Shown piece by piece: positions 1 to 64,000 of a stretch of DNA of 64,000 bases (the first letter of the stretch is position 1; each line of letters starts with the position of its first letter). The notes under the pieces are model-generated. The model made no database searches. It saw nothing but the letters and a program-made list of their open reading frames with translations, and had not been told where the DNA came from. Both the position numbers and the translations under genes were made by a program. This DNA is from Mesoterricola silvestris (lineage in GTDB: Bacteria; Acidobacteriota; Holophagae; Holophagales; Holophagaceae), in contig NZ_AP027080.1 of NCBI RefSeq assembly GCF_030295405.1, forward strand, positions 4,262,001 through 4,326,000, read 5' to 3'.

Positions 1-938
1 CCGGGGCGGTGGGATTCCGGGTCCTGGACAACGCGCGATGGCTGGACGGGTTCTACTACGCCGTGACCACCCTGGTGGGCTTCCGGGATTCCCACCCCGC
101 CAGTCCCGCCCTCAAGGTCTTCACCATGGCCTACATCATCACCGGCATCGTGGTGGTGGGCATGGCCTTTTCCAATCTCCTGGCCCTCCTGCTGGAGGGG
201 GACCTCAAGGGCTACTTCCTGGAGCGACGCATGCAGAAACGCCTCAACGCCCTCAAGGACCACATCATCGTGTGCGGGTTCGGCAAGACGGGCTTCCAGG
301 CCGCCTGGGAGCTCAAGCAGGTGGGGGTGCCCTTCGTCCTCATCGAGAAGGACGAGAGCAAGAGCCACAACGCCCGGTTCGAGGGCGAGCTCTTCCTGGT
401 GGGAAACGCCATGGACGAAGTCCTCCTGGAGCGGGCCGGCATCACCCGCGCCCGGGGCCTCATCACCACCCTCCAGACCGACGCGGACAACGTGCTGGTG
501 ACCCTCACGGCCCGCCAGATGAACCCGAACCTCTCCATCGTGGCCCGCTCCACCAAGCTGGGAACCGAGAACAAGCTCAAGGCCGCCGGGGCCGACCACA
601 TCGTCAGCCCCTACGAGATCGGCGGGCGCCGCATGGCCTCGCTCCTGCTGACCCCGGACCTCCTCAACTACGTGGACGTCATCCTGGACAAGAAGCAGAT
701 GGAGATGGCCATCGAGCACATCCTCGTGCGCCCCGAATCCTACCTGGTGGGCAAGACCATGCGCGAGGTGCGCCTGAGGGACCGCACCGGCGCGCTCATC
801 GTGGGCATCAACCGGCCCATGGAGGGCCTCCGCTTCAACCCCACCGGCTCCGAGGTTTTCGAGGCCGGGGACGTGCTGCTGGCCATGGGGGACCATGAGG
901 CCCTGGACGCCCTGGTGAAGGTTTCCCGCGGGGTCTGA
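1..938 (+). CDS. Potassium channel with RCK (TrkA-N/TrkA-C) domains, 5' partial
   Basis: The reading frame is open to the left edge, so the start and first membrane helix lie outside the window. What remains begins with a pore-loop-like stretch (YYAVTTLVGFRDSHP), followed by a hydrophobic inner helix (about residues 38-60) and a cytoplasmic RCK regulatory domain. The Rossmann motif GFGKTGF is at about 90-97, and a TrkA-C-like domain occupies the last 80 residues. Such proteins are homotetrameric K+ channels gated by nucleotide or ion binding to the RCK ring. The filter is unusual: the canonical TVGYGD is TLVGFRD here, with an arginine replacing the second glycine. The CPA2 antiporter gene follows 32 bp downstream on the same strand, so the two probably serve K+/pH homeostasis together. 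The family call is firm; ion selectivity is open. Confidence 0.85.
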   Translation, partial: GAVGFRVLDNARWLDGFYYAVTTLVGFRDSHPASPALKVFTMAYIITGIVVVGMAFSNLLALLLEGDLKGYFLERRMQKRLNALKDHIIVCGFGKTGFQAAWELKQVGVPFVLIEKDESKSHNARFEGELFLVGNAMDEVLLERAGITRARGLITTLQTDADNVLVTLTARQMNPNLSIVARSTKLGTENKLKAAGADHIVSPYEIGGRRMASLLLTPDLLNYVDVILDKKQMEMAIEHILVRPESYLVGKTMREVRLRDRTGALIVGINRPMEGLRFNPTGSEVFEAGDVLLAMGDHEALDALVKVSRGV

Positions 939-970
939 AACGAACCCCGCCCTCGGGGCACTCCAAGGGC

Positions 971-2851
971 ATGGATTCCAGTTCCCACCTGCTTATCGTT
1001 GATCTTGCCACCGTCCTGGGCGTGGCGGCCCTCACCACCCTGCTCTTCCGGAGGCTGCGCCAGCCGGCGGTGCTGGGCTACCTCCTCGCGGGCCTCATCG
1101 TGGGGCCCCACGTGCCGGTGCCCCTCGCGGCCCACCTCCAGAACGTCCAGACCCTGGCGGAACTGGGGGTCATCCTTCTGATGTTCTCGGTGGGCCTGGA
1201 ATTCGATTTCCGCAAGCTGGCCCGGGAGGGGGTCCCCGCCGTCCTCCTGGGAGTCGCGCAGGTGGGCCTCACCACCTGGCTGGGGTACCTGGCGGGGCGC
1301 GGCCTGGGCTGGGGCCCGCGGGAAAGCGCGCTCATGGCCGCGGCCCTGGCGGTGTCCAGCACCATGATCATCGCCAAGCTCTTCGAGGAGCACGGCGGCA
1401 AGGGCCCCTTCCGGGACCTGGTCTTCTCGGTCCTGGTGGTCCAGGACCTCTTCGCCATCCTGCTCCTGGCGGGCATGGACACCTCGTCGGCCGCGTCCGG
1501 GGGCATCGGCTGGGCCCTGGCGCGGGTGGGCCTCTTCCTGGCGGGCCTCCTGGGGCTGGGGGGCCTCCTCCTGCCGCCCCTGCTGCGCTGGGCCGCGGAC
1601 CACGGCCGGGACGAGACCCTGCTGGTGGCCGCCGTGGGGGCCTGCTTCACCTGCGCCGTGCTGGCGTCGAAATCCGGATGTTCACCGGCACTGGGCGCTT
1701 TCGCGGCGGGGATGCTCGCGGCCGGCAGCCGGCGGGTGCGCCCCATCGAGCGCCTGGTGATCCCCGTGCGGGATCTCTTCGGCGCCATCTTCTTCGTGGC
1801 GGTGGGCATGCTCATGGATCCGCGGGTCCTGGCGGGGCAGGCGGGCCCGATCCTCCTCCTTTCCGCCGTGGTGCTCCTGGGCAGTGCGGCCGGAGGCGCC
1901 CTGGGGGCCGCGGCGGCGGGCATCCCGGCGCCCACCGGCCTGCGGGTGGGCCTCACCCTGGCCCAGCCCGGCGAGCTTTCCTTCGTCCTGGTGGGGGTGG
2001 GCGCCGCGGCGGGCCTGCGCTTTCCCCAGGCCCTGCCCGTGGTGGTGGGCGTGGCCTTCGTGACCGCCGTGGCGGGCCCCTTCTTCTTCCGCCGGGGGGA
2101 GGCCATCGCCCGCGGCTTCGACCGGGCTCTTCCCGCCCCGGCGCACCGCGCCCTCGCCCGGATCCAGGGATGGACCACGGGCCTGCGCCGGCGCGCCCCC
2201 CGCGGTCCCAGGGGCCTCCCCGTGGGCTACCTCCTCCTGGACGCGGTTCTCTTCAATCTCCTCGCCATCGGCGCCAGCCAGGTGCGGCACCACCCCCTGG
2301 TGCGCGCCCAGCCCCTCGCCGCCGGAGGGTTGCTTATGCTGGGCCTGGCCTTCCTGGGCTGGGCCTTGCACCGCCGCACCGCCCAGCTCGCCGCCACCGC
2401 CGGGCTGCGCACGGCCCTGCTCCTGGCCTTGGCCGCCCCCAGCTTCGCCGTGGTGCAGCCCCTGCTGCCCCGGGGCCCCGCCCTGGCCCTGGCGGTGGGC
2501 ATCCTGGTGTGCGTGGGCATCCTGGGCCGGATTCCGGCGCGCCCCGCGCCCCGCTTCGGCATCCAATGGCTCCTGGATGGCGTCCGGCAGCCCTGGCGCC
2601 AGGGCCCGGCCGAAACCGAGGCGTCCCTGGCGACCCTTCCCCTGGCCGTGGGATCCCCCTTCGTCGGCCGTCCCCTGGCCGATCTGCAATTGGCCCTGGA
2701 GGACGCGGAAAACACGGGGATTCTGGCCGTCCAGCGGGGCGGCCAATGGTTCCCCGCCCAGGCGGGTTTCCGGCTCCAGGCGGGGGACCGCATCGCCCTG
2801 GGCGCCACCCATGGGGCCCTGGGAAGGGCGGAAGGCCTACTGAAAGGCTAG
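971..2851 (+). CDS. CPA2-family monovalent cation/proton antiporter (KefB/GerN-like) with C-terminal RCK_C-like domain
   Basis: 626 residues. The first ~380 form the Na+/H+ exchanger membrane domain with about 12 hydrophobic segments. The opening block (LRQPAVLGYLLAGLIVGPH), the ELGVILLMFSVGLEFDFRKL segment and the VVQDLFAILLL helix with its conserved acidic residue are all typical of KefB/KefC-like CPA2 antiporters. Three or four further helices follow (about 415-520). The C-terminal ~75 residues (GSPFVGRPLADLQL...QAGDRIALGA) resemble a TrkA-C/RCK_C ligand domain; there is no TrkA-N nucleotide-binding domain. It exchanges K+ or Na+ for H+ across the inner membrane. The upstream RCK channel suggests a shared transcript. 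Substrate cannot be told from sequence. Confidence 0.85.
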   Translation: MDSSSHLLIVDLATVLGVAALTTLLFRRLRQPAVLGYLLAGLIVGPHVPVPLAAHLQNVQTLAELGVILLMFSVGLEFDFRKLAREGVPAVLLGVAQVGLTTWLGYLAGRGLGWGPRESALMAAALAVSSTMIIAKLFEEHGGKGPFRDLVFSVLVVQDLFAILLLAGMDTSSAASGGIGWALARVGLFLAGLLGLGGLLLPPLLRWAADHGRDETLLVAAVGACFTCAVLASKSGCSPALGAFAAGMLAAGSRRVRPIERLVIPVRDLFGAIFFVAVGMLMDPRVLAGQAGPILLLSAVVLLGSAAGGALGAAAAGIPAPTGLRVGLTLAQPGELSFVLVGVGAAAGLRFPQALPVVVGVAFVTAVAGPFFFRRGEAIARGFDRALPAPAHRALARIQGWTTGLRRRAPRGPRGLPVGYLLLDAVLFNLLAIGASQVRHHPLVRAQPLAAGGLLMLGLAFLGWALHRRTAQLAATAGLRTALLLALAAPSFAVVQPLLPRGPALALAVGILVCVGILGRIPARPAPRFGIQWLLDGVRQPWRQGPAETEASLATLPLAVGSPFVGRPLADLQLALEDAENTGILAVQRGGQWFPAQAGFRLQAGDRIALGATHGALGRAEGLLKG

Positions 2852-2980
2852 GGTCTTGGTCGGAATCTGTGGACAAGGATGGCTTATACCCGATCCCCTT
2901 CGGGGCATGGTGCCTGGAAGGTGAGTGTCCTGGCAACGCACGAACCTGTTGCGCCGGAGAATCCAGGCGAAAAGATGAAA

Positions 2981-3199
2981 CGCTGGGGCGCAGGGATCTC
3001 GCTGGGGCGCTGGGGGTCAAGCCCGGGTGTGAACGCCCCGGCGGATCCCGCCATCCATGAGGGGCCAGGCGCGGACGTTCAGAAACAGGCCAACCCCCAG
3101 ACCGGAGAAACGCAACCGCGTATTGATCTGGGCGAAGTGGGCATCCACCCGCTTTTCCTTCTTTTCCCAGCGCCCCAGCGAGTCCCCAGCGCCTCAGCG
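2981..3199. repeat. 34-bp inverted repeat (arms 2981-3014 and 3166-3199)
   Basis: The left arm contains CGCTGGGGCGC and CTCGCTGGGGCGCTGGG. The right arm carries the reverse complement, with 30 of 34 positions pairing by eye. The arms enclose the GxxExxY remnant, whose reading frame starts next to the right arm and stops within 3 bp of the left arm. Each arm is itself a twofold repeat of CGCTGGGGCGC-like units. Confidence 0.8.
3017..3165 (-). pseudogene. C-terminal remnant of a GxxExxY-family protein
   Basis: On the minus strand a frame ending in TGA at 3017-3019 reads VDAHFAQINTRLRFSGLG, then VGLFLNVRAWPLMDGGIRR. This matches in order the C-terminal signature of GxxExxY proteins, small PDDEXK-nuclease-like proteins that end 'xHeaQlltYLrltglklGlLiNF...l.dGirR'. 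Upstream in the same frame there is a stop within the flanking 34-bp repeat, and the N-terminal catalytic half is missing. It is therefore a fragment rather than a gene. The match is from memory of the family pattern and would need a profile search. Confidence 0.55.
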
Positions 3200-3251
3200 T
3201 TTAATCGTTTCGATGGGCCTTCCGTTGAGTCTATAAATTGCCGAACACTCC

Positions 3252-4181
3252 CTAGGCGCCCCGCTGCTCCATGAGGGCCTCGGACTTGCGCATGGCCCGC
3301 TGGGTGGTCCAGAAGCCCCAGAGGGCGCCCAGGGCGCCGGTGGCGGTGCCGATGAGGCCGATCAGGGCCAGGTTGCCCGGCGAGAAGAAGCCCAGCCTCG
3401 CCAGTTCCACCAGGAGGGGCGACAGGCGGCCCATGCCGTGGGCCACGGGCCACCATAGGCCCAGGAGGCCCAGCACCGCCACCATGGATGCCAGGAGGCC
3501 CAGCACGCCGCCTTCCACCAGGAGGGGGGTGCGGATGAAGCCCTCGGTGGCTCCCACCAGGCGCATGATGGTGATCTCCTCCTCGCGGGTCATGATGCAC
3601 ATGCGGATGACGTTGCCGGTGGCGAAGCCGGCGGCCACCAGGAGCAGGACGCCGAAGGAACTGAGCGCCGACCGCATGAGGCGGGCCGTCTTCTGGAGCC
3701 CCTCCAGGCGCTCCTGATCCACCACCACGTCACCCACCCCGGGCAGGGAGCGCAGGCTCTCCCCCACGTCGATGGCCTTGCGCGCCGCCAGAAGGTCCGG
3801 GCGCAGGCTCAGTTCCAGGGTCTCGGGGATGGGCTCGCCCAGGCTCTTGAGCATGAGGCCCGCGTCCCGGGTGGTCTCCAGGAACCTGCGGGTGGTCTCC
3901 TGGGAGGAGATGCGCTTGACGCTCGCGAAGCGCGGGTCCCGGCGGAGCTGGCCTTCGGCCTGGTCCAGGCCGCCGCCCTCGTTGGCGAAGATGGTGATGC
4001 GGGCCAGGCCCTCCATGCGCGAGACCCACCGGTCCAGCCCCTGCACCACCAGCAGGCCTCCGCCGGCCAGGAGCAGGCCCGAGGCCAGGGTGAGCACGGC
4101 CAGGAAATGCTGGCCCCGGTGCCGGAACAGATCGTTCACCACGTCGCGGATCAGCAGGCCCAGGAGCCGGTAGAAGACCAT
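3252..4181 (-). CDS. ftsX: Cell-division protein FtsX-like ABC permease
   Basis: 309 residues with FtsX architecture: a cytoplasmic N-terminus, TM1 (about 24-46), a periplasmic domain (about 50-165, containing ARITIFANE and the turn ETLELSLRPD), and three C-terminal helices (about 175-195, 220-245 and 268-290). The FtsX-family block TREEEITIMRLVGATEGFIRTPL joins TM2 and TM3. FtsX with the ATPase FtsE controls peptidoglycan hydrolases at the septum. ftsE normally lies directly upstream, but here the upstream neighbour is a lipoprotein gene ending 1 bp before this start, so the ATPase must be elsewhere. The family call is confident. Confidence 0.88.
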   Translation of the reverse strand: MVFYRLLGLLIRDVVNDLFRHRGQHFLAVLTLASGLLLAGGGLLVVQGLDRWVSRMEGLARITIFANEGGGLDQAEGQLRRDPRFASVKRISSQETTRRFLETTRDAGLMLKSLGEPIPETLELSLRPDLLAARKAIDVGESLRSLPGVGDVVVDQERLEGLQKTARLMRSALSSFGVLLLVAAGFATGNVIRMCIMTREEEITIMRLVGATEGFIRTPLLVEGGVLGLLASMVAVLGLLGLWWPVAHGMGRLSPLLVELARLGFFSPGNLALIGLIGTATGALGALWGFWTTQRAMRKSEALMEQRGA

Positions 4182-4182
4182 C

Positions 4183-5325
4183 CTACTTGCTCCCGTCCAG
4201 GGCCAGGCCGCGGATCTCCACCCCGGTGCCCAGGTAGTACCGCACGGAGGCGGCCGCGGAGGAGGGGCTCTTCCAGATCCGCAGGATGTTGGCGCCCGTG
4301 CCCGAGCCGGTGGTGGAGGCGGTGAAGTCGGCCCCCGCCATCCAGTCCTTCACCTGGGCGTGGGCGAGGAAGCGCAGGCCGGCCAGGGCCGTGGCGGTGT
4401 CGGGCAGGGCCCCGTAGGGGGCCTGGTTCATGTTCCCGAGGGTGAACTGCCCCTGGTTGAAGGCCAGCACCGCGTTGCCGGAGGCGATGGGCCGGGCCAC
4501 GTAGAGGCGGTTGAAGGTGGTGTCGTAGGCCAGGGAGGCGTTGGCGGGGGTGTTGGACCCGTCCCACAGCTTCGTGCCGTCGCCCACGAGCACCTGGGTG
4601 TTGTACTGGAACGCGGTGCCCGACGAGAGGCGCAGGCGCGGTCCCCCGTTGAGCACGCCCAGGGTGTCGGGAACGGTGGACCCGCTGCGGAAGAACCCGA
4701 TGAGGTTGCCGGAGCCCGTGGCGGCGATGGCGGCGCCCCCGGTGTCCTGGGTGATGGTGCTGTCCAGGTACGTGCCCGCCGGGGCCACGGTGCCCGAGAG
4801 GATGGAATCCGGGTTGCTCACGACCCAGATGCGCCAGGCGTTGCTGGAACCCGTCTCCAGCACGTAGAGGGTGCCCGAGGACGTGTCCAGGGCCGCCTGG
4901 GAGAACACGGACGACGCCAGGCGATCGGAGCTGGTGTTGCCCAGGGTGAACGTGGCGATGTCCGTGGTGGAGCTGAGGGTGCCGTTCTGGTTGCTGGCGT
5001 TGTTGACGCGCACCACGCCGCCGGTCTCGCTGATCAGGTACAGGTTGTTGCTGTTGGTGTTCAGCACCATCCCCCCCCAGGCCAGGGTGCCCAGGTTCGT
5101 GATGGCGTCGCCCTTGATGGTCCGGGCCGCGGCCGGCGCGGAACTGTCCGCGGCCAGGTCCGCGATGGTGTTGATGTCGTCCCACGCCAGCACCTGATGG
5201 CTGGCGTTGTCGTAGACGTAGAGGGGCGTGGTGCTGGTGTCGCCCGGCTTGGGATCCACGCAGGCCAGGGTGCCCAGGAGCGCGAAAAGGGCGGTGAGGG
5301 CGGGGAACAGGCGGGATCGAGTCAT
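4183..5325 (-). CDS. Secreted lipoprotein of unknown function, probable beta-propeller
   Basis: 380 residues. The N-terminus MTRSRLFPALTALFALLGTLAC is a lipoprotein signal peptide with lipobox LGTLAC, so the mature protein starts at Cys22. The rest is Ser/Thr/Asn/Gly-rich with repeated short strands such as TPLYVYDNASHQVLAWDDI, NNLYLISETGGVVRVNN and GTLYVLETGSSNAWRIW. This pattern suggests a YncE- or SMP30-like beta-propeller. No catalytic motif was recognised. It ends 1 bp before ftsX and follows the DUF4388 gene by 17 bp, so the three minus-strand genes probably form one transcript. Expected location is the periplasm, anchored to a membrane. Confidence 0.7.
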   Translation of the reverse strand: MTRSRLFPALTALFALLGTLACVDPKPGDTSTTPLYVYDNASHQVLAWDDINTIADLAADSSAPAAARTIKGDAITNLGTLAWGGMVLNTNSNNLYLISETGGVVRVNNASNQNGTLSSTTDIATFTLGNTSSDRLASSVFSQAALDTSSGTLYVLETGSSNAWRIWVVSNPDSILSGTVAPAGTYLDSTITQDTGGAAIAATGSGNLIGFFRSGSTVPDTLGVLNGGPRLRLSSGTAFQYNTQVLVGDGTKLWDGSNTPANASLAYDTTFNRLYVARPIASGNAVLAFNQGQFTLGNMNQAPYGALPDTATALAGLRFLAHAQVKDWMAGADFTASTTGSGTGANILRIWKSPSSAAASVRYYLGTGVEIRGLALDGSK

Positions 5326-5342
5326 GCGGGCTTTCCGGGGTG

Positions 5343-6368
5343 CTACTTGGCGAAGAGGGCCTTCAGGTGGGCGTTGAGGTTCTTGACGGTATCACCGTCG
5401 CACCCGGCGTCCACCGCCCCCCGGGAAACGGCGAGGGCCAGGTTCTTGACCGCCTCGGGGCCTTCGCCGGCGACGAGCTGCTGGTTCGCCTTGGCCTGCA
5501 GGCGGTTCACCATCTCGTGGTGCTCCGGCGGCAGGGCCCCCTTGGCTGTCTGGACGATGCGCTGGGTGAAGTTGGTGAGCTTGGCCAGGCGCACCGGATC
5601 CTGGGCCGGGGCCAGGGGCCGGGGCGCGGCGTGGGCGGGCCGCAGCTCCACCCGCACGGGCATCTCGGGCTCCGCGGGCAGGGACGGCGGATCCGGGGCG
5701 AGGCCCACGGGCTCGGTGACCACCGGGGCGGGCTCGGGCTCCGCCGGGGGCGGTGGAGGGGCCGGCTGGGGCTTCTCCGCCGCGGGGGCGGGTTTCCCGG
5801 GCACCTCGGGACGCTTGCCGCTGCGCACGCCCTTGAGCACCACGTGGCCGCCCATGACGAGGCCGTAGAGGTCCTTGGCGATGTTCAGCACGGGCTTCTC
5901 CAGCACCTCGGCCAGTTCGGCGACGGTGTAGTACCCCGTGGCCAGGGTCAGGAGCCGGGCCTCCCGCGGGTTCACGCCCGAGGGCGTCTCGCCGGGAAGG
6001 AGGGTGGTGTGGGGGTGCAGGTCCAGGGACGGGATCTTCTGGCTGATGACCCGCCACTCGTCCATGCGGCGGTGCATTTCCATGAGGATGGACGGGTTCG
6101 GCTTGGTGATGGTCACCTCGACGCCGGGGTCGTTCTCCTCGAAGTGGTAGTGGCCGTCCAGCCACAGCGCCACCTCGTAGATGGCGTCCAGGCCCTCGCA
6201 GTCGTTGGATACCGCATGCACGATGCGGCCGTCCTTCAGGTAGATCCGCGCCTTGTGCAGCTCCTCGGACACATGGAAACAGCCGGTCTTTCCGCCCTGG
6301 CTCACCAGCTGGATGATATCCGGCAGGGGCGCCTCGCGCATCGAACCTTGGATAAGACCCTGGGACAT
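5343..6368 (-). CDS. DUF4388 (PATAN-like) domain protein
   Basis: 341 residues from the ATG at 6368, which begins MSQGLIQGSMREAPLPDIIQ and is preceded by a purine-rich AGAGGGG; an upstream extension would add an unconvincing basic tail. Residues 1-110 match the DUF4388 pattern: PDIIQLVSQGGKTGCFHV, then ARIYLKDGRIVHAV, AIYEVALWLDGHYHFE. The domain occurs in gliding, chemotaxis and two-component proteins and is thought to mediate protein interaction. A winged-helix-like middle (about 145-195), a proline/glutamate-rich linker (about 205-275) and a helical C-terminus follow. A signalling adaptor is the likely role, but the partner is unknown. Confidence 0.7.
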   Translation of the reverse strand: MSQGLIQGSMREAPLPDIIQLVSQGGKTGCFHVSEELHKARIYLKDGRIVHAVSNDCEGLDAIYEVALWLDGHYHFEENDPGVEVTITKPNPSILMEMHRRMDEWRVISQKIPSLDLHPHTTLLPGETPSGVNPREARLLTLATGYYTVAELAEVLEKPVLNIAKDLYGLVMGGHVVLKGVRSGKRPEVPGKPAPAAEKPQPAPPPPPAEPEPAPVVTEPVGLAPDPPSLPAEPEMPVRVELRPAHAAPRPLAPAQDPVRLAKLTNFTQRIVQTAKGALPPEHHEMVNRLQAKANQQLVAGEGPEAVKNLALAVSRGAVDAGCDGDTVKNLNAHLKALFAK

Positions 6369-6496
6369 GGAGATCCCCTCTCTCATAAATGTATGCTTGG
6401 ACAAAATCCTAGCATGATCCCCCTTCCAGGTGCGCCTGATGGTTGGATGCCCCGAGGCCCCCCCAGGTTCCCCGGGGGCGGGGCACCGTTCTGAAA

Positions 6497-6502
6497 TACA
6501 AT
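6497..6502 (+). promoter_or_regulatory. Possible -10 element (TACAAT) for ribB
   Basis: TACAAT lies 18 bp before the chosen GTG start of the riboflavin gene. No clear -35 is seen. The short distance leaves no room for an FMN riboswitch in the leader. Confidence 0.35.
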
Positions 6503-6520
6503 GACGTTTTGGGATCTGCC

Positions 6521-7594
6521 GTGAGCACACCTTTCTCCTCCATCGAATCGGCCATCGAGGCCATCCGCCAGGGAAGGATGGTCGTGGTGGTGGATGACGA
6601 GGACCGGGAGAACGAGGGCGACCTGACCCTGGCCGCCGAACACGTCACCCCGGAGGCCATCGCCTTCATGGCGACCCACGGCCGGGGGCTCATCTGCACC
6701 GCCCTGGAGGGCCCGCTCCTGGACCACCTCCACATCCCCCAGATGGTCCAGGACAACACCAGCCCCTTCGAGACCGCCTTCTGCGTGAGCGTCGAGGCCC
6801 GGGAGGGCACCTCCACGGGCATCTCCGCCCACGACCGCTCCCGCACCATCCAGGCCCTGGTGGCCCCCGGGGCCAAGGCCACGGATTTCGTGAAACCCGG
6901 CCACGTGTTCCCCCTGCGGGCCAAGCCCGGCGGCGTCCTGGCCCGCACCGGCCAGACGGAGGCCTCCGTGGACCTGGCGCGCCTGGCGGGCCTGCACCCC
7001 TCGGGCGTCATCTGCGAAATCATGAAGGACGACGGCACCATGGCCCGGGTCCCCGATCTGGTGCCGTTCTGCCAGAAGTTCGACCTGCCCCTGGTGACCG
7101 TGGCCGCCCTGGTGGCCCACCGCCTCCGGGTGGATCCCATCATCCGGCGCGTGGGCACCACGGTGCGGGAGACGGCCTGGGGCACCCTGAAGGTTCACCG
7201 GTTCGAGAGCCTCCTGGATGGCAGCCAGCACTTCGCCTACGTGCTGGGCGAGGTGGAGGGGGGCCCGGCTCCCCTTGTGCGGGTGCACCAGGAGACCCTG
7301 CCGGACGACCTGGACGGCTTCGGCAAGCTGGCCCCCACCCCCTTCCACGAAGCCATGGACGCCATCCGCACCGAGGGCCGGGGCGTCCTGGTCTACCTCC
7401 GCCGCCCCGGCACCGACCCGGAAATCCCGCCCCAGGCCCCCCTCAGCGATCGGGATGTGGGAGTAGGGGCTCATATTCTTGTGTCCCTTGGAGTTAAAGA
7501 AATGCGGCTCCTGAGCAGGGCGGAAAAGAAGTATATTGGTCTCCGTGGCTTCGGCCTCGACATCGTCGGTCACGTTCACCTGGACGCCCATTGA
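6521..7594 (+). CDS. ribB: 3,4-dihydroxy-2-butanone-4-phosphate synthase with degenerate GTP cyclohydrolase II-like domain (RibBX-type)
   Basis: 357 residues from GTG 6521. The first ~205 are a complete RibB domain (IRQGRMVVVVDDEDRENEGD; AFMATHGRGLICTAL; THGR, DGTMARVPDL and the metal-site residues), which makes DHBP from ribulose-5-phosphate for riboflavin synthesis. The C-terminal ~145 residues have the RibA fold pattern (LVRVHQETLPDD, GRGVLVYLRRPG, GVGAHILVSLGV, KKYIGLRGFGLDIV). The zinc-binding C-X10-CxC of GTP cyclohydrolase II is missing: where DVFGSLRCDCG is expected the sequence reads DDLDGFGKLAPTPF. The RibA half is therefore predicted inactive, as in known RibBX proteins. The stop overlaps the start of the next gene. 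Confidence 0.88.
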   Translation: MSTPFSSIESAIEAIRQGRMVVVVDDEDRENEGDLTLAAEHVTPEAIAFMATHGRGLICTALEGPLLDHLHIPQMVQDNTSPFETAFCVSVEAREGTSTGISAHDRSRTIQALVAPGAKATDFVKPGHVFPLRAKPGGVLARTGQTEASVDLARLAGLHPSGVICEIMKDDGTMARVPDLVPFCQKFDLPLVTVAALVAHRLRVDPIIRRVGTTVRETAWGTLKVHRFESLLDGSQHFAYVLGEVEGGPAPLVRVHQETLPDDLDGFGKLAPTPFHEAMDAIRTEGRGVLVYLRRPGTDPEIPPQAPLSDRDVGVGAHILVSLGVKEMRLLSRAEKKYIGLRGFGLDIVGHVHLDAH

Positions 7595-8088
7595 TTAGTA
7601 CACAATTCCTCCGAGACTCTCCGCTGTTCAGGGATCTGGACGAGACGGAGCGTGCCCAGGTGCTCACCATCGGCCAGGTGCGCAGCTACCGCCCGGAGGA
7701 GGTCATCTTCCGGGAAGGGGACGCGGGGGATGGGCTGTACATCGTGATCGACGGCACCGTGCGCATCTCCAAGCACACCGCCACCGGCGAGGAGGCCCTG
7801 GCCATCCTCGAACCCAACGCCTTCTTCGGCGAGATGGCCCTGGTGGACTTCTCCACCCGCGCCGCCGACGCCGTGGCCAACGTCCCCAGCGAGGCCTTCT
7901 TCATACCGCTCCGGGAACTGCGGACCCTCATCGAGGCCAACCACGGCATCGCCCTGAAGGTCCTCTACGCCCTCTGCGAGGTGCTGACCCAGCGCCTGCG
8001 CGAAACCAACGAGCGGTACATGACCGTGTTCACGCTTGCCCAATGGGGGGGAGGCATGACCCAGGACAACCTGTTCCCCATTCCCTGA
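7591..8088 (+). CDS. Cyclic-nucleotide-binding (CRP-like) domain protein without DNA-binding domain
   Basis: 165 residues from a TTG start that overlaps the ribB stop (TTGA), a sign of translational coupling. Residues 8-125 form one cNMP-binding domain: FRDLDETERAQVL, VIFREGDAGDGLYIVIDGTVRIS and the phosphate-binding-cassette-like FGEMALVDFSTRAADAVA, where the usual ERxA arginine appears as TRAA. No helix-turn-helix or kinase domain follows; the C-terminus is a helix plus a Gly-rich tail. It could be a free-standing ligand sensor acting through protein contacts. Ligand and target are unknown. Confidence 0.8.
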   Translation: MISTQFLRDSPLFRDLDETERAQVLTIGQVRSYRPEEVIFREGDAGDGLYIVIDGTVRISKHTATGEEALAILEPNAFFGEMALVDFSTRAADAVANVPSEAFFIPLRELRTLIEANHGIALKVLYALCEVLTQRLRETNERYMTVFTLAQWGGGMTQDNLFPIP

Positions 8089-8129
8089 GCCGGCCGCATC
8101 CGGCCGCTCTACGACCCACGAGGAGATCC

Positions 8130-8450
8130 ATGTCAGACCTAGTCAAGCACATCACCGACGCCGACTTCCAGCAGACCGTCGCCACGGGCGTCACGCTCGT
8201 GGACTTCTGGGCCCCCTGGTGCGGCCCCTGCCGCATGATCGCCCCCATCCTGGACGAGCTCGCCGGCGAACTCCAGTCCCAGGCCCGGATCGTCAAGATC
8301 AACGTGGACGAGAACCCCGTCGTCGCCGGCCAGTTCGGCGTCATGTCCATCCCCACCCTCCTTCTCTTCAAGGACGGCAAGAAGGTCGACCAGAAGGTCG
8401 GCGGCCAGGCCAAGCCCCAGCTCAAGGCCTTCATCCAGCAGGCGCTCTAG
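8130..8450 (+). CDS. trxA: Thioredoxin
   Basis: 106 residues, the normal thioredoxin length, with active site WCGPC in the context VDFWAPWCGPCRMIAP, conserved KINVDENP and the cis-proline loop MSIPTLLLFKDGKK. It is a cytoplasmic dithiol reductant for ribonucleotide reductase, peroxiredoxins and others. An AGGAGA ribosome-binding site lies 5 bp upstream. It is 41 bp after the cNMP-domain gene. Confidence 0.95.
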   Translation: MSDLVKHITDADFQQTVATGVTLVDFWAPWCGPCRMIAPILDELAGELQSQARIVKINVDENPVVAGQFGVMSIPTLLLFKDGKKVDQKVGGQAKPQLKAFIQQAL

Positions 8451-8464
8451 GAGCCTGTCCCAAA

Positions 8465-8690
8465 CCTCCGCCCCGTTCCGTCCTCGCCGCACAAGCCGGC
8501 GATGACGGAGATGGCGGGAGGAACCTTGGGCCTGTGTTTCGCGTATTCCCTCCCGGTGCCGCCGGGCGCCGACACTGAGCGGTGGCCCCATCACCTATTC
8601 AGCCTAGGCGCGACTCACCCCACCCGCCCAACCACGCGAAGCGGTCCCCCCAGGTGGGTCGGGGCCAATGGGTGACAACACAGCCCCATG
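8465..8690 (+). repeat. Diverged, partial copy of dispersed repeat family A
   Basis: Part of the 316-bp gene-free gap 8451-8766. It shows family A landmarks in the same order as the long copies: the half-palindrome AAGCCGGCGATGACGG (about 8498-8513), TTTCGCGT, then a block ending CCGCCGGGCGCCGACACTGA that matches the long copies closely. Most of the middle is shorter. No coding potential is evident. Confidence 0.55.
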
Positions 8691-8708
8691 AATGGGACGC
8701 GAGCCTTC

Positions 8709-8736
8709 CGTTGCCGCGGGCTTGCCCGCGGCAACG
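8709..8736. repeat. Perfect 13-bp-stem palindrome with 2-nt loop
   Basis: CGTTGCCGCGGGC, TT, then the exact reverse complement. It lies between the convergent trxA and receiver/ATPase genes and could act as a bidirectional transcription stop, although no T-run follows on either side. Confidence 0.6.
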
Positions 8737-8766
8737 ACCCGGGTCGAACGTCCGGGACACGTGCGA

Positions 8767-9687
8767 TTACGAGGCCGCGTCCTTCTTGTTGAGGACGAGC
8801 GTGATGGCGTTGCCTTTTTCGTTGTGGACCACCTTGTCCATGACCAGGAGGATCAGCGGGAGGCCGCGGCCGCACTGCTTGTTCAGATCCATGTCGGAGA
8901 GGGTGGACACCGTGGAGGTGTCGAAGCCCGGGCCCCCGTCCTGGATGGTCACCGTGAAGCTTTCGGCGGTGAGGACGCTCTCCACCTCGATGAGGCGGCC
9001 GGCGTAGTGGGGGTCGGCGAGGCGCTTCTGGAACTGGGTGGCGTAGGCGTCGGTCTCCGCGAAGATATCGCCCTTGGTGCCGGAGTCCAGTTCCAGGCAC
9101 CCGTGCTCCAGGGCGTTGACCAGCGCCTCGTGGAACGCCATCCCGATGACGTCCACGTTGGAGGCCGTGGCGAAGTCCATGGGCACGAGGCGGTCCGTGA
9201 GATGGGCGACGAGGCTGGGGATGTCCAGTTCCCCGGCATGGATCCGGAAGCATCGGCGCTCCTCGGTCATGCCCCGGAGGCCCGTTTCGGCCAGGCGGAT
9301 CTCCCGGTGCAGGTCCACCAGGTGGAAGACGCTGTTGACCAGTTCCCGGATGGTCAGGGGCTTCTGGAACAGGTTGGAGGCGCCCATGCGCATGGCCCGG
9401 ATGGCGTAGTCCAGGCTGGCCTGGCCCGTCATGAGCACCACCGGCAGGCTGGGACGGGTGGCCTTCACGCGGTTGATCACGTCGAAGCCGTCCATGCCCT
9501 CCATGTTGATGTCCGAGATCACCAGGTCGAACAGGGGCGAGGCGGGGTCCTCCAGGAGGTGCAGGGCGCGGTCCCCCTCCGAAAAGGCGTGCACCTTCAT
9601 GCCGAAGTGCGTGAGGGCGTCGCCCACCATTCCCAGAACGGCCACGTCGTCGTCGATCAGGAGCACATTGGGGGGAAGCGTGGACAT
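8767..9687 (-). CDS. Response regulator fused to RsbW-like (HATPase_c_2) anti-sigma-type ATPase domain
   Basis: 306 residues from ATG 9687 (MSTLPPNVLLIDDD). Residues 1-120 form a receiver domain with the acidic pair DDD, phospho-acceptor Asp in LVISDINMEGMDG, MTGQ and the lysine in FQKPL. Residues ~160-306 form a GHKL ATPase of the RsbW/SpoIIAB type: N-box HEALVNALEHG, G1 box DGGPGFD, G2 box CGRGLPLILLVMD. There is no phosphorylatable histidine region, so it is not a histidine kinase. The likely role is a phosphorylation-controlled switch acting on a sigma factor or anti-anti-sigma partner. It starts 29 bp after waaA on the same strand. Confidence 0.82.
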   Translation of the reverse strand: MSTLPPNVLLIDDDVAVLGMVGDALTHFGMKVHAFSEGDRALHLLEDPASPLFDLVISDINMEGMDGFDVINRVKATRPSLPVVLMTGQASLDYAIRAMRMGASNLFQKPLTIRELVNSVFHLVDLHREIRLAETGLRGMTEERRCFRIHAGELDIPSLVAHLTDRLVPMDFATASNVDVIGMAFHEALVNALEHGCLELDSGTKGDIFAETDAYATQFQKRLADPHYAGRLIEVESVLTAESFTVTIQDGGPGFDTSTVSTLSDMDLNKQCGRGLPLILLVMDKVVHNEKGNAITLVLNKKDAAS

Positions 9688-9716
9688 GGCGGGACTCCGG
9701 GATGGCCGACGATACC

Positions 9717-10973
9717 TTATCGGAGAGGGGGTAGGCAATTCTTAAGAATGGCTACGGTTTTTTCTAAAGAACCCGCGAGCCCCTCCGGGTAGGGGACCGG
9801 ATTGCCGCCCTCCGCTGGGCGCAAGGGAAGCGAATCCAACAGATCACAGATCCTTGGCCCCAGGCGCTCCGCCGGGACGACCTCCACCAGCCCCGCGTCC
9901 CGCAGGGGGCCCACCAGGTCCTCGAAATTGGTGAAACCGGGTCCCACCAGGGTCGGCAGGCCCCAGCGCACCGGTTCCAGGGGATTGTGGCCGCCGTGCC
10001 AGGTCCAGCCCCCGGCCACCAGGGCCAGGGTGCCTTCCCGGTAGGCCGAAGCCAGGTCCCCCAGGGTATCCAGCAGGAGGATGTCGCAGGCCTCCCAGGC
10101 GCCGGGGGTCTGGGGCCAGACCTCCGAGGCCCGGCGGAAGGCCCGGCCCGCCAACAGGCCGGCGGCCTCCTGGAAGCGCCGGGGCTGGCGCGGGGCCAGG
10201 ATCAGGCGCAGGTGCGGGTGCCGCTTCCGGGCGGCGTCCCAGGCCTCCAGCACAAGCGTCTCCTCGCCCTCCACCGTGTTGCCGGCCACCAGGATCGCGG
10301 AGGCCGCCCAGCCCCGGCGCAGGTGGGCCCAGCCCCCGTGCAGGGGCCGGGGCGGGGGCAGATCGGCCTTGAGGTTGCCGCCCAGCTCCACCCGGGGGGC
10401 CCCCAGTTCCCGGAAGAGGGCGGCCGAGGCCTCGTCCCGGGCGGCGACCACCGTGAGACGCGAGGCGGCCCGGGCCATCCAGGCTCCGCCCCGTTGGAGG
10501 CTGCGCCGGGTGAGGCGGCCGTTCACCACGCACCTGGGCACCCCCAGGGCCTCCAGTTCCCGCAGGAGATTGGGCCAGATCTCCGTTTCCAGGCACACGA
10601 AGGCCCCGGGGGGCACCTTCAGGAAGGAGGCCAGGCCCCGGGGATCGTCCAGGGGGAAGGCGCCGCCGGTGACCCGGCCCGTGCCCCCGTCCCACCCCGC
10701 CAGGCGCCGCTCCAGGAGGGCCAGGCCGTTGGCGGTGCCGGTGGTCACATGCACGTGGTGGCCCCGGTCCCGCAGCACCGCCAGGATCCCCTCGGCCAGC
10801 AGGAGCTCCCCCACGCTCACGGCGTGGAGCCAGAGCCAGCCTTCGGGCAGGTCCTCCGGGGCCGCGGCCTCCAGGCGAAGGCGCCAGTCCGGGGGCAGGC
10901 CCCGCGCCAGGGCCCGGGCCACGGCGCCCGCGAGGGCGACGGCCCCCAGATAGCTGCTGTCCACCAGGTCCAT
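9717..10973 (-). CDS. waaA: 3-deoxy-D-manno-octulosonic acid (Kdo) transferase
   Basis: 418 residues, close to the usual ~425 of WaaA/KdtA. Family motifs: WLHAVSVGELLLAEGIL, a TTGTANGLALLERRL segment, ETEIWPNLLREL, VNGRLTRRSL, LGGNLKADLP, VAGNTVEGEE and the C-terminal VAGGWTWHGGHNPLEP (normally GGSxxxxGGHNxLEP). It transfers Kdo to lipid IVA at the inner face of the cytoplasmic membrane, so the organism probably makes LPS. The usual N-terminal membrane helix is only weakly hydrophobic. The ATG at 10973 is 45 bp from the divergent COG0523 gene. A further upstream extension of the frame is antisense to that gene and was discarded. Confidence 0.88.
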   Translation of the reverse strand: MDLVDSSYLGAVALAGAVARALARGLPPDWRLRLEAAAPEDLPEGWLWLHAVSVGELLLAEGILAVLRDRGHHVHVTTGTANGLALLERRLAGWDGGTGRVTGGAFPLDDPRGLASFLKVPPGAFVCLETEIWPNLLRELEALGVPRCVVNGRLTRRSLQRGGAWMARAASRLTVVAARDEASAALFRELGAPRVELGGNLKADLPPPRPLHGGWAHLRRGWAASAILVAGNTVEGEETLVLEAWDAARKRHPHLRLILAPRQPRRFQEAAGLLAGRAFRRASEVWPQTPGAWEACDILLLDTLGDLASAYREGTLALVAGGWTWHGGHNPLEPVRWGLPTLVGPGFTNFEDLVGPLRDAGLVEVVPAERLGPRICDLLDSLPLRPAEGGNPVPYPEGLAGSLEKTVAILKNCLPPLR

Positions 10974-11018
10974 GGTCCCAGTCTGCCATGATTGAGCCTG
11001 GCAACGAAAAGGTCCCCG

Positions 11019-12005
11019 ATGCTCGAAGTCCTCCTGGTCACAGGTCCCCTCGGTTCCGGCAAGACGACGGTGGTGAACCGCCTCCTCAAGGCCGAGCTCC
11101 AGCGCGGGGGCAAGGTCGCCGTGCTCATCAACGAATTCGGATCCGTGAGCGTCGACGGCGTCCTGGTGGACGCCGAGCGCCCCGAACTGGCCGACATCGC
11201 CAACCTGGTGAACGGATGCGCCTGCTGCAGCCTGAAGGCCGACGTGGTCAAGGTGCTCGCGGACTGGGCCTCCCTGCCCGGGGACCGGCGCCCGGACCGG
11301 GTGGTGCTGGAAACCACGGGCCTGGCGGACCCCACGGACCTGGTGGACCTGGAGGAGGACCCCGCCCTGGCCGGCATCCGCCTCGCGGGCTGCCTCACGG
11401 TCATCTCCGCCCTGGCCCCCCTGGGGCACCTGGAGCAGAAGGTCCTCCTGCGCCGCCAGGCCGGGCTGGCCAGCCTCTGCTACGTGAGCAAGGCCGACCT
11501 GGACCCCAGCATGGCACTGGCCTGGGAGAGCCAGCTGCGCAGCGCCTTCCCCGGCCACGCCATCCTGCGCACCCGCATGGGCGTGGCCCCGGAAGGCGGC
11601 CCCGACCCCTGGTCGGGCATCCTCCCCGAAGCCCCCGCCCCCGCCGGAGGCCCCAGCTTCGCCCAGGCCCGGGCCCTGACCCTGCGCTGGGACCATCCGG
11701 TGGACCCCGATGCCCTGGAAGCCCTCTTCCTGCGCCCCCCGGAACGGGGGGAGGTGCTGCGCGCCAAGGGCGTCTGCGCCTTCCAGGGCTGGCCGGCCCG
11801 GAACGACGGCAGCGACCGGTGGGCCTTCCAACTGGCCGATGGCCGCCTGGAGATCAGCCCCCTTCCCGCCCCGGCCAGCGGCGCCCCGGCCCCCCTGGCC
11901 GCCGTCGTCATCGGCCTGGACCTGGACCACGCTTCCTGGAGGCAGCAGTTGCGGGCCCTGGAACGCCCGCCGGCGGGGGCCCGCCGGAAGGTTCCCCTTG
12001 CCTGA
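11019..12005 (+). CDS. COG0523 (CobW/ZNG-like) metallochaperone GTPase
   Basis: 328 residues from ATG 11019 (MLEVLLVTGPLGSGKTT). The Walker A GPLGSGKTT is at ~9-17, the family metal-binding motif GCACC (CxCC) at ~67-71, VVLETTGLADP serves as the switch region, and SKADL is the guanine-specificity motif. A C-terminal CobW_C-like domain includes FLRPPERGEVLRAKGVCAFQGW. COG0523 proteins deliver zinc, cobalt or other metals to client enzymes using GTP. The metal is not evident here because no zur box or cobalamin genes are adjacent. Divergent from waaA. Confidence 0.85.
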   Translation: MLEVLLVTGPLGSGKTTVVNRLLKAELQRGGKVAVLINEFGSVSVDGVLVDAERPELADIANLVNGCACCSLKADVVKVLADWASLPGDRRPDRVVLETTGLADPTDLVDLEEDPALAGIRLAGCLTVISALAPLGHLEQKVLLRRQAGLASLCYVSKADLDPSMALAWESQLRSAFPGHAILRTRMGVAPEGGPDPWSGILPEAPAPAGGPSFAQARALTLRWDHPVDPDALEALFLRPPERGEVLRAKGVCAFQGWPARNDGSDRWAFQLADGRLEISPLPAPASGAPAPLAAVVIGLDLDHASWRQQLRALERPPAGARRKVPLA

Positions 12006-12050
12006 AGGGGATTCCCTTGGAAAAAGAAGGCCTTGATCCGGGGGACCCGC

Positions 12051-12067
12051 CCGTCAAGAATTGACGG
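12051..12067. promoter_or_regulatory. Short palindrome CCGTCAA-GAA-TTGACGG ahead of the rhodanese gene
   Basis: A perfect 7-bp stem with a 3-nt loop ends 5 bp before the ATG at 12073. It would cover the ribosome-binding region as RNA, or could be an operator as DNA. Confidence 0.35.
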
Positions 12068-12072
12068 TGCCC

Positions 12073-12762
12073 ATGAACCGCTACGCCCAATTCTCCCTCC
12101 GCGCCCTGGCCTTCGTGGCCGCGGCGGGCCTCCTGGGCACCGCGGCCAACCGATTCGCCCCCCCCCGGCGGAAACTGGACTGGCTGGGCCAGGCCCCCGT
12201 GGAGCCCCTCCCTCCCGTGGACCCACCCGGGGCCGCTCCGGCGGCGGAGCTCGAGGCCACCCCGTCGGCCAGACTTACGGACGACCGTGCGGCCAGGCCC
12301 GAAACCGCCCGGGCGGCTAGGCCCGAAACCGCCCGGGCGGTCAGGCCCGAGGCCGCCCGGGCGGCTGGGCCCGCGCCCCGGGCCGCCGATCCCCTCCTGC
12401 CCTCCGCGACCCAGGCGGTGAGGCAGATCACCTCCCAGGAGGCCTCCCTGGCCTTCGCGAAACACGTCCTCTTCCTGGACGCCCGGCGATCGGCGGAATT
12501 CGAGGACGGGCATGTGCAGGGCGCCTGGAGCGCCCCCGTGTGGGAAGTCGACTGCGACCGGCGCATCACGGAATTCGAGGCCCGGGCCAACCCCGGCATG
12601 AAGGACCCCATCGTGGTCTACTGCTCCAGCGGATGCGAGGATTCCAGGCTGCTGGCCGCCAAGCTCCAGGCCCTGGGCTACCGGAACCTGCTGGTGTACA
12701 CCGACGGCTTCCCGGACTGGACCGCCAAGGGCCGCCCCGTGGCCCGGGGGCCCCGGCCATGA
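12073..12762 (+). CDS. Membrane-anchored rhodanese-domain protein
   Basis: 229 residues from ATG 12073; a TTG four codons upstream is possible. An N-terminal hydrophobic segment (about 8-24) serves as signal or anchor. A Pro/Ala/Arg-rich linker (about 45-105) contains three and a half copies of an 8-residue ARPETARA-like repeat. A rhodanese domain (about 120-222) follows with LFLDARRSAEFEDGHVQGA and active-site loop VVYCSSGCEDSR, where the first Cys is the catalytic position. It probably moves sulfane sulfur in the periplasm. It overlaps the following MauE-like gene (ATGA), which points to a joint redox or sulfur role. Confidence 0.8.
   Translation: MNRYAQFSLRALAFVAAAGLLGTAANRFAPPRRKLDWLGQAPVEPLPPVDPPGAAPAAELEATPSARLTDDRAARPETARAARPETARAVRPEAARAAGPAPRAADPLLPSATQAVRQITSQEASLAFAKHVLFLDARRSAEFEDGHVQGAWSAPVWEVDCDRRITEFEARANPGMKDPIVVYCSSGCEDSRLLAAKLQALGYRNLLVYTDGFPDWTAKGRPVARGPRP
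12289..12373 (+). repeat. Tandem 24-bp repeat, about 3.5 units, within the rhodanese linker
   Basis: Units start at 12289, 12313 and 12337, with a partial one at 12361. They differ at only a few positions and keep the reading frame, encoding repeats of eight residues rich in Arg, Pro, Glu and Ala. Confidence 0.9.
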
Positions 12763-13226
12763 TGCGGCGCCTCGTCCATCCCTGGATCACCGTGCGGGCC
12801 CAGATCGCCCTGGGGGCGGTGTTCGTCGTGGCGGCCCTGCCCAAGATCGCCGACCCCCCGGGCTTCGCCAAGGCCATCTGGAACTACCAGCTCTTCCCGG
12901 CCTGGGCCGTGAACCCCTCGGCCCTGGTGCTGCCCTGGCTGGAGCTCCTGTGCGGGGTGGCCCTGTGCCTGGGCCTCTGGACCCGGGCCGCCGCGGCCTG
13001 GCTCGGGGTCCTGCTCCTGGCCTTCCTCGCGGCCCTGTCCATCAACCTCGCCCGGCACCACCCCGTGGACTGCGGGTGCTTTTCCACCCAGGCCGCGGCC
13101 CGCTCCGTGGAGGAGCGGGTGGCCGACATGCGCTGGGCGATCCTCCGGGACGCCGGCCTCCTGCTCCTGGCCGCGCAGGTGCTGGCGGCGGGGGCCCGGC
13201 GGTACCAGGGCTCGCGGAATCGTTGA
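12759..13226 (+). CDS. MauE/DoxX-like membrane protein
   Basis: 155 residues with four hydrophobic helices (about 14-32, 48-68, 74-95 and 128-146). The conserved LPKIADPPGFAKAIWNYQL and the VDCGCF motif after helix 3 match the MauE branch of the DoxX superfamily. MauE-like proteins are inner-membrane proteins linked to disulfide formation or periplasmic thiol redox. The start ATGA overlaps the rhodanese stop, so the two are translationally coupled. Confidence 0.78.
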   Translation: MMRRLVHPWITVRAQIALGAVFVVAALPKIADPPGFAKAIWNYQLFPAWAVNPSALVLPWLELLCGVALCLGLWTRAAAAWLGVLLLAFLAALSINLARHHPVDCGCFSTQAAARSVEERVADMRWAILRDAGLLLLAAQVLAAGARRYQGSRNR

Positions 13227-13231
13227 ATCCC

Positions 13232-13240
13232 TGGTAAAAT
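13232..13240 (+). promoter_or_regulatory. Candidate extended -10 (TGGTAAAAT) for the ABC-F gene
   Basis: It fits TGnTAnAAT and sits 19 bp before ATG 13260, in a short AT-rich patch between two GC-rich genes. No -35 is recognisable, as expected for an extended -10 promoter. Confidence 0.4.
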
Positions 13241-13259
13241 ATAGGGTTCTGGGGGAAAC

Positions 13260-14870
13260 ATGCTCGGTGCCCAAAACGTGACCATGCGCTTCGGCGCGAG
13301 GATCCTCTTCGAGGACGTGACCACCGCGTTCCAGCCCGGGCGCCGCTACGGCCTCACGGGCCCGAACGGCAGCGGCAAGTCCACCTTCATCAAGCTGTTC
13401 ACCGGGGAGATGGAGCCCACCACCGGCCTGATCCAGCGCCCGAAGAAGATGGGCGTGCTGGCCCAGGACCAGTTCGCCTTCGACGCCTTCCGGGTCATCG
13501 ACACCGTCATCATGGGCAACAAGCCCCTGTGGGAGGCCCTGCAGGAGCGGGACCGCATCTACGAGAAGACCGACATGACCGACGCCGACGGCATGCGCCT
13601 GGGCGAGCTCGAAGGCATCGTGGCCGACGAGGACGGCTACACCGCCGAGGCCGACGCGGCCATCCTCCTGGACGGCCTGGGCGTCCCCGAGGCCTTCCAC
13701 GAGCGCACCATGGGCGAGATCCAGGGCGGCCAGAAGGTGCGGGTGCTCCTGGCCCAGTCCCTCTTCGGGAACCCGGAGGCCCTGCTCCTGGACGAGCCCA
13801 CCAACCACCTGGACCTGGACTCCATCCACTGGCTGGAGAACTTCCTGTCCCGGTACAAGGGTTCGCTGGTGGTCATCTCCCACGACCGGCACTTCCTCAA
13901 CGCCATCTGCACCCATATCGCCGACATCGACTACCAGACCATCATCCAGTACACCGGCGGCTACGACGACATGGTCCTGCAGAAGATGCAGATCCGGTCC
14001 CGCCTGGAGTCCGAGAACACCCAGCGCGAGAAGAAGATCGCCCAGCTCAACGACTTCATCCAGCGCTTCGCCGCGGGCACCCGCAGCAGCCAGGTGAACT
14101 CCCGCCGCAAGGAGGTGGAGCGCCTCACCCCCAACGACCTGGCCCGCAGCAACATCCAGCGCCCCTACATCATGTTCGGCCAGAACAAGCCCGGGGGCCG
14201 CCACGCCCTGGAGTTCGAGGACGTGTGCAAGGGGTACGACCAGGAGGATGGCCGCCAGGAGGTGATCCGCAACTTCACCGCCAACGTCGGCCGGGGCGAG
14301 AAGATCGCCCTGGTGGGCCGGAACGGCGCCGGCAAGTCCACCCTGCTCAAGGCCCTGCTGGCCAACGCGCCCCAGGTGACCGAGGCCGACCGCGCCATCG
14401 ACTCGGGCACGGTGAAATGGGGCCACGAGGTGAACGTGGGGTACTTCGCCCAGGACTTCCGGGAATCCATCCCCGGGGGCTACGCCCTGGTGGACTGGCT
14501 CCGGCAGTTCGACCCCGACGCCCTGGTGGAGCAGATCCGCGGCGTCCTGGGGCAGATGCTCTTCCGGGGCGAGGAGGGCATGAAGCGCACCGAGGTCCTC
14601 TCCGGAGGCGAAGGCTGCCGCCTCATGTTCTGCAAGCTCATGCTCCAGAAGCCCAACTTCCTGGTGCTGGACGAGCCCACGAACCACCTGGACCTGGAGG
14701 CCGTCATCGCCCTCAACACCGCCCTGCAGCGCTACGAGGGCACCGTCATCCTGGTCACGCACGACGAGGACCTCATCGACGAGGTGGCCACCCGCATCTG
14801 GAACATCACCGACGACGGCATCGAGGACTTCCAGGGCACCTACGCCGAATTCCAGGCCCATCACAGCTAG
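13260..14870 (+). CDS. ABC-F ribosome-associated ATPase (YbiT-like)
   Basis: 536 residues with two ABC domains and no membrane segments. Domain 1: Walker A GPNGSGKST (~37-45), degenerate signature IQGGQKVR, Walker B LLLDEPTNHLD. An inter-domain ABC-F linker (about 240-300) is rich in charged residues. Domain 2: GRNGAGKST, LSGGEGCR, LVLDEPTNHLD. Length, linker and the C-terminal TYAEFQ tail fit the YbiT subgroup of translation factors that bind the ribosomal E site. The GlmS-family gene starts 10 bp downstream, so the two are likely co-transcribed. Confidence 0.88.
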   Translation: MLGAQNVTMRFGARILFEDVTTAFQPGRRYGLTGPNGSGKSTFIKLFTGEMEPTTGLIQRPKKMGVLAQDQFAFDAFRVIDTVIMGNKPLWEALQERDRIYEKTDMTDADGMRLGELEGIVADEDGYTAEADAAILLDGLGVPEAFHERTMGEIQGGQKVRVLLAQSLFGNPEALLLDEPTNHLDLDSIHWLENFLSRYKGSLVVISHDRHFLNAICTHIADIDYQTIIQYTGGYDDMVLQKMQIRSRLESENTQREKKIAQLNDFIQRFAAGTRSSQVNSRRKEVERLTPNDLARSNIQRPYIMFGQNKPGGRHALEFEDVCKGYDQEDGRQEVIRNFTANVGRGEKIALVGRNGAGKSTLLKALLANAPQVTEADRAIDSGTVKWGHEVNVGYFAQDFRESIPGGYALVDWLRQFDPDALVEQIRGVLGQMLFRGEEGMKRTEVLSGGEGCRLMFCKLMLQKPNFLVLDEPTNHLDLEAVIALNTALQRYEGTVILVTHDEDLIDEVATRIWNITDDGIEDFQGTYAEFQAHHS

Positions 14871-14880
14871 GAGATCCGCC

Positions 14881-17301
14881 ATGTGTGGAATCGTTTCCAT
14901 CTGCTACGGGGCGGAGAACCCCTGCCTCGGCTCCGAGGGGGGCGAGCTCCTCAAGCGCCTGGAGTACCGCGGGTACGACTCCACGGGCGGGGCCTTCGTG
15001 GGCGCCGGCGGCGCCATCCGCCTCCTCAAGAAGGTGGGCGCGCCCAGCCGCGTCGTCGTGGACCTGGGCATGGACCGGGAGGCGGGGCAGCGCTTCATCG
15101 GCCAGGTGCGCTGGGCCACCTACGGCGCCGTCACCGACGTGAACAGCCAGCCCCACCACGTGCGCTGCAAGGTGGAAATGGTGGGCGCCCACAACGGCAA
15201 CATCTCCAACACCGACGCCCTCAAGACCTGGCTGGGGGAGCGGGGCCACCGGGTCGTCTCCGACAACGACGGCGAGATGATCACCCACGTCGCGGAGGAG
15301 TTCTACGCGGCCAACCTGGAGGCCCCCGGCCCCGTGCTTGAGGGGGTTCGCCGCGGCGACGTCCCGGAAGCCGCGGTGCTCCTCATCGACGCGGCGCGCA
15401 AGGCCGACGCCAAGGGCGAGGGCTCGTACGCCGCCGCCTTCTGCGACCCCCGGGTCCCCGGGGTGGTGGCGGTGAAGTCCGGATCCTCCCTGTACGCGGG
15501 CCTGGGCACGGACGCCTTCGGGGAGTTCGTGGTGGTCTCCAGCGACCTCACCTCGGTGCTCAGCAAGACGCGGATGCTCATCCCCCTCGCCGAAGGGGAG
15601 GGCCTCTGGTTCACGGAGCGGGCGTATGCGGTCTTCCCGCTCGCGGGGCCCCTGGCCTTCTCCACGCCCCGGCCCAAGCGGTCCAAGCTCAACGTGCGCG
15701 ACACCGGCCTGAGGGCCCCCTTCCGCCACTTCATGGACCAGGAGATCGCCTCCTCCCCGGAGAACCTGGAGGGGATCCTCCGGTACTACTTCACGGACCC
15801 CGCCACCGAAGGCCTCTTCCACGCCTTCGAGGAGCGCCTGGACCTGTGCAAGGCCCTGCTGGCCAAGGTCGCCGCCCTGCACGAGGCCGTGGACGAATCC
15901 GGCCTGCGGGACGCCTTCCGGGGCCTGCGCGCCGATCCTCTGCACCTGGAGCTTTCCGCCTGGGTGCGGCCCCACCGCGCCGCCCTGGGCCCGGCGGGCC
16001 CGGTCTCCGACGAGCGCGCCCTGATGGCGGACCTGCTGCGCCTGGAACCCGGCGCGGGCGACGACGTGGCCCTCTACGATCACCTGACCGTGTGGAAGAA
16101 GCAGCGCCGGGTGACCCGCCACCTGCAGGACCTGGTGCACGCCATCCGCACCGCCACCGGCCGGGTCTTCCTGGTGGCCTCGGGCACCTCCCACCACGCC
16201 TCCCTGGTGGCGGCCTACTTCTTCAACAACCTCTCCGGCATCGGGGTGTTCCCCGTGAACCCCGGCACGTTCCGGTCCATGTACCTGAACACCCTGGCCC
16301 CCGGGGACCTGCTCATCGGCATCACCCAGTCCGGGGAGACCAAGGACCTGGTGGACATCTTCCAGGACGTGCAGGCCCGCATCCCCTCCCTGCGCCGCAT
16401 CGCCCTGGTGAACAACGAGAACAGCCGGATCCCCCAGGAACTGGTGGAGTTCTACCTGCCCATCCTCTGCGGTCCCGAGATCGCCGTGGCCGCCACCAAG
16501 AGCTTCCTCAACCAGATCGCCGTCCTCTACGTCATCGCCGCCTCCTTCTCCCTCACCGAGCGCAAGATCGCCGCCAAGCTGCGGGACGCGGCCGACCTGG
16601 TCACCCGCACCCTGGAGACCTGCGGCCCCGACGTGGAGGAGGCCGCCCTGCGCCTCCACCTGGAGCCCTCCCTGCACATCCTGGGCACCGGCCTCATCGG
16701 CCTGGCCCGGGAGGGCGCCCTGAAGATCCGCGAGGTGGTCCTCAACCACGCCGAGGGCTACGACGCCGCCGAATTCAAGCACGGCCCCAACACCATCCTG
16801 GGGAAGAACACGCTCTTCTCCATCGGCGACCTGGCCGGGCTCCTGGAGGGCTACGAGGCCAAGCGGGACGGACGGCCCTTCGCCGGCGGCATGGAGGCCC
16901 TGCGCACCTGGCCCGAACTGGTGGAGGCCCACTTCTCCAACTACCCCCTGCTGTTCGTGTGCCCTTCGGACGAGCGGGATGTGCGCATCACCATCAGCCA
17001 GATCCACACCCACAAGATCCGGGGCGCCGATATCCTGCTCATCGCCGAGCGCAACGCCGAACTGGCCATGGCCGTGGCGGGCAGGCCCTCCGGGCAGGAC
17101 CGCTACTGGTCCAAGTACCTGGAGGTCCCCCCCTCCTCCGACGGCAACCTCTTCGTGTTCGCCGCCTCGATCATGCTTCAGCGCCTGGCCTTCCGCATGT
17201 CGGTGCTGAAGATGGAGTACCTGGATGGACTCAAGGTGGTGGACCACGGCGTCCATCCCGATAGCCCAAAGAACGTTTCGAAGTCCATAACCGTCGACTA
17301 A
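14881..17301 (+). CDS. glmS: GlmS-family isomerising glutamine:fructose-6-phosphate aminotransferase, expanded form
   Basis: 806 residues against ~610 for ordinary GlmS. The N-terminal glutaminase begins MCGIVSICYG, with nucleophile Cys2 and RWATYGAVTDVNSQPHH. The motif FRHFMDQEIASSPENLEGIL marks the usual linker. The SIS domains carry VASGTSHHASLVA, TQSGETKDLVD, VAATKSFLNQIA, REGALKIREVVLNHAEGYDAAEFKHGPN and the C-terminal tail ending KSITVD, which corresponds to GlmS KSVTVE. About 120 extra residues (about 300-420) lie between the linker and the first SIS domain, and ~60 more near the C-terminus. It should make glucosamine-6-phosphate for peptidoglycan and LPS. Whether it is the only GlmS or a paralogue cannot be told here. 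Confidence 0.82.
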   Translation: MCGIVSICYGAENPCLGSEGGELLKRLEYRGYDSTGGAFVGAGGAIRLLKKVGAPSRVVVDLGMDREAGQRFIGQVRWATYGAVTDVNSQPHHVRCKVEMVGAHNGNISNTDALKTWLGERGHRVVSDNDGEMITHVAEEFYAANLEAPGPVLEGVRRGDVPEAAVLLIDAARKADAKGEGSYAAAFCDPRVPGVVAVKSGSSLYAGLGTDAFGEFVVVSSDLTSVLSKTRMLIPLAEGEGLWFTERAYAVFPLAGPLAFSTPRPKRSKLNVRDTGLRAPFRHFMDQEIASSPENLEGILRYYFTDPATEGLFHAFEERLDLCKALLAKVAALHEAVDESGLRDAFRGLRADPLHLELSAWVRPHRAALGPAGPVSDERALMADLLRLEPGAGDDVALYDHLTVWKKQRRVTRHLQDLVHAIRTATGRVFLVASGTSHHASLVAAYFFNNLSGIGVFPVNPGTFRSMYLNTLAPGDLLIGITQSGETKDLVDIFQDVQARIPSLRRIALVNNENSRIPQELVEFYLPILCGPEIAVAATKSFLNQIAVLYVIAASFSLTERKIAAKLRDAADLVTRTLETCGPDVEEAALRLHLEPSLHILGTGLIGLAREGALKIREVVLNHAEGYDAAEFKHGPNTILGKNTLFSIGDLAGLLEGYEAKRDGRPFAGGMEALRTWPELVEAHFSNYPLLFVCPSDERDVRITISQIHTHKIRGADILLIAERNAELAMAVAGRPSGQDRYWSKYLEVPPSSDGNLFVFAASIMLQRLAFRMSVLKMEYLDGLKVVDHGVHPDSPKNVSKSITVD

Positions 17302-17983
17302 CCCCCGGTTCTGCGGGGACGGCTTGGATGCGGGAACGTACGGGTCCCGGACGTTCGCCCTGGTTCGTCATCGCCGGCCAAGCCGGCGATGACGGGGGGA
17401 GCGGAGGGGACGGGGGGGCTGTGCTGCGCCTATTGGCTTCGTTGGGGGGGTGAGAGGTCGGAACGGGAGGGCTCCCCGGGAGGGCCCTGGCGAGTGGAGT
17501 GGCAATCATGGGTCGAAGGTTTCGCTTCGCGTGTGGCTGCACGGCACAGGTGGGCGCCGACGCTGGTTTCCCAACTGTGCCTTCACCCTTCGTCCATGGA
17601 TCACGGCAAGCGCGAGCAGCAGCTTGCTGCTGCGGAAGCGCTCCCGGTGGGTCGGCGCCGGGCGGTGGAACCGGGTTGGGTCGTGCACCCCTGTGGGAAC
17701 CAGGCGCAATGAACCTGGAGCCCCCGGCAGGGGGGGCTGGAGCGGGCCGGAATGTCCAACCTGCAGGCGGGCTCCTCGCCTTCTTGGCCTGGAACCAGGG
17801 ATATGAGCGGTTTTGTCATCGTTGGGCGTTAGGGGGTTAAGGGCATGGGAGTTAGATGGACTGCGCATTCATGGGGATGTGACCGGGATCATCAATCCCG
17901 CCCTCACCGCGGTCCCAGCCTTGACGGGGCGCTCGCCCAAGCGGGACCATCCCTCAAGAAGTCCTTAGCCCCATAGGTGTGGA
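17302..17983. other. 682-bp gene-free gap upstream of gatE
   Basis: Most of it is a copy of repeat family A (listed separately). The last ~140 bp before gatE contain a small hairpin (GGGAT-loop-ATCCC near 17885-17900) and no recognisable promoter. Open frames here are short and not protein-like. Confidence 0.6.
17330..17780 (+). repeat. Dispersed repeat family A, long copy 1
   Basis: Landmarks in order: GTCCCGGACGTTCG; palindrome TCATCGCCGGC-CAA-GCCGGCGATGA (about 17368-17392); GACGGGGGGGCTG; GGGCCCTGGCGAGTG; TCGCTTCGCGTG; GGGCGCCGACGCTG; ATGGATCACGGCAAGCG; GCAGCAGCTTGCTGCTGC (itself palindromic); GGGTCGGCGC; AGCCCCCGGCAGGG. The same order is found on the minus strand at 36452-35975. Confidence 0.85.
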
Positions 17984-19906
17984 ATGATCGAGAAGCTGGA
18001 CTATCAATCGGCGGGATTGATCTCGGGCCTGGAGGTGCACCAGCAGCTCCTGACGGCCCACAAGCTGTTCTGCCGCTGCCCGGCCGGCCTCTACACCCAC
18101 ACCCACGACGGCGAGGTGCTGCGGCACATGCGCCCGACCCTCAGCGAACTGGGCGAGTACGACGGCACCGCCCTCATGGAGTTCAAGACCCGCAAGGAGA
18201 TCATCTACCTCCTGAACCACCTCAACGTGTGCACGTACGAAATGGACGATACGCCGCCCTTCCTGGTGAACCAGGAGGCCATCGACGTGGCCATCGAGCT
18301 TTGCCTGGCCATGGGCATGGATATCATCGACGAGGTGCACATCGCCCGGAAGCAGTACCTGGACGGCTCCATCCCCACGGGGTTCCAGCGCACGGCCATC
18401 GTGGGCATGAACGGCGGGCTCCCCTTCAAGGGCCGCAGGCTCTCCGTGACGCACCTGTCCATCGAGGAGGACTCCTGCCGCGAGGTGAGCGACAAGGGCC
18501 ACCGCATCGTGTGGCGCACGGACCGCCTGGGCATGCCCCTCACCGAGACCGTCACGGGCCCCGATCTGCGCACCCCCGAGGAGGTGCGCGACGCCATCAC
18601 CCTCTGCGGGCTGGTGGCGCGCAGCACGGGCCGGGTGCGCACGGGACTGGGCGCGAGCCGGCAGGACGTGAACGTGAGCGTCGCCGGCGGCAGCCGGGTG
18701 GAGATCAAGGGCGTGCCCAAGGCGGGCTACGCCGTCAAGCTCGTGCACAACGAGGGGGTGCGCCAGGTGAACCTCCTGCGCTTCCGGGAGGAGCTTCACC
18801 GCCGCGGCATGCGCGAACCCGCCGATATCCGCACCTCCGCCGTGGACGTCTCGGAGATCTTCCAGGGGGTGGACCTGGGCTTCATGCAGCGCGCCCTGCG
18901 GGGCGGGGGCCGCATCTTCGCCGTCAAGCTCGAGGGCGGCCTGGGCCTGGCCCAGTTCCCCACCCAGCCCGACACCACGTTCCTGGACGAGCTGAGCGGG
19001 CGCATCCGGGTCATCGCGTGCCTGGACGAGGCGCCCATCGTGCTCAGCGGCCTGCACATGCCCGAATTCCCCGCCCGCCACCGGGTCCTGGACCGGGTGC
19101 GGCGCAAGCTGCGCCTGGGGGAGAACGACGACTACTTCATCGTCTTCGGCCCCGAGGCCGACTGCCGCACCGCGGCCGAGGAGATCCGCCTGCGCTTCGT
19201 GGACGCCCTCAAGGGCGTGCCCCAGGAGACCCGCCAGGCCATGGTGGGCGGCTTCACGACCTTCGAGCGGATCCTCCCCGGACCGGACCGCATGTACCCC
19301 GACACGGACTCGCCCCCCACCCGCATCACCCCCGAGCGGGTTGAGGCGGCCCGCGCCCGCATGAAGCCCACCCCCTGGGAGCGCTTCCACCAGTTCGGCG
19401 CCTGGCGCGTGCCCGCGGAAACCACGGAATTCCTCATCCGCCGGGGGGGCGTGGCCATCGTGGACGCGGTGGTGCAGCACACCGGCGTCGACGGCCTCGT
19501 GGCCGCCGTGGAGATCGGCCAGCGCGCCAAGGCGCTCCAGCGCCGCGGCATCCCCATGGAACGCCTGGGGGCCTCCGAATGGGTGCAGATCTTCGACCTC
19601 CTCACCGGGGGGCAGATCTCCCGGGAGGCCATCCCGGCCCTGGCCACCCACATGGCCACCCATCCCGGCAGCGACGCGGTGGCGGCCATGTCCGCCCTGG
19701 GCTTCGGGCTCCAGCCCCGGGAGGCCTGGTCCCGGCAGCTTGCGGGCCTTTCCATGGAGGACTACCGCATCGACCTGGGCGATTCCGACGGCAAGCGCCT
19801 GCGCTTCCTGGCCGGGCGCGCCATGAAGGACCTGCTCGGCAAGGCCCCGGCCCGGGACGTGGCCGACTACCTGAGGAACCGACTCACCCAGGAGGCCGCG
19901 CGATGA
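17984..19906 (+). CDS. gatE: Archaeal-type glutamyl-tRNA(Gln) amidotransferase subunit E
   Basis: 640 residues, the length of archaeal GatE and ~160 longer than bacterial GatB. The start MIEKLDYQSAGLISGLEVHQ and the motifs LNVCTYEMDDTPP, IDGSIPTGFQRT-like LDGSIPTGFQRTAIVG, SIEEDSCREV, RLGMPLTETVTGPDL, VRTGLGASRQDVNVSVAGG, RVEIKGVPK and PGPDRMYPDTDSPP are GatE signatures. An AspRS-like insertion (GAD-type; about 290-410) and a YqeY-like helical tail (about 500-640) complete it. GatE binds Glu-tRNA(Gln), activates it with ATP and accepts ammonia from GatD. AGGTGTGG precedes the ATG. gatD overlaps its stop. Bacteria normally use GatCAB or GlnRS, so this gene pair is unexpected here. Confidence 0.93.
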   Translation: MIEKLDYQSAGLISGLEVHQQLLTAHKLFCRCPAGLYTHTHDGEVLRHMRPTLSELGEYDGTALMEFKTRKEIIYLLNHLNVCTYEMDDTPPFLVNQEAIDVAIELCLAMGMDIIDEVHIARKQYLDGSIPTGFQRTAIVGMNGGLPFKGRRLSVTHLSIEEDSCREVSDKGHRIVWRTDRLGMPLTETVTGPDLRTPEEVRDAITLCGLVARSTGRVRTGLGASRQDVNVSVAGGSRVEIKGVPKAGYAVKLVHNEGVRQVNLLRFREELHRRGMREPADIRTSAVDVSEIFQGVDLGFMQRALRGGGRIFAVKLEGGLGLAQFPTQPDTTFLDELSGRIRVIACLDEAPIVLSGLHMPEFPARHRVLDRVRRKLRLGENDDYFIVFGPEADCRTAAEEIRLRFVDALKGVPQETRQAMVGGFTTFERILPGPDRMYPDTDSPPTRITPERVEAARARMKPTPWERFHQFGAWRVPAETTEFLIRRGGVAIVDAVVQHTGVDGLVAAVEIGQRAKALQRRGIPMERLGASEWVQIFDLLTGGQISREAIPALATHMATHPGSDAVAAMSALGFGLQPREAWSRQLAGLSMEDYRIDLGDSDGKRLRFLAGRAMKDLLGKAPARDVADYLRNRLTQEAAR

Positions 19907-21321
19907 GCGAACCGGAACGGGACGACCGATACCAGGGCTACCGCGGGCCCGCCCGCGCCGCCCTCGAGAGGTACGGCATCGGCGTGTGGAGCGAAGTGGA
20001 AGTGGTCAACGACCGGGGCTCCGTGTTCAAGGGCGTGATCCTGCCCCGCAGCGAGACCTTCGACGATCTCCACATCGTCATCAAGCTGGTCAACGGCTAC
20101 AACGTGGGCGTGGTGGCGAACCGCATCGCCTCGGCCCGGGAGCTGGGCTACAAGAAGGCCGTGTACCGCATCCCCGAGAAGGCCTTCCCGGTGGATTCCC
20201 GCAAGAAGAACGTCACCCTCCTGGGCACCGGCGGCACCATCGCCTCGCGCCTGGACTACCGCACCGGCGCCGTGATCCCGGCCTTCACCCCGGGCGAGCT
20301 GTACGGGGCCGTGCCCGAGCTTGCCGACATCGCCAACATGGACACCAAGAAGCTCTTCGGGGTCTTCAGCGAGAACATGGGCCCCGAGCAGTACATCGCC
20401 CTGGCCAAGGCCATCGGCGAGGAGATCAAGCGCGGCGTCGACGGCATCGTCATCGGCCACGGCACCGACACCATGAGCCACACGGGCGCCATCCTCAGCT
20501 TCATGGTCCAGAACTCCCCCGTGCCCATCGTCCTGGTGGGGAGCCAGCGCAGTTCCGACCGGCCCTCCTCCGACGCCGCCCTCAACCTCATGAACGCCGT
20601 GCGCACCGCGGCCGAGTGCGACATCGCCGAAGTGATGCTCTGCATGTTCGGGCCCACCTCCGACAACTACGACCTGCTCCACCGGGGCACCCGCTGCCGC
20701 AAGATGCACTCCAGCTACCGGAGCACCTTCCGCACCATCGGCGCCACCCCCCTGGCCACGGTGTCCCGGGACCGGGGCGAGAACGGGCAGTACTTCAAGT
20801 ACCTCACCGACGACTTCCTCAAGCGCGACAAGACCCGGGTCCCCATCATCAACCCGTCCTTCGAGGAAAAGGTCACCATCCAGTACTACTACCCCAACTT
20901 CAACCCCGACATCATCGACGGCCTGTCCAGCATGGGCTACCGGGGCATGGTCATCGCCGGCACGGGCCTGGGCCACATCAACAAGCCCCTCTACCCCGCC
21001 GTGAAGCGCGCCATCGAGAAGGGCATGACCGTCGTCATGACGGTCCAGACCATCTGGGGCTACGCCCAGATGTACGTGTACGACACCGGCCGCGACCTCC
21101 TGAACCTGGGCATCATCCCCATGGACAACATGCTCCCCGAGACCGCCTACATGAAGCTGGCCTGGGTGCTGGGCCAGACCGACGACCCCGCCGAGATCCG
21201 CCGCATGCTCCTGGCCCCCGTGAACCACGAGATCACCCCCCGGGAGCCCCACAACGGCTACCTGGTCCTCCAGGGCGGCCTTCCGGAGGTGGAAGCCTTC
21301 ATCGGGCAGCACTGGAAGTAG
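19903..21321 (+). CDS. gatD: Archaeal-type glutamyl-tRNA(Gln) amidotransferase subunit D (asparaginase-like)
   Basis: 472 residues starting in an ATGA overlap with gatE. Residues ~20-95 form the Tudor-like N-terminal domain specific to GatD (VEVVNDRGSVFKGVILPRSE; NGYNVGV). The L-asparaginase domain follows with the catalytic set by position: Thr112 in LLGTGGTIAS, Thr188-Asp189 in IGHGTDTMSHTGA, and Lys267 in TRCRKMHSSY. The spacing matches the Thr-Thr-Asp-Lys tetrad of archaeal GatD. It hydrolyses glutamine and passes ammonia to GatE to make Gln-tRNA(Gln). Free type I or II asparaginases lack the N-terminal domain, so this is not AnsA. All catalytic residues are present, so the pair looks functional. 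Confidence 0.93.
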   Translation: MSEPERDDRYQGYRGPARAALERYGIGVWSEVEVVNDRGSVFKGVILPRSETFDDLHIVIKLVNGYNVGVVANRIASARELGYKKAVYRIPEKAFPVDSRKKNVTLLGTGGTIASRLDYRTGAVIPAFTPGELYGAVPELADIANMDTKKLFGVFSENMGPEQYIALAKAIGEEIKRGVDGIVIGHGTDTMSHTGAILSFMVQNSPVPIVLVGSQRSSDRPSSDAALNLMNAVRTAAECDIAEVMLCMFGPTSDNYDLLHRGTRCRKMHSSYRSTFRTIGATPLATVSRDRGENGQYFKYLTDDFLKRDKTRVPIINPSFEEKVTIQYYYPNFNPDIIDGLSSMGYRGMVIAGTGLGHINKPLYPAVKRAIEKGMTVVMTVQTIWGYAQMYVYDTGRDLLNLGIIPMDNMLPETAYMKLAWVLGQTDDPAEIRRMLLAPVNHEITPREPHNGYLVLQGGLPEVEAFIGQHWK

Positions 21322-21340
21322 GATCAGCGCCGCGGACCGG

Positions 21341-21495
21341 TCATCCCCTTCATCCCCTTCATCCGATCCATCCCCGTTCCCGCAGGGCCAGAGCCGGGGT
21401 GGGGCGGCGCGTGGTTGTTCGGCATGCTCCGACCCATCCCTGCCTCGGCCCTGCGGGAACGGGGATGGATCGGATCAAGGGGATGAAGGGGATAA
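21341..21495. repeat. Repeat family B: large hairpin with 49-bp arms
   Basis: Arms at 21341-21389 and 21447-21495 are reverse complements with about 2 mismatches. The arms contain repeated TTCATCCCC units and end with GTTCCCGCAGGGCC. The 57-nt centre also partly self-pairs. It lies in the 240-bp gap between the convergent gatD and lipoprotein genes; a terminator role is possible. Confidence 0.92.
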
Positions 21496-21561
21496 GAGCC
21501 TGAATCGGACTTCCGGCTTCCCGGCATGGAGTGGGTCGGAGCGCCGGTCCGGTGAGTCCGG

Positions 21562-22164
21562 TTACTGCTGTCCGTCCGCCGCGCGCCACGCGGGGTCGAT
21601 GGTGGACTTGACCTGGGCCTTGGCGTCCTTCATGAGGTTCTGGCTGGCGTCCTTCAGCTGCTCCCGCTTCCAGGCGCTGGGCAGCTGGGGCTTGGCCTGC
21701 TCGTAGGTGGGGAAGCCCTGGTCCTGGCCGGCGGCCTTGGCGCTGGCGGCCACCTTGTCGTAGAAGGCCTTGAGCTGGGCCTCGGTGGGCTCGATCTTGG
21801 AGATGGCCTTCTCCATGAGGATCTGTCCGTAGGCGTTGGACTTGGCGGCCTCCACCAGGAGCCTGGCCTTGGGATCCTTGTCCAGGCCCTGCTTGTCGCC
21901 GTACTTGGTCATGACCTTCTGGTCCACGAATTCGGCCAGGAGGCGGTTCCGCTGCTCCTTCATGGCGGGGCTGGTGAGGATCTCCACGGCCTTGGCCTCG
22001 TCGCCGACCAGGGTGCGCACGGATTCGCCGAAGCCCTTCTCGGTGATCTTTTCTCCGTCAATGTTGGCCAGGACCTTGGAGGTATCCTTGGACACCTTGG
22101 AACAACCCAGGGCCACGACCACCAGCCCGCACATCCCCATCATCCGCGCGAAGCGCATATCCAT
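21562..22164 (-). CDS. SurA/PrsA-like lipoprotein lacking a PPIase domain
   Basis: 200 residues. MDMRFARMMGMCGLVVVALGC is a lipoprotein signal with lipobox VALGC (Cys21). The mature part begins like SurA_N/PrsA chaperones: VLANIDGEKITEKGFGESV, a long helical region MKEQRNRLLAEFVDQKVMTKYGDKQGLDKDP, and PTEAQLKAFYDK just before where a parvulin domain would begin. The sequence then ends in a helical tail with no rotamase domain. It probably acts as a periplasmic chaperone. TTAGGAGA lies 6 bp before the ATG. Confidence 0.75.
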   Translation of the reverse strand: MDMRFARMMGMCGLVVVALGCSKVSKDTSKVLANIDGEKITEKGFGESVRTLVGDEAKAVEILTSPAMKEQRNRLLAEFVDQKVMTKYGDKQGLDKDPKARLLVEAAKSNAYGQILMEKAISKIEPTEAQLKAFYDKVAASAKAAGQDQGFPTYEQAKPQLPSAWKREQLKDASQNLMKDAKAQVKSTIDPAWRAADGQQ

Positions 22165-22232
22165 GCTTTTCTCCTAAACATTTCAGTTCCAGAATGACAT
22201 CGAAGGCATACCCTGCCTAGCGAGGAAGCGCC

Positions 22233-22529
22233 ATGTCGCCCCAGGAATTGCTTAAGGATTTGAATCTCGAGGTTTATACCGCCTCCTGGTGCCCGGACTG
22301 CCGGCGCCTGGAGCGCTGGCTGGGGGAGGCGGGGGTGCCCCACGCCTCCGTGGACATCGAGGCGGTGCCCGGCGCCGCGGAGCGCCTGGAGCGGGAGACC
22401 GGGAAGCGGGCCATCCCCTTCATCCTTGTGGACGGGAAGCGATGGGTCCGGGGCTACCACCGGGAGCTGGCCCAGCGCCTGGACCCCGATCTTCTGGTCC
22501 GGGAGCTATTGGGGGCGGCGGAAGGCTGA
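22233..22529 (+). CDS. Glutaredoxin-family protein
   Basis: 98 residues with a thioredoxin fold: LEVYTASWCPDCRRLERWL (active site CPDC), a central VPHASVDIE, and the cis-proline segment KRAIPFILVDGKRWVRGY. It belongs with short glutaredoxin/NrdH-like reductases. AGGAAG precedes the ATG. It is divergent from the lipoprotein gene and 38 bp upstream of mreB. Confidence 0.82.
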   Translation: MSPQELLKDLNLEVYTASWCPDCRRLERWLGEAGVPHASVDIEAVPGAAERLERETGKRAIPFILVDGKRWVRGYHRELAQRLDPDLLVRELLGAAEG

Positions 22530-22567
22530 AAATCATGGCAATCTAGTAAATTCCGTTGGAGTGATCA

Positions 22568-23611
22568 GTGCCTACCCCCTTCTCGAGCCAATTCTGGTCC
22601 AATCTGTTCACGTCGGACCTCGCCATCGACCTGGGCACCGCCTCGGTGCTGGTGTACACCCGCCAGGCCGGCCGTATCGTCGTTTACGAACCGTCCATTG
22701 TCGCCCTCAACACCCAGACCCACGAGGTGGAGGCCGTGGGGGACGAGGCCAAGCAGCTCCTGGGCCGCACCCCCCAGGGCGTGCAGACCATCCGGCCCAT
22801 GAAGGACGGGATGATCTACGAGGTGGACGCCGCGGAGAAGATGCTGGCGGCCTTCATCAAGAAGGCCCGGCCCAACCGGGGCATCGCCCGCACCCGCATC
22901 GTGGTGAGCGTCCCCCCCCGGGCCCACCAGGTGGCCCGCAGGGCCGTGAAGCAGGTGTGCTACGACGCCAAGGCCGGCGAGGTCTTCCTGGTGGACCAGA
23001 CCATGGTGGCCGCCATCGGGGCCGGACTCGCCATCAACGAGAAGCGGGGCTGCATGATCGTCGATATCGGCGGCGGCACCACGGACGTGGCGGTCATCTC
23101 CTACAACGGCAAGGTCTTCTCCGATTCCATCCTGGTCGCCGGCGACGAGATGGATGAAGCCATCATCAAATACATCCGGGAGAAGTACAACGTCCTCATC
23201 TCCGAGGCCGCCGCCGAGGAGGTGAAGTGGAGCCTGGGCTCCGCCTACACTTCCGACAAGACCCGCACCATGAGCATTTCCGGCCGGGACCAGTTCGAGG
23301 GGCTGCCCAAGACGCTCACCCTCAACGACACCGAGATCCGGGAGGCCCTGGCCGAACCCATCAGCGCCATCATCGACCTGGTGCGCAAGGCCCTGAACGA
23401 GACCCCGCCCCAGCTGGCCGCGGACCTCATCGACCGGGGCATCTGCCTCACCGGGGGCGGTTCCAAGATCCAGGGCCTGGACGTGCGCCTCAGCAAGGAG
23501 ACCCACCTCCCCTGCTACCGCGCCGAGAACCCCGAGACCGCCGTGGTGCGCGGCACCGCCATGCTCCTGGAGGACATCCCCTTCCTGAGGCGCATCCAGA
23601 TCCTGGACTAG
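22568..23611 (+). CDS. mreB: Rod-shape-determining protein MreB
   Basis: 347 residues from a GTG start (MPTPFSSQFWSNLFTSDLAIDLGTASVLVY). Actin-fold motifs: phosphate-1 DLAIDLGTASVLVY, phosphate-2 CMIVDIGGGTTDVAVISYNG, adenosine motif GICLTGGGSKIQGLD. An N-terminal amphipathic stretch precedes the fold. It forms membrane-bound filaments that position the cell-wall elongation machinery. First gene of the mreB-mreC-mreD-mrdA-rodA cluster, with 3 bp or overlapping spacing throughout. Confidence 0.96.
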   Translation: MPTPFSSQFWSNLFTSDLAIDLGTASVLVYTRQAGRIVVYEPSIVALNTQTHEVEAVGDEAKQLLGRTPQGVQTIRPMKDGMIYEVDAAEKMLAAFIKKARPNRGIARTRIVVSVPPRAHQVARRAVKQVCYDAKAGEVFLVDQTMVAAIGAGLAINEKRGCMIVDIGGGTTDVAVISYNGKVFSDSILVAGDEMDEAIIKYIREKYNVLISEAAAEEVKWSLGSAYTSDKTRTMSISGRDQFEGLPKTLTLNDTEIREALAEPISAIIDLVRKALNETPPQLAADLIDRGICLTGGGSKIQGLDVRLSKETHLPCYRAENPETAVVRGTAMLLEDIPFLRRIQILD

Positions 23612-23614
23612 TCC

Positions 23615-24502
23615 ATGCGCCGCAGAGCCTGGGGCTGGAACCCGACCGGACGCAGGCGCTGGGCCATCCTGGTGCTCCTGCTGGGGCACTTCCTTTGGAT
23701 CCTCCTGGGCCGGGGCACCTCCAACCGCTGGCGCCACCTGCTGGACATGCTGTCCGCCCCTTCCCGGGCCGTGTCCGCCCGGGTGGAAATCTGGCGGGAC
23801 AACCGCCGCCAGAAGGTGTCCACCTACCGGGAGGCGGTGGCGGAGGTGGAGCGCCTGCGGGCCCAGGTGGCCGCCTTCCAGGCCGCCCGGGACGCCGCCG
23901 CGCCGCGCCTGGCCGAGGCGGAGGAGGCCACCCGCCTGCTGGGCCTGAAGAAGCTCCTGCCCCTGACCTTCAGTTCCGCCCGCATCGTATCCAATGTCCG
24001 CCGCGCGCCCTTCGGCGGCATGATCCTGGACCAGGGCCGGGACGGGGGGCTCCAGCCCGACCAGGGCGTCATCTGCCCGGACGGGGTGGTGGGCCGCATC
24101 TGGGACGTGGGTGCCACCCAGGCCAGCCTCCTGCCCCTGGACGCCTACAACGCCTCCACGGGGGTCATGCTGGCCCGCAGCCGGGCAACAGGCGTGCTGC
24201 AGGGCCTGGGACCGGGCAAGGCCGCCCTGCGCTACATTGGGAGCCAGGAGGTCGTCCAGGTGGGTGAGCCCGTGTACACGTCGGGTCTTGACCGCAATTT
24301 CCCCCGGGGCCTCCTGGTGGGCTACGTCACCTCCGTGCGCCCCCGGGAGACGGAACTCCAGGTGGAAGTGGGCCTTGCCGCCCCCCTGGACCGGGTGTCG
24401 CTGGTGCTGATCCTGCCCCCCCGCCCGCAACTGGAGCTGCAGCCGCCCGCGCCCCCGCCCCAGGCCGCCAAGCCCGGCCGGAAGCCCAAGGTCGCCCCAT
24501 GA
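23615..24502 (+). CDS. mreC: Rod-shape-determining protein MreC
   Basis: 295 residues: one N-terminal TM helix (about 16-33), a periplasmic coiled coil (about 65-110), and a beta-barrel domain typical of MreC with SARIVSNVRRAPFGGMILDQGRDGGLQPDQGVI-like strands and GEPVYTSGLDRNFPRGLLVGYV. A proline-rich C-terminal tail (about 268-295) is extra. MreC links MreB with PBP2/RodA in the periplasm. Confidence 0.93.
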   Translation: MRRRAWGWNPTGRRRWAILVLLLGHFLWILLGRGTSNRWRHLLDMLSAPSRAVSARVEIWRDNRRQKVSTYREAVAEVERLRAQVAAFQAARDAAAPRLAEAEEATRLLGLKKLLPLTFSSARIVSNVRRAPFGGMILDQGRDGGLQPDQGVICPDGVVGRIWDVGATQASLLPLDAYNASTGVMLARSRATGVLQGLGPGKAALRYIGSQEVVQVGEPVYTSGLDRNFPRGLLVGYVTSVRPRETELQVEVGLAAPLDRVSLVLILPPRPQLELQPPAPPPQAAKPGRKPKVAP

Positions 24503-24978
24503 CCGGCCAGACCGCCCCCATGCTGCGCCGCCATGCCATCGCCCTGGCGGCCCTGGCCGGCATCCACTTCACGGCGCCCTGGCCGGGCATCCAGGCCATC
24601 TTCCACGTGTTCCTCGTCCTGGGCTTGGCGCCCGGCTTCTCCACCCCCCTCCAGGGCCTGGGCTGGGCCCTGGCCGGCGGATGGGTCCTGGAAGGCACGA
24701 TGCGGGTCTACCCGCACCTGGGCGGCACCCCCCTGGCCAACATGCTGGTGTGCCTCCTGGCCTACTGGCTGGCCATCCAGTGGCCGCCCCACTCCCGCAA
24801 CCCCTTCTGGGGCCGGTGCGCGGCCCTGGCCGCCTTCCACTGGTTCCTGGCCAACCTTCTGGTGCGCTTCGCGGCGGGTCCCCACGCCTGGGGCTACGGG
24901 TGGGTCTGGACCCTGGCGGCCATCCCCCTGTGGGCGACCCTGGCCCTGCGGCTCCACCCCCCCATCCATCGGAGGTAG
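24499..24978 (+). CDS. mreD: Rod-shape-determining protein MreD
   Basis: 159 residues, almost wholly hydrophobic with about five TM helices, starting in an ATGA overlap with mreC. Sequence identity in this family is low, so the call rests on topology, size and its place between mreC and the PBP2 gene. It is part of the elongasome in the inner membrane. Confidence 0.85.
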   Translation: MTGQTAPMLRRHAIALAALAGIHFTAPWPGIQAIFHVFLVLGLAPGFSTPLQGLGWALAGGWVLEGTMRVYPHLGGTPLANMLVCLLAYWLAIQWPPHSRNPFWGRCAALAAFHWFLANLLVRFAAGPHAWGYGWVWTLAAIPLWATLALRLHPPIHRR

Positions 24979-24981
24979 CCG

Positions 24982-26853
24982 GTGGAGATCCTGAACCGAA
25001 GCCTCATCCACCGCCGCATCGCCGTCATGCGCACCGTGAGCCTGTGCATGATCCTGGGCCTGGTGCTGGCCTACGGCTGGGTGCAGCTGGGCCTGCGGAG
25101 CGAGATGCAGCACCTGGCCTTCTCCCAGGCCGTCAAGACCCGCGCCACCCCGGCCCCCCGGGGCATCATCTTCGACCGCAACGGCAACAAGATCGTGGAC
25201 AACCGCCGGGCCCTGCACCTGGTGATCCAGAACGAGGACCTGCCTTCGGACCCCGCGCAGATCGATGCCCTGGCCCTGAGCCTCCAGCTGGAGCCCGACC
25301 AGCTGCGGCGCCGCATCCAGGCCATTCGCCAGGCCGCGGGCAGCCGCATGCTCACCCTCATGGACAACCTGGACGATTCGGCCCTCGCCCGGGCCGAGGT
25401 GCTGCGCGCGCGGTTCCCCTTCCTCAGCATCGAAGTGGCCCCCCGGCGGGTGTACCTGGGCCAGGACCTGGCCGGCCACGCCCTGGGCTACGTGGGTGAG
25501 GTGACCCCCGCCGAGCTGGAGAAGAACCCCGACCGCTACCAGCTGGGCGAGATCATCGGCCGCACCGGCTTCGAGGCGTCCCGCAACGACCGCCTGCGGG
25601 GCGTGGACGGCCAGCGCCGGATCCTGGTGGACTACCTGGGCCGGGAAGTGGCGGTGTTCGGCCTGAACGAGGCCAAGCCCGGGCGCAGCGTCTACCTCAC
25701 CCTGGACGCGGGCCTCCAGCAGACCCTGAAGGACGCCCTGGGGGGGGAGAACGGCGCGGGCGTGGTGCTGGACCTGCGGGACGGCGGCATCCTGGCCATG
25801 TACTCCAGCCCCTCGTACGACCCCAACATCTTCCTGAACCGCCTCACCCAGGAGCAGGTGGACAAGTACTGGAACAACCCCGAGCGCCCCATGCTGGACC
25901 GGGTCACCCAGGGCCGCTACGCCCCCGGCTCCACCTTCAAGCTCCTGGTGGCGCTGTGCGCGCTGGAGAAGGGCATCATCACCCCCGAGACCGTCTTCCA
26001 TTGCGGAGGCCACAAGGTCTTCTACAACCGCGATTTCCGCTGCGACGCCACCCACGGGTCCGTGAACCTCGTCCAGGCCATCGCCCGGAGCTGCGACATC
26101 TACTTCTACGAGCTGGGCATGCGCCTGGACATCGACGACATCTACGCCACCGCCGCCAAGTACGGGCTCACCGTGCCCACCGGCGTGGACCTGCCCCACG
26201 AGGCCGTGTCGCGGGTGCCCAGCCGGGAATGGAAGAAGCGGGTGAAGAAGGAGAAGTGGTGGCCCGGGGAGACCGTCAGCGTGGCCATCGGCCAGGGCGC
26301 CAACAGCCTCACCCCCATCAGCCTGGCGCGCTTCTACGCCATGCTGGCCACCAAGGGCAAGCTCCTCACGCCCCACCTGCTCTACGGCATCCTCCCCGAG
26401 GGCAGCCGGACCATGGAGGCCTTCCAGCCGCCCCCGCCCAAGGACACCGGCCTGGACCCGAAGATCCAGGCGGTGCTTGAGGAGGGCCTCTACGAAGTGG
26501 TGCGCTCGGGCACCGCCGCGGCCTCCGCCGTGCCGGGGGTGACGATGGTGGGCAAGACCGGCACCAGCCAGGTCACCACCTTCGTGGACAAGAGCCACTA
26601 CGCCAAGCTCGCGAAGAAGTACAAGGACAACGCCCTCTTCGCGGGGTACGCCCCCCGGGAGAACCCCCAGATCGCCTTCGTGGTGGTGGCCGAGAACGCC
26701 GGCTTCGGCGCCTCCAGCGCGGCCCCCGTGGCCAAGAAGCTCGTCCAGTACTGGTTCATCGACCGCCTCAAGAAGCCCCTGCCGCCGCCCTCGGCCAAGC
26801 TCCCCGACGAGTTCGCCCCGCCCCAGCCCCAGGAAGGCGGGGAGGAGCCATGA
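24982..26853 (+). CDS. mrdA: Penicillin-binding protein 2 (elongation transpeptidase)
   Basis: 623 residues from a GTG start 3 bp after mreD. TM anchor at ~17-36, PBP dimerisation domain (ATPAPRGIIFDRNGNKIVDN onward) and transpeptidase domain. Catalytic motifs: SxxK as GSTFK (Ser317), SxN position as SCD in ARSCDIYFYELG, and KTG in VGKTGTSQ. It cross-links peptidoglycan during lateral growth together with RodA. The C-terminus is a proline-rich extension. The next gene, rodA, overlaps by 4 bp. Confidence 0.95.
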   Translation: MEILNRSLIHRRIAVMRTVSLCMILGLVLAYGWVQLGLRSEMQHLAFSQAVKTRATPAPRGIIFDRNGNKIVDNRRALHLVIQNEDLPSDPAQIDALALSLQLEPDQLRRRIQAIRQAAGSRMLTLMDNLDDSALARAEVLRARFPFLSIEVAPRRVYLGQDLAGHALGYVGEVTPAELEKNPDRYQLGEIIGRTGFEASRNDRLRGVDGQRRILVDYLGREVAVFGLNEAKPGRSVYLTLDAGLQQTLKDALGGENGAGVVLDLRDGGILAMYSSPSYDPNIFLNRLTQEQVDKYWNNPERPMLDRVTQGRYAPGSTFKLLVALCALEKGIITPETVFHCGGHKVFYNRDFRCDATHGSVNLVQAIARSCDIYFYELGMRLDIDDIYATAAKYGLTVPTGVDLPHEAVSRVPSREWKKRVKKEKWWPGETVSVAIGQGANSLTPISLARFYAMLATKGKLLTPHLLYGILPEGSRTMEAFQPPPPKDTGLDPKIQAVLEEGLYEVVRSGTAAASAVPGVTMVGKTGTSQVTTFVDKSHYAKLAKKYKDNALFAGYAPRENPQIAFVVVAENAGFGASSAAPVAKKLVQYWFIDRLKKPLPPPSAKLPDEFAPPQPQEGGEEP

Positions 26854-27935
26854 GGGAGCGCCTGCGCGCCCTGGACACGGCCCTGCTGTGGCCCATGGTC
26901 CTCCTGGTGATCATGGGCACCCTGACGGTCTATTCCGCGGGCCGGGGCACGGTCCAGTCCACCCTGTGGGCCAAGCAGACCGTGTGGAACCTCATGGGCT
27001 TCGCCGTCATGGCCTTCCTGGCGAGCCTCAATCCCAAGCGCATCCTCCGCAGCGGGTTCCCCCTCTACGTCGTGGGCATCCTGTTCCTGGCCCTGGTGCT
27101 GGTTGCGGGGCGCAAGATCGGGGGCTCGCAGCGCTGGATCGTGCTGGCCGGCCTCACCTTCCAGCCCAGCGAGCTCATGAAGTGGCTGACCCTGCTGTTC
27201 GTGGCGCACCGCCTGGGCACGCGCCAGCCCCAGGACCTCACGGCCCGGGACCTGGCCGGCGTCTCCGCCCTGGTGTTCTTCCCCATGCTCCTGGTGCTCA
27301 AGCAGCCCGACCTGGGCATGGCGGTGAGCTTCCTGCCCATCCTGGTGCTGATCCCCATCCTGAAGGGCCTGCGGGCCAAATGGGTGGCCCTGACCCTCGT
27401 GCTGATGACCCTGGGCGGCGTGGTGGGCTGGCAGAAGGCCCTCAAGCCGTACCAGAAGCAGCGCATCCTCACCTTCCTGGACCCCGGGGCCGACCTCAAG
27501 GGCAAGGGCTACCAGATCAACCAGAGCCGCATCGCCATCGGCGCCGGCGGCCTCACCGGCCAGGGCTTCACCTCCGGCAGCCAGACCCAGCTCAATTTCC
27601 TGCCCGTGAAGACCACGGACTTCGTCTTCTCGGTGTGGGCCGAGGAGCGCGGGTTCCTGGGCGTCCTGCTGGCCCTGGGCCTCTTCGGGCTGGTGCTCAC
27701 GCGGATCCTGGACACGGCCGTGGCCGCCAAGAGCGCCTCGGAGACCTACTTCTGCGTGGGGGCCGCGGGCATCATCGCCCTGCACCTGCTCGTCAACGTG
27801 GGCATGGTCATCGGGGTGCTGCCCAACAAGGGCATCGTGCTGCCCTTCTTCAGCGCCGGCGGGAGCAGCACGCTCAGCTACTTCCTGGGGCTGGGGGTGG
27901 TGATGGCGGTGCGGCACCGGGCGCAGATCAAGTAG
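26850..27935 (+). CDS. rodA: Peptidoglycan glycosyltransferase RodA
   Basis: 361 residues with about ten TM helices and SEDS-family motifs: QRWIVLAGLTFQPSELMK, VLKQPDLGMAVSF, YQINQSRIAIGAGGLTGQGF, LPVKTTDFVFSVWAEERGFLG and the C-terminal LPFFSAGGSSTLSYFLGLG. It polymerises lipid II in complex with the PBP2 encoded just upstream. The ATGA overlap with mrdA indicates coupled translation. Confidence 0.95.
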   Translation: MRERLRALDTALLWPMVLLVIMGTLTVYSAGRGTVQSTLWAKQTVWNLMGFAVMAFLASLNPKRILRSGFPLYVVGILFLALVLVAGRKIGGSQRWIVLAGLTFQPSELMKWLTLLFVAHRLGTRQPQDLTARDLAGVSALVFFPMLLVLKQPDLGMAVSFLPILVLIPILKGLRAKWVALTLVLMTLGGVVGWQKALKPYQKQRILTFLDPGADLKGKGYQINQSRIAIGAGGLTGQGFTSGSQTQLNFLPVKTTDFVFSVWAEERGFLGVLLALGLFGLVLTRILDTAVAAKSASETYFCVGAAGIIALHLLVNVGMVIGVLPNKGIVLPFFSAGGSSTLSYFLGLGVVMAVRHRAQIK

Positions 27936-29942
<2,007 letters not shown>

Positions 29943-29951
29943 GGACGCCCC

Positions 29952-31463
29952 ATGACGAGCACCCCCCGCAGGATCGGCAAGTTCGAGATCGTTGAGCGCC
30001 TGGGCGAAGGGGCCATGGGCGAGGTCTTCCTGGCCCGGGACACCCTGCTGGGGCGGGAAGTGGCCATCAAGACCATCCGCGCCGCCCTCACCTCCCCCGA
30101 CGCCAAGGACCGCTTCTTCCGGGAGGCCCAGGCCGCGGGCCGCCTCAACCACCCCAACCTCGTCACCATCCATGAGTTCGGCGAGGAGGACGGCACGCTC
30201 TTCATGGTCATGGAGTACGTGCCCGGCGACGACCTGGGCAGGCTCCTGGCCTCCCGGGAACTGTCGCACCGGGAGATGCTCGAGCTCCTGGCCCAGGTGT
30301 GCGACGGCCTGGGCTTCGCCCACCAGCGGGGCGTCCTCCACCGGGATATCAAGCCCACCAACATCCGCATCACCCGCGTCTCCGGACGCCTCGCGGCCAA
30401 GGTCCTGGACTTCGGCATCGCGCGCCTGGCCGGGAGCGACCTCACCGCCACCGGGGCCCTCCTGGGCACCTTCGGCTACATGGCCCCCGAGTACATCCAG
30501 TCCGGCAAACCCGACGCCCGGGCCGACCTGTTCGCGGTGGGGGTGATCCTGTACGAGACCCTGGCGGGCTTCCCCCCCTTCGGCGGCGAGTCCACGGCCA
30601 CGGTGCTCCACCGCATCGTCAACGAGGAGCCCGCCCCCCTGGACCCGGACCAGCTCACCGGCATCAGCCCCGCCATCCAGGGCGTGGTGGCCCGGGCCCT
30701 GGCCAAGGACCCCGCCGCGCGGTACCCCAGCGCCGAGGCCCTGGCGGAGGCCCTGCGCGCGGCCCGGGACCCCTGGTGGGACCCCGCCTCCGACAAGGGC
30801 GCCACCCGGAGCGACCGGCTCCTGGACCTGCCCCAGCGGGGCCGGAAACCCGCGCCCCGCGCGGAAGGGGCTCCTTCCCACGCCTGGATCTACCTCGCCG
30901 TCGCCGCGGTCATGGCGGTCCTCACCGCGGGGGCGGGCTGGCTCTGGATCCGCCACCGCCGGCACCGCCCCGTCCCGGCCCCGCCCGTGGCGGTCCAGCC
31001 CGCGGCGCAGCCGGTCGTGGCCCCGGCCCCGCCGGTGGAGGCCCCCAAGCCCGAACCCCCCGCCCCCGAACCCGCCAAGGCCGAGCCCTCCCGGCCCACC
31101 CCCGCGCCCCAGGCCGTCAAGGCCGAACCCAAGGCCGCGCCCGAACCCGCCGCCCCGGCCAGGGCCGGCGCCTACGCCACCCTCGACCAGGCCGCCCGGG
31201 CCCTGGACACCGACCCCAAGGGCGCCCTGGCCTTCCTGGAAAATGCGGTCAAGGAGGATCCCACCAACGAGCGCGCCATCGCCCTGCGCATCGCCGCGCT
31301 CTACGACGCGGGCGACTACCGGGGCTGCTCCCTGGCCATCCGAGGCGCCCGGGAGACGGGGCACCCCCTCTGGCCCATGGCCCTGAAGTACCCCCGCCTG
31401 CGAAAGGCCCTGGAGCAGGAGCGGATCACCCCGCGCCTCCTGAGGCGCAGGCAGGCTCAGTAG
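29952..31463 (+). CDS. PknB-type serine/threonine protein kinase with single TM and C-terminal helical domain
   Basis: 503 residues. The Hanks-type kinase domain (about 8-265) has GEGAMGEVFLAR, VAIK, catalytic HRDIKPTN, DFGIARLAG and APEY; the APE Ala-Pro-Glu and the RD arginine are intact, so it is likely active. A TM helix (about 316-336) is followed by a Pro/Ala/Lys-rich linker (about 345-395) and a TPR-like helical region (ALDTDPKGALAFLENAVKEDPTNERAI). The extracytoplasmic part has no PASTA repeats. Its 3' end overlaps the convergent lipoprotein gene by 7 bp. Ligand and substrates are unknown. Confidence 0.88.
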   Translation: MTSTPRRIGKFEIVERLGEGAMGEVFLARDTLLGREVAIKTIRAALTSPDAKDRFFREAQAAGRLNHPNLVTIHEFGEEDGTLFMVMEYVPGDDLGRLLASRELSHREMLELLAQVCDGLGFAHQRGVLHRDIKPTNIRITRVSGRLAAKVLDFGIARLAGSDLTATGALLGTFGYMAPEYIQSGKPDARADLFAVGVILYETLAGFPPFGGESTATVLHRIVNEEPAPLDPDQLTGISPAIQGVVARALAKDPAARYPSAEALAEALRAARDPWWDPASDKGATRSDRLLDLPQRGRKPAPRAEGAPSHAWIYLAVAAVMAVLTAGAGWLWIRHRRHRPVPAPPVAVQPAAQPVVAPAPPVEAPKPEPPAPEPAKAEPSRPTPAPQAVKAEPKAAPEPAAPARAGAYATLDQAARALDTDPKGALAFLENAVKEDPTNERAIALRIAALYDAGDYRGCSLAIRGARETGHPLWPMALKYPRLRKALEQERITPRLLRRRQAQ

Positions 31464-31870
31464 TCCATCTGCGCCTCGCGGATCAGCCAGGCCCCGTCCC
31501 GGAGCTCCCACCGCAGGAGGAGGCGCTTCCGGGCGCGGTCCCCGGGCACCAGCTCGCCCCCGGTCCGGCCCGTGAGGACCACCTCCAGGGTCTGCAGGGC
31601 CCGGGGGCCGTCCACCTCGATCCGCTGGGATAGGACGGTCACCCCCACCTTTTCCCGGGCCAGCACGCCGCCCAGGAAGAACCTCGCCCCGGCCCGGTCC
31701 ATGCCCTCGGGGCCCGCGAACTTCGGCGAGAGCACCAATGACGCCGCCGCGGCGTCCCCGGCCTCCACGGCCCCGCGGGCGCCCTCGAAGGCCCTGCGGA
31801 TCCGCGCCTCGGGCCCTTCGCGGGAACAGGCCGCCAGGGCCGCCAGGAGGACCGCGGCGGCGGCCCTCAT
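31457..31870 (-). CDS. Small lipoprotein, NTF2-like
   Basis: 137 residues from ATG 31870, which overlaps the CYTH-gene stop (ATGA). The signal MRAAAAVLLAALAACS has lipobox LAAC (Cys15). The mature part has a helix-helix-sheet pattern (ARIRRAFEGARGAVEAGDAAAASLVLSPKF, then strands ending LRWELRDGAWLIREAQMDY), which resembles SnoaL/NTF2-like lipoproteins. No catalytic motif. Co-transcribed with the CYTH gene. Confidence 0.65.
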   Translation of the reverse strand: MRAAAAVLLAALAACSREGPEARIRRAFEGARGAVEAGDAAAASLVLSPKFAGPEGMDRAGARFFLGGVLAREKVGVTVLSQRIEVDGPRALQTLEVVLTGRTGGELVPGDRARKRLLLRWELRDGAWLIREAQMDY

Positions 31871-32385
31871 CCCAGCTCCCGGAACAGCGTGACGTAGCTG
31901 CGGGGCTCCACCTGGGCCTCCTCCAGGCCGAGCTGGCCCATGGCTTCGCGGATCGCCCCGGGGCTCCCCTCCAGTTCGAGGTAGCACCCGAAGGGGGCCT
32001 CGTCCAGGCACGCCACCAGGGCCCCGCGGTTCCACACGGAGCGGCTCTTGCGCATCTCGAAGACCGGGCCGAAACCCATCTGCCCGAGGATCCCCTCCAG
32101 GGCCGCGGGGTCGCCCACCGTGGTCTCCACTTCGGGGCGGATCTTCAGGAGCGGGTCCGGCACCCGCGCCCCCTTCCAGGTGAGGGTGGCCGTGCCGCCG
32201 TAGCGGCGCAGGCGCAGCGCGCCGCCCTGGGCGCGGAGCTCCCCGTCCCGGTCCCAGAGGACGCTCAGCTCCGGGCCCTGGGCGCTCGCCAGGAGGAACC
32301 CGCAGGCCTCCAGCCGGAGGCGCGCCGGCGCGAGGGCGGGGATCCGGAACTTCATCTCGATTTCCATGGGGTGGGCATGTTTCAT
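31867..32385 (-). CDS. CYTH-domain protein (triphosphatase / class IV adenylate cyclase-like)
   Basis: 172 residues from ATG 32385, preceded by GAGGACG; a later ATG at 32367 is possible. The N-terminal EIEMKFRI is the ExExK signature of the CYTH superfamily. Following strands keep the alternating charged pattern: GALRLRRYGGTATLTWKG, RPEVETTVGD, RKSRSVWNRG, VACLDEAPFGCYLELEG. Members hydrolyse tripolyphosphate or thiamine triphosphate, or make cAMP, with a metal in a beta-tunnel. The substrate cannot be assigned. Note the nearby cNMP-binding gene at 7591, though it is not linked. Confidence 0.8.
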   Translation of the reverse strand: MKHAHPMEIEMKFRIPALAPARLRLEACGFLLASAQGPELSVLWDRDGELRAQGGALRLRRYGGTATLTWKGARVPDPLLKIRPEVETTVGDPAALEGILGQMGFGPVFEMRKSRSVWNRGALVACLDEAPFGCYLELEGSPGAIREAMGQLGLEEAQVEPRSYVTLFRELG

Positions 32386-32437
32386 GGCGGGACGTCCTCG
32401 AATGATTGCATCATGTGCAAGGAGGTTCGAGCCAGCA

Positions 32438-33748
32438 GTGATCCCGAAACGGTACCTTTTCGCCAGCATGTTCATCGCCGCGATGCTCATGCTGTTGGCT
32501 GTGGTGCAGGCTCCGCGTTCCACGCGGGAGGGCGGCGCCGTGGTGGCCACCGGAGCCGTGGAGCAGACCCTGGACACCTTCGAGACCCTGGCCGAATGCC
32601 GCCTCCAGGACGGCTGGACCCCCCGCTTCCAGGGGGCCCAGGATCCGGACCAGGAACAGCCCTGGCCCTATGGCGGCGGCTTCGGCACCCCCTGGGAGCC
32701 CGCCTCGGCCTACCTGGCCGACCAGGGCCTGGCCCTCAACGGCCCCGGCGGCCACAGCGAAGTCACCCTCTGGCGCGGCCTGGAATGGCGCCACTACCGG
32801 TTCGACGCCCCCATCGCCAGCGCGCGCCTGGATCCCGCCAAGGGGAACCGGCTCCTGGTGACCCTCACCCTCGGCCAGGACCGCTTCGAGACCCGGCTGA
32901 TGGAGATCCCCGAAGGCCGCGTGCTCTGGGCCACGGAAAGCGGGCCCTGGAGCCGGTTCAGCTGGGACGGCCGCGCCGTGCTCCTGGGCCTGCGCGCCCC
33001 CCAGCCGGAGGCCGCCCTCCTTCTGGCCACCCTGCCGGCGGAGGCCGAGCGTCCCGCGAGCACCCTGGCCGCCTGGGACGAAAAGGCCCTGCCCCCGCCC
33101 CCCCGGGGCTGGCCCACCCGCCAGGAGCAGCTCTGGGACGACGGGCAGGACCTGCCCGGAGCCCGGCTCCTCACCCCCTGGCAGCCCGGCGCCCGCCTCT
33201 GGTTCCCGGCCCGGGACCGGCTCTGGGTCGGCGGGGGCGGCCAATGGACCCTCTGGACCCTGGAGGACGGCACCTGGCGCCGGGAGGCCACGGGCCCCGG
33301 CCAGCTCCAGGCCCAGCCCCCCCTGCGCATGGCCCTGGACGTGCCCGGGCGCAAGGGCGAGCCCGCCGTGCGGAAGACCTCCCGGCCCGACCGGGCGGAG
33401 TGGACCGACGTGCCCGCCGGGGCCGAGCCCTGGCCCGCCTATGACCCCGCCTGGGCCTGGTGGCGGGAGGACCTGGCGGCCACCGCCTGGGACCAGCGCT
33501 GGGGGAAGGGCACCGCCGACCTGCCCCCGGAGCGGCAGCGGCAGGCCCTCCTGCGCGCCTTCCGGCCCGAATGGAGGACGGCCCGGGGCCTGCGGGCCTC
33601 CGTGAAGGGCTGGATCCCCGACGGCCCCGAGATCGCCCTGCGGGAGGCCACCGAATCCGCCTGGGTGTGGGTGGGCGAACGGGCCCTCCTCGTGCGGCTG
33701 CAACCCACACTGAGACTGAAGTCCGTGAAGACAGCATTGAAACGTTAG
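32438..33748 (+). CDS. Membrane-anchored protein of unknown function
   Basis: 436 residues from a GTG at 32438 with a strong AAGGAGG 12 bp upstream. A single N-terminal TM helix (about 8-25: LFASMFIAAMLMLLAVV) leaves a large periplasmic part, rich in Trp and Pro, with a repeated pattern of short strands (SEVTLWRGLEWRHYRF, RVLWATESGPWSRFSWDGRAVLLGL, GQWTLWTLEDGTWRRE). This suggests a beta-propeller or WD-like fold. The last 90 residues are helical, with three tryptophan-rich stretches. No family was recognised. Confidence 0.6.
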   Translation: MIPKRYLFASMFIAAMLMLLAVVQAPRSTREGGAVVATGAVEQTLDTFETLAECRLQDGWTPRFQGAQDPDQEQPWPYGGGFGTPWEPASAYLADQGLALNGPGGHSEVTLWRGLEWRHYRFDAPIASARLDPAKGNRLLVTLTLGQDRFETRLMEIPEGRVLWATESGPWSRFSWDGRAVLLGLRAPQPEAALLLATLPAEAERPASTLAAWDEKALPPPPRGWPTRQEQLWDDGQDLPGARLLTPWQPGARLWFPARDRLWVGGGGQWTLWTLEDGTWRREATGPGQLQAQPPLRMALDVPGRKGEPAVRKTSRPDRAEWTDVPAGAEPWPAYDPAWAWWREDLAATAWDQRWGKGTADLPPERQRQALLRAFRPEWRTARGLRASVKGWIPDGPEIALREATESAWVWVGERALLVRLQPTLRLKSVKTALKR

Positions 33749-33820
33749 ATACCATGTAGCGTGGTCTCTGTTAGTGTTAGCGCAGCCACTTCCCCGCAAT
33801 CCGGCATCCCGAGGTTCCCT

Positions 33821-35314
33821 ATGCCCCGTCTTCTCCTCGTGGACGACAACCAGCGAATCCACCAGATCGTCGAAACGCTCTTGACCGCCACGGACATCGA
33901 GCTGGTCTGCGCCTCCTCCGGCGCCGAGGCCCTGGACCTGGTGTCCACCGCCGGCCCCTTCGACGTGGCGCTCCTGGACACCACCATGCAGGGCATGGAC
34001 GGCTGGGAGCTCCTGGACCGCCTGCGCCGGGACGCGGCCACCGCCCGCATGCCCATCGCCATGATGGCCGGCGTCCTGGACGTGGTGGACCCCGGCACCG
34101 TGGAGAAGGCCCCCATCCAGGGCTTCCTGAAGAAGCCCGTGGAACTGCGCGACCTGGCCGACCGGGTGCGGACCCTCCTGGTCACCCCCGTGGAGCCCCC
34201 CGCCCCCGAACCGGCCCCGGGAGCCGTCACCGGGAATTTCGAGACCCTGCCCTACCTCAAGCTCTCCGACCACCCCCTGCCCGACGCGGACCTTCTCCTC
34301 CTGGAGCCCTCGGATCTCTTCGTGGAGGAGGAGGCGCCCCTCCCCGACGCGCCCCTGGAGACCCTGGAATCCCTGGAGCTGGAGGAGCTGGACCTGGAGA
34401 GCCTCAAGGGCCTCGGGGCGCCCCCGGCCCCCGTGGAGCCCGCCGCCGTGGACGCCGCCGCCCTGCCCGAACTCGCCCCGGAGGACGCCCACCCCGGCGA
34501 GACCCTGGAACTGGGCGTCGTCACGGATGAGCTGCCCGACCTGGGCCCCTCCCAGGAGATCGACGAGCCCTCCCCCCTGCCGGACCACCACATGGCGCCC
34601 ACCCCGGTCCTGCCCGTGGACTGGTCCGACGAAAGCGAGACCCTCCTGGAGCTCACCCGCGAGCCGGCCCGGGACGAGGAGCCCACCACCGCCATCCACG
34701 CCATGGCCGCCGCGGCCATGGAGGACCACAGCGACTTCGATCCCGACAGCTTCCTGGAACAGGATCCGGGCCCCGCGCCCACCCCCCCCTTCCTTCCGGA
34801 GATCCCGGAGACCAGCACCCCCGTGGGCCTCGCCGTGGTCCCCGAAGCCGATCTCCTGGACGACATCGGCGATATCCCCGACCTGGAGGACCTGTCCTCC
34901 CTGGACGGCGCGCCGCCCTCCGCGGAGGGCGAGGGCGCCGCGGCCCCCTGGTCCACGACCCTCAGCCTCCCGGACCCGTCGCAGCCCACGCCCGCCGTCC
35001 TGTCCGAAGTGGTGCCGGAGGAGATCGAGCCCCTTCCCGAACCGGTCTTCGTGCGGGAACCCGAACCCGCCGCGCTGCTGGTGTCCGAGCCCATCCACGT
35101 GCCCGAGCTGGAAGCCGCCCCCCTTCCGGTCGCCGGCGCGGTGGCCGCCCCGGCCCCGGTGGAGGGCGCCGACCCCCTGGCGGCCCTCCTGGGGGACCCG
35201 GTCCTCATGGACCGCCTCGCCAAGGCCGTCGTGGCCAGGCTGGGCGAAGAGACCCTCCGGGAGATCGCCTGGGAAGTGATGCCCGAGATGGCCGACCGGC
35301 TCCACCGGAGCTGA
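33821..35314 (+). CDS. Receiver-domain protein with long acidic tail
   Basis: 497 residues from ATG 33821 with GAGG upstream. The receiver (1-120) has LLLVDDNQR, phospho-acceptor Asp in VALLDTTMQGMDGWELL, and Lys in FLKKPVELRDL; the usual Thr/Ser switch position reads MMAG. A ~330-residue acidic, proline-rich tail with many LEDLSSLDG- and LELEELDLESL-like segments and no output domain follows. The last ~50 residues form a helix with LMDRLAKAVVARLGEETLREIAWEVMPEMADRL, a pattern I recall at the ends of other orphan regulators. It is probably a scaffold or polarity-type regulator. The next gene starts 4 bp later. Confidence 0.75.
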   Translation: MPRLLLVDDNQRIHQIVETLLTATDIELVCASSGAEALDLVSTAGPFDVALLDTTMQGMDGWELLDRLRRDAATARMPIAMMAGVLDVVDPGTVEKAPIQGFLKKPVELRDLADRVRTLLVTPVEPPAPEPAPGAVTGNFETLPYLKLSDHPLPDADLLLLEPSDLFVEEEAPLPDAPLETLESLELEELDLESLKGLGAPPAPVEPAAVDAAALPELAPEDAHPGETLELGVVTDELPDLGPSQEIDEPSPLPDHHMAPTPVLPVDWSDESETLLELTREPARDEEPTTAIHAMAAAAMEDHSDFDPDSFLEQDPGPAPTPPFLPEIPETSTPVGLAVVPEADLLDDIGDIPDLEDLSSLDGAPPSAEGEGAAAPWSTTLSLPDPSQPTPAVLSEVVPEEIEPLPEPVFVREPEPAALLVSEPIHVPELEAAPLPVAGAVAAPAPVEGADPLAALLGDPVLMDRLAKAVVARLGEETLREIAWEVMPEMADRLHRS

Positions 35315-35318
35315 ATCG

Positions 35319-35966
35319 ATGATCACGGGCTACAACACCGACGTCCGCCACGGCAACCGCATCTTCCACGTGCAGACCGAGGACAAGGGCGTCGCCAACC
35401 CCAAGATCGAGACCCTCATCTACGTGGGCGGCGAGATCCTGGACAGCTACCGGGGCACCTACGAGGACCTGCTGGCGGAGTTCCCCCTCCAGGAGGGCGT
35501 CATCCAGGCCCGCATGGACGACCAGCACAAGTCCGTGATCCGGGACATCAAGAACGGCAAGTACGACACCACCCCCAACGACCCGCTCCTGGCCGAGCGC
35601 AGCGTCTTCAACGACAAGCCCCTGGACCAGGCCATCCTGGAGTACCTCCAGCAGGAGGGCGACACCGACACCCTGGAGATGGTCCTGGACGAGCCCATGC
35701 TCCCGAAGTTCGGGGAGCTGTTCCAGGTGCGCATCCGGGCCCGCCTCTGCGTGAGCCAGAACCCCGTCCCCGGCGCCGACGTCACCATCCGCCTCATCTC
35801 CAGCCTCAAGAAGGCCACCACCCTCACCACCGGCCGGACCGACGCCGAGGGCCAGTTCACCACCAAGGTGGAACTCCCCCCCAGCCAGCCCGGCCACTGC
35901 GCCCTCCTCATCGCCTGCGCCTCCGAATTCGGCAACGACGAAATCCGCGCCCTGATCACGGCGTAG
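35319..35966 (+). CDS. Conserved protein of unknown function (MITGYNTDVRHG family)
   Basis: 215 residues beginning MITGYNTDVRHGNRIFHVQTEDKG, a start I associate with an uncharacterised family common in Acidobacteriota and some Deltaproteobacteria. Residues 1-60 form strands (TLIYVGGEILDSYRGTYEDLL). The middle (about 65-130) is charged. The C-terminal ~80 residues have a carboxypeptidase-regulatory/Ig-like pattern (PGADVTIRLISSLKKATTLTTGRTDAEGQFTTKVELP). No signal peptide, so cytoplasmic. Gene order with the preceding receiver protein suggests a shared signalling role, but no function is known to me. Confidence 0.7.
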   Translation: MITGYNTDVRHGNRIFHVQTEDKGVANPKIETLIYVGGEILDSYRGTYEDLLAEFPLQEGVIQARMDDQHKSVIRDIKNGKYDTTPNDPLLAERSVFNDKPLDQAILEYLQQEGDTDTLEMVLDEPMLPKFGELFQVRIRARLCVSQNPVPGADVTIRLISSLKKATTLTTGRTDAEGQFTTKVELPPSQPGHCALLIACASEFGNDEIRALITA

Positions 35967-35974
35967 AGGGGGGC

Positions 35975-36452
35975 CCGCTTCGGGTGGGCGAGCTGGGCTG
36001 TTGGGACGTTTCGGTCCCGCCGGGCCTGCCCTGCCGGGGGCTGTGGGGTTTTCCGCCGGGTTCCGGCAGGAGGCCGCGACCCACCGGGGTCCCGACAGGC
36101 TGCGCCGACCCATCGGTAGCGCTTGCGCAGCAGCGAGCTGCTGCTGGCGCTTGCCGTGATCCATTGACTGCAGGTGAAGTCGGGACTGGGGCGCCGTGTG
36201 GTGGGGGCCAGTGGGCAATCAGCGTCGGCGCCCGGCGGCGCCGTGCGGACGCACGCGAAGCGATCCCATCAACCCTTGAGCGCCGCGTCACTCGCCAGGG
36301 CCGCCCCGGAGAGCCCGCCTGCTCCGCGCTCCCACCCGCTCATCGAAGCACGTGTGCGCAGCCCAGCCCCCCCGTCCCGGGCACACCCCTCCGTCATCGC
36401 CGGCTCGGCCGGCGATGACGAAACGGCGCGCTCGTCCGGAACCCGGACCCTC
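35975..36452 (-). repeat. Dispersed repeat family A, long copy 2 (fills the 486-bp gap)
   Basis: Read on the minus strand it repeats the landmarks of the 17330-17780 copy in the same order: TCCGGACGAGCGC, palindrome TCATCGCCGGC-CGA-GCCGGCGATGA (36393-36417), GGGACGGGGGGGCTGGGCTGC, CGGCCCTGGCGAGTG, ATCGCTTCGCGTGCG, GGGCGCCGACGCTGA, ATGGATCACGGCAAGCG, AGCAGCAGCTCGCTGCTG, GGGTCGGCGC, AGCCCCCGGCAGGG. No convincing gene lies in this gap. Confidence 0.85.
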
Positions 36453-37931
36453 CTAGACGGTTTCCAGGACGGCCACGAGGAGCTTCCAGAAATTCCCCAC
36501 GGAGGAGATGCTGACGTTTTCGTCGGGGGTGTGCACGTCCCACATGCTGGGGCCGAAGGAGACCATCTGCATGCCGGGGTACTTCTCGCCGATGAGGCCG
36601 CATTCCAGGCCGGCGTGGATGGCCTTGATGGCCATGGGCTTGCCGAAGGTGCGCTCGTGGACGGCGTTGACGACCTTCACCAGGGAGGCCTTGGGGTCGG
36701 GCTTCCATCCGGGGTAGCCGTCGCCGCGCTTGACGCTGAAGCCGGCCAGCTCGCAGGAGGCGGCGACGCGGTAGGCCATGTCCATCTTGGCGCTGGCGAT
36801 GGAGCTGCGCTGGCTGGTGGAGACCTCGATGGTGTCGCCCGTGGTGGAGATGATCGCCAGGTTCGTGGAGGTCTGCACCAGGCCCTCGATGTCGGGGCTG
36901 TTGGTCTCGACGCCGTGGGCGACGGTGTAGAGGAAGTTCACCACGGCGCGGGCGTCGCGGTCCTCCATGACCTGGGCGGGGGCGTCGGCCTTGGGCCCCA
37001 CCTCCATGGCGAGGCCGGGATCGAAGGCGCCCAGGGAGGAACGGTAGTCCTGGGCCATGCCCTGGACCGCCGCCTGGAATTCGGCCAGCCGCGCCCCGTC
37101 CATGAAGAACACGGCGGAGGCCTCGCGGGGGATGGCGTTGCGCTTGTTGCCGCCGGCCAGGGACACCAGCTCCAGGCCGAAGCGGGGCGCCAGGCTCCAC
37201 AGGACGCCGGCCAGGATGCGCAGCGCGTTGCCGCGGCCCTGGTGGATCTCCACGCCGGAGTGGCCGCCCTTGAGGCCCAGCACCTTCAGGCGGAAGGGGC
37301 TCTTGCCGGCCGTGGCCGGGCGCAGCGCCACCTTGCGGTTGGCCATGGTGTCCACGCCGCCGGCGCAGCCGATGGTGAGGTCCCCCTCCTCCTCGCTGTC
37401 GAGGTTCAGCAGGTACTTGGACTTGAGGACCCCTTCCGCGAGGCCGCCGGCGCCGGTGAGGCCGGTCTCCTCGTCGATGGTCACCAGCACTTCCAGGGGA
37501 CCGTGCTTGATGGTGGTGGATTCCAGGACGGCCAGGGCCGCGGCGACGCCGATGCCGTTGTCCGCGCCCAGGGTCGTGCCCGTGGCCAGGAGGCGGTCGC
37601 CGTCCCGGCGCAGGGCGATGGGATCCGTGAGGAAGTCGTGGCGCGTGGCTTCGTTCTTCTCGCAGACCATGTCCACGTGGGCCTGGAGGGCCGTCATGGG
37701 GGCGCCCTCGCGGCCGGGGGCGGCCTTCTTGCTGATGATCACGTTGCCCACGGCGTCCCGGGTGACGGTGCAGCCCAGGGCCTTGGCCTGGTCGGCCACC
37801 CACTGGGCGGCGGCGGCTTCGTTCTTGGAGCCGCGGGGGATCTTCGAGAGGGCCAGGAAGTACTTCCAGAGACCGGCGGGTTCGAGGGTGCCAAGATCCG
37901 TCTGGACCTTGGATTCCATGACATTTTCCAT
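36453..37931 (-). CDS. pepD: Cytosol nonspecific (aminoacyl-histidine) dipeptidase
   Basis: 492 residues from ATG 37931, with GGAGG 6 bp before it. M20/M28-type metallopeptidase of the PepD family: LSKIPRGSKNEAAAAQWV, metal ligand motif ALQAHVDMV, GTTLGADNGIGVAAALA, catalytic glutamates in TIDEETGLTGAGG, LNLDSEEEGDLTIGCAGG, GLKGGHSGVEIHQGRGNA, and the C-terminal IHAGLECGLIGEKYPGMQMVSFGPSMWDVHTPDE. It hydrolyses Xaa-His and other dipeptides in the cytoplasm, dependent on two zinc ions. It is transcribed away from pyrR. Confidence 0.93.
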   Translation of the reverse strand: MENVMESKVQTDLGTLEPAGLWKYFLALSKIPRGSKNEAAAAQWVADQAKALGCTVTRDAVGNVIISKKAAPGREGAPMTALQAHVDMVCEKNEATRHDFLTDPIALRRDGDRLLATGTTLGADNGIGVAAALAVLESTTIKHGPLEVLVTIDEETGLTGAGGLAEGVLKSKYLLNLDSEEEGDLTIGCAGGVDTMANRKVALRPATAGKSPFRLKVLGLKGGHSGVEIHQGRGNALRILAGVLWSLAPRFGLELVSLAGGNKRNAIPREASAVFFMDGARLAEFQAAVQGMAQDYRSSLGAFDPGLAMEVGPKADAPAQVMEDRDARAVVNFLYTVAHGVETNSPDIEGLVQTSTNLAIISTTGDTIEVSTSQRSSIASAKMDMAYRVAASCELAGFSVKRGDGYPGWKPDPKASLVKVVNAVHERTFGKPMAIKAIHAGLECGLIGEKYPGMQMVSFGPSMWDVHTPDENVSISSVGNFWKLLVAVLETV

Positions 37932-38080
37932 GACTTGCCTCCGATGTTTCGATTTCCCCCAAAGGGTAGCAAACAAAACCCGTGACCAAGCTCATTTCGT
38001 CGGCTTTTCGCCTCCGGCGGTCCGGAGGGCCTCCACAGTTCCGATACACTGGAAACCGCCGTGCCACCCAGGAGCCTCCG

Positions 38081-38626
38081 ATGCCCCAAGCGAACGCCCC
38101 ATGCCTGCTGGACGCCAAGCAGATGGAGGTCCACCTTCAGCGCCTGTGCCGCGAGATCTCCGCGGTGTTCGGAAGCGACGCCTCCATCGCGCTCCTGGGC
38201 ATCCGCACCCGGGGCCTGTACCTGGCCGAACGGCTCAAGGCCATGCTGGAATCCAACCTCCAGAAGGAGATCCCCCTGGGCATCCTGGACATCACCCTGT
38301 ACCGGGACGACCTCTCGGAACTGGCGGGGAGCCCCATCGTCCGCCCCACGGAGATCCCCTTCAGCCTCAAGGACCGCTCCGTGATCCTGGTGGACGACGT
38401 GCTCTTCACCGGGCGCACCATCCGGGCCGCCCTGGACGCCCTGCTGGACCACGGAAGGCCCAAGCGGGTGTGGCTGGCGGTGCTGGTGGACCGCGGCGGC
38501 CGCGAGCTGCCCATCCAGGCGGAATTCGTGGGCATCAAGATGGACGTGGCCATGGACAGCCGGGTTTCGGTCCACATGAAGGACGTGGACGGCGAGGACG
38601 CCGTCCTCCTGGAAAGCCGGAGCTGA
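38081..38626 (+). CDS. pyrR: Bifunctional pyrimidine operon regulator / uracil phosphoribosyltransferase
   Basis: 181 residues, standard PyrR length, with GGAG 7 bp before ATG 38081. PRTase signature VILVDDVLFTGRTIRAALDAL, plus PyrR-typical LLGIRTRGLYLAERL, GILDITLYRDDLSEL and VDRGGRELPIQAEFVG. It binds UMP and pyr mRNA to attenuate transcription and can make UMP from uracil. pyrB follows 2 bp later, a typical pairing. A GC hairpin (38011-38028) lies upstream, but it is not a clear PyrR-binding loop. Confidence 0.92.
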   Translation: MPQANAPCLLDAKQMEVHLQRLCREISAVFGSDASIALLGIRTRGLYLAERLKAMLESNLQKEIPLGILDITLYRDDLSELAGSPIVRPTEIPFSLKDRSVILVDDVLFTGRTIRAALDALLDHGRPKRVWLAVLVDRGGRELPIQAEFVGIKMDVAMDSRVSVHMKDVDGEDAVLLESRS

Positions 38627-38628
38627 CC

Positions 38629-39585
38629 ATGCCCCAGACCTACCGCTTCCCCCACCGCCACCTGCTGGGCATCGAGCCCCTGACCCCCCAGGACATCCTG
38701 GCCATCCTCGACCAGGCCCGGGCCTTCGAGGAGGTCTGCGAGCGCCCCGAGATCAAGATCGTCCCGGCCCTGCGCAAGCGCCTGATCGTCAACCTCTTCT
38801 TCGAGAACTCCACCCGCACCCGCAACAGCTTCGAGATCGCCGAGAAGCGCCTTTCGGCCGAGATCATCAACTTCGACGCCGACACCAGCTCCCTCAGCAA
38901 GGGCGAGACCCTGGTGGACACCGCGCTCAACCTCCAGGCCATGCACCCCGACCTCATCGTCATGCGCCACTCCGCCCCCGGGGCCCACGCCCTGCTGGCG
39001 CGGCACATGAAGGCCAGCATCGTGAACGCCGGGGACGGCGCCCACGAGCACCCCACCCAGGCCCTCCTGGACGCCTACACCCTGCGCAAGCGCTTCAGCC
39101 GCCTCGAGGGCCTGCGGGTGGCCATCGTCGGCGATATCCGCAACAGCCGCGTGGTCCGCTCCAATCTCTGGCTCCTCACCAAGATGGGCGCCCACGTCAC
39201 CCTGGTGGGCCCCCCCACCCTCGTGCCCGCGGAGCTCAAGGAGACCTGGCCCGGCATCGAGATCGCCCACGAGCTGGAGCCCGTGCTGCCCCACCAGGAC
39301 GCCGTCATGATGCTGCGCTGCCAGTTCGAACGGGGCACCGGCGCCTTCATCCCCGGCCAGGGCGAGTACGTGCGCTTCTACCAGCTCAACGCGCAGCGCC
39401 TCCGGCTCTGCCGGCCCGACGTGGCCGTGCTCCACCCCGGCCCCATCAACCGCGGGGTGGAGATCACCTCCGAGGTGGCCGACGGCCCCAACAACCTCAT
39501 CCTGGACCAGGTCACCAACGGCGTCCCCGTGCGCATGGCGGTCCTGTTCCTCCTCTGCAACCCCCATGGGGAACAAGTTCCCTAG
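38629..39585 (+). CDS. pyrB: Aspartate carbamoyltransferase catalytic subunit
   Basis: 318 residues. Carbamoyl-phosphate loop FFENSTRTRNSFEIAEKRL, Lys in SSLSKGETLVDTALNL, VMRHSAPGAHALLA, DGAHEHPTQALLDAYTL, IVGDIRNSRVVRSNLWLLTKMG, VLHPGPINRGVEITSEVADGPNNLILDQVTNGVPVRMAVL. First committed step of pyrimidine synthesis. No pyrI regulatory subunit or pyrC follows: the next gene is gpmI after 12 bp. Confidence 0.95.
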   Translation: MPQTYRFPHRHLLGIEPLTPQDILAILDQARAFEEVCERPEIKIVPALRKRLIVNLFFENSTRTRNSFEIAEKRLSAEIINFDADTSSLSKGETLVDTALNLQAMHPDLIVMRHSAPGAHALLARHMKASIVNAGDGAHEHPTQALLDAYTLRKRFSRLEGLRVAIVGDIRNSRVVRSNLWLLTKMGAHVTLVGPPTLVPAELKETWPGIEIAHELEPVLPHQDAVMMLRCQFERGTGAFIPGQGEYVRFYQLNAQRLRLCRPDVAVLHPGPINRGVEITSEVADGPNNLILDQVTNGVPVRMAVLFLLCNPHGEQVP

Positions 39586-39597
39586 CAAGGCATACGA

Positions 39598-41121
39598 ATG
39601 ATCCAAGGTCCGGTCACGCTCCTCATCCTCGACGGGTTCGGGGATGGTCCCCGCAACGCCTTCGACGCCACCTTCGTCGCCGGCATGGCCCACATGTCCG
39701 GTCTGCGCCGGCGCTTCGCGGCCACCCAGCTCAACGCCGGAGGCGAGGCGGTGGGCCTTCCCGAGGGCCAGTTCGGGAACTCCGAAGTGGGGCACATGAA
39801 CCTGGGCGCCGGCCGCGTGGTGTGGCAGGAGCTCACCCGCATCGACGCCGCCATCCGCAAGGGCACCTTCCGGGAGAACCCCGCCATGGGCGGCCTCCTG
39901 AAGGACCTCAAGGCCTCCGGCAAGCGCCTCCACCTCCTGGGCCTGGTGTCCGACGGCGGCGTGCACAGCCACCAGAACCACCTGGTGGCCCTGGCCCAGT
40001 GGGCCCAGGCCGAGGGCGTCCCCACCGTCATCCACGCGTTCCTGGACGGGCGCGACACGGAGCAGAAGAGCGCCGACGGCTACCTCCAGTGGCTGGCCTT
40101 CCAGCTGCGCAACTGCCCCCTGGTGGCCATCGGCTCCATCATGGGCCGCTACGTCGTCATGGACCGGGACAAGCGCTGGGAGCGCGTCGCCCGCGCCTGG
40201 AAGCTCCTGGCCGAAGGCACCGGCGAATTCCAGGCCGGGGATGCCCAGGAGGCCATCCAGGCCGCCTACGGCCGGGGCGAGACGGACGAATTCGTGAGCC
40301 CCACCCGCCTCGAGGGCTTCCAGCCCCTCCAGGACGGGGACGGCGCCATCTTCTTCAACTTCCGCGCCGACCGCGCCCGGGAGCTGAGCCACGCCCTGGT
40401 GGATCCCGCCTTCGACGGCTTCCCCCGCCCCGTCTGGCCCCGGATCAGCCTCGTGACCTTCACCGCCTACGAGACCGACCTGGAGCCCCACGTCGCCGTG
40501 GCCTACCCCCCCCAGAACCTCACCCGCATCCTGGGGGAGCTGGTCGCCGAGCGCGGCTGGGAGCAGCTGCGCACCGCCGAGACCGAGAAGTACGCCCACG
40601 TGACCTACTTTTTCAACGGGGGCCGCGAGGAGCCCTTCCCCGGCGAGGAGCGGATCCTGGTCCCCTCCCCGAAGGTGGCCACCTACGAGCTCCAGCCCGA
40701 GATGAGCGCCCACGAGGTGGTGCGCGGCCTCGTGAAGGCCATCGAGGCCGGGCGCCACCGCCTCCTGGTGTGCAACCTGGCCAACCCCGACATGGTGGGC
40801 CACACCGGCGACCTGAACGCCACCAGCGCCGCCTGCGCCGTGGTGGACGACGCCATCCGCCAGATCGCCGACGCCACCCTCGCCCGGGACGGCGCCCTCC
40901 TCATCACCGCCGACCACGGCAACTGCGAGTGCATGCGCGACGAGAAGGGCAACCCCCACACCGCCCACACCACCAACCCCGTCCCCGCCGTCCTGGTGGC
41001 CAGGGGCTTCGAGGCGCGCCAGCTCCGCGCCGGCGGCGCCCTGTGCGACGTGGCGCCCACCCTGCTCAAGCTCCTGGGCATGGAGCAGCCCGCGGAAATG
41101 GACGGGACGAGCCTTTTCTAG
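39598..41121 (+). CDS. gpmI: 2,3-bisphosphoglycerate-independent phosphoglycerate mutase
   Basis: 507 residues, normal for the family. Alkaline-phosphatase-fold metal sites: TLLILDGFGDGP (Asp), FGNSEVGHMNLGAGRVV (catalytic Ser), GLVSDGGVHSHQNHL, LDGRDTEQKSADGYL, NFRADRARELSHAL, VCNLANPDMVGHTGDL, TADHGNCECM, HTTNPVPAVLV. It interconverts 3- and 2-phosphoglycerate using Mn2+ and a phosphoserine intermediate. It closely follows pyrB. Confidence 0.95.
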   Translation: MIQGPVTLLILDGFGDGPRNAFDATFVAGMAHMSGLRRRFAATQLNAGGEAVGLPEGQFGNSEVGHMNLGAGRVVWQELTRIDAAIRKGTFRENPAMGGLLKDLKASGKRLHLLGLVSDGGVHSHQNHLVALAQWAQAEGVPTVIHAFLDGRDTEQKSADGYLQWLAFQLRNCPLVAIGSIMGRYVVMDRDKRWERVARAWKLLAEGTGEFQAGDAQEAIQAAYGRGETDEFVSPTRLEGFQPLQDGDGAIFFNFRADRARELSHALVDPAFDGFPRPVWPRISLVTFTAYETDLEPHVAVAYPPQNLTRILGELVAERGWEQLRTAETEKYAHVTYFFNGGREEPFPGEERILVPSPKVATYELQPEMSAHEVVRGLVKAIEAGRHRLLVCNLANPDMVGHTGDLNATSAACAVVDDAIRQIADATLARDGALLITADHGNCECMRDEKGNPHTAHTTNPVPAVLVARGFEARQLRAGGALCDVAPTLLKLLGMEQPAEMDGTSLF

Positions 41122-41174
41122 GGGGGGGTCGGCGAACCCAAGGCGCCTTGAAACCGTGATGAAGGGGTTGTTCC

Positions 41175-41375
41175 AGGTTGAGCGGATCCCGGTTCATCCC
41201 ATCAATCGGCGTTCATCCCGGTTTCCGCAGGGCTGACGCAGAGGTGGGTCGGAGCGCATGTTGCATGACGTCCTTGACCCAAAGGTGGCGACAACTCCCA
41301 GCGGCGTTCTAACGGGGATGAATAGGATCCAGGGGAAAAGGCAGGATAAAGAACGTCAGGTCAAAGTCGGCGCGA
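41175..41375. repeat. Repeat family B, degenerate copy (with 44890-45085)
   Basis: Occupies most of the 334-bp gap between gpmI and the VOC gene. It starts with TTCATCCC units and CCGCAGGGC, then GAGGTGGGTCGGAGCG, GACGTCCTTGACCCAAAGG, TGGCGACAACTCC, AACGGGGAT, AGGATCCAGGGGAAA and GCAGGATAAAGAAC. The same blocks recur in the same order and strand at 44890-45085 with roughly 85 % identity by eye. The two ends are weakly complementary, like the intact hairpins. Confidence 0.85.
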
Positions 41376-41455
41376 GACCGGTGCAACCCGGCCCTCCAAC
41401 CGGTGGTATCTTCCTTCCCCAGGGATCCCCCCCTCCCGCTTCCAGGAGTCTCACC

Positions 41456-41842
41456 ATGGGCCGAGTCACAGGAATAGGCGGCATCTTCTTCAAGGCCAAG
41501 GACCCGGCGGCCCTTTGCGCCTGGTACCGGAAGCACCTGGGAATCGATGTCCAGGCCTGGGGCGGGGCGGCCTTCCGGTGGGCGGACGCCGAGGGGAAGC
41601 CCACGGGGGGGACGACGGCCTGGAGCATCTCCGGCGAGGGGTCGGACGCCTTCGCCCCGAGCCGGGCGCCGTTCATGATCAATTACCGGGTGGAGGGTCT
41701 CCAGGGGCTCCTCGCGGCCCTGAGGGCGGAGGGCTGCGAGGTCCTGGAGAAGGTGGAGGCGTCGGAATACGGCACCTTCGGCTGGGTCCTGGACCCCGAA
41801 GGCAACAAGGTGGAGCTCTGGGAACCCCCGGCGGGCCAGTGA
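41456..41842 (+). CDS. VOC (glyoxalase/bleomycin-resistance) superfamily protein
   Basis: 128 residues from ATG 41456 with AGGAG 9 bp upstream. One paired beta-alpha-beta-beta-beta module set: GGIFFKAKDPAALCAWYRKHLGID in the first half; FMINYRVEGLQGLLAALRAEGCEVLEKVEASEYGTFGWVLDPEGNKVELWEP in the second, with the final metal-ligand Glu. The family includes glyoxalase I and dioxygenases. No substrate can be given. Confidence 0.82.
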   Translation: MGRVTGIGGIFFKAKDPAALCAWYRKHLGIDVQAWGGAAFRWADAEGKPTGGTTAWSISGEGSDAFAPSRAPFMINYRVEGLQGLLAALRAEGCEVLEKVEASEYGTFGWVLDPEGNKVELWEPPAGQ

Positions 41843-41862
41843 CCCGGGGCGCCGGCCGGATC

Positions 41863-41871
41863 TGCGATAAT
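41863..41871 (+). promoter_or_regulatory. Candidate extended -10 (TGCGATAAT) for mtnP
   Basis: Fits TGnnATAAT and ends 17 bp before ATG 41889. No -35 is seen. Confidence 0.4.
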
Positions 41872-41888
41872 CCCCCGGGGAGCGCACC

Positions 41889-42773
41889 ATGAGCGAAAAA
41901 GGGACCGTCATCGGGTTCATCGGAGGCAGCGGGATCTACGACCTGGACGGGCTGTCCCACCAGCGCTGGGAGAAGGTGGCCTCCCCCTTCGGCGAGCCAT
42001 CGGACGAGCTGCTCTTCGGGGAACTGGACGGCCAGCCCCTGGTCTTCCTCCCGCGCCACGGCCGGGGGCACCGCATCTCGCCCTCGGAAATCAACTACCG
42101 GGCCAATATCGATGCCCTGAAGCGGGCCGGCGTCACGGATCTGGTTTCCATGAGCGCCGTGGGGTCCCTGCGGGAGGACCTCAGGCCGGGCACCTTCGTC
42201 ATCGCCGACCAGTTCATCGATCGGACCTTCGCCCGGCAGAAGAGCTTCTTCGGCCAGGGGCTGGTGGCCCACATCTCCATGGCCCACCCGGTGTGCGGAC
42301 GCCTGGGCGACCATCTGCAGGCCGCCGCCGCGGAGGCGGGCATCGAGGCCGTGCGGGGCGGCACCTACCTGGTGATGGAAGGCCCCCAGTTCTCCACCCT
42401 GGCCGAATCCCGGCTCTACCGTTCCTGGGGCTGCGACGTGATCGGGATGACCAACATGCCGGAGGCCAAACTGGCCCGGGAGGCGGAGATCTGCTACGCC
42501 ACGGTGGCCATGGTGACGGACTACGACTGCTGGCATCCGGACCACGACCACGTCACGGTGGACGCCATCGTCAAGGTGCTGGTGGCCAATGCGGACCGGG
42601 CCCGCGGCCTGGCCGGGCACGTGGTTCCGCAGCTCCGGGCCGACGCCCAGGCGCCGGCCTGCTCCTGCCGCAGGGCCCTGGAGCACGCCCTCATCACCGC
42701 CCCCGCCCACCGGGACCCGGAGGTGCTGGGGTACCTGGACGCGGTGGCCGGACGGGTGCTGGGGGCCCGCTGA
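41889..42773 (+). CDS. mtnP: S-methyl-5'-thioadenosine phosphorylase
   Basis: 294 residues of the PNP/MTAP family: IGFIGGSGIYDL, phosphate site FLPRHGRGHRISPSEINYRANIDAL, MSAVGSLREDLRPGTFVIADQFIDRT, GTYLVMEGPQFSTLAES, IGMTNMPEAKLAREAEICYATVAMVTDYDCWH. SVDVSM-like methylthio-pocket residues are replaced by VMEGPQFST, typical of MTAP. It cleaves methylthioadenosine from polyamine synthesis for salvage of methionine and adenine. No other mtn genes are adjacent. Confidence 0.9.
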   Translation: MSEKGTVIGFIGGSGIYDLDGLSHQRWEKVASPFGEPSDELLFGELDGQPLVFLPRHGRGHRISPSEINYRANIDALKRAGVTDLVSMSAVGSLREDLRPGTFVIADQFIDRTFARQKSFFGQGLVAHISMAHPVCGRLGDHLQAAAAEAGIEAVRGGTYLVMEGPQFSTLAESRLYRSWGCDVIGMTNMPEAKLAREAEICYATVAMVTDYDCWHPDHDHVTVDAIVKVLVANADRARGLAGHVVPQLRADAQAPACSCRRALEHALITAPAHRDPEVLGYLDAVAGRVLGAR

Positions 42774-42776
42774 CGG

Positions 42777-43517
42777 TCAGGGCTGGTGCGAATCGGCGAC
42801 GTAGATGGGGACCGGCGAAAGGGGCTGGGCGGGGCCGAGGATCACCATCGGCCGGATCCCCAGGGCCTTCATGGCGCGGGAAAGCCCCAGGAGGTGCTGG
42901 CGCGCGGCCTGCACGGAGGGGAAGGGCCCGCTGCGCACCAGCTGGAAGGGGCGTCCGGAACGCCGATGGCGCACCTGCAGGGTGGATTCGGTGGCGGCGG
43001 TGCGCAGGAGGGTCCGCTGGAGCCGGGAGGCCCCCCGGCTGCTTACCGTGGCGGCGAACTGGATCCAGACAGTGCGCGCCCCCTGGGGGTGCGCCGCGCG
43101 GTCCGGCGGGGGCAGCGCCACCCCCGGGGCGGGGGCGGGCACGTCGGGCAGGGCCGCCATGCGGGGCCGCTCCGGCGGCATCAGGGGCGAAAGGATGGAT
43201 GGGACCGGGGGCAGCGGGGCCGGCTCCTCGGGCACGAGATCCACGACCAGGGGAACACTCTGTCCACCGGCACCGTTGGTCACGTGGAGCCAATAGACGG
43301 TCCGCCCCGACACCAGGTGGGTGATCTCGCCCTTGGCCGGCAGGATCAGCCCCAGGGGGTCCAGGCGCACCTGGTCCACCCCGGTGGCGGACCAGCGCAG
43401 GGTCACGGTGCCGCCCCTGCGCACGGCCCTGGCCGTGGCCTGGAAGGCGTCGATGTGGGCCGGCACGGTCTGGGCCGCGAGCAGGCAGGGCAGGAGCGAA
43501 AGGAGGATGCGTTTCAT
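42777..43517 (-). CDS. Secreted SPOR-like protein of unknown function
   Basis: 246 residues from ATG 43517. Signal peptide MKRILLSLLPCLLAAQTVPA. An Ig-like domain (about 25-95: FQATARAVRRGGTVTLRWSATGVDQVRLDPLG, VYWLHVTNGAG) is followed by a proline-rich linker (about 98-145) and a C-terminal SPOR-like domain (VWIQFAATVSSRGASRLQRTLL, FQLVRSGPFPSVQAARQHLLGLSR). SPOR domains bind denuded septal peptidoglycan. The ATG is 22 bp downstream of the PAP2_C gene stop, so the two may be co-transcribed. Confidence 0.7.
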   Translation of the reverse strand: MKRILLSLLPCLLAAQTVPAHIDAFQATARAVRRGGTVTLRWSATGVDQVRLDPLGLILPAKGEITHLVSGRTVYWLHVTNGAGGQSVPLVVDLVPEEPAPLPPVPSILSPLMPPERPRMAALPDVPAPAPGVALPPPDRAAHPQGARTVWIQFAATVSSRGASRLQRTLLRTAATESTLQVRHRRSGRPFQLVRSGPFPSVQAARQHLLGLSRAMKALGIRPMVILGPAQPLSPVPIYVADSHQP

Positions 43518-43539
43518 GGGGGGGTCCGCCGGAGACACC

Positions 43540-44238
43540 TCATTCTGGACGCGCGGCCCGGAAAAACCAATGCGTTTGAAGGGAGGCCCCCCAGGACTCG
43601 CTGGCCCGGTACACACCGTAGGTGATGGCGTACGCCGCGATGATATCGATGGAGTAGTGGAGGTGGGCCAGGAGCACCACCGCCAGGGTGAACAGGTTCA
43701 GGCCCAGGAAGACCCGGCTCGCCCGGCCGAACCGCCGGGAGAAGAGGTAGAGCAGGAAGGTCGTGGCGATGTGCCCGCTGAAGAACAGGTCCTTCGTCAG
43801 GTAGATCCCCGCGGAATTCCCCCCGATGGCGGTGAGGGGATTGAGGATGGCCAGCAGGGCGGGCTTGACCGCGAAGGGATGGAGGGCGTTGACGTCGGCC
43901 CCCATGACCGGGCCGATGCCCGTGAGGGGGATCATGAGGCCCCGCAGCAGGGAAAGCAGGCCGTCGGTAACCACCAGGCGCAGGAACAGCTTCCGGTCCC
44001 GGGCGCCGATCCACAGGGCCCCGGGAATGTAGCACAGGAGCCACAGGACGTAGTTCCACCGGGCCAGCCCCGCCACGTAGGGCACCTGGCGCAGGAGCAG
44101 ATCGGGCAGCGGGGTCCCGGGCCGCATCTCGTTGGGCAGGATGAGCATCAGGGCGGCCGCATGGCACAGGTAGCGGAAGGCCAGCACGGCGCTGAGAATG
44201 AGCCAGAACGCCCGGGGCGTCTTTCCTGTTCGGTCCAT
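43540..44238 (-). CDS. PAP2_C (sphingomyelin-synthase-like) membrane phosphatase/transferase
   Basis: 232 residues, six predicted TM helices. The C-terminal half has YLTKDLFFSGHIATTFLLYLFSRR and LLAHLHYSIDIIAAYAITYGVY. These match the SGH...HYSID motif set of the PAP2_C/sphingomyelin synthase-like family, with the His-His-Asp triad present, rather than the KxxxxxxRP motif of ordinary PAP2. Members move phospho-headgroups between lipids or remove them. The substrate is unknown; a sphingolipid or ceramide phospho-lipid would be of interest. ATG 44238 has AGGAACG upstream. Confidence 0.75.
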   Translation of the reverse strand: MDRTGKTPRAFWLILSAVLAFRYLCHAAALMLILPNEMRPGTPLPDLLLRQVPYVAGLARWNYVLWLLCYIPGALWIGARDRKLFLRLVVTDGLLSLLRGLMIPLTGIGPVMGADVNALHPFAVKPALLAILNPLTAIGGNSAGIYLTKDLFFSGHIATTFLLYLFSRRFGRASRVFLGLNLFTLAVVLLAHLHYSIDIIAAYAITYGVYRASESWGASLQTHWFFRAARPE

Positions 44239-44433
44239 GGTCGTTCCTGAAGTCCACCGCCCGGCGCGGGGGATCGCCGGGAGGGCGGGGTGGGGGCGGG
44301 CTCCCCGCGAAGGCGGGGCCGGTCCCCATGGTAACGGAAGGGAGCCGCGGCCCGCCGCCGGCAAATCCCGGGGGGGATCGGCCCTGGTAGGCTGGAGGTC
44401 ATTCCCCTCCGATCCCATCAAGGAGATCCCGCC

Positions 44434-44859
44434 ATGGGCTTCCTGTTCCGCCGCCCCGAAGGCCTGCTTCTGACGGGCTTCGCCCTGGGCGCCGCCCTGA
44501 CCTACGCCGCCGCCCACCGCGGCGCCCGGAGCTTCCAGGCCGAGGCCGCGGCCCGGGCCCCGCGGGGCTGCCTCGTGGCCGGGTCCGGAAGGCCCGGGGA
44601 GGCCTCCGTCAGCCTCATCCTGGCGAAGAACTACGGGCGGAACCCCGGGGACCCGGTCCGCTACTACTCGGGCGGCGCGACCACCCCGGCCGGATCCGTG
44701 TCCTTCTCCTACCCGCCGTCGCCGGCCCCCGGCATGGGGGACGTCATCCTGGTCAAGTTCGTCGCCTGGGGCGAACCGGACCGGACCTTCGTGGTGCGCA
44801 ACGGGGATTTCGGGACCCTGATCCAGGATCCCGGCAGAGTGCTGACCTATGCACCCTAG
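44434..44859 (+). CDS. Small anchored protein of unknown function
   Basis: 141 residues; AAGGAGA lies 8 bp before the ATG. An N-terminal hydrophobic segment (about 10-27: GLLLTGFALGAALTYAAA) probably anchors a periplasmic domain with strands (RGCLVAGSG, ASVSLILAKNYG, GSVSFSYPP, GDVILVKFVAWGEPDRTFVVRNGDFG). No family recognised. Divergent from the PAP2_C gene across a GC-rich 195-bp spacer. Confidence 0.6.
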   Translation: MGFLFRRPEGLLLTGFALGAALTYAAAHRGARSFQAEAAARAPRGCLVAGSGRPGEASVSLILAKNYGRNPGDPVRYYSGGATTPAGSVSFSYPPSPAPGMGDVILVKFVAWGEPDRTFVVRNGDFGTLIQDPGRVLTYAP

Positions 44860-44889
44860 CGTAAACACCGTCTGAGGGCCTTAAGGTGC

Positions 44890-45085
44890 TCCCCGCTTTC
44901 ATCCCCTGCATCCTGTGCATCCATTTCATCCCAGTTCCCGCAGGGCCAGCGATGAGGTGGGTCGGAGCGTATGTTACTCGACGTCCTTGACCCAAAGGTG
45001 GCGACAACTCCCTGCGAACTTCAAACGGGGATAAACAGGATCCAGGGGAAAGAGCAGGATAAAGAACCTCAGGTCCAAGCTGGAG
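44890..45085. repeat. Repeat family B, degenerate copy (partner of 41175-41375)
   Basis: Fills most of the 280-bp gap between the small anchored protein and the propeller gene. It carries TTCATCCC/TGCATCC units, GTTCCCGCAGGGCCAGCGATG, GTGGGTCGGAGCG, ACGTCCTTGACCCAAAGG, GGCGACAACTCCCTGCG, AACGGGGATAAACAGGATCC and GCAGGATAAAGAACCTCAGG. Confidence 0.85.
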
Positions 45086-45139
45086 CCGGATCACCGGGAA
45101 CAACCCATCGATTCATGACCTGGGGTTTGCCGATATGCC

Positions 45140-46153
45140 TTAATCGGCCGCATGGAACACCAGCACCGCGTCCCGGTCCAGTTCCCAGGCGGCGTAGAGG
45201 GGGTCGTCGAAGGGGCAGACCAGGGCCAGGTGCTCCCCCTGGTCGGGACCCACGGGGTGGATGAGGTAGACGGACCGAGGGCCGAGCACGCACAGGTGGC
45301 CACTGGCCGGCAGCACCTGCAGGTCCGCGATGGGGCCCACGTTGGGCGAGAACAGGCCCACTTCGCCGGTGGCGGTGTCCAGCACGTAGACCCGGTCGTC
45401 CCGGCCGGCCAGATAGATGGAATAGCCCCGGCGGCCCGCGGCCACCTGCCGCACGCGGGTGCCGGGGACCTCCTTCCGCAGGGCCAGCCCGGCGTCCACC
45501 GCGGGACTGGGCGCCAGGGCCACCTGGACCAGGGCGCCGGAGGCGAGGGTCCCGTAGACCGTGGGGTGCTCGCCGTGGAAGGCCAGGCTCTCCACCGGGG
45601 CGCCGAAACGGCCCTCCTGGACCGCCAGCGGCTCCCCTTCGCCAAGAAGCCAGACCTTCAAACGACCGTGGCGGTTCCCCGCGGCGAAAAAGCGGCCGTC
45701 ACCGCTGTAGGCGAGGGCCGTGACCTCCGGGAGGGCAAAGCCAGGGAGGGAGCGGCCGGCCTGGAGGTTGAAGCGGGCGATCGCGGGCGTGGGGGGCGCA
45801 CCGGCGATGGCCAGTTCCGTGGAGGGGCCCTCCCGCCCGGGACGGAAGGCGATCATGCGCGCGGAAGCCAGGCCGCCCAGATCCAGGCTCCGCATGGTGA
45901 GGCGGTTGGACACGTCCAGCTCCCGGCCATCCCGGATCACGGCGAGGTGGATCCGCTCGGGGCAGAGATGGATGGCCGTGATCTCCCCGGCCCTGCCCTT
46001 CAGGAAGGGCACGCCGAAAAACCGCATCACCGGCTGGGAAGGTGCCAGGGGTCGCACCCCGGGCGCGGTCCGGGCGGCGGCCGGGGCCTCCAGGGGCTCC
46101 GGGAGGACGGGGAGGGTGGCCTGCTTCGGGGGGATGCGTGTGGGCTTGGTCAT
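45140..46153 (-). CDS. Cytoplasmic beta-propeller (WD40-like) protein of unknown function
   Basis: 337 residues from ATG 46153 (MTKPTRIPPKQAT), with GAGGAACGG upstream. After a proline-rich N-terminus (about 1-45), a series of four-strand blades is visible: AGEITAIHLCPERIHLAVIRDG, EVTALAYSGDGRFFAAGNRHGRLKVWLLGEG, VESLAFHGEHPTVYGTLASGALVQV, GYSIYLAGRDDRVYVLDTATGEVGLF, LQVLPASGHLCVLGPRSVYLIH. No signal peptide. The gene starts next to an AT-rich spacer shared with the divergent membrane protein. Function unknown. Confidence 0.65.
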   Translation of the reverse strand: MTKPTRIPPKQATLPVLPEPLEAPAAARTAPGVRPLAPSQPVMRFFGVPFLKGRAGEITAIHLCPERIHLAVIRDGRELDVSNRLTMRSLDLGGLASARMIAFRPGREGPSTELAIAGAPPTPAIARFNLQAGRSLPGFALPEVTALAYSGDGRFFAAGNRHGRLKVWLLGEGEPLAVQEGRFGAPVESLAFHGEHPTVYGTLASGALVQVALAPSPAVDAGLALRKEVPGTRVRQVAAGRRGYSIYLAGRDDRVYVLDTATGEVGLFSPNVGPIADLQVLPASGHLCVLGPRSVYLIHPVGPDQGEHLALVCPFDDPLYAAWELDRDAVLVFHAAD

Positions 46154-46202
46154 CGACCGTTCCTCACCCTGCAAAGATAGGCGGCGATTTCGGAAAAACC
46201 GG

Positions 46203-46232
46203 TCCTGAATATAAATTTTTAATACTTCTGCG
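46203..46232. promoter_or_regulatory. AT-rich divergent promoter region
   Basis: A ~25-bp AT-only-like patch (ATATAAATTTTTAATA) in otherwise GC-rich DNA between the divergent propeller and membrane-protein genes. It contains TATATT on the minus strand and TTTTTAATA on the plus strand, as expected for -10 elements or a nucleoid-protein site. Confidence 0.5.
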
Positions 46233-46277
46233 AAAAACCTCGCCCCCACGGACCGGACCGCCGGGGTAAGATCCAGC

Positions 46278-46811
46278 ATGGTCCCCGTGCTGATGCTCTT
46301 TCTTCTTCCGGTCGGCGGCGGGATTCCCGCCGGGGTGCTGCTGGCCCGGTCCCAGGGGATGGCCTGGCCGCTGACGGCGGGGATCTACTTCGTTTCGGAC
46401 GTCATCCTGGCCCTGGCCTTCGAACCGGTCCTGCGGCTGCTGGTGGAGCTGGGGGCGCGGGTCCCCTTCCTGTTCCGGCTGGGCCTGGCCATGAAGCTGG
46501 CCATGGCCCGGGGGGCGCGCACCTTCGCGGGCACCGGGGCCGGGCCCTTCGGCCTCCTCATGATCGCCTTCGGCGTGGACCCCATGACGGGGCGCGCCGC
46601 GGCCCTGGCGGCGGGCCACGGGTTCCTGGCGGGCTGGGGCTTCGCCATCGCCGGGGACATGCTCTACTACGCGGTCATCGCGGTGACCACCCTGCGGCTG
46701 AACGCGTACTTCCGGAACCCCACCCTGACCATGGGGGTGGTCCTGGGCCTGATGGTCCTGGCGCCGGTCCTGGTGCGCCGGGGGCGCGCGGTCCTGGGGG
46801 GGGCGCGATGA
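46278..46811 (+). CDS. Small integral membrane protein of unknown function
   Basis: 177 residues with about five hydrophobic helices (3-23, 34-58, 90-108, 115-140 and 152-170). It has a re-entrant-looking GTGAGPFGLLMIAFGVDPMTGRAAALAAGHGF region. No family recognised from motifs. It overlaps the arylamine N-acetyltransferase gene by 4 bp (ATGA), so the two are translated together. Confidence 0.6.
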   Translation: MVPVLMLFLLPVGGGIPAGVLLARSQGMAWPLTAGIYFVSDVILALAFEPVLRLLVELGARVPFLFRLGLAMKLAMARGARTFAGTGAGPFGLLMIAFGVDPMTGRAAALAAGHGFLAGWGFAIAGDMLYYAVIAVTTLRLNAYFRNPTLTMGVVLGLMVLAPVLVRRGRAVLGGAR

Positions 46812-47584
46812 GCGGCGCCTTCGATCTGGCGGCGTACCGGGAGCGCATCGGCCTGGGGGATCCGCACCCCTCCCTGGGGGCCCTTCACCTGGCCCACACC
46901 TGGGCCATCCCCTTCGAGAACCTCGATATCCACCTGGGACGCCCCATCCTCCTGGACCTGGAGGCCCTGCAGGCCAAGCTCGTGGCCGGGCGGAGGGGGG
47001 GCTACTGCTTCGAACAGAATTCCCTCTTCGGGGCCGCGCTGGGGGCCCTGGGTTTCACCTGCAGGCTCCGGGAGGCCCGGGTGCGCCGGGGCGCCACCGG
47101 AGCCATGGCCCGCTCCCACCTGGCGCTGGAGGTGGCCCTGGAGGACGGGCCGTGGCTGGCGGACGTGGGGTTCGGGGCGGACGGGATCCTGGGCCCGGTG
47201 CCCCTGGACGGCCGGGAGGTGGAGCACCACGGGGACCGGAACCGCATCCTCGCCGAAGGCCCCCGGCAGGTGCTCCAGGCCTGGCGGGAGGGGGCCTGGA
47301 TGGACCTCTACGCCCTGGAGCCCAGCGAGGTGTTCCCGGTGGACCTGAAGGTGGCCAACCACTACACCAGCACCCACCCGGATTCCAAGTTCACCCAGGT
47401 GCTCACGGCCCAGCGCTGCGCCCCCGGGGACCGCGCCACGCTGCGCAACCTGTCCCTCACCCGGGGCGGCGTCACCCGGGACCTGGACCCGGCCGAACTC
47501 CTGGACGTCCTGGAAGGGGTCTTCGGCCTGGCCTTCCCGCCCGGAACCCGCTTCTCACCCCCCCAGGAGCCTCCCAGGCAGTAG
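46808..47584 (+). CDS. nat: Arylamine N-acetyltransferase
   Basis: 258 residues. Catalytic triad by motif: Cys in RRGGYCFEQNSLF, His in ARSHLALEV and Asp in WLADVGFG. The N-terminus carries HTWAIPFENLDI, also a family hallmark. It acetylates arylamines and hydrazines from acetyl-CoA, and related members act in secondary metabolism. The start overlaps the membrane-protein gene and the 3' end overlaps a small convergent gene by 30 bp. Confidence 0.88.
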   Translation: MSGAFDLAAYRERIGLGDPHPSLGALHLAHTWAIPFENLDIHLGRPILLDLEALQAKLVAGRRGGYCFEQNSLFGAALGALGFTCRLREARVRRGATGAMARSHLALEVALEDGPWLADVGFGADGILGPVPLDGREVEHHGDRNRILAEGPRQVLQAWREGAWMDLYALEPSEVFPVDLKVANHYTSTHPDSKFTQVLTAQRCAPGDRATLRNLSLTRGGVTRDLDPAELLDVLEGVFGLAFPPGTRFSPPQEPPRQ

Positions 47585-47743
47585 GAACACACCCCGTACC
47601 AGGGAGAGCGCCCCCTCCACGGCGAAGCCCAGGATCCGCAGGGGCAGGAGCACCAGCCAAACAAGCGGAAAGAGCACGAGCAGCAGCAGCGCCAGGGGCC
47701 AGCAGATGACCAGCAGGATGAACCACAGCAGGACCTTGACCAT
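47555..47743 (-). CDS. Small two-helix membrane protein
   Basis: 62 residues: MVKVLLWFILLVICWPLALL, then hydrophobic up to residue ~38, a Pro/Arg turn and a second amphipathic stretch. GGAGGCG lies 6 bp before the ATG, which supports translation. Its last ten codons lie antisense to the end of nat. No homologue recognised. Confidence 0.5.
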   Translation of the reverse strand: MVKVLLWFILLVICWPLALLLLVLFPLVWLVLLPLRILGFAVEGALSLVRGVFLLPGRLLGG

Positions 47744-47876
47744 GGAATCGCCTCCGGGACGAGGATAGATCCGTCCAGGAGCCCTTCCAGGGGTTGATCG
47801 GCCAGCGCCGTCCTGGGATCGGCGAACGCACGCTGCGCTTCAACGGCGACCACCGCCCCTGAGCCGGAATCAAGGG

Positions 47877-48056
47877 CCAGCCCCTTCTTTCATCCCCTTC
47901 ATCCTGTTCATCTTTTTCATCCCCGTTCCCGCAGGGCCAGAGCAGGGATGGGTCGGCGCATGCAGATCGATGACGCGCCGGCCCACCCATCGCTGGCCCT
48001 GCGGGAACAGGGATGGATCGGATGAACAGGATGAAGGGGATGAAAGAAGGGGCTGG
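47877..48056. repeat. Repeat family B: giant hairpin with 64-bp arms
   Basis: Arms 47877-47940 and 47993-48056 pair at about 59 of 64 positions. Outer ends CCAGCCCCTTCTTTCATCCC / reverse complement; inner ends GTTCCCGCAGGGCCAG / CTGGCCCTGCGGGAAC. The 52-nt centre includes GCAGGGATGGGTCGG. It fills much of the 350-bp gap between two converging minus/plus features and directly follows the 3' end of the PLP-enzyme gene. Confidence 0.93.
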
Positions 48057-48093
48057 CTTCGGCAGGGATGATCGGGGTGGGTCGGAGACCTGG

Positions 48094-49260
48094 CTAAACG
48101 TTGGCCAGGGCCTGGTCCAGATCGGCGATGAGGTCCTCCACGTCCTCGATGCCCACGGCGTAGCGCACGAGGCCGTCGGTGACGCCGCCTTCCAGGCGGG
48201 CTTCGCGGCCCATGCTGGCGTGGGTCATGGAGGCGGGGTGGCAGATGAGGGTCTCGACGCCGCCCAGGGACACGGCCAGCGCGGCCAGCTTGACGCTGTC
48301 CATGAGGCGGGCGCCGGCTTCCACGCCACCCTTGACCTCGAAGGAGATCATGGCGCCGGGACCGGCCATCTGGCGCTTGGCCAGGTCGTGCTGGGGGTGG
48401 CTGGGCAGGCCCAGGAAGCTGACCCATTCCACCTTGGGGTGCTTCTCCAGCCACAGGGCGATCTGCATGGCGTTGGCCTGGGCCCGCTCCATGCGGATGG
48501 AGAGGGTCTTGAGGCCGCGGCTCACCAGGGAGGCCTGGTGGGGATCCATGCAGGGGCCCATGATCACCACCATGGCCCGCAGCTTCTTGTGGAGCTCCTC
48601 CGTCTTGGCGACGATGACGCCGCCCACCACGTCGGCGTGGCCGTTGATGAACTTGGTGATGGAGTGGAGCACCACGTCGGCGCCCAGGTCCAGGGGCTTC
48701 TGGAGGCAGGGGCTGGCGAAGGTGTTGTCCACCACCAGCAGGGCGCCGGCCTCGTGGGCGATGGCGGCCGCGGCGGCGATGTCCGTGACGATCATGGAGG
48801 GATTGGAGGGGGATTCGACGTAGACGACCTTGGTGTTGGGCCGGATGGCGGCCTTGAGGGCGGCCAGGTCGTTGGTGTCCAGGTAGGTGGATTCCACCCC
48901 GAAGCGGCTCATGTGCTTGTCCATGAGCACCCGGGAGGGGCCGTACACGCCCGCCGTGGACACCATGTGGTCCCCCTGGTTCAGGAGGGCCATGTACACG
49001 GTGGAGACCGCGCCCATGCCCGAGGACGTGGCGGTGCAGCCGAAGCCGTTCTCCAGCTCGGCCACGTTCTCCTCCAGGGCGCAGACCGTGGGGTTGCCGA
49101 TGCGGCTGTAGATGAAGCCCGGGGCCTTGCCCGCGAACCGGTCGGCGCCCTGCTGCGCGTTGCGGAAGGCGAAGGTGGAGGTCTGGTAGACCGGAGTGGT
49201 CACGCTTCCGGTGGCGTCCTCCGGAATGCCGGCATGGACCAGTTTCGTATTGAACCCCAT
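48094..49260 (-). CDS. Cys/Met-metabolism PLP enzyme (cystathionine gamma-synthase / methionine gamma-lyase type)
   Basis: 388 residues from ATG 49260. A TTG five codons upstream (49275) has the better ribosome-binding site, AAAGGAG 7 bp away, and may be the true start. Family motifs: FNTKLVHAG, TTPVYQTSTFAF, YSRIGNPTV, SSGMGAVSTV, VVYVESPSNPSM, LLVVDNTFASP, PLP lysine in LHSITKFINGHADVVGG, SLGGVETLICHPASMTHA. Residues do not clearly separate cystathionine gamma-synthase (MetB) from gamma-lyase or methionine gamma-lyase. It acts in sulfur amino-acid metabolism and is divergent from an ABC transporter. Confidence 0.88.
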   Translation of the reverse strand: MGFNTKLVHAGIPEDATGSVTTPVYQTSTFAFRNAQQGADRFAGKAPGFIYSRIGNPTVCALEENVAELENGFGCTATSSGMGAVSTVYMALLNQGDHMVSTAGVYGPSRVLMDKHMSRFGVESTYLDTNDLAALKAAIRPNTKVVYVESPSNPSMIVTDIAAAAAIAHEAGALLVVDNTFASPCLQKPLDLGADVVLHSITKFINGHADVVGGVIVAKTEELHKKLRAMVVIMGPCMDPHQASLVSRGLKTLSIRMERAQANAMQIALWLEKHPKVEWVSFLGLPSHPQHDLAKRQMAGPGAMISFEVKGGVEAGARLMDSVKLAALAVSLGGVETLICHPASMTHASMGREARLEGGVTDGLVRYAVGIEDVEDLIADLDQALANV

Positions 49261-49391
49261 TTTTCTCGTATCCAAGGCAAGGCTCCTTTGCCTTGATTTT
49301 GACCCACCCGGACCCGAAGGTCCAATTTCCGGCCATCGGGGTTGACCCGCCCTCCGGGGGGGGGCATGCTGCCTAATGAGGATTTGCCCGG

Positions 49392-49439
49392 AAAGGAGGT
49401 ATCGATGCTGAACATGAACCCCGTCGAAGAACCTCCTTT
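49392..49439 (+). promoter_or_regulatory. Shine-Dalgarno-sequestering hairpin upstream of the ABC transporter
   Basis: AAAGGAGGT (49392-49400) is an almost ideal ribosome-binding site, and its exact reverse complement ACCTCCTTT lies at 49431-49439. The 9-bp pairing would hide the site that serves the 15-codon leader frame. It could act as an attenuator or translational switch. Confidence 0.55.
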
Positions 49440-49452
49440 GTGCCGCCCCTGA
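49405..49452 (+). CDS. Putative 15-residue leader peptide
   Basis: ATG 49405 to TGA 49452 reads MLNMNPVEEPPLCRP, with AAAGGAGGT 4 bp before the ATG, the strongest ribosome-binding site in the window. It ends 89 bp before the permease start. Codons 10-13 lie inside the downstream half of the hairpin, so a ribosome on the leader would open it. The peptide ends with two prolines, a cysteine and another proline. No homologue known. Confidence 0.45.
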   Translation: MLNMNPVEEPPLCRP

Positions 49453-49541
49453 CGCGCCGGGCGTAACACGCCGGTGACACACGTATGCAAGGATGCGGGA
49501 GCGGCGGGAGCCGCCCTGCGCCATTCCGTTCCGGATCCTCC

Positions 49542-51284
49542 ATGCTCAATCGCATCATCGACACTGTCTGGGGCCAGGCCAATGCCCTCTTCTATCCGTT
49601 CCGGCGCCGCCGCTGGGTGGACCTGGTCGTCATCCTCATGGGGTGCGCGCTGCTGTTCGGGCTGGTGCAGCTCGGCCAGCAGTGGACCGGGGCCAAGCGC
49701 CCGGTGGTGGACATCGACCTCTCGCCCCGGTCCCTGCCCCTCTACACCTTCTTCTCCATGATGCGGGGCCTGGTGGCCTACGTCATCTCCCTGGGCTTCA
49801 CCCTGGTGTACGCCTACTGGGCGGCCAAGGACAGCCGCGCCGAAAAGCTCCTGGTGCCCCTCCTGGACATCCTGCAGAGCATCCCGGTGCTGGGCTTCAT
49901 GCCGGGCCTGGTGCTGGCCCTGGTGGCCGTCTTCCCCCACAGCAACCTGGGCCTGGAGCTCGCGGCGATCCTCATGATCTTCACGGGCCAGGCCTGGAAC
50001 ATGACGTTCAGCCTCTACCATTCCCTTAAATCCGTGCCCCAGGACCTCCAGGAGGCCGCCACGGTCTACGGGTTCACCTGGTGGGAGCGCCTGAAGTGGG
50101 TGGAGCTGCCCTACGGCACCTCGGGCCTCGTCTGGAACAGCATGATGAGCATGGCGGGGGGCTGGTTCTTCCTGATGATCACCGAGGCCTTCAAGCTGGG
50201 GGACCAGGACTTCCGGCTGCCCGGCCTGGGCTCCTACATGAGCGTGGCCGTGGAGAAGGGCAACGGCCCGGCCATGCTCAGCGCCATCGTGGCCATGGTG
50301 TGCATGATCGTGTTCCTGGACCAGGTGCTCTGGCGCCCGGTGGTGGTGTGGGCCCAGCGGTTCCGGGTGGAGGAGACCGCCCAGGGCGAGCAGCCCCGCA
50401 GCTGGCTCCTGAGGCTCCTGCGCCGCTCGCGCCTGGTGCGGTGGCTGGAGGCGCGCCGCGCCCACCGGCGCCACCTGGGCCTCGGCCGGACGCGCCCCGC
50501 CCCCCAGCCCCGCCGGGCGAAACGGGCCGGCTCCATCCAGCGGGCCGTGGCCAACACGGCGCTCCTGGCCCTGCTGGCCGTGGTGGTGTGGGCCGCCGTC
50601 AGCCTCGTGCACTACCTCTCGGCCATCCCGGGACGCCAGTGGTCCTTCCTGGCCAAGGCCGGAGGCCTCACCCTGGTCCGGGTGCTGGTGTCCACCGCCC
50701 TGGGCACCCTCTGGGCCGTTCCCGCGGGCCTGGCCATCGGGCTCTCCCCGCGCCTGAGCCGGATCCTGCAGCCCGTGGTCCAGGTGGCGGCGAGCTTCCC
50801 GGCCCCCATGCTCTTCCCGGTGGTCATCGCCACCCTGGCGCGCTTCCACGTGGGCCTCGACTACGGCTGCGTCCTGCTGATGCTCCTGGGCACCCAGTGG
50901 TACATCCTGTTCAACGTCATCGCCGGCGCCATGGCCATCCCCGGGGATCTCAAGGAGGCCGCCACCAGCTTCCAGCTCTCCTGGTGGCAGCGCTTCAAGG
51001 CCCTGTACCTGCCGGCCACCTTCCCGTACCTGGTGACGGGCTGGGTCACGGCCGCGGGCGGCGCCTGGAACGCCAGCATCGTGGCCGAGTACTACGACTT
51101 CCACGGCGAGACCCTCAAGACCTTCGGCCTGGGGGCCACGGTGAGCCAGGCCGCCTACGAGCGCAACCTCACCCTCCTGGCCGCGGGCGTCCTGCTCATG
51201 TCGGCCATCGTGGTGATCTTCAACCGTCTGGTGTGGAAGCCCACCTACCAGCTGGCCCACACCCGCTACTCCCTTACGAAGTGA
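49542..51284 (+). CDS. NitT/TauT-type ABC transporter permease, two permease domains in one chain
   Basis: 580 residues. The first BPD_transp_1 unit (about 25-290) has EAA loop LQEAATVYGFTWWERLKWVELP. A cytoplasmic basic linker (about 300-350) joins it to the second unit (about 355-575), with EAA loop LKEAATSFQLSWWQRFKALYLPATFP. At least 10-12 helices are visible. The pair would replace the usual homodimer of SsuC/TauC-like permeases. The ATPase gene follows after 8 bp. No substrate-binding protein is encoded nearby. Substrate could be nitrate, taurine/sulfonate, bicarbonate or others. Confidence 0.87.
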   Translation: MLNRIIDTVWGQANALFYPFRRRRWVDLVVILMGCALLFGLVQLGQQWTGAKRPVVDIDLSPRSLPLYTFFSMMRGLVAYVISLGFTLVYAYWAAKDSRAEKLLVPLLDILQSIPVLGFMPGLVLALVAVFPHSNLGLELAAILMIFTGQAWNMTFSLYHSLKSVPQDLQEAATVYGFTWWERLKWVELPYGTSGLVWNSMMSMAGGWFFLMITEAFKLGDQDFRLPGLGSYMSVAVEKGNGPAMLSAIVAMVCMIVFLDQVLWRPVVVWAQRFRVEETAQGEQPRSWLLRLLRRSRLVRWLEARRAHRRHLGLGRTRPAPQPRRAKRAGSIQRAVANTALLALLAVVVWAAVSLVHYLSAIPGRQWSFLAKAGGLTLVRVLVSTALGTLWAVPAGLAIGLSPRLSRILQPVVQVAASFPAPMLFPVVIATLARFHVGLDYGCVLLMLLGTQWYILFNVIAGAMAIPGDLKEAATSFQLSWWQRFKALYLPATFPYLVTGWVTAAGGAWNASIVAEYYDFHGETLKTFGLGATVSQAAYERNLTLLAAGVLLMSAIVVIFNRLVWKPTYQLAHTRYSLTK

Positions 51285-51292
51285 GGACGACC

Positions 51293-52588
51293 ATGGCCCT
51301 CGACCACAACGCCCAGCCCATCCTCGAACTCCGCGGCATCCAGAAGTCCTTCGACCGCGGCACCGGCGTGCCCCTGCGCGTGCTGGAGGACATCAACCTG
51401 GACATCCGCCCCAACGAGGTCATCTGCCTCATCGGGCCCTCGGGCTGCGGGAAGTCCACCATCATGCGGATCTTCGCGGGGCTCATCGAGCCCACCCAGG
51501 GCCAGGTGCGCTACCGCGGCCAGAAGCAGGCCGGGCTGAACTCCAACGTGGCCATCGTTTTCCAGGGCTTCGCGCTCTACCCCTGGATGACGGTGGAGGC
51601 CAACGTGGAGAACGTCCTCGTCGCCAAGGGCCTGGACCCTGCCGAGATCCGCGAGCGCACCAACCGGGCCATCCGCATGGTGGGCCTGGAGGGCTTCGAG
51701 GAGGCCTACCCCCGGGAGCTCTCCGGCGGCATGAAGCAGCGCGTGGGCATGGCCCGGGCCCTGTCGGTGAACCCCGAGATCCTCTTCATGGACGAGCCCT
51801 TCAGCCAGGTGGACGCCCTCACCGCGGAGGGCCTGCGGGCCGAGATCCTGGACATCTGGGACGACGTGGAGCGCAACCCCTCCTCGATCCTCATGGTGAG
51901 CCACGACATCAAGGAAGTGGCCTACATGGCCGACCGCATCGTGGTGCTCTCCGCCAATCCCGGGCGCATCCGCACCATCGTGGAGAACACCCTGCCCCGG
52001 CCCCGGGACACCCGCAGCCCCGACTTCACGCGCCTGGTGGACCAGCTCCACGACATCATCACCAGCGCCGAGCTCCCCGATATCCAGGTGAGCACCGTCG
52101 AACCCAGCGTGGAGGCCGATATCGTCGAGCCCCTGCCGGGGGCGCAGAACGCCGACATGCTGGGCCTCCTGGAGCTGCTTGACACCCTGGGCGGCACCTG
52201 CGACCTGTTCCAGGTGGTCGCCCACACCCACGTGGCCTTCGGCGAGGTGCTCACCACCGTCAAGGGGCTCGAGATGCTCGAGCTGGTGGACACGCCCAAG
52301 CGCCAGGTGCAGCTGACCCCCCTGGGCCGGCGCTTCGTGCGGGGCGGCATGGACGAGCGCAAGCTCATCTGGCGCGACCAGCTCATGGAGCTCAAGCTCT
52401 TCCGCGTGGTGCAGGAGATGCTGGAGCTGCGGGAGGGCTCCCTGGCCCGGGAGGAGCTGATCCAGGAGATCGCCAGCCGCCTGCCCATGGAGGATCCCGA
52501 GCTCACCTTCGAGACCATCGTGGCCTGGGGCCGCTTCGGGGAGCTCTTCGCCTACCGCAAGGAGCGGGGCGTCCTCACGTTCGAGTAG
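51293..52588 (+). CDS. NitT/TauT-type ABC transporter ATP-binding protein with AAA-associated C-terminal domain
   Basis: 431 residues. The ABC domain (1-255) has Walker A GPSGCGKST, Q-loop FQGFALYPWMTV, signature LSGGMKQRV, Walker B ILFMDEPF and switch His in MVSHDIKEVA. After ~residue 275 a second domain of ~150 residues (LLELLDTLGGTCDLFQVVAHTHVAFGEV, LVDTPKRQVQLTPLGRRFV, WRDQLMELKLFRVVQEML) matches the AAA-associated domain seen in this subfamily; its winged-helix look suggests a regulatory role. Its last 14 bp overlap the convergent receiver gene. Confidence 0.88.
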   Translation: MALDHNAQPILELRGIQKSFDRGTGVPLRVLEDINLDIRPNEVICLIGPSGCGKSTIMRIFAGLIEPTQGQVRYRGQKQAGLNSNVAIVFQGFALYPWMTVEANVENVLVAKGLDPAEIRERTNRAIRMVGLEGFEEAYPRELSGGMKQRVGMARALSVNPEILFMDEPFSQVDALTAEGLRAEILDIWDDVERNPSSILMVSHDIKEVAYMADRIVVLSANPGRIRTIVENTLPRPRDTRSPDFTRLVDQLHDIITSAELPDIQVSTVEPSVEADIVEPLPGAQNADMLGLLELLDTLGGTCDLFQVVAHTHVAFGEVLTTVKGLEMLELVDTPKRQVQLTPLGRRFVRGGMDERKLIWRDQLMELKLFRVVQEMLELREGSLAREELIQEIASRLPMEDPELTFETIVAWGRFGELFAYRKERGVLTFE

Positions 52589-52952
52589 CCAGCGCCTCGG
52601 CGACGGCCAGGATCAGGACCTCGGGCTCGGTGGGCTTGAAGAGCACCTCCGCCACCCCCAGTTCCTTCAGCCGGGTCACCACGTCCTCGTCGTGGTGGGC
52701 GGTGAGGACGATGGTGCGCATGTCCTTGAGGTCGCCATCGTCGCACACCACCTTGGCCAGGCTCGTGCCCGGGCAGTTGGGCATGAGGAAGTCCATGATC
52801 AGGAGATCGGGCCTCTGCTCCTTGAGCACCTTGACCACGTCGAAGATGCCCGTGGGCTCCGCCAGTTCCACCTCGTGGCCCATGTTGCCGAGGCACCTGG
52901 CCGTGAACGTCCGCGCAAGGCGGCTGTCATCCACGATCACGATCTTGGCCAT
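52575..52952 (-). CDS. Single-domain response regulator
   Basis: 125 residues, a bare CheY-like receiver: IVIVDDSRLART, phospho-acceptor Asp in LLIMDFLMPNCPG, Thr in IVLTAHHD, Lys in EVLFKPTEPEV. No output domain, so it acts by protein contact. GAGAGG precedes the ATG. No kinase gene is adjacent, making it an orphan. Confidence 0.9.
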   Translation of the reverse strand: MAKIVIVDDSRLARTFTARCLGNMGHEVELAEPTGIFDVVKVLKEQRPDLLIMDFLMPNCPGTSLAKVVCDDGDLKDMRTIVLTAHHDEDVVTRLKELGVAEVLFKPTEPEVLILAVAEALATRT

Positions 52953-52992
52953 GGTGAACCTCTCATTTCATCCACCAATGTAGCGCAGTTCC

Positions 52993-54632
<1,640 letters not shown>

Positions 54633-54636
<4 letters not shown>

Positions 54637-56018
54637 GGGGTCTCCACGGGGTTGGGGAAGCCGTCCTTGCGGTAGGCCCGGGCCAGGATGGTCATGGGAT
54701 GCAGGGCCTTGCGGCCCGCATGCTGATCGAACTGGATGGCGGCCAGGGGGCACTCCGTGGCCCACACCTGGGCGGCGGGTTCGGCCTTCATGCCGTCGAA
54801 GGCCTTGGCCCCCAGGCGCCGGCTGGCCTCGAAGGTCTCGGACTTCATGGCGTAGGTTCCGTCGTGCCCGCAGCATTCCATGACGGTGATGATGGACACC
54901 CCCGGGATCTTCCGCAGCAGGTCGCGGCCCTTGAAGCCCACGGCCTGGGCCCGCAGGTGGCAGGGGGCGTGGTACGAGATGGGGCCGGGGCTGGAGAGGA
55001 ACTCCCACCGGGCGCGCTCCTCGTTGCGGATGCTCCAGAGGAATTCGCCCGTGTCCCGCACGGCCGCGGCGAGCTTGCGCGCGCGCTCCCGGTCCTCCCC
55101 CTCCAGCAGCTCGGGGTATTCCCGGCGCAGCATCATGGCGCAGGTGGGGTTGATGACCACCACCTTCGATCCCGCTTCCACGTGGGGCATGAGCACGTCC
55201 AGGTTCCGCCGGGCCTGGCTGCGCAGGCTGGCCAGGTCCCCGTGCTCCCAGGCCGGCATGCCGCAGCACACGAGGCCCCCCACGCACCGGGCCTGGCAGC
55301 CGTTCTTCTCGAGCACCTCCAGGGTGTCCTTGCCGATCTGGGGGTCGTTGTTCTGGATGTAGCAGGTCTGGAAGAGCACCACCTCGGCGCCGGGCCCGGA
55401 CGCCATCTTCCCGCTCCGCTCCGCCCAGGCCTCGAAGGTGGCCGAGGCGAATTCCGGGAGGTGGGCCTGGGGGTGCACGCCCAGGACCTTGTCCATGAAC
55501 CAGCGGTGGAGGGACACCCGGTTCATGGCGTTGGCCAGGCCGAAGCTCTTGCGGGCCAGGGAGGCCGCCAGGTCCGGGTCCCCCAGGACCCGGTCCCGCA
55601 GGGTGAAGCCCTCCTTCCGCTTGCGCACGGCCTGGTAGCGGTGCACCAGCCTGGGGAAGTCCAGGGCGAATTCGTGGCCCTCCCGGGGCGTGTAGGGACA
55701 CTGGACCTCGCAGAGCTTGCACTGGAAGCAGTCGTCCATGACCCCGTCCCGTTCCCCCTTCGTCAGGGCGCGCACATCGCCCTGGCGCGCGTCGTCCAGG
55801 AGGCTGAAGAGGCCCGGGAAGGCGTCGCAGTACTTGAAGCACAGGCGGCACCCGTTGCAGATCTCGAAAGCGCGCTCCACCTCGTCCTTGAGGAGCCCTT
55901 CGTCCCAGTAGCGGGGGTCGGCGGGGTCGTACACGGTGGACGGCCCGGCCACGTAGCTGATGCGGTGGCCGGGGGTCGTCTCCGGCTTTTCGGGGTCGAG
56001 GGGGGCGTGCCCGGACAT
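54633..56018 (-). CDS. Fe-S oxidoreductase with two 4Fe-4S and two CCG domains (GlpC/HdrD-like)
   Basis: 461 residues. Ferredoxin-like cluster motifs [11 protein letters not shown] (~54-64) and [15 protein letters not shown] (~97-111). Two cysteine-rich (CCG) domains: CYIQNND...[10 protein letters not shown] and PCHLRAQAV...ECCGHDGTY, which bind a non-cubane cluster in HdrB/HdrD-like enzymes. It has no membrane helices. It lies 2 bp after rubrerythrin and overlaps DUF3501. A role as electron donor to the rubrerythrin is inferred, since this rubrerythrin has no rubredoxin domain. Confidence 0.87.
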
Positions 56019-56020
56019 GG

Positions 56021-56440
56021 CTAGCTGATGCTCTCGAGCATCTTCTGGAAGCGGCCCGCGTGGCTCTTCTCGGCCTTGGCGAGGGTCTCGAACCAGTCGG
56101 CGATCTCCTTGAAGCCCTCCTCCCGGGCGGCCTTGGCCATGCCGGGGTACATGTCGGTGTACTCGTGGGTCTCGCCGGCGATGGCGGCCTTGAGGTTCAG
56201 GGCGGTGTCGCCGATGGGGAGGTCGGTGGCGGGGTCGCCCACGGCCTTGAGGTAGTCCAGGTGGCCGTGGGCGTGGCCGGTTTCCCCGTCCGCGGTCTCC
56301 TTGAAGTTGCCGGCCACTTCCGGGTAGCCCTCGATGTCGGCGACCTTGGCGAAGTAGAGGTAGCGGCGGTTGGCCTGGGATTCGCCCGCGAAGGCGGCCT
56401 TGAGGTTGGCGTGGGTCTTGGAGCCCTTGAGCGCAGTCAT
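56021..56440 (-). CDS. Rubrerythrin (erythrin-type, without rubredoxin domain)
   Basis: 139 residues: a four-helix bundle only. Diiron ligands by pattern: Glu20 ([12 protein letters not shown]), Glu53 and His56 ([10 protein letters not shown]), Glu90 (AGETHEY), Glu124 and His127 (AEKSHAGRF). The C-terminal rubredoxin domain of classical rubrerythrin is absent. Members reduce hydrogen peroxide. Promoter of sigma-54 type 50 bp upstream of the ATG; AGGAGAG ribosome-binding site. First gene of a three-gene operon divergent from a NorR-like activator. Confidence 0.92.
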
Positions 56441-56489
56441 CGATCTCTCCTCAGAACGGGGGCCACGGGCCTCCGGCGGTCAAAGCGTC

Positions 56490-56504
56490 GCAAGGGGAGT
56501 GCCA
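56490..56504 (-). promoter_or_regulatory. Sigma-54 promoter of the rubrerythrin operon
   Basis: On the minus strand: TGGCACTCCCCTTGC, an exact match to the -24/-12 consensus TGGCAC-N5-TTGC. Transcription would start about 12 bp downstream, near 56477, giving a ~37-nt leader with the AGGAGAG site before ATG 56440. Confidence 0.88.
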
Positions 56505-56559
56505 CTAGTTTAAGTCCCTCGTAAACCGGGGCTAAGGGTTTCCCGGCCCTTCGCATTGC

Positions 56560-56612
56560 ACCGAAATGTCGGTGTAATCAACGAAAACACCCGCTTTCAC
56601 CGAAATGCCGGT
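56560..56612. promoter_or_regulatory. Twin 14-bp palindromes, probable enhancer/operator of the NorR-like protein
   Basis: ACCGAAATGTCGGT (56560-56573) and ACCGAAATGCCGGT (56599-56612) are palindromic (ACCG-N6-CGGT), in the same orientation and 39 bp apart centre to centre. They lie 55-120 bp upstream of the sigma-54 promoter, a normal distance for an enhancer, and the second ends 25 bp before the activator gene. Confidence 0.75.
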
Positions 56613-56637
56613 AGCCTGGGGACCCGGGGGGGATGCC

Positions 56638-58164
56638 ATGGCGAAAGCGGCCCTTGATCTGGCCCGGGCCTTGAAGGAACTGGCCCTGGTGGCGGGGCGC
56701 CTGCCCCAGGGGGAGGCCTTCCTGCCCGCGGCCCTGGACGCCCTGGCGGGCATCGTGCCCTACGACCTGGCCGCGGTGCTGCGCCTGGAGAAGGGACGCC
56801 TGCGGGTGGTGTGCGCCCGGGGGCCCCTGGCGGGGGATCCGGTGCGGACCCACACCCTGGACCTGGACCGCTTCCCCAGCATCGCCGAGGCCCTGCGCAC
56901 CGGGCGCACCCGGGTCATGGACGCCCACGACCACGCCGAGGGCGACGGGGATCCCTACGATGGCGTGCTGGACCTGCCCCACGGCCACGCCTGCATGGTG
57001 GTGCCCCTCCTGGGCGGCGGCCGGATGCTGGGGGCCCTCACCTTCGACCGGGCCACCTGCGGCACCTTCGAACCCTTCACCGTGAGCCTGGCCACCATCT
57101 ACGGCCAGCTCATCGCCCTCACCTGGATGGCCCAGGAGCAGAGCGCGGACCAGCGCGAACTCCTGGAGGCCGAGAACCGCCTCCTGCGCAGCGAGGTGGT
57201 GGGCGCGGACGACGCCGGGGCCCTCATGGAGCGCAGCCTCAGCCCCGCGTTCCGCCAGGTGGCGGGCCAGGCCCGGCAGGTGGCGGCCTCGGAATCCGCC
57301 GTGCTCATCACGGGGGAGACGGGCACCGGCAAGGAGGTGCTGGCCCGGGCCATCCACGGGTGGAGCCGCCGCGCCGAGCGCCCCTTCCTGCGCCTCAACT
57401 GCGCGGCCCTTCCCGAGCACCTGGTGGAGAGCGAGCTCTTCGGCCACACCCGGGGGGCCTTCAGCGGCGCCAGCCAGGCCCGGCCGGGGCGCTTCCAGGT
57501 GGCCCACGGCGGCACGCTCCTGCTGGACGAGATCGGGGACCTGCCCCTGCCCATGCAATCCAAGCTCCTGCGGGTGCTCCAGGAGGGGACCTTCGAACCG
57601 CTGGGCTCGGACCGCAGCGTGACCGTGGACGTCCGGATCCTGGCCGCCACCAACGTGGACCTGGAGCGGGCCGTGGCCGAGGGGCGGTTCCGCGCCGACC
57701 TCTTCTACCGCCTCAACGTCTTCCCCCTGCGGCTGCCGCCCCTGCGGGAGCGGCGGGAGGACATCCTGCTGCTGGCCGAGGACTGGCTCTTCCGCCAGGC
57801 CCGGCGCACCGGCCAGGGCCCCTGGCGCATCCCCCCCGGGGACGCGGCCCGCCTGGAGGCCCATCCCTGGACGGGCAACGTGCGCGAGCTGATCAACGTG
57901 CTGGAGCGGGCCACGATCCTGGCCCCCCAGGGGGACCTGGACCTGGAGGCCGCCCTGCGCTCCGCCGCGCCCGGGCCCCTTCCGGGGCCGGCGCCGGAGG
58001 ATCTCCGGAGCGTCGAGCGGGACGCGATCCTGAAGGCCCTGCGCCAGTGCGCGGGCCGGATCTACGGGGCCGGGGGCGCGGCCCTGCGGCTGGGCCTCAG
58101 GCCCACCACGCTGCAGAGCCGCATGAAGAAGCTGGGCATCGCCCGGACCACCCTCATTTCGTGA
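56638..58164 (+). CDS. norR: NorR-like sigma-54-dependent transcriptional activator
   Basis: 508 residues from ATG 56638. The N-terminal GAF domain (about 20-165) resembles NorR, including the set around its iron site: DPYDG (Asp105, Tyr107, Asp108), HAC (His117, Cys119) and GALTFD (Asp137). The AAA+ domain (about 195-430) has Walker A GETGTGKE, the sigma-54 contact loop as GAFSGA instead of GAFTGA (273-278), Walker B GTLLLDEIGDLP and arginine finger region RADLFYRLNVFPL. The C-terminal Fis-type helix-turn-helix is GAALRLGLRPTTLQSRMKKLG. The divergent rubrerythrin operon with a sigma-54 promoter is the evident target. NO sensing is inferred from the GAF residues. Confidence 0.85.
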   Translation: MAKAALDLARALKELALVAGRLPQGEAFLPAALDALAGIVPYDLAAVLRLEKGRLRVVCARGPLAGDPVRTHTLDLDRFPSIAEALRTGRTRVMDAHDHAEGDGDPYDGVLDLPHGHACMVVPLLGGGRMLGALTFDRATCGTFEPFTVSLATIYGQLIALTWMAQEQSADQRELLEAENRLLRSEVVGADDAGALMERSLSPAFRQVAGQARQVAASESAVLITGETGTGKEVLARAIHGWSRRAERPFLRLNCAALPEHLVESELFGHTRGAFSGASQARPGRFQVAHGGTLLLDEIGDLPLPMQSKLLRVLQEGTFEPLGSDRSVTVDVRILAATNVDLERAVAEGRFRADLFYRLNVFPLRLPPLRERREDILLLAEDWLFRQARRTGQGPWRIPPGDAARLEAHPWTGNVRELINVLERATILAPQGDLDLEAALRSAAPGPLPGPAPEDLRSVERDAILKALRQCAGRIYGAGGAALRLGLRPTTLQSRMKKLGIARTTLIS

Positions 58165-60259
58165 TCCCCATCTGGCGGAGCATCCAGGCGTACTCGAAGG
58201 CCTTGTCCCGGAGCCGGTCGTAGCGCCCCGAGGCGCCGCCGTGGCCGCCGGGCTCCAGCTTCATGCGCAGGAGCAGCTCGTTGGAATCGGTCTTCAGGGT
58301 GCGGAGCCTGGCCACGTACTTGGCGGGTTCCCAGTACCCCACCTGGCTGTCGTTGAGGCTGCTCGTGACGAGCATGGCCGGGTAGGCCTTCCGGGCCAGG
58401 TTGTCGTAGGGGCTGTAGGAGCGCATGTAGTCGTAGGCGGCCTTCTCGTTGGGGTTGCCCCATTCCAGGTACTCGCCCACGGTCAGGGGCAGGGTGGGAT
58501 CCAGCATGGTGTTCATGACGTCCACGAAGGGCACGGCGGCATGCACGGCCTTGAAGAGGTCCGGGCGCAGGTTGGTGACGGCGCCCATGAGAAGCCCGCC
58601 GGCGCTTCCGCCCTCGATGACCAGCCGGTCGCTGGAGGTCCACTTGCCGGCCACCAGGCTCTCGGCGCAATCGATGAAGTCGGTGAAGGTGTTCATCTTC
58701 TTCATGAGCATGCCGTCCCGGTGCCAGCCTTCGCCCAGTTCGTCCCCGCCGCGGATGTGGGCCACGGCGAACACGACGCCCCGGTCCAGGAGGCTGATGC
58801 GGTTGGAATCGAAGGCCGCCGGCGTTCCGTAGCCGTAGGAGCCGTAGGCGTACAGGAACAGGGGCGCCTTGCCGTCGCGCCGGAGGCCCTTGCGGTACAC
58901 GAGGCTCAGGGGCACCCGCACGCCGTCCCGGGCGGTGGCCCAGGCGCGTTCGGTGGCGTAGAGGGCGGGATCGTAGCCCAGCACCTCCTGGCGCTTCAGG
59001 AGCGTCGTTTCCCGGCGGCCCATGTGGTAGTCGAACGTGGTGGGCGGAGTCACCTGGGACTGGTAGTGGTACCTGAATTGCACCGAATCGTACTCGGGGG
59101 TGGAGCCCCCCGAGGCGAAGTAGACGGCCTCGGGCTGGCGGATCTCGTGCCATTTCCCGGTGGCGAAGTCCAGCACCCGGAAGGTGGCGAGCCCCTCGCG
59201 CTTCTCCCGCACCACCGCGAAGCCCTTGAAGAGTTCCAGCCCCTCCACGTGGACGCCGTCCCGGGGGGCCACGAAGGTCTTCCACGCCGCGGTGCCCGGG
59301 TCCCCCGCGGGCACCGTGACGATGCGGAAGTCCAGGGCGCCCTTGTTGGTGCGCAGGTAGAAGAGGCCCTCGCGGTGGTCCACCTTGTACTTGTGGCCCT
59401 TCTCCCGGGGCAGCAGGACGCGGAAGGCCCCCTCGGGGCGGGCGGCGTCCAGGTAGCTGTTCTCCCAGGTGTCGGTGCTTTCCGCCTCCAGGATCACGAA
59501 TTTCCCGTCCTTGGTCCGGTTCAGGCCCAGGCGGAAGAGTTCATCCTTCTCCTCCACGAGCTTGACGGCCTTGCCGTCCAGGCCCATGCGCCACGCCGTA
59601 TCGCTGCGCTTGGTGACCGCATCCTCGGTGGTGAAGAAGAAGGTGCGGTTGTCGGCGGCCCATTCCACGGACGTGACCCGCTGGGCCGTGGGGCCCAGCA
59701 CCTTCCCGGTGCGCAGGTCCTTCAGGTGCAGGTCGTACTGGCGGTAGCCGGTGGTGTCCGTGCAGTACAGGAGCAGGTTCCCGTCGTCGCTCACGGAAAC
59801 GTCCTCCACCCCCAGGAAGGTCAGCCCCTTGGCCATCTCGTTCAGGTCCAGGAGCACCTCCTCCGGTGCGGCGGCGTCGAAGGCCAGGGAAGGGCCGGCG
59901 GCCTTGCGGCAGCGGATCGGGTACTGTTTGCCCTCCTCCGTGCGGGTGTAGTAGTAGAACCGGCCCTTGCGCACGGGCACGGAGAGGTCCGTCTGCTTGA
60001 TGCGCCCCAGCATCTCCTTGTAGAGGGCCTCCCGCAGGGGCTTGAGTCCGGCGGTGGCGGCTTCGGTGTGGGCGTTCTCCGCCTCCAGGTATTTGAGGAC
60101 TTCGGGATCGGTCCGGTTCCGGAGCCAGGCGTAGGGATCGGCGATGGATTCCCCGAACCGCAGGTCCACGTGGGCCACGGTGGGGGCCGCGGGGGCGGCG
60201 CCATGGGCCTGGGCCGCCGCGAGGACCAGGGCGAGAAGCGGGAACCGGAACGACCTCAT
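58154..60259 (-). CDS. ptrB: Oligopeptidase B-like serine peptidase (S9A), exported
   Basis: 701 residues from ATG 60259 with AGGAGG 6 bp upstream. The N-terminus (MRSFRFPLLALVLAAAQAHG) is a signal peptide. A seven-bladed propeller (about 60-400) is followed by the alpha/beta-hydrolase domain. Triad by motif: Ser in IEGGSAGGLLMGAV, Asp in SLNDSQVGYWEPAKYV, His in EPGGHGGASGR. The prolyl-oligopeptidase-family starts VDPYAWLR and RIKQTDLSVPVRKGRFYYYTRT are clear. It cleaves peptides after basic residues, probably in the periplasm. Its stop overlaps the end of the activator gene by 11 bp. Confidence 0.9.
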   Translation of the reverse strand: MRSFRFPLLALVLAAAQAHGAAPAAPTVAHVDLRFGESIADPYAWLRNRTDPEVLKYLEAENAHTEAATAGLKPLREALYKEMLGRIKQTDLSVPVRKGRFYYYTRTEEGKQYPIRCRKAAGPSLAFDAAAPEEVLLDLNEMAKGLTFLGVEDVSVSDDGNLLLYCTDTTGYRQYDLHLKDLRTGKVLGPTAQRVTSVEWAADNRTFFFTTEDAVTKRSDTAWRMGLDGKAVKLVEEKDELFRLGLNRTKDGKFVILEAESTDTWENSYLDAARPEGAFRVLLPREKGHKYKVDHREGLFYLRTNKGALDFRIVTVPAGDPGTAAWKTFVAPRDGVHVEGLELFKGFAVVREKREGLATFRVLDFATGKWHEIRQPEAVYFASGGSTPEYDSVQFRYHYQSQVTPPTTFDYHMGRRETTLLKRQEVLGYDPALYATERAWATARDGVRVPLSLVYRKGLRRDGKAPLFLYAYGSYGYGTPAAFDSNRISLLDRGVVFAVAHIRGGDELGEGWHRDGMLMKKMNTFTDFIDCAESLVAGKWTSSDRLVIEGGSAGGLLMGAVTNLRPDLFKAVHAAVPFVDVMNTMLDPTLPLTVGEYLEWGNPNEKAAYDYMRSYSPYDNLARKAYPAMLVTSSLNDSQVGYWEPAKYVARLRTLKTDSNELLLRMKLEPGGHGGASGRYDRLRDKAFEYAWMLRQMGITK

Positions 60260-60314
60260 GACGTCCTCCTGCATGGCAGGATGCATCATGGATTGAGGTA
60301 TCGTCAATCGGCAA

Positions 60315-62414
60315 TCACCACAGGTAGAGGGTGGAGATGGCGTAGAAGACCGCGGAAAGCGACGGCAGGAAGAGGAGCTTGGGGATGAGGTTGTCCCCCG
60401 TCCGGTGGAACCCCTTGTCCCAGAGGGCCACGGCCATGGAATTGGCCGTGGCCAGGAGCAGCATGCCGTATATGGCGAAATAGTAGTACTCCACGATGAG
60501 GAGCCCCTCGCTGGGAACGTGGTTGCGCAGGTTCACCTGGGAGAGCACCACGGGGAAGAAGAGGGACGTGAGCGTCCGGAGGACGTTCATGACGCTGTAG
60601 CCGAAGGCCGACACCCGCTCCTTGAGGACCGTGGTGGTCGCCATCAGGCCGAACAGCATCCCCGCCACCACGAAGATGGGCAGGAAGGTAGCGATGAACG
60701 GGTTCGTGAAGTTCCGCTTGAGGGAGACGCTGTACATCAGCTCCGGGGAATCCTGCTGGCCGGTCTTGTCGGGGAGCCCGAAGCTGGTGTTGTAGCTCTG
60801 GATGAGGAAGGAGAAATGGCTCTCGCCCAGGCTCCAGCCGGAAAGGGTGAGGCTGTTGTCGATGCCCGGCAGGGACGCCGGGGCCAGGATGGTGTACGAA
60901 TCCAGATCGGGAACCAGGATGATGTTGCCGTAGATCTTCCGGTTCCAGATGCGGAGCCTCACCTGGGTCCGGTCGAAGGGGTAGTTCACGTTGCTCCCCG
61001 CGGGCATGGCGAAGGTGCCCCGGAACGGGAAGTGGTCCACCCGGGTGCTGCCCACCATCTCCGAGGCCGTCGGCCCGAAATCGCACGCCGAGGCCTCCGG
61101 GAAGCTGATGCCTTGCCTTTCCTTGGGGAACCCTTCCGGGTATTTCTGCCACACCTGCCCGGAAATCTTCATCATGTTGCCGCTGACCATTTCCATCTTC
61201 TGGATGAAGACCCCCGTGGGCACGAAGATGGAATCCACCTTGTCCAGGCCGCTGGCGATCTTCCGGTACCTTTCGACGACGTTCCTCAGGCCCGCCTGGC
61301 TCGTGACCTTGATCTCCTGTTCCCGGGTCCCCCGCCTGAGGGTGTAGGCGAAGTGCCACAGGGAAACCGTCCCTACCGCCATGAGGCAGGAGGCCCCCAG
61401 GGCGAAGGACCAGAGCCGGGGCGTATGGGCCGAAGGGAGCCCCAGGGCCAGGAACAGGGCCGTGAGGCTCACGAGAAGGGTCAGGCTGACCAGTTTCATC
61501 ACCTGCAGGTTCATGTCCGGCAGGTCGTACCTCAACTGATCCAGGAGGACCACGATTCCCAGGGACCACCCCGAGGCCTGGATGGGCTCCAGGATGACCC
61601 AGGTGGGCTTGCCCCCAGGACCGCTGATGCTCTCCACCTGGTCCGCCCGGTGATGGGCCGCCGCCTGGGCGAGGCGGAGCCGGCCCGGGTCCCCCATGGC
61701 CCGGCCGACCCCTTCTATGGTCTGCGCCTCCCGGACCCGCGCCTGGATGGGGTCGGCGAGGTAGACGCCCTGGGCCGAAAGGAGGAAGGCGTAGCCCGAG
61801 CTGTCGGGACCCATGGCGGCCACCAGGGGCTGGAAATCCTTCAGGGAGATTTCGATGCCCACGACCCCGGAAACGTCCGTGGCCCCCGGCAGGCGCACCG
61901 GTTCCGAGTAGGGCACCACCAGATCGCCGCTGGACGGATGACGGTAGGGCGCGTTCCAACCGGAGGTCTTCAGGTCGGCCTGGTACCAGTCCTTGGTGGT
62001 GTAGTCCCCGTCGGCGAGGAAGTCGTAGGCGTGCACCCCGGGGTTCCTGCGTTCCACGAAGGGGGCCATGAGCCTCTGGTCCTTGCCGGCGGCGTAAGGC
62101 TGGAAGAGGACCCCCATGCGGAAGGCCTCCGAGGGGGCCTCCCCCAGGTCCTTGGCGAGCCTGGCCTGGATGCCGGCCACCGGAAGCTTGCCCGCCTCCA
62201 GATCCAGGGCGATGCCGTGGGCCAAGCCTTCCATGGACCGGAGCCGGCGATCGATTTGCCGTGCGGAAATCCCGGCCTGGGTGCGGCATGCGGCCAGGGC
62301 CGAGGCCCGGGCCTCACGCCGTTCCCGGATGAAAAGGCCGAGGGCGGCGACCAGCAGCCCGCCCAGGGAAAAAAGCATCACCCAAGCGAACAAACGAATC
62401 CTTTGGAAGGACAA
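60315..62414 (-). CDS. Cache sensor fused to a pentameric ligand-gated ion-channel-like region
   Basis: 699 residues from a TTG start (AGGGGG 5 bp upstream). TM1 about 8-29; a periplasmic double-Cache-like sensor (about 35-295, with GVVGIEISLKDFQPLV and SGYAFLLSAQGVYLADP); TM2 about 305-327 and TM3 about 334-357; then a second beta-rich domain (about 375-568) and four closely spaced helices at 569-592, 603-626, 641-664 and 676-698. The beta domain has IFVPTGVFIQKMEMVSGNMM and the tract NVNYPFDRTQVRLRIW, like the 'YPFDxQ' of Cys-loop receptors, placed just before four TM helices. Topology is consistent: both domains outside, M1-M4 inserted. Could be an atypical channel or an unrelated receptor. 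Confidence 0.6.
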   Translation of the reverse strand: MSFQRIRLFAWVMLFSLGGLLVAALGLFIRERREARASALAACRTQAGISARQIDRRLRSMEGLAHGIALDLEAGKLPVAGIQARLAKDLGEAPSEAFRMGVLFQPYAAGKDQRLMAPFVERRNPGVHAYDFLADGDYTTKDWYQADLKTSGWNAPYRHPSSGDLVVPYSEPVRLPGATDVSGVVGIEISLKDFQPLVAAMGPDSSGYAFLLSAQGVYLADPIQARVREAQTIEGVGRAMGDPGRLRLAQAAAHHRADQVESISGPGGKPTWVILEPIQASGWSLGIVVLLDQLRYDLPDMNLQVMKLVSLTLLVSLTALFLALGLPSAHTPRLWSFALGASCLMAVGTVSLWHFAYTLRRGTREQEIKVTSQAGLRNVVERYRKIASGLDKVDSIFVPTGVFIQKMEMVSGNMMKISGQVWQKYPEGFPKERQGISFPEASACDFGPTASEMVGSTRVDHFPFRGTFAMPAGSNVNYPFDRTQVRLRIWNRKIYGNIILVPDLDSYTILAPASLPGIDNSLTLSGWSLGESHFSFLIQSYNTSFGLPDKTGQQDSPELMYSVSLKRNFTNPFIATFLPIFVVAGMLFGLMATTTVLKERVSAFGYSVMNVLRTLTSLFFPVVLSQVNLRNHVPSEGLLIVEYYYFAIYGMLLLATANSMAVALWDKGFHRTGDNLIPKLLFLPSLSAVFYAISTLYLW

Positions 62415-62439
62415 GGAAACCCCCTGGAAACGGACCGAC

Positions 62440-62466
62440 CGTATATTAATAATAAATATTTCGGTC
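62440..62466. promoter_or_regulatory. AT-rich imperfect palindrome upstream of the Cache/channel-like gene
   Basis: GACCG-TATATT-AATAATAAATATTTCGGTC is flanked by GACCG/CGGTC and centred on AT-rich DNA. It lies 25-50 bp before the TTG start at 62414. It may hold the promoter, or be a repressor site or a nucleoid-protein site. Confidence 0.45.
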
Positions 62467-62498
62467 TTCGCCAGGATTTCTCGCGGGATTCCGACCCC

Positions 62499-62969
62499 TC
62501 AGTCCAGAGGGTCCCCGAGGCACTCGTCCCCCAGGTCGGGATCCACCGCGGCCCAGCGGGCCCGGGCCTGCTGGGCGGGGTCCTCCAGCCGGGCAAGGAA
62601 GGCCACCATGCGCTTGCCCCACCCTGAGGCCGCCGCGCTCCCCGCGGGGGTGAAGGGCAGGAGATCCGCCGGGGCCTCCTCCAGGCACAGCTGGACCAGG
62701 ATCAGGAGTTGTTGATAACTCCCCCCCACGGGCAGGAGATTGGCGGAAAGGGTGTCCAGGATCCCGGCCAGGGGTTCCTCGGCGCGGGAAGCCAGGCCGT
62801 CCAGCACCTCCGAAGCCTGGTGGCAGGCCAGGGTGAGTTTCTGGTGGAGCCGCTCCAGGTCCCTGGGGCCGGCCTGGGTGGCCAGGGCATGGGCGGCGTC
62901 CTCCAGGTGGGGGTGCAGCTTCTTGAAGAGCAGTTGAAGGGCCTGTTCGGCGGGGGCGGGAGTCTCCAT
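62499..62969 (-). CDS. Helical cytoplasmic protein of unknown function
   Basis: 156 residues from ATG 62969 (METPAPAEQALQLLFKKL). It is all-helical by pattern, with many Leu/Ala heptads (LERLHQKLTLACHQASEVLDGLASRAEEPLAGILDTLSANLLP). No signal, no motif, no family recognised. Upstream is the divergent acs gene. The stop lies 84 bp from the Cache/channel-like start; they could share a transcript. Confidence 0.6.
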   Translation of the reverse strand: METPAPAEQALQLLFKKLHPHLEDAAHALATQAGPRDLERLHQKLTLACHQASEVLDGLASRAEEPLAGILDTLSANLLPVGGSYQQLLILVQLCLEEAPADLLPFTPAGSAAASGWGKRMVAFLARLEDPAQQARARWAAVDPDLGDECLGDPLD

Positions 62970-63060
62970 GGCGGAAGTTTGAACGACTTCCCCATGCCGC
63001 GGTTGGGAAAAGTGATATACGATGTGCCACCACCCACCCTCCCCCCATCCAGGAGACGCC

Positions 63061-64000
<940 letters not shown>

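Follow-up and report, generated by a model that had tools for sequence, protein, structure and literature searches.

A gatE-gatD gene pair of archaeal type in Mesoterricola silvestris and its relatives across Bacteria

The gene pair and its chromosomal setting

The window analysed here, a stretch of 64,000 nucleotides from the genome of the acidobacterium Mesoterricola silvestris (Holophagaceae), carries on its + strand two genes found undamaged by inspection of the open reading frames: gatE (17984..19906), predicted to encode subunit E of a Glu-tRNA(Gln) amidotransferase (640 aa), and gatD (19903..21321), predicted to encode its asparaginase-like amidase subunit D (472 aa). The gatE stop and the gatD start overlap in an ATGA (19903..19906), and most relatives display the same or a similarly tight layout. 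An intact, overlapping pair in the order E then D had been reported in a preliminary description of this DNA and is confirmed. GatE scores above the cut-offs of NF003107 (472 bits, cut-off 456) and TIGR00134 (406 bits, cut-off 320), and GatD above those of TIGR02153 (480 bits, cut-off 324) and NF003217; the latter subunit further matches PF18195 (GatD_N domain, aa 29-75, 19987..20127, E-value 1.5e-12) and the asparaginase domains PF00710 and PF17763. The bacterial gatB model TIGR00133 gives only 107 bits on GatE against a cut-off of 315. The misnaming of a GatB and an asparaginase is ruled out by these profile scores.

The best solved structures for both subunits, nearly over their full length, are those of the archaeal enzymes of P. 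abyssi (1zq1) and M. thermautotrophicus (2d6f, with tRNA-Gln), with best E-values of 5e-92 for GatE (full length on 1zq1_C and 2d6f_C) and 1e-111 for GatD (1zq1_A and 2d6f_A); aa 1-636 of GatE align to residues 4-629 of 1zq1_C. Alignment with the two archaeal GatE and with the GatB of the same genome revealed the catalytic-site motifs common to GatB, Glu17-x-His19 (GLEVH, 18032..18040) and Glu161-Glu162-Asp163 (EED, 18464..18472), as well as the AspRS-like insertion (aa about 273-405, 18800..19198), which is aligned in archaeal GatE and faces a gap in GatB. The GatE signatures listed earlier, PGPDRMYPDTDSPP and this insertion, are hence both present, and the GatD residues Thr112 (20236..20238), Thr188-Asp189 (20464..20469) and Lys267 (20701..20703) were found by alignment with exactly the numbering first given. 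An AlphaFold model of GatE, built with 15 bacterial sequences (mean pLDDT 83), has 1zq1_C and 2d6f as its top Foldseek matches (TM 0.83 by target for 1zq1_C), followed by GatB chains, with AspRS chains among the weak matches. The putative tRNA-binding helical and tail domains (aa about 449-640, 19328..19903), unusually divergent among bacteria, are also predicted to be folded, with a pLDDT mostly between 70 and 95.

The pair shares with archaeal GatDE its full-length subunits and catalytic residues, the AspRS-like insertion, the helical and tail domains and the GatD_N domain, and differs from it by its bacterial hosts, its gatE-gatD order with overlap and an identity limited to 31% over GatE. 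With GatCAB it has in common the catalytic cradle of GatB and GatE; nevertheless the amidase is here an asparaginase-like GatD instead of GatA, and GatB is devoid of the insertion domain. The fold and catalytic residues of GatD are those of type I asparaginases, from which it differs by an extra N-terminal domain, the passing of the GatD equivalog models and its coupling to gatE. On these grounds the products are considered a genuine archaeal-type GatE and GatD, and not a GatB plus an asparaginase. Both genes are under purifying selection, with a dN/dS of 0.20-0.30 and no stops in comparisons with G001, a one-contig complete genome of the same genus, and with L111, a Holophagaceae contig.

The genome carrying the pair is a single contig of 4.99 Mb, 98% complete, and the open reading frames downstream of the pair, which comprise mreB, mreC, rodA- and ligA-like ones and one for a penicillin-binding protein, constitute bacterial surroundings. 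The pair occupies the same position in G001, where the downstream sequence corresponds to window 21575-28715, and where a flavoprotein-like gene and a haem-protein-like one lie between the pair and an upstream glmS-like gene. For L111 and for G011, another member of this family, the DNA-level match is confined to the gene pair, which therefore seems to be located elsewhere in these two. The closed contig and the syntenic copy in the same genus exclude contamination, so that the bacterial context advanced in the preliminary description holds.

Gln-tRNA machinery of the same genome

It had been suggested that an ancient transfer of GatDE could have replaced the native route to Gln-tRNA. The same genome encodes a GlnRS (TIGR00440, 716 bits, cut-off 426), an AsnRS (436 bits, cut-off 343) and a GatB (512 bits), the GatCAB subunit that was looked for, and its GluRS and AspRS are both of bacterial type. 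Since all five are encoded, the native route was not replaced in this bacterium, and the intactness of gatE and gatD, which would fit a replacement, does little to lift this reading from the highly improbable. The apparent redundancy with GlnRS and GatB could alternatively point to a relic, or to a contaminant; such an origin is scarcely tenable in view of the low dN/dS, the lack of stops, the synteny with G001 and the single closed contig.

The 44 tRNA matches in the genome include tRNA(Gln) with CTG and TTG anticodons. Both tRNA(Gln) genes display the bacterial U1-A72 pair and not A1-U72, the archaeal tRNA(Gln) identity pair (PMC9499178); they are the only two tRNA(Gln) genes of the genome, in which no third, archaeal-like one was found. 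The coexistence with GlnRS, which archaea lack, and this U1-A72 pair are two further differences with the archaeal GatDE context. A single GluRS was found in this genome, with an Arg at the site of Thermus Arg358, as was the case in three other genomes (G115, G119 and G129). In Thermus, an Arg at this site marks a discriminating GluRS; little Glu-tRNA(Gln) may thus be made in these hosts, the residue not being decisive across all phyla (PMC3927822).

Distribution, phylogeny and divergence of the bacterial branch

The presence of the pair in relatives of the same phylum, recommended for checking in the preliminary description, was searched in a sample of 297 Acidobacteriota genomes, and GatE was counted above the profile cut-off in 41 of them. 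When aligned acidobacterial GatE sequences served as query against 84,980 species genomes, at least 569 relatives were recovered. The best 80 of these at least 569 are all bacterial, at odds with the initial view of GatDE as archaeal apart from this one bacterium. They are recorded as Acidobacteriota, Aminicenantes, Myxococcota/Deltaproteobacteria, Eisenbacteria, Planctomycetota, Bacteroidota, Ignavibacteria, Chlorobiota, Cloacimonadota, Neomarinimicrobiota, Krumholzibacteriota, WOR-3, Caldisericia and others, and include the cultured Perlabentimonas gracilis. Among the matches listed, the closest named relative by GatE is the Holophagaceae MAG to which L111 belongs (81% identity). As judged from these homologues, GatDE is a broad bacterial family spread over many phyla. 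No bacterial plasmid was found to cover most of GatE, and one haloarchaeal megaplasmid has a GatE copy with an open frame of only 448 aa.

The order gatE then gatD is nearly always observed where the contig is long enough, the two genes mostly overlapping slightly or lying a small distance apart, and no other widely recurring neighbour gene was found among the 86 loci compared. A glutamine synthetase gene lies nearby in three of them, from different phyla. Together with the asparaginase-type nature of GatD, this proximity would fit a conditional source of Gln-tRNA, a back-up and not a repair activity, in which GatDE would use Asn as amide donor when free Gln is short. Three loci out of 86 amount to little, and no promoter, terminator or RNA-family signal was found near the window pair in support of such a regulation, so that we hold this role for rather improbable.

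In a GatE tree of 69 rows, the bacterial sequences and the archaeal ones, three in number, lie on either side of a branch with an SH-aLRT of 100. Acidobacteriota are dispersed over several positions between other phyla; the group of the window sequence consists of Holophagaceae mixed with Myxococcota and Eisenbacteria. With GatD, the nearest neighbours and the split between bacteria and archaea are unchanged. This intermixing of phyla is most simply read as the result of lateral transfers within Bacteria.

The four parts of GatE diverge very unequally within the bacterial branch. Pairs of bacterial GatE with 40-46% total identity share 64% over the catalytic N-part, 31% over the insertion, 23% over the helical domain and 15% over the tail, whereas the corresponding values for the two archaeal structures (53% total identity) are 58, 56, 41 and 37%. 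As a control, the GatB of the same genome compared with seven others (44% total identity) gave 53% for the catalytic part, 33% for the helical domain and 32% for the tail. At about 29 positions, most of which lie in the catalytic part, bacterial GatE hardly varies and both archaeal structures have a different residue. From these identities by part and invariant positions we conclude that, in the bacterial GatE branch, the catalytic part is under constraints of its own and the putative tRNA-binding parts are under loose ones, which sets the branch apart from archaeal GatDE. Such a divergent insertion and tail appear odd for an enzyme that would act on one fixed tRNA.

The occurrence of GatE is associated with the state of the Gln-tRNA machinery. 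Among the Acidobacteriota, GlnRS is present in 40 of the 41 genomes with GatE versus about 148 of the 256 without it (Fisher 4e-8), and GatB in 17 of 41 versus about 221 of 256 (Fisher 2e-9), partial matches having been tallied by eye and the Fisher test treating genomes as unrelated. The sole exception regarding GlnRS is G064, a 75% complete genome with GatB. Within each of the families f2, f42 and f49, the genera with GatE have GlnRS and lack GatB, whereas their sister genera without GatE have GatB and lack GlnRS. Beyond these 41, 50 other GatE-bearing genomes from many phyla comprise 42 with a full GlnRS, four more with a partial GlnRS match, and 21 with GatB. The GlnRS of 40 of the 41 Acidobacteriota and of at least 42 of these 50 other genomes likewise argues against a replacement of the native route.

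According to GluRS trees, genome G037, which has GlnRS and GatDE and lacks GatB, retains the two GluRS paralogues found in its relative G039, which has GatB and lacks GlnRS; a takeover of the GatCAB job by GatDE would lead to this pattern. The paralogues kept include a GluRS2-like one without the discriminating Arg; GluRS2-like paralogues are generally without this Arg, which the single GluRS of the checked GatDE carriers possesses. G359, a Neomarinimicrobiota MAG without completeness figure, has two GluRS and GatDE, and neither GlnRS nor GatB was found in it, so that a replacement may exist elsewhere than in the window's genome. Its second GluRS has an Arg at the discriminating site, and several genomes of its class combine two GluRS with the absence of GlnRS, GatB being present in most of these; G359 is only suggestive of a bacterium relying on GatDE alone.

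Possible role of bacterial GatDE

Amidation of Glu-tRNA(Gln) to Gln-tRNA(Gln) is elsewhere the task of GatCAB. The explanation we cautiously favour is an amidation of Glu-tRNA(Gln) by the bacterial GatDE branch alongside GlnRS, serving for repair or as an auxiliary route. As in archaea, GatD would take ammonia from either Gln or Asn; GatE would activate the gamma-carboxylate of Glu on tRNA(Gln) and then amidate it. The Glu-tRNA(Gln) would come from a misacylating or non-discriminating GluRS, and GatDE would turn it into Gln-tRNA(Gln); in the lineages where GlnRS came to be used instead of GatCAB, the residual amidating job would have passed to GatDE. The reaction would be auxiliary because GlnRS is present, and even a repair role may be redundant in M. 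silvestris because GatB is also encoded. The chemistry is supported by residue conservation, while the substrate and the role are those we infer. In favour of this auxiliary amidation are the equivalog profiles, the PDB matches, the intact active sites, the dN/dS and the gatE-gatD coupling, to which are added the association with a GlnRS-positive and GatB-negative state, the contrast within f2, f42 and f49, the GluRS of G037, and G359. Against it stand the discriminating-type Arg of the GluRS, the divergent insertion and tail, and the U1-A72 pair of tRNA(Gln).

A changed substrate, which would place GatDE outside the general Gln-tRNA supply, is the less likely alternative: Glu on another tRNA, a particular or modified tRNA(Gln) isoacceptor, or a non-tRNA carrier. 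It would account for the 29 or so bacteria-specific positions, concentrated in the catalytic part, and for the gap between the conservation of this part and that of the tail; besides, with GlnRS, AsnRS and a GluRS that appears to discriminate, the classical activity is not needed, and several hosts are apparently without a source of Glu-tRNA(Gln). Conversely, the domain plan of GatE is kept, including the helical and tail domains predicted to fold, no conserved partner gene points to another pathway, and the association with the GlnRS and GatCAB state indicates the Gln-tRNA system. More tentatively than the auxiliary route, bacterial GatDE may represent either a distinct subfamily with a changed acceptor or a further Gln-tRNA arrangement missed by the surveys based on GluRS, GlnRS and GatCAB; this arrangement would consist of GlnRS and GatDE instead of GatCAB and, in some lineages, of GatDE alone with two GluRS, both being meant jointly in this tentative proposal.

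Reviews of 2021 and 2022 state that GatDE occurs only in archaea (PMC8007984, PMC9499178), the latter tying the archaeal absence of GlnRS to a co-evolution of GatDE and tRNA(Gln) (PMC9499178). A survey of the Gln-tRNA machinery in 366 bacterial genomes sorts them by GluRS, GlnRS and GatCAB with GatDE unmentioned, and by its rule bacteria that have GlnRS but not GatCAB are devoid of an amidating route (PMC3927822); some bacteria, such as Bdellovibrio, have GatCAB itself alongside both GlnRS and AsnRS (PMC4206432). No paper on bacterial GatDE was found in the open-access literature. The annotation of GatE and GatD as such is not new, since NCBIfam models already allow databases to label these genes; what appears to be undescribed is the family in Bacteria, together with its occurrence beside GlnRS and its pattern of divergence.

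The occurrence of GatDE beside GlnRS in scores of bacterial genomes makes the link proposed between GatDE and the absence of GlnRS directly testable. It also undercuts the rule on bacteria that have GlnRS but not GatCAB, since GatDE is encoded by a sizeable share of the Acidobacteriota in this state. Arguments on GatDE in LUCA should be revisited so as to take the bacterial branch into account. With the pair nearly always found beside an ordinary enzyme for making Gln-tRNA, the role of GatDE in bacteria becomes a testable question.

Surroundings of the gatE-gatD pair

Upstream of gatE (17984-19906, + strand), the window carries at 14881-17301 a GlmS-like protein combining glutaminase and SIS domains, which scored 283 bits against the glmS model, under its cut-off of 418, and whose 806 aa exceed the 607 positions of that model. 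In a genome of the same genus (G001), flavoprotein-like and multihaem-cytochrome-like ORFs are located between the glmS-like gene and gatE (2575-4871 of locus L105); the window lacks these ORFs and has a 680-bp gap at that place. Among the related loci, a glutamine synthetase gene was found near gatED in three cases (L134, L165 and L184), belonging to different phyla.

A large palindrome (21343-21493) lies directly downstream of gatD (19903-21321, + strand), with two arms of 71 nt showing 87% complementarity. Its core, CCCTTCATCC, is present in 6 copies in the window for 0.3 expected, including a second facing pair at 47895 and 48038 (47895-48038). This palindrome with its repeated core is a REP/MITE-like element, and the Rfam miRNA matches at its position were all below the gathering score.

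Aminoacyl-tRNA synthetases and a haloarchaeal GatE-like sequence

In the genome of M. silvestris, the GluRS gene adjoins the GlnRS gene (C1:4708830-4711305, L041), and in the tree of GluRS sequences this GluRS is on a very long branch. A very long branch was also observed in the GatE tree for a GatE-like stretch of the megaplasmid of the haloarchaeon Natrinema thermotolerans (L191), where no gene is listed and the open frame reaches only 448 aa.

Other bacterial carriers of GatDE

The one-contig chromosome of a Phycisphaerales member (G345, CP070718.1, locus L127) encodes both GatB and GatDE, but of GlnRS only a C-terminal fragment (3598641-3598940). A Neomarinimicrobiota MAG (G359, loci L151 and L201) encodes GatDE and two GluRS, and neither GlnRS nor GatB was found when this MAG was searched for them; it represents a candidate for a bacterium dependent on GatDE.
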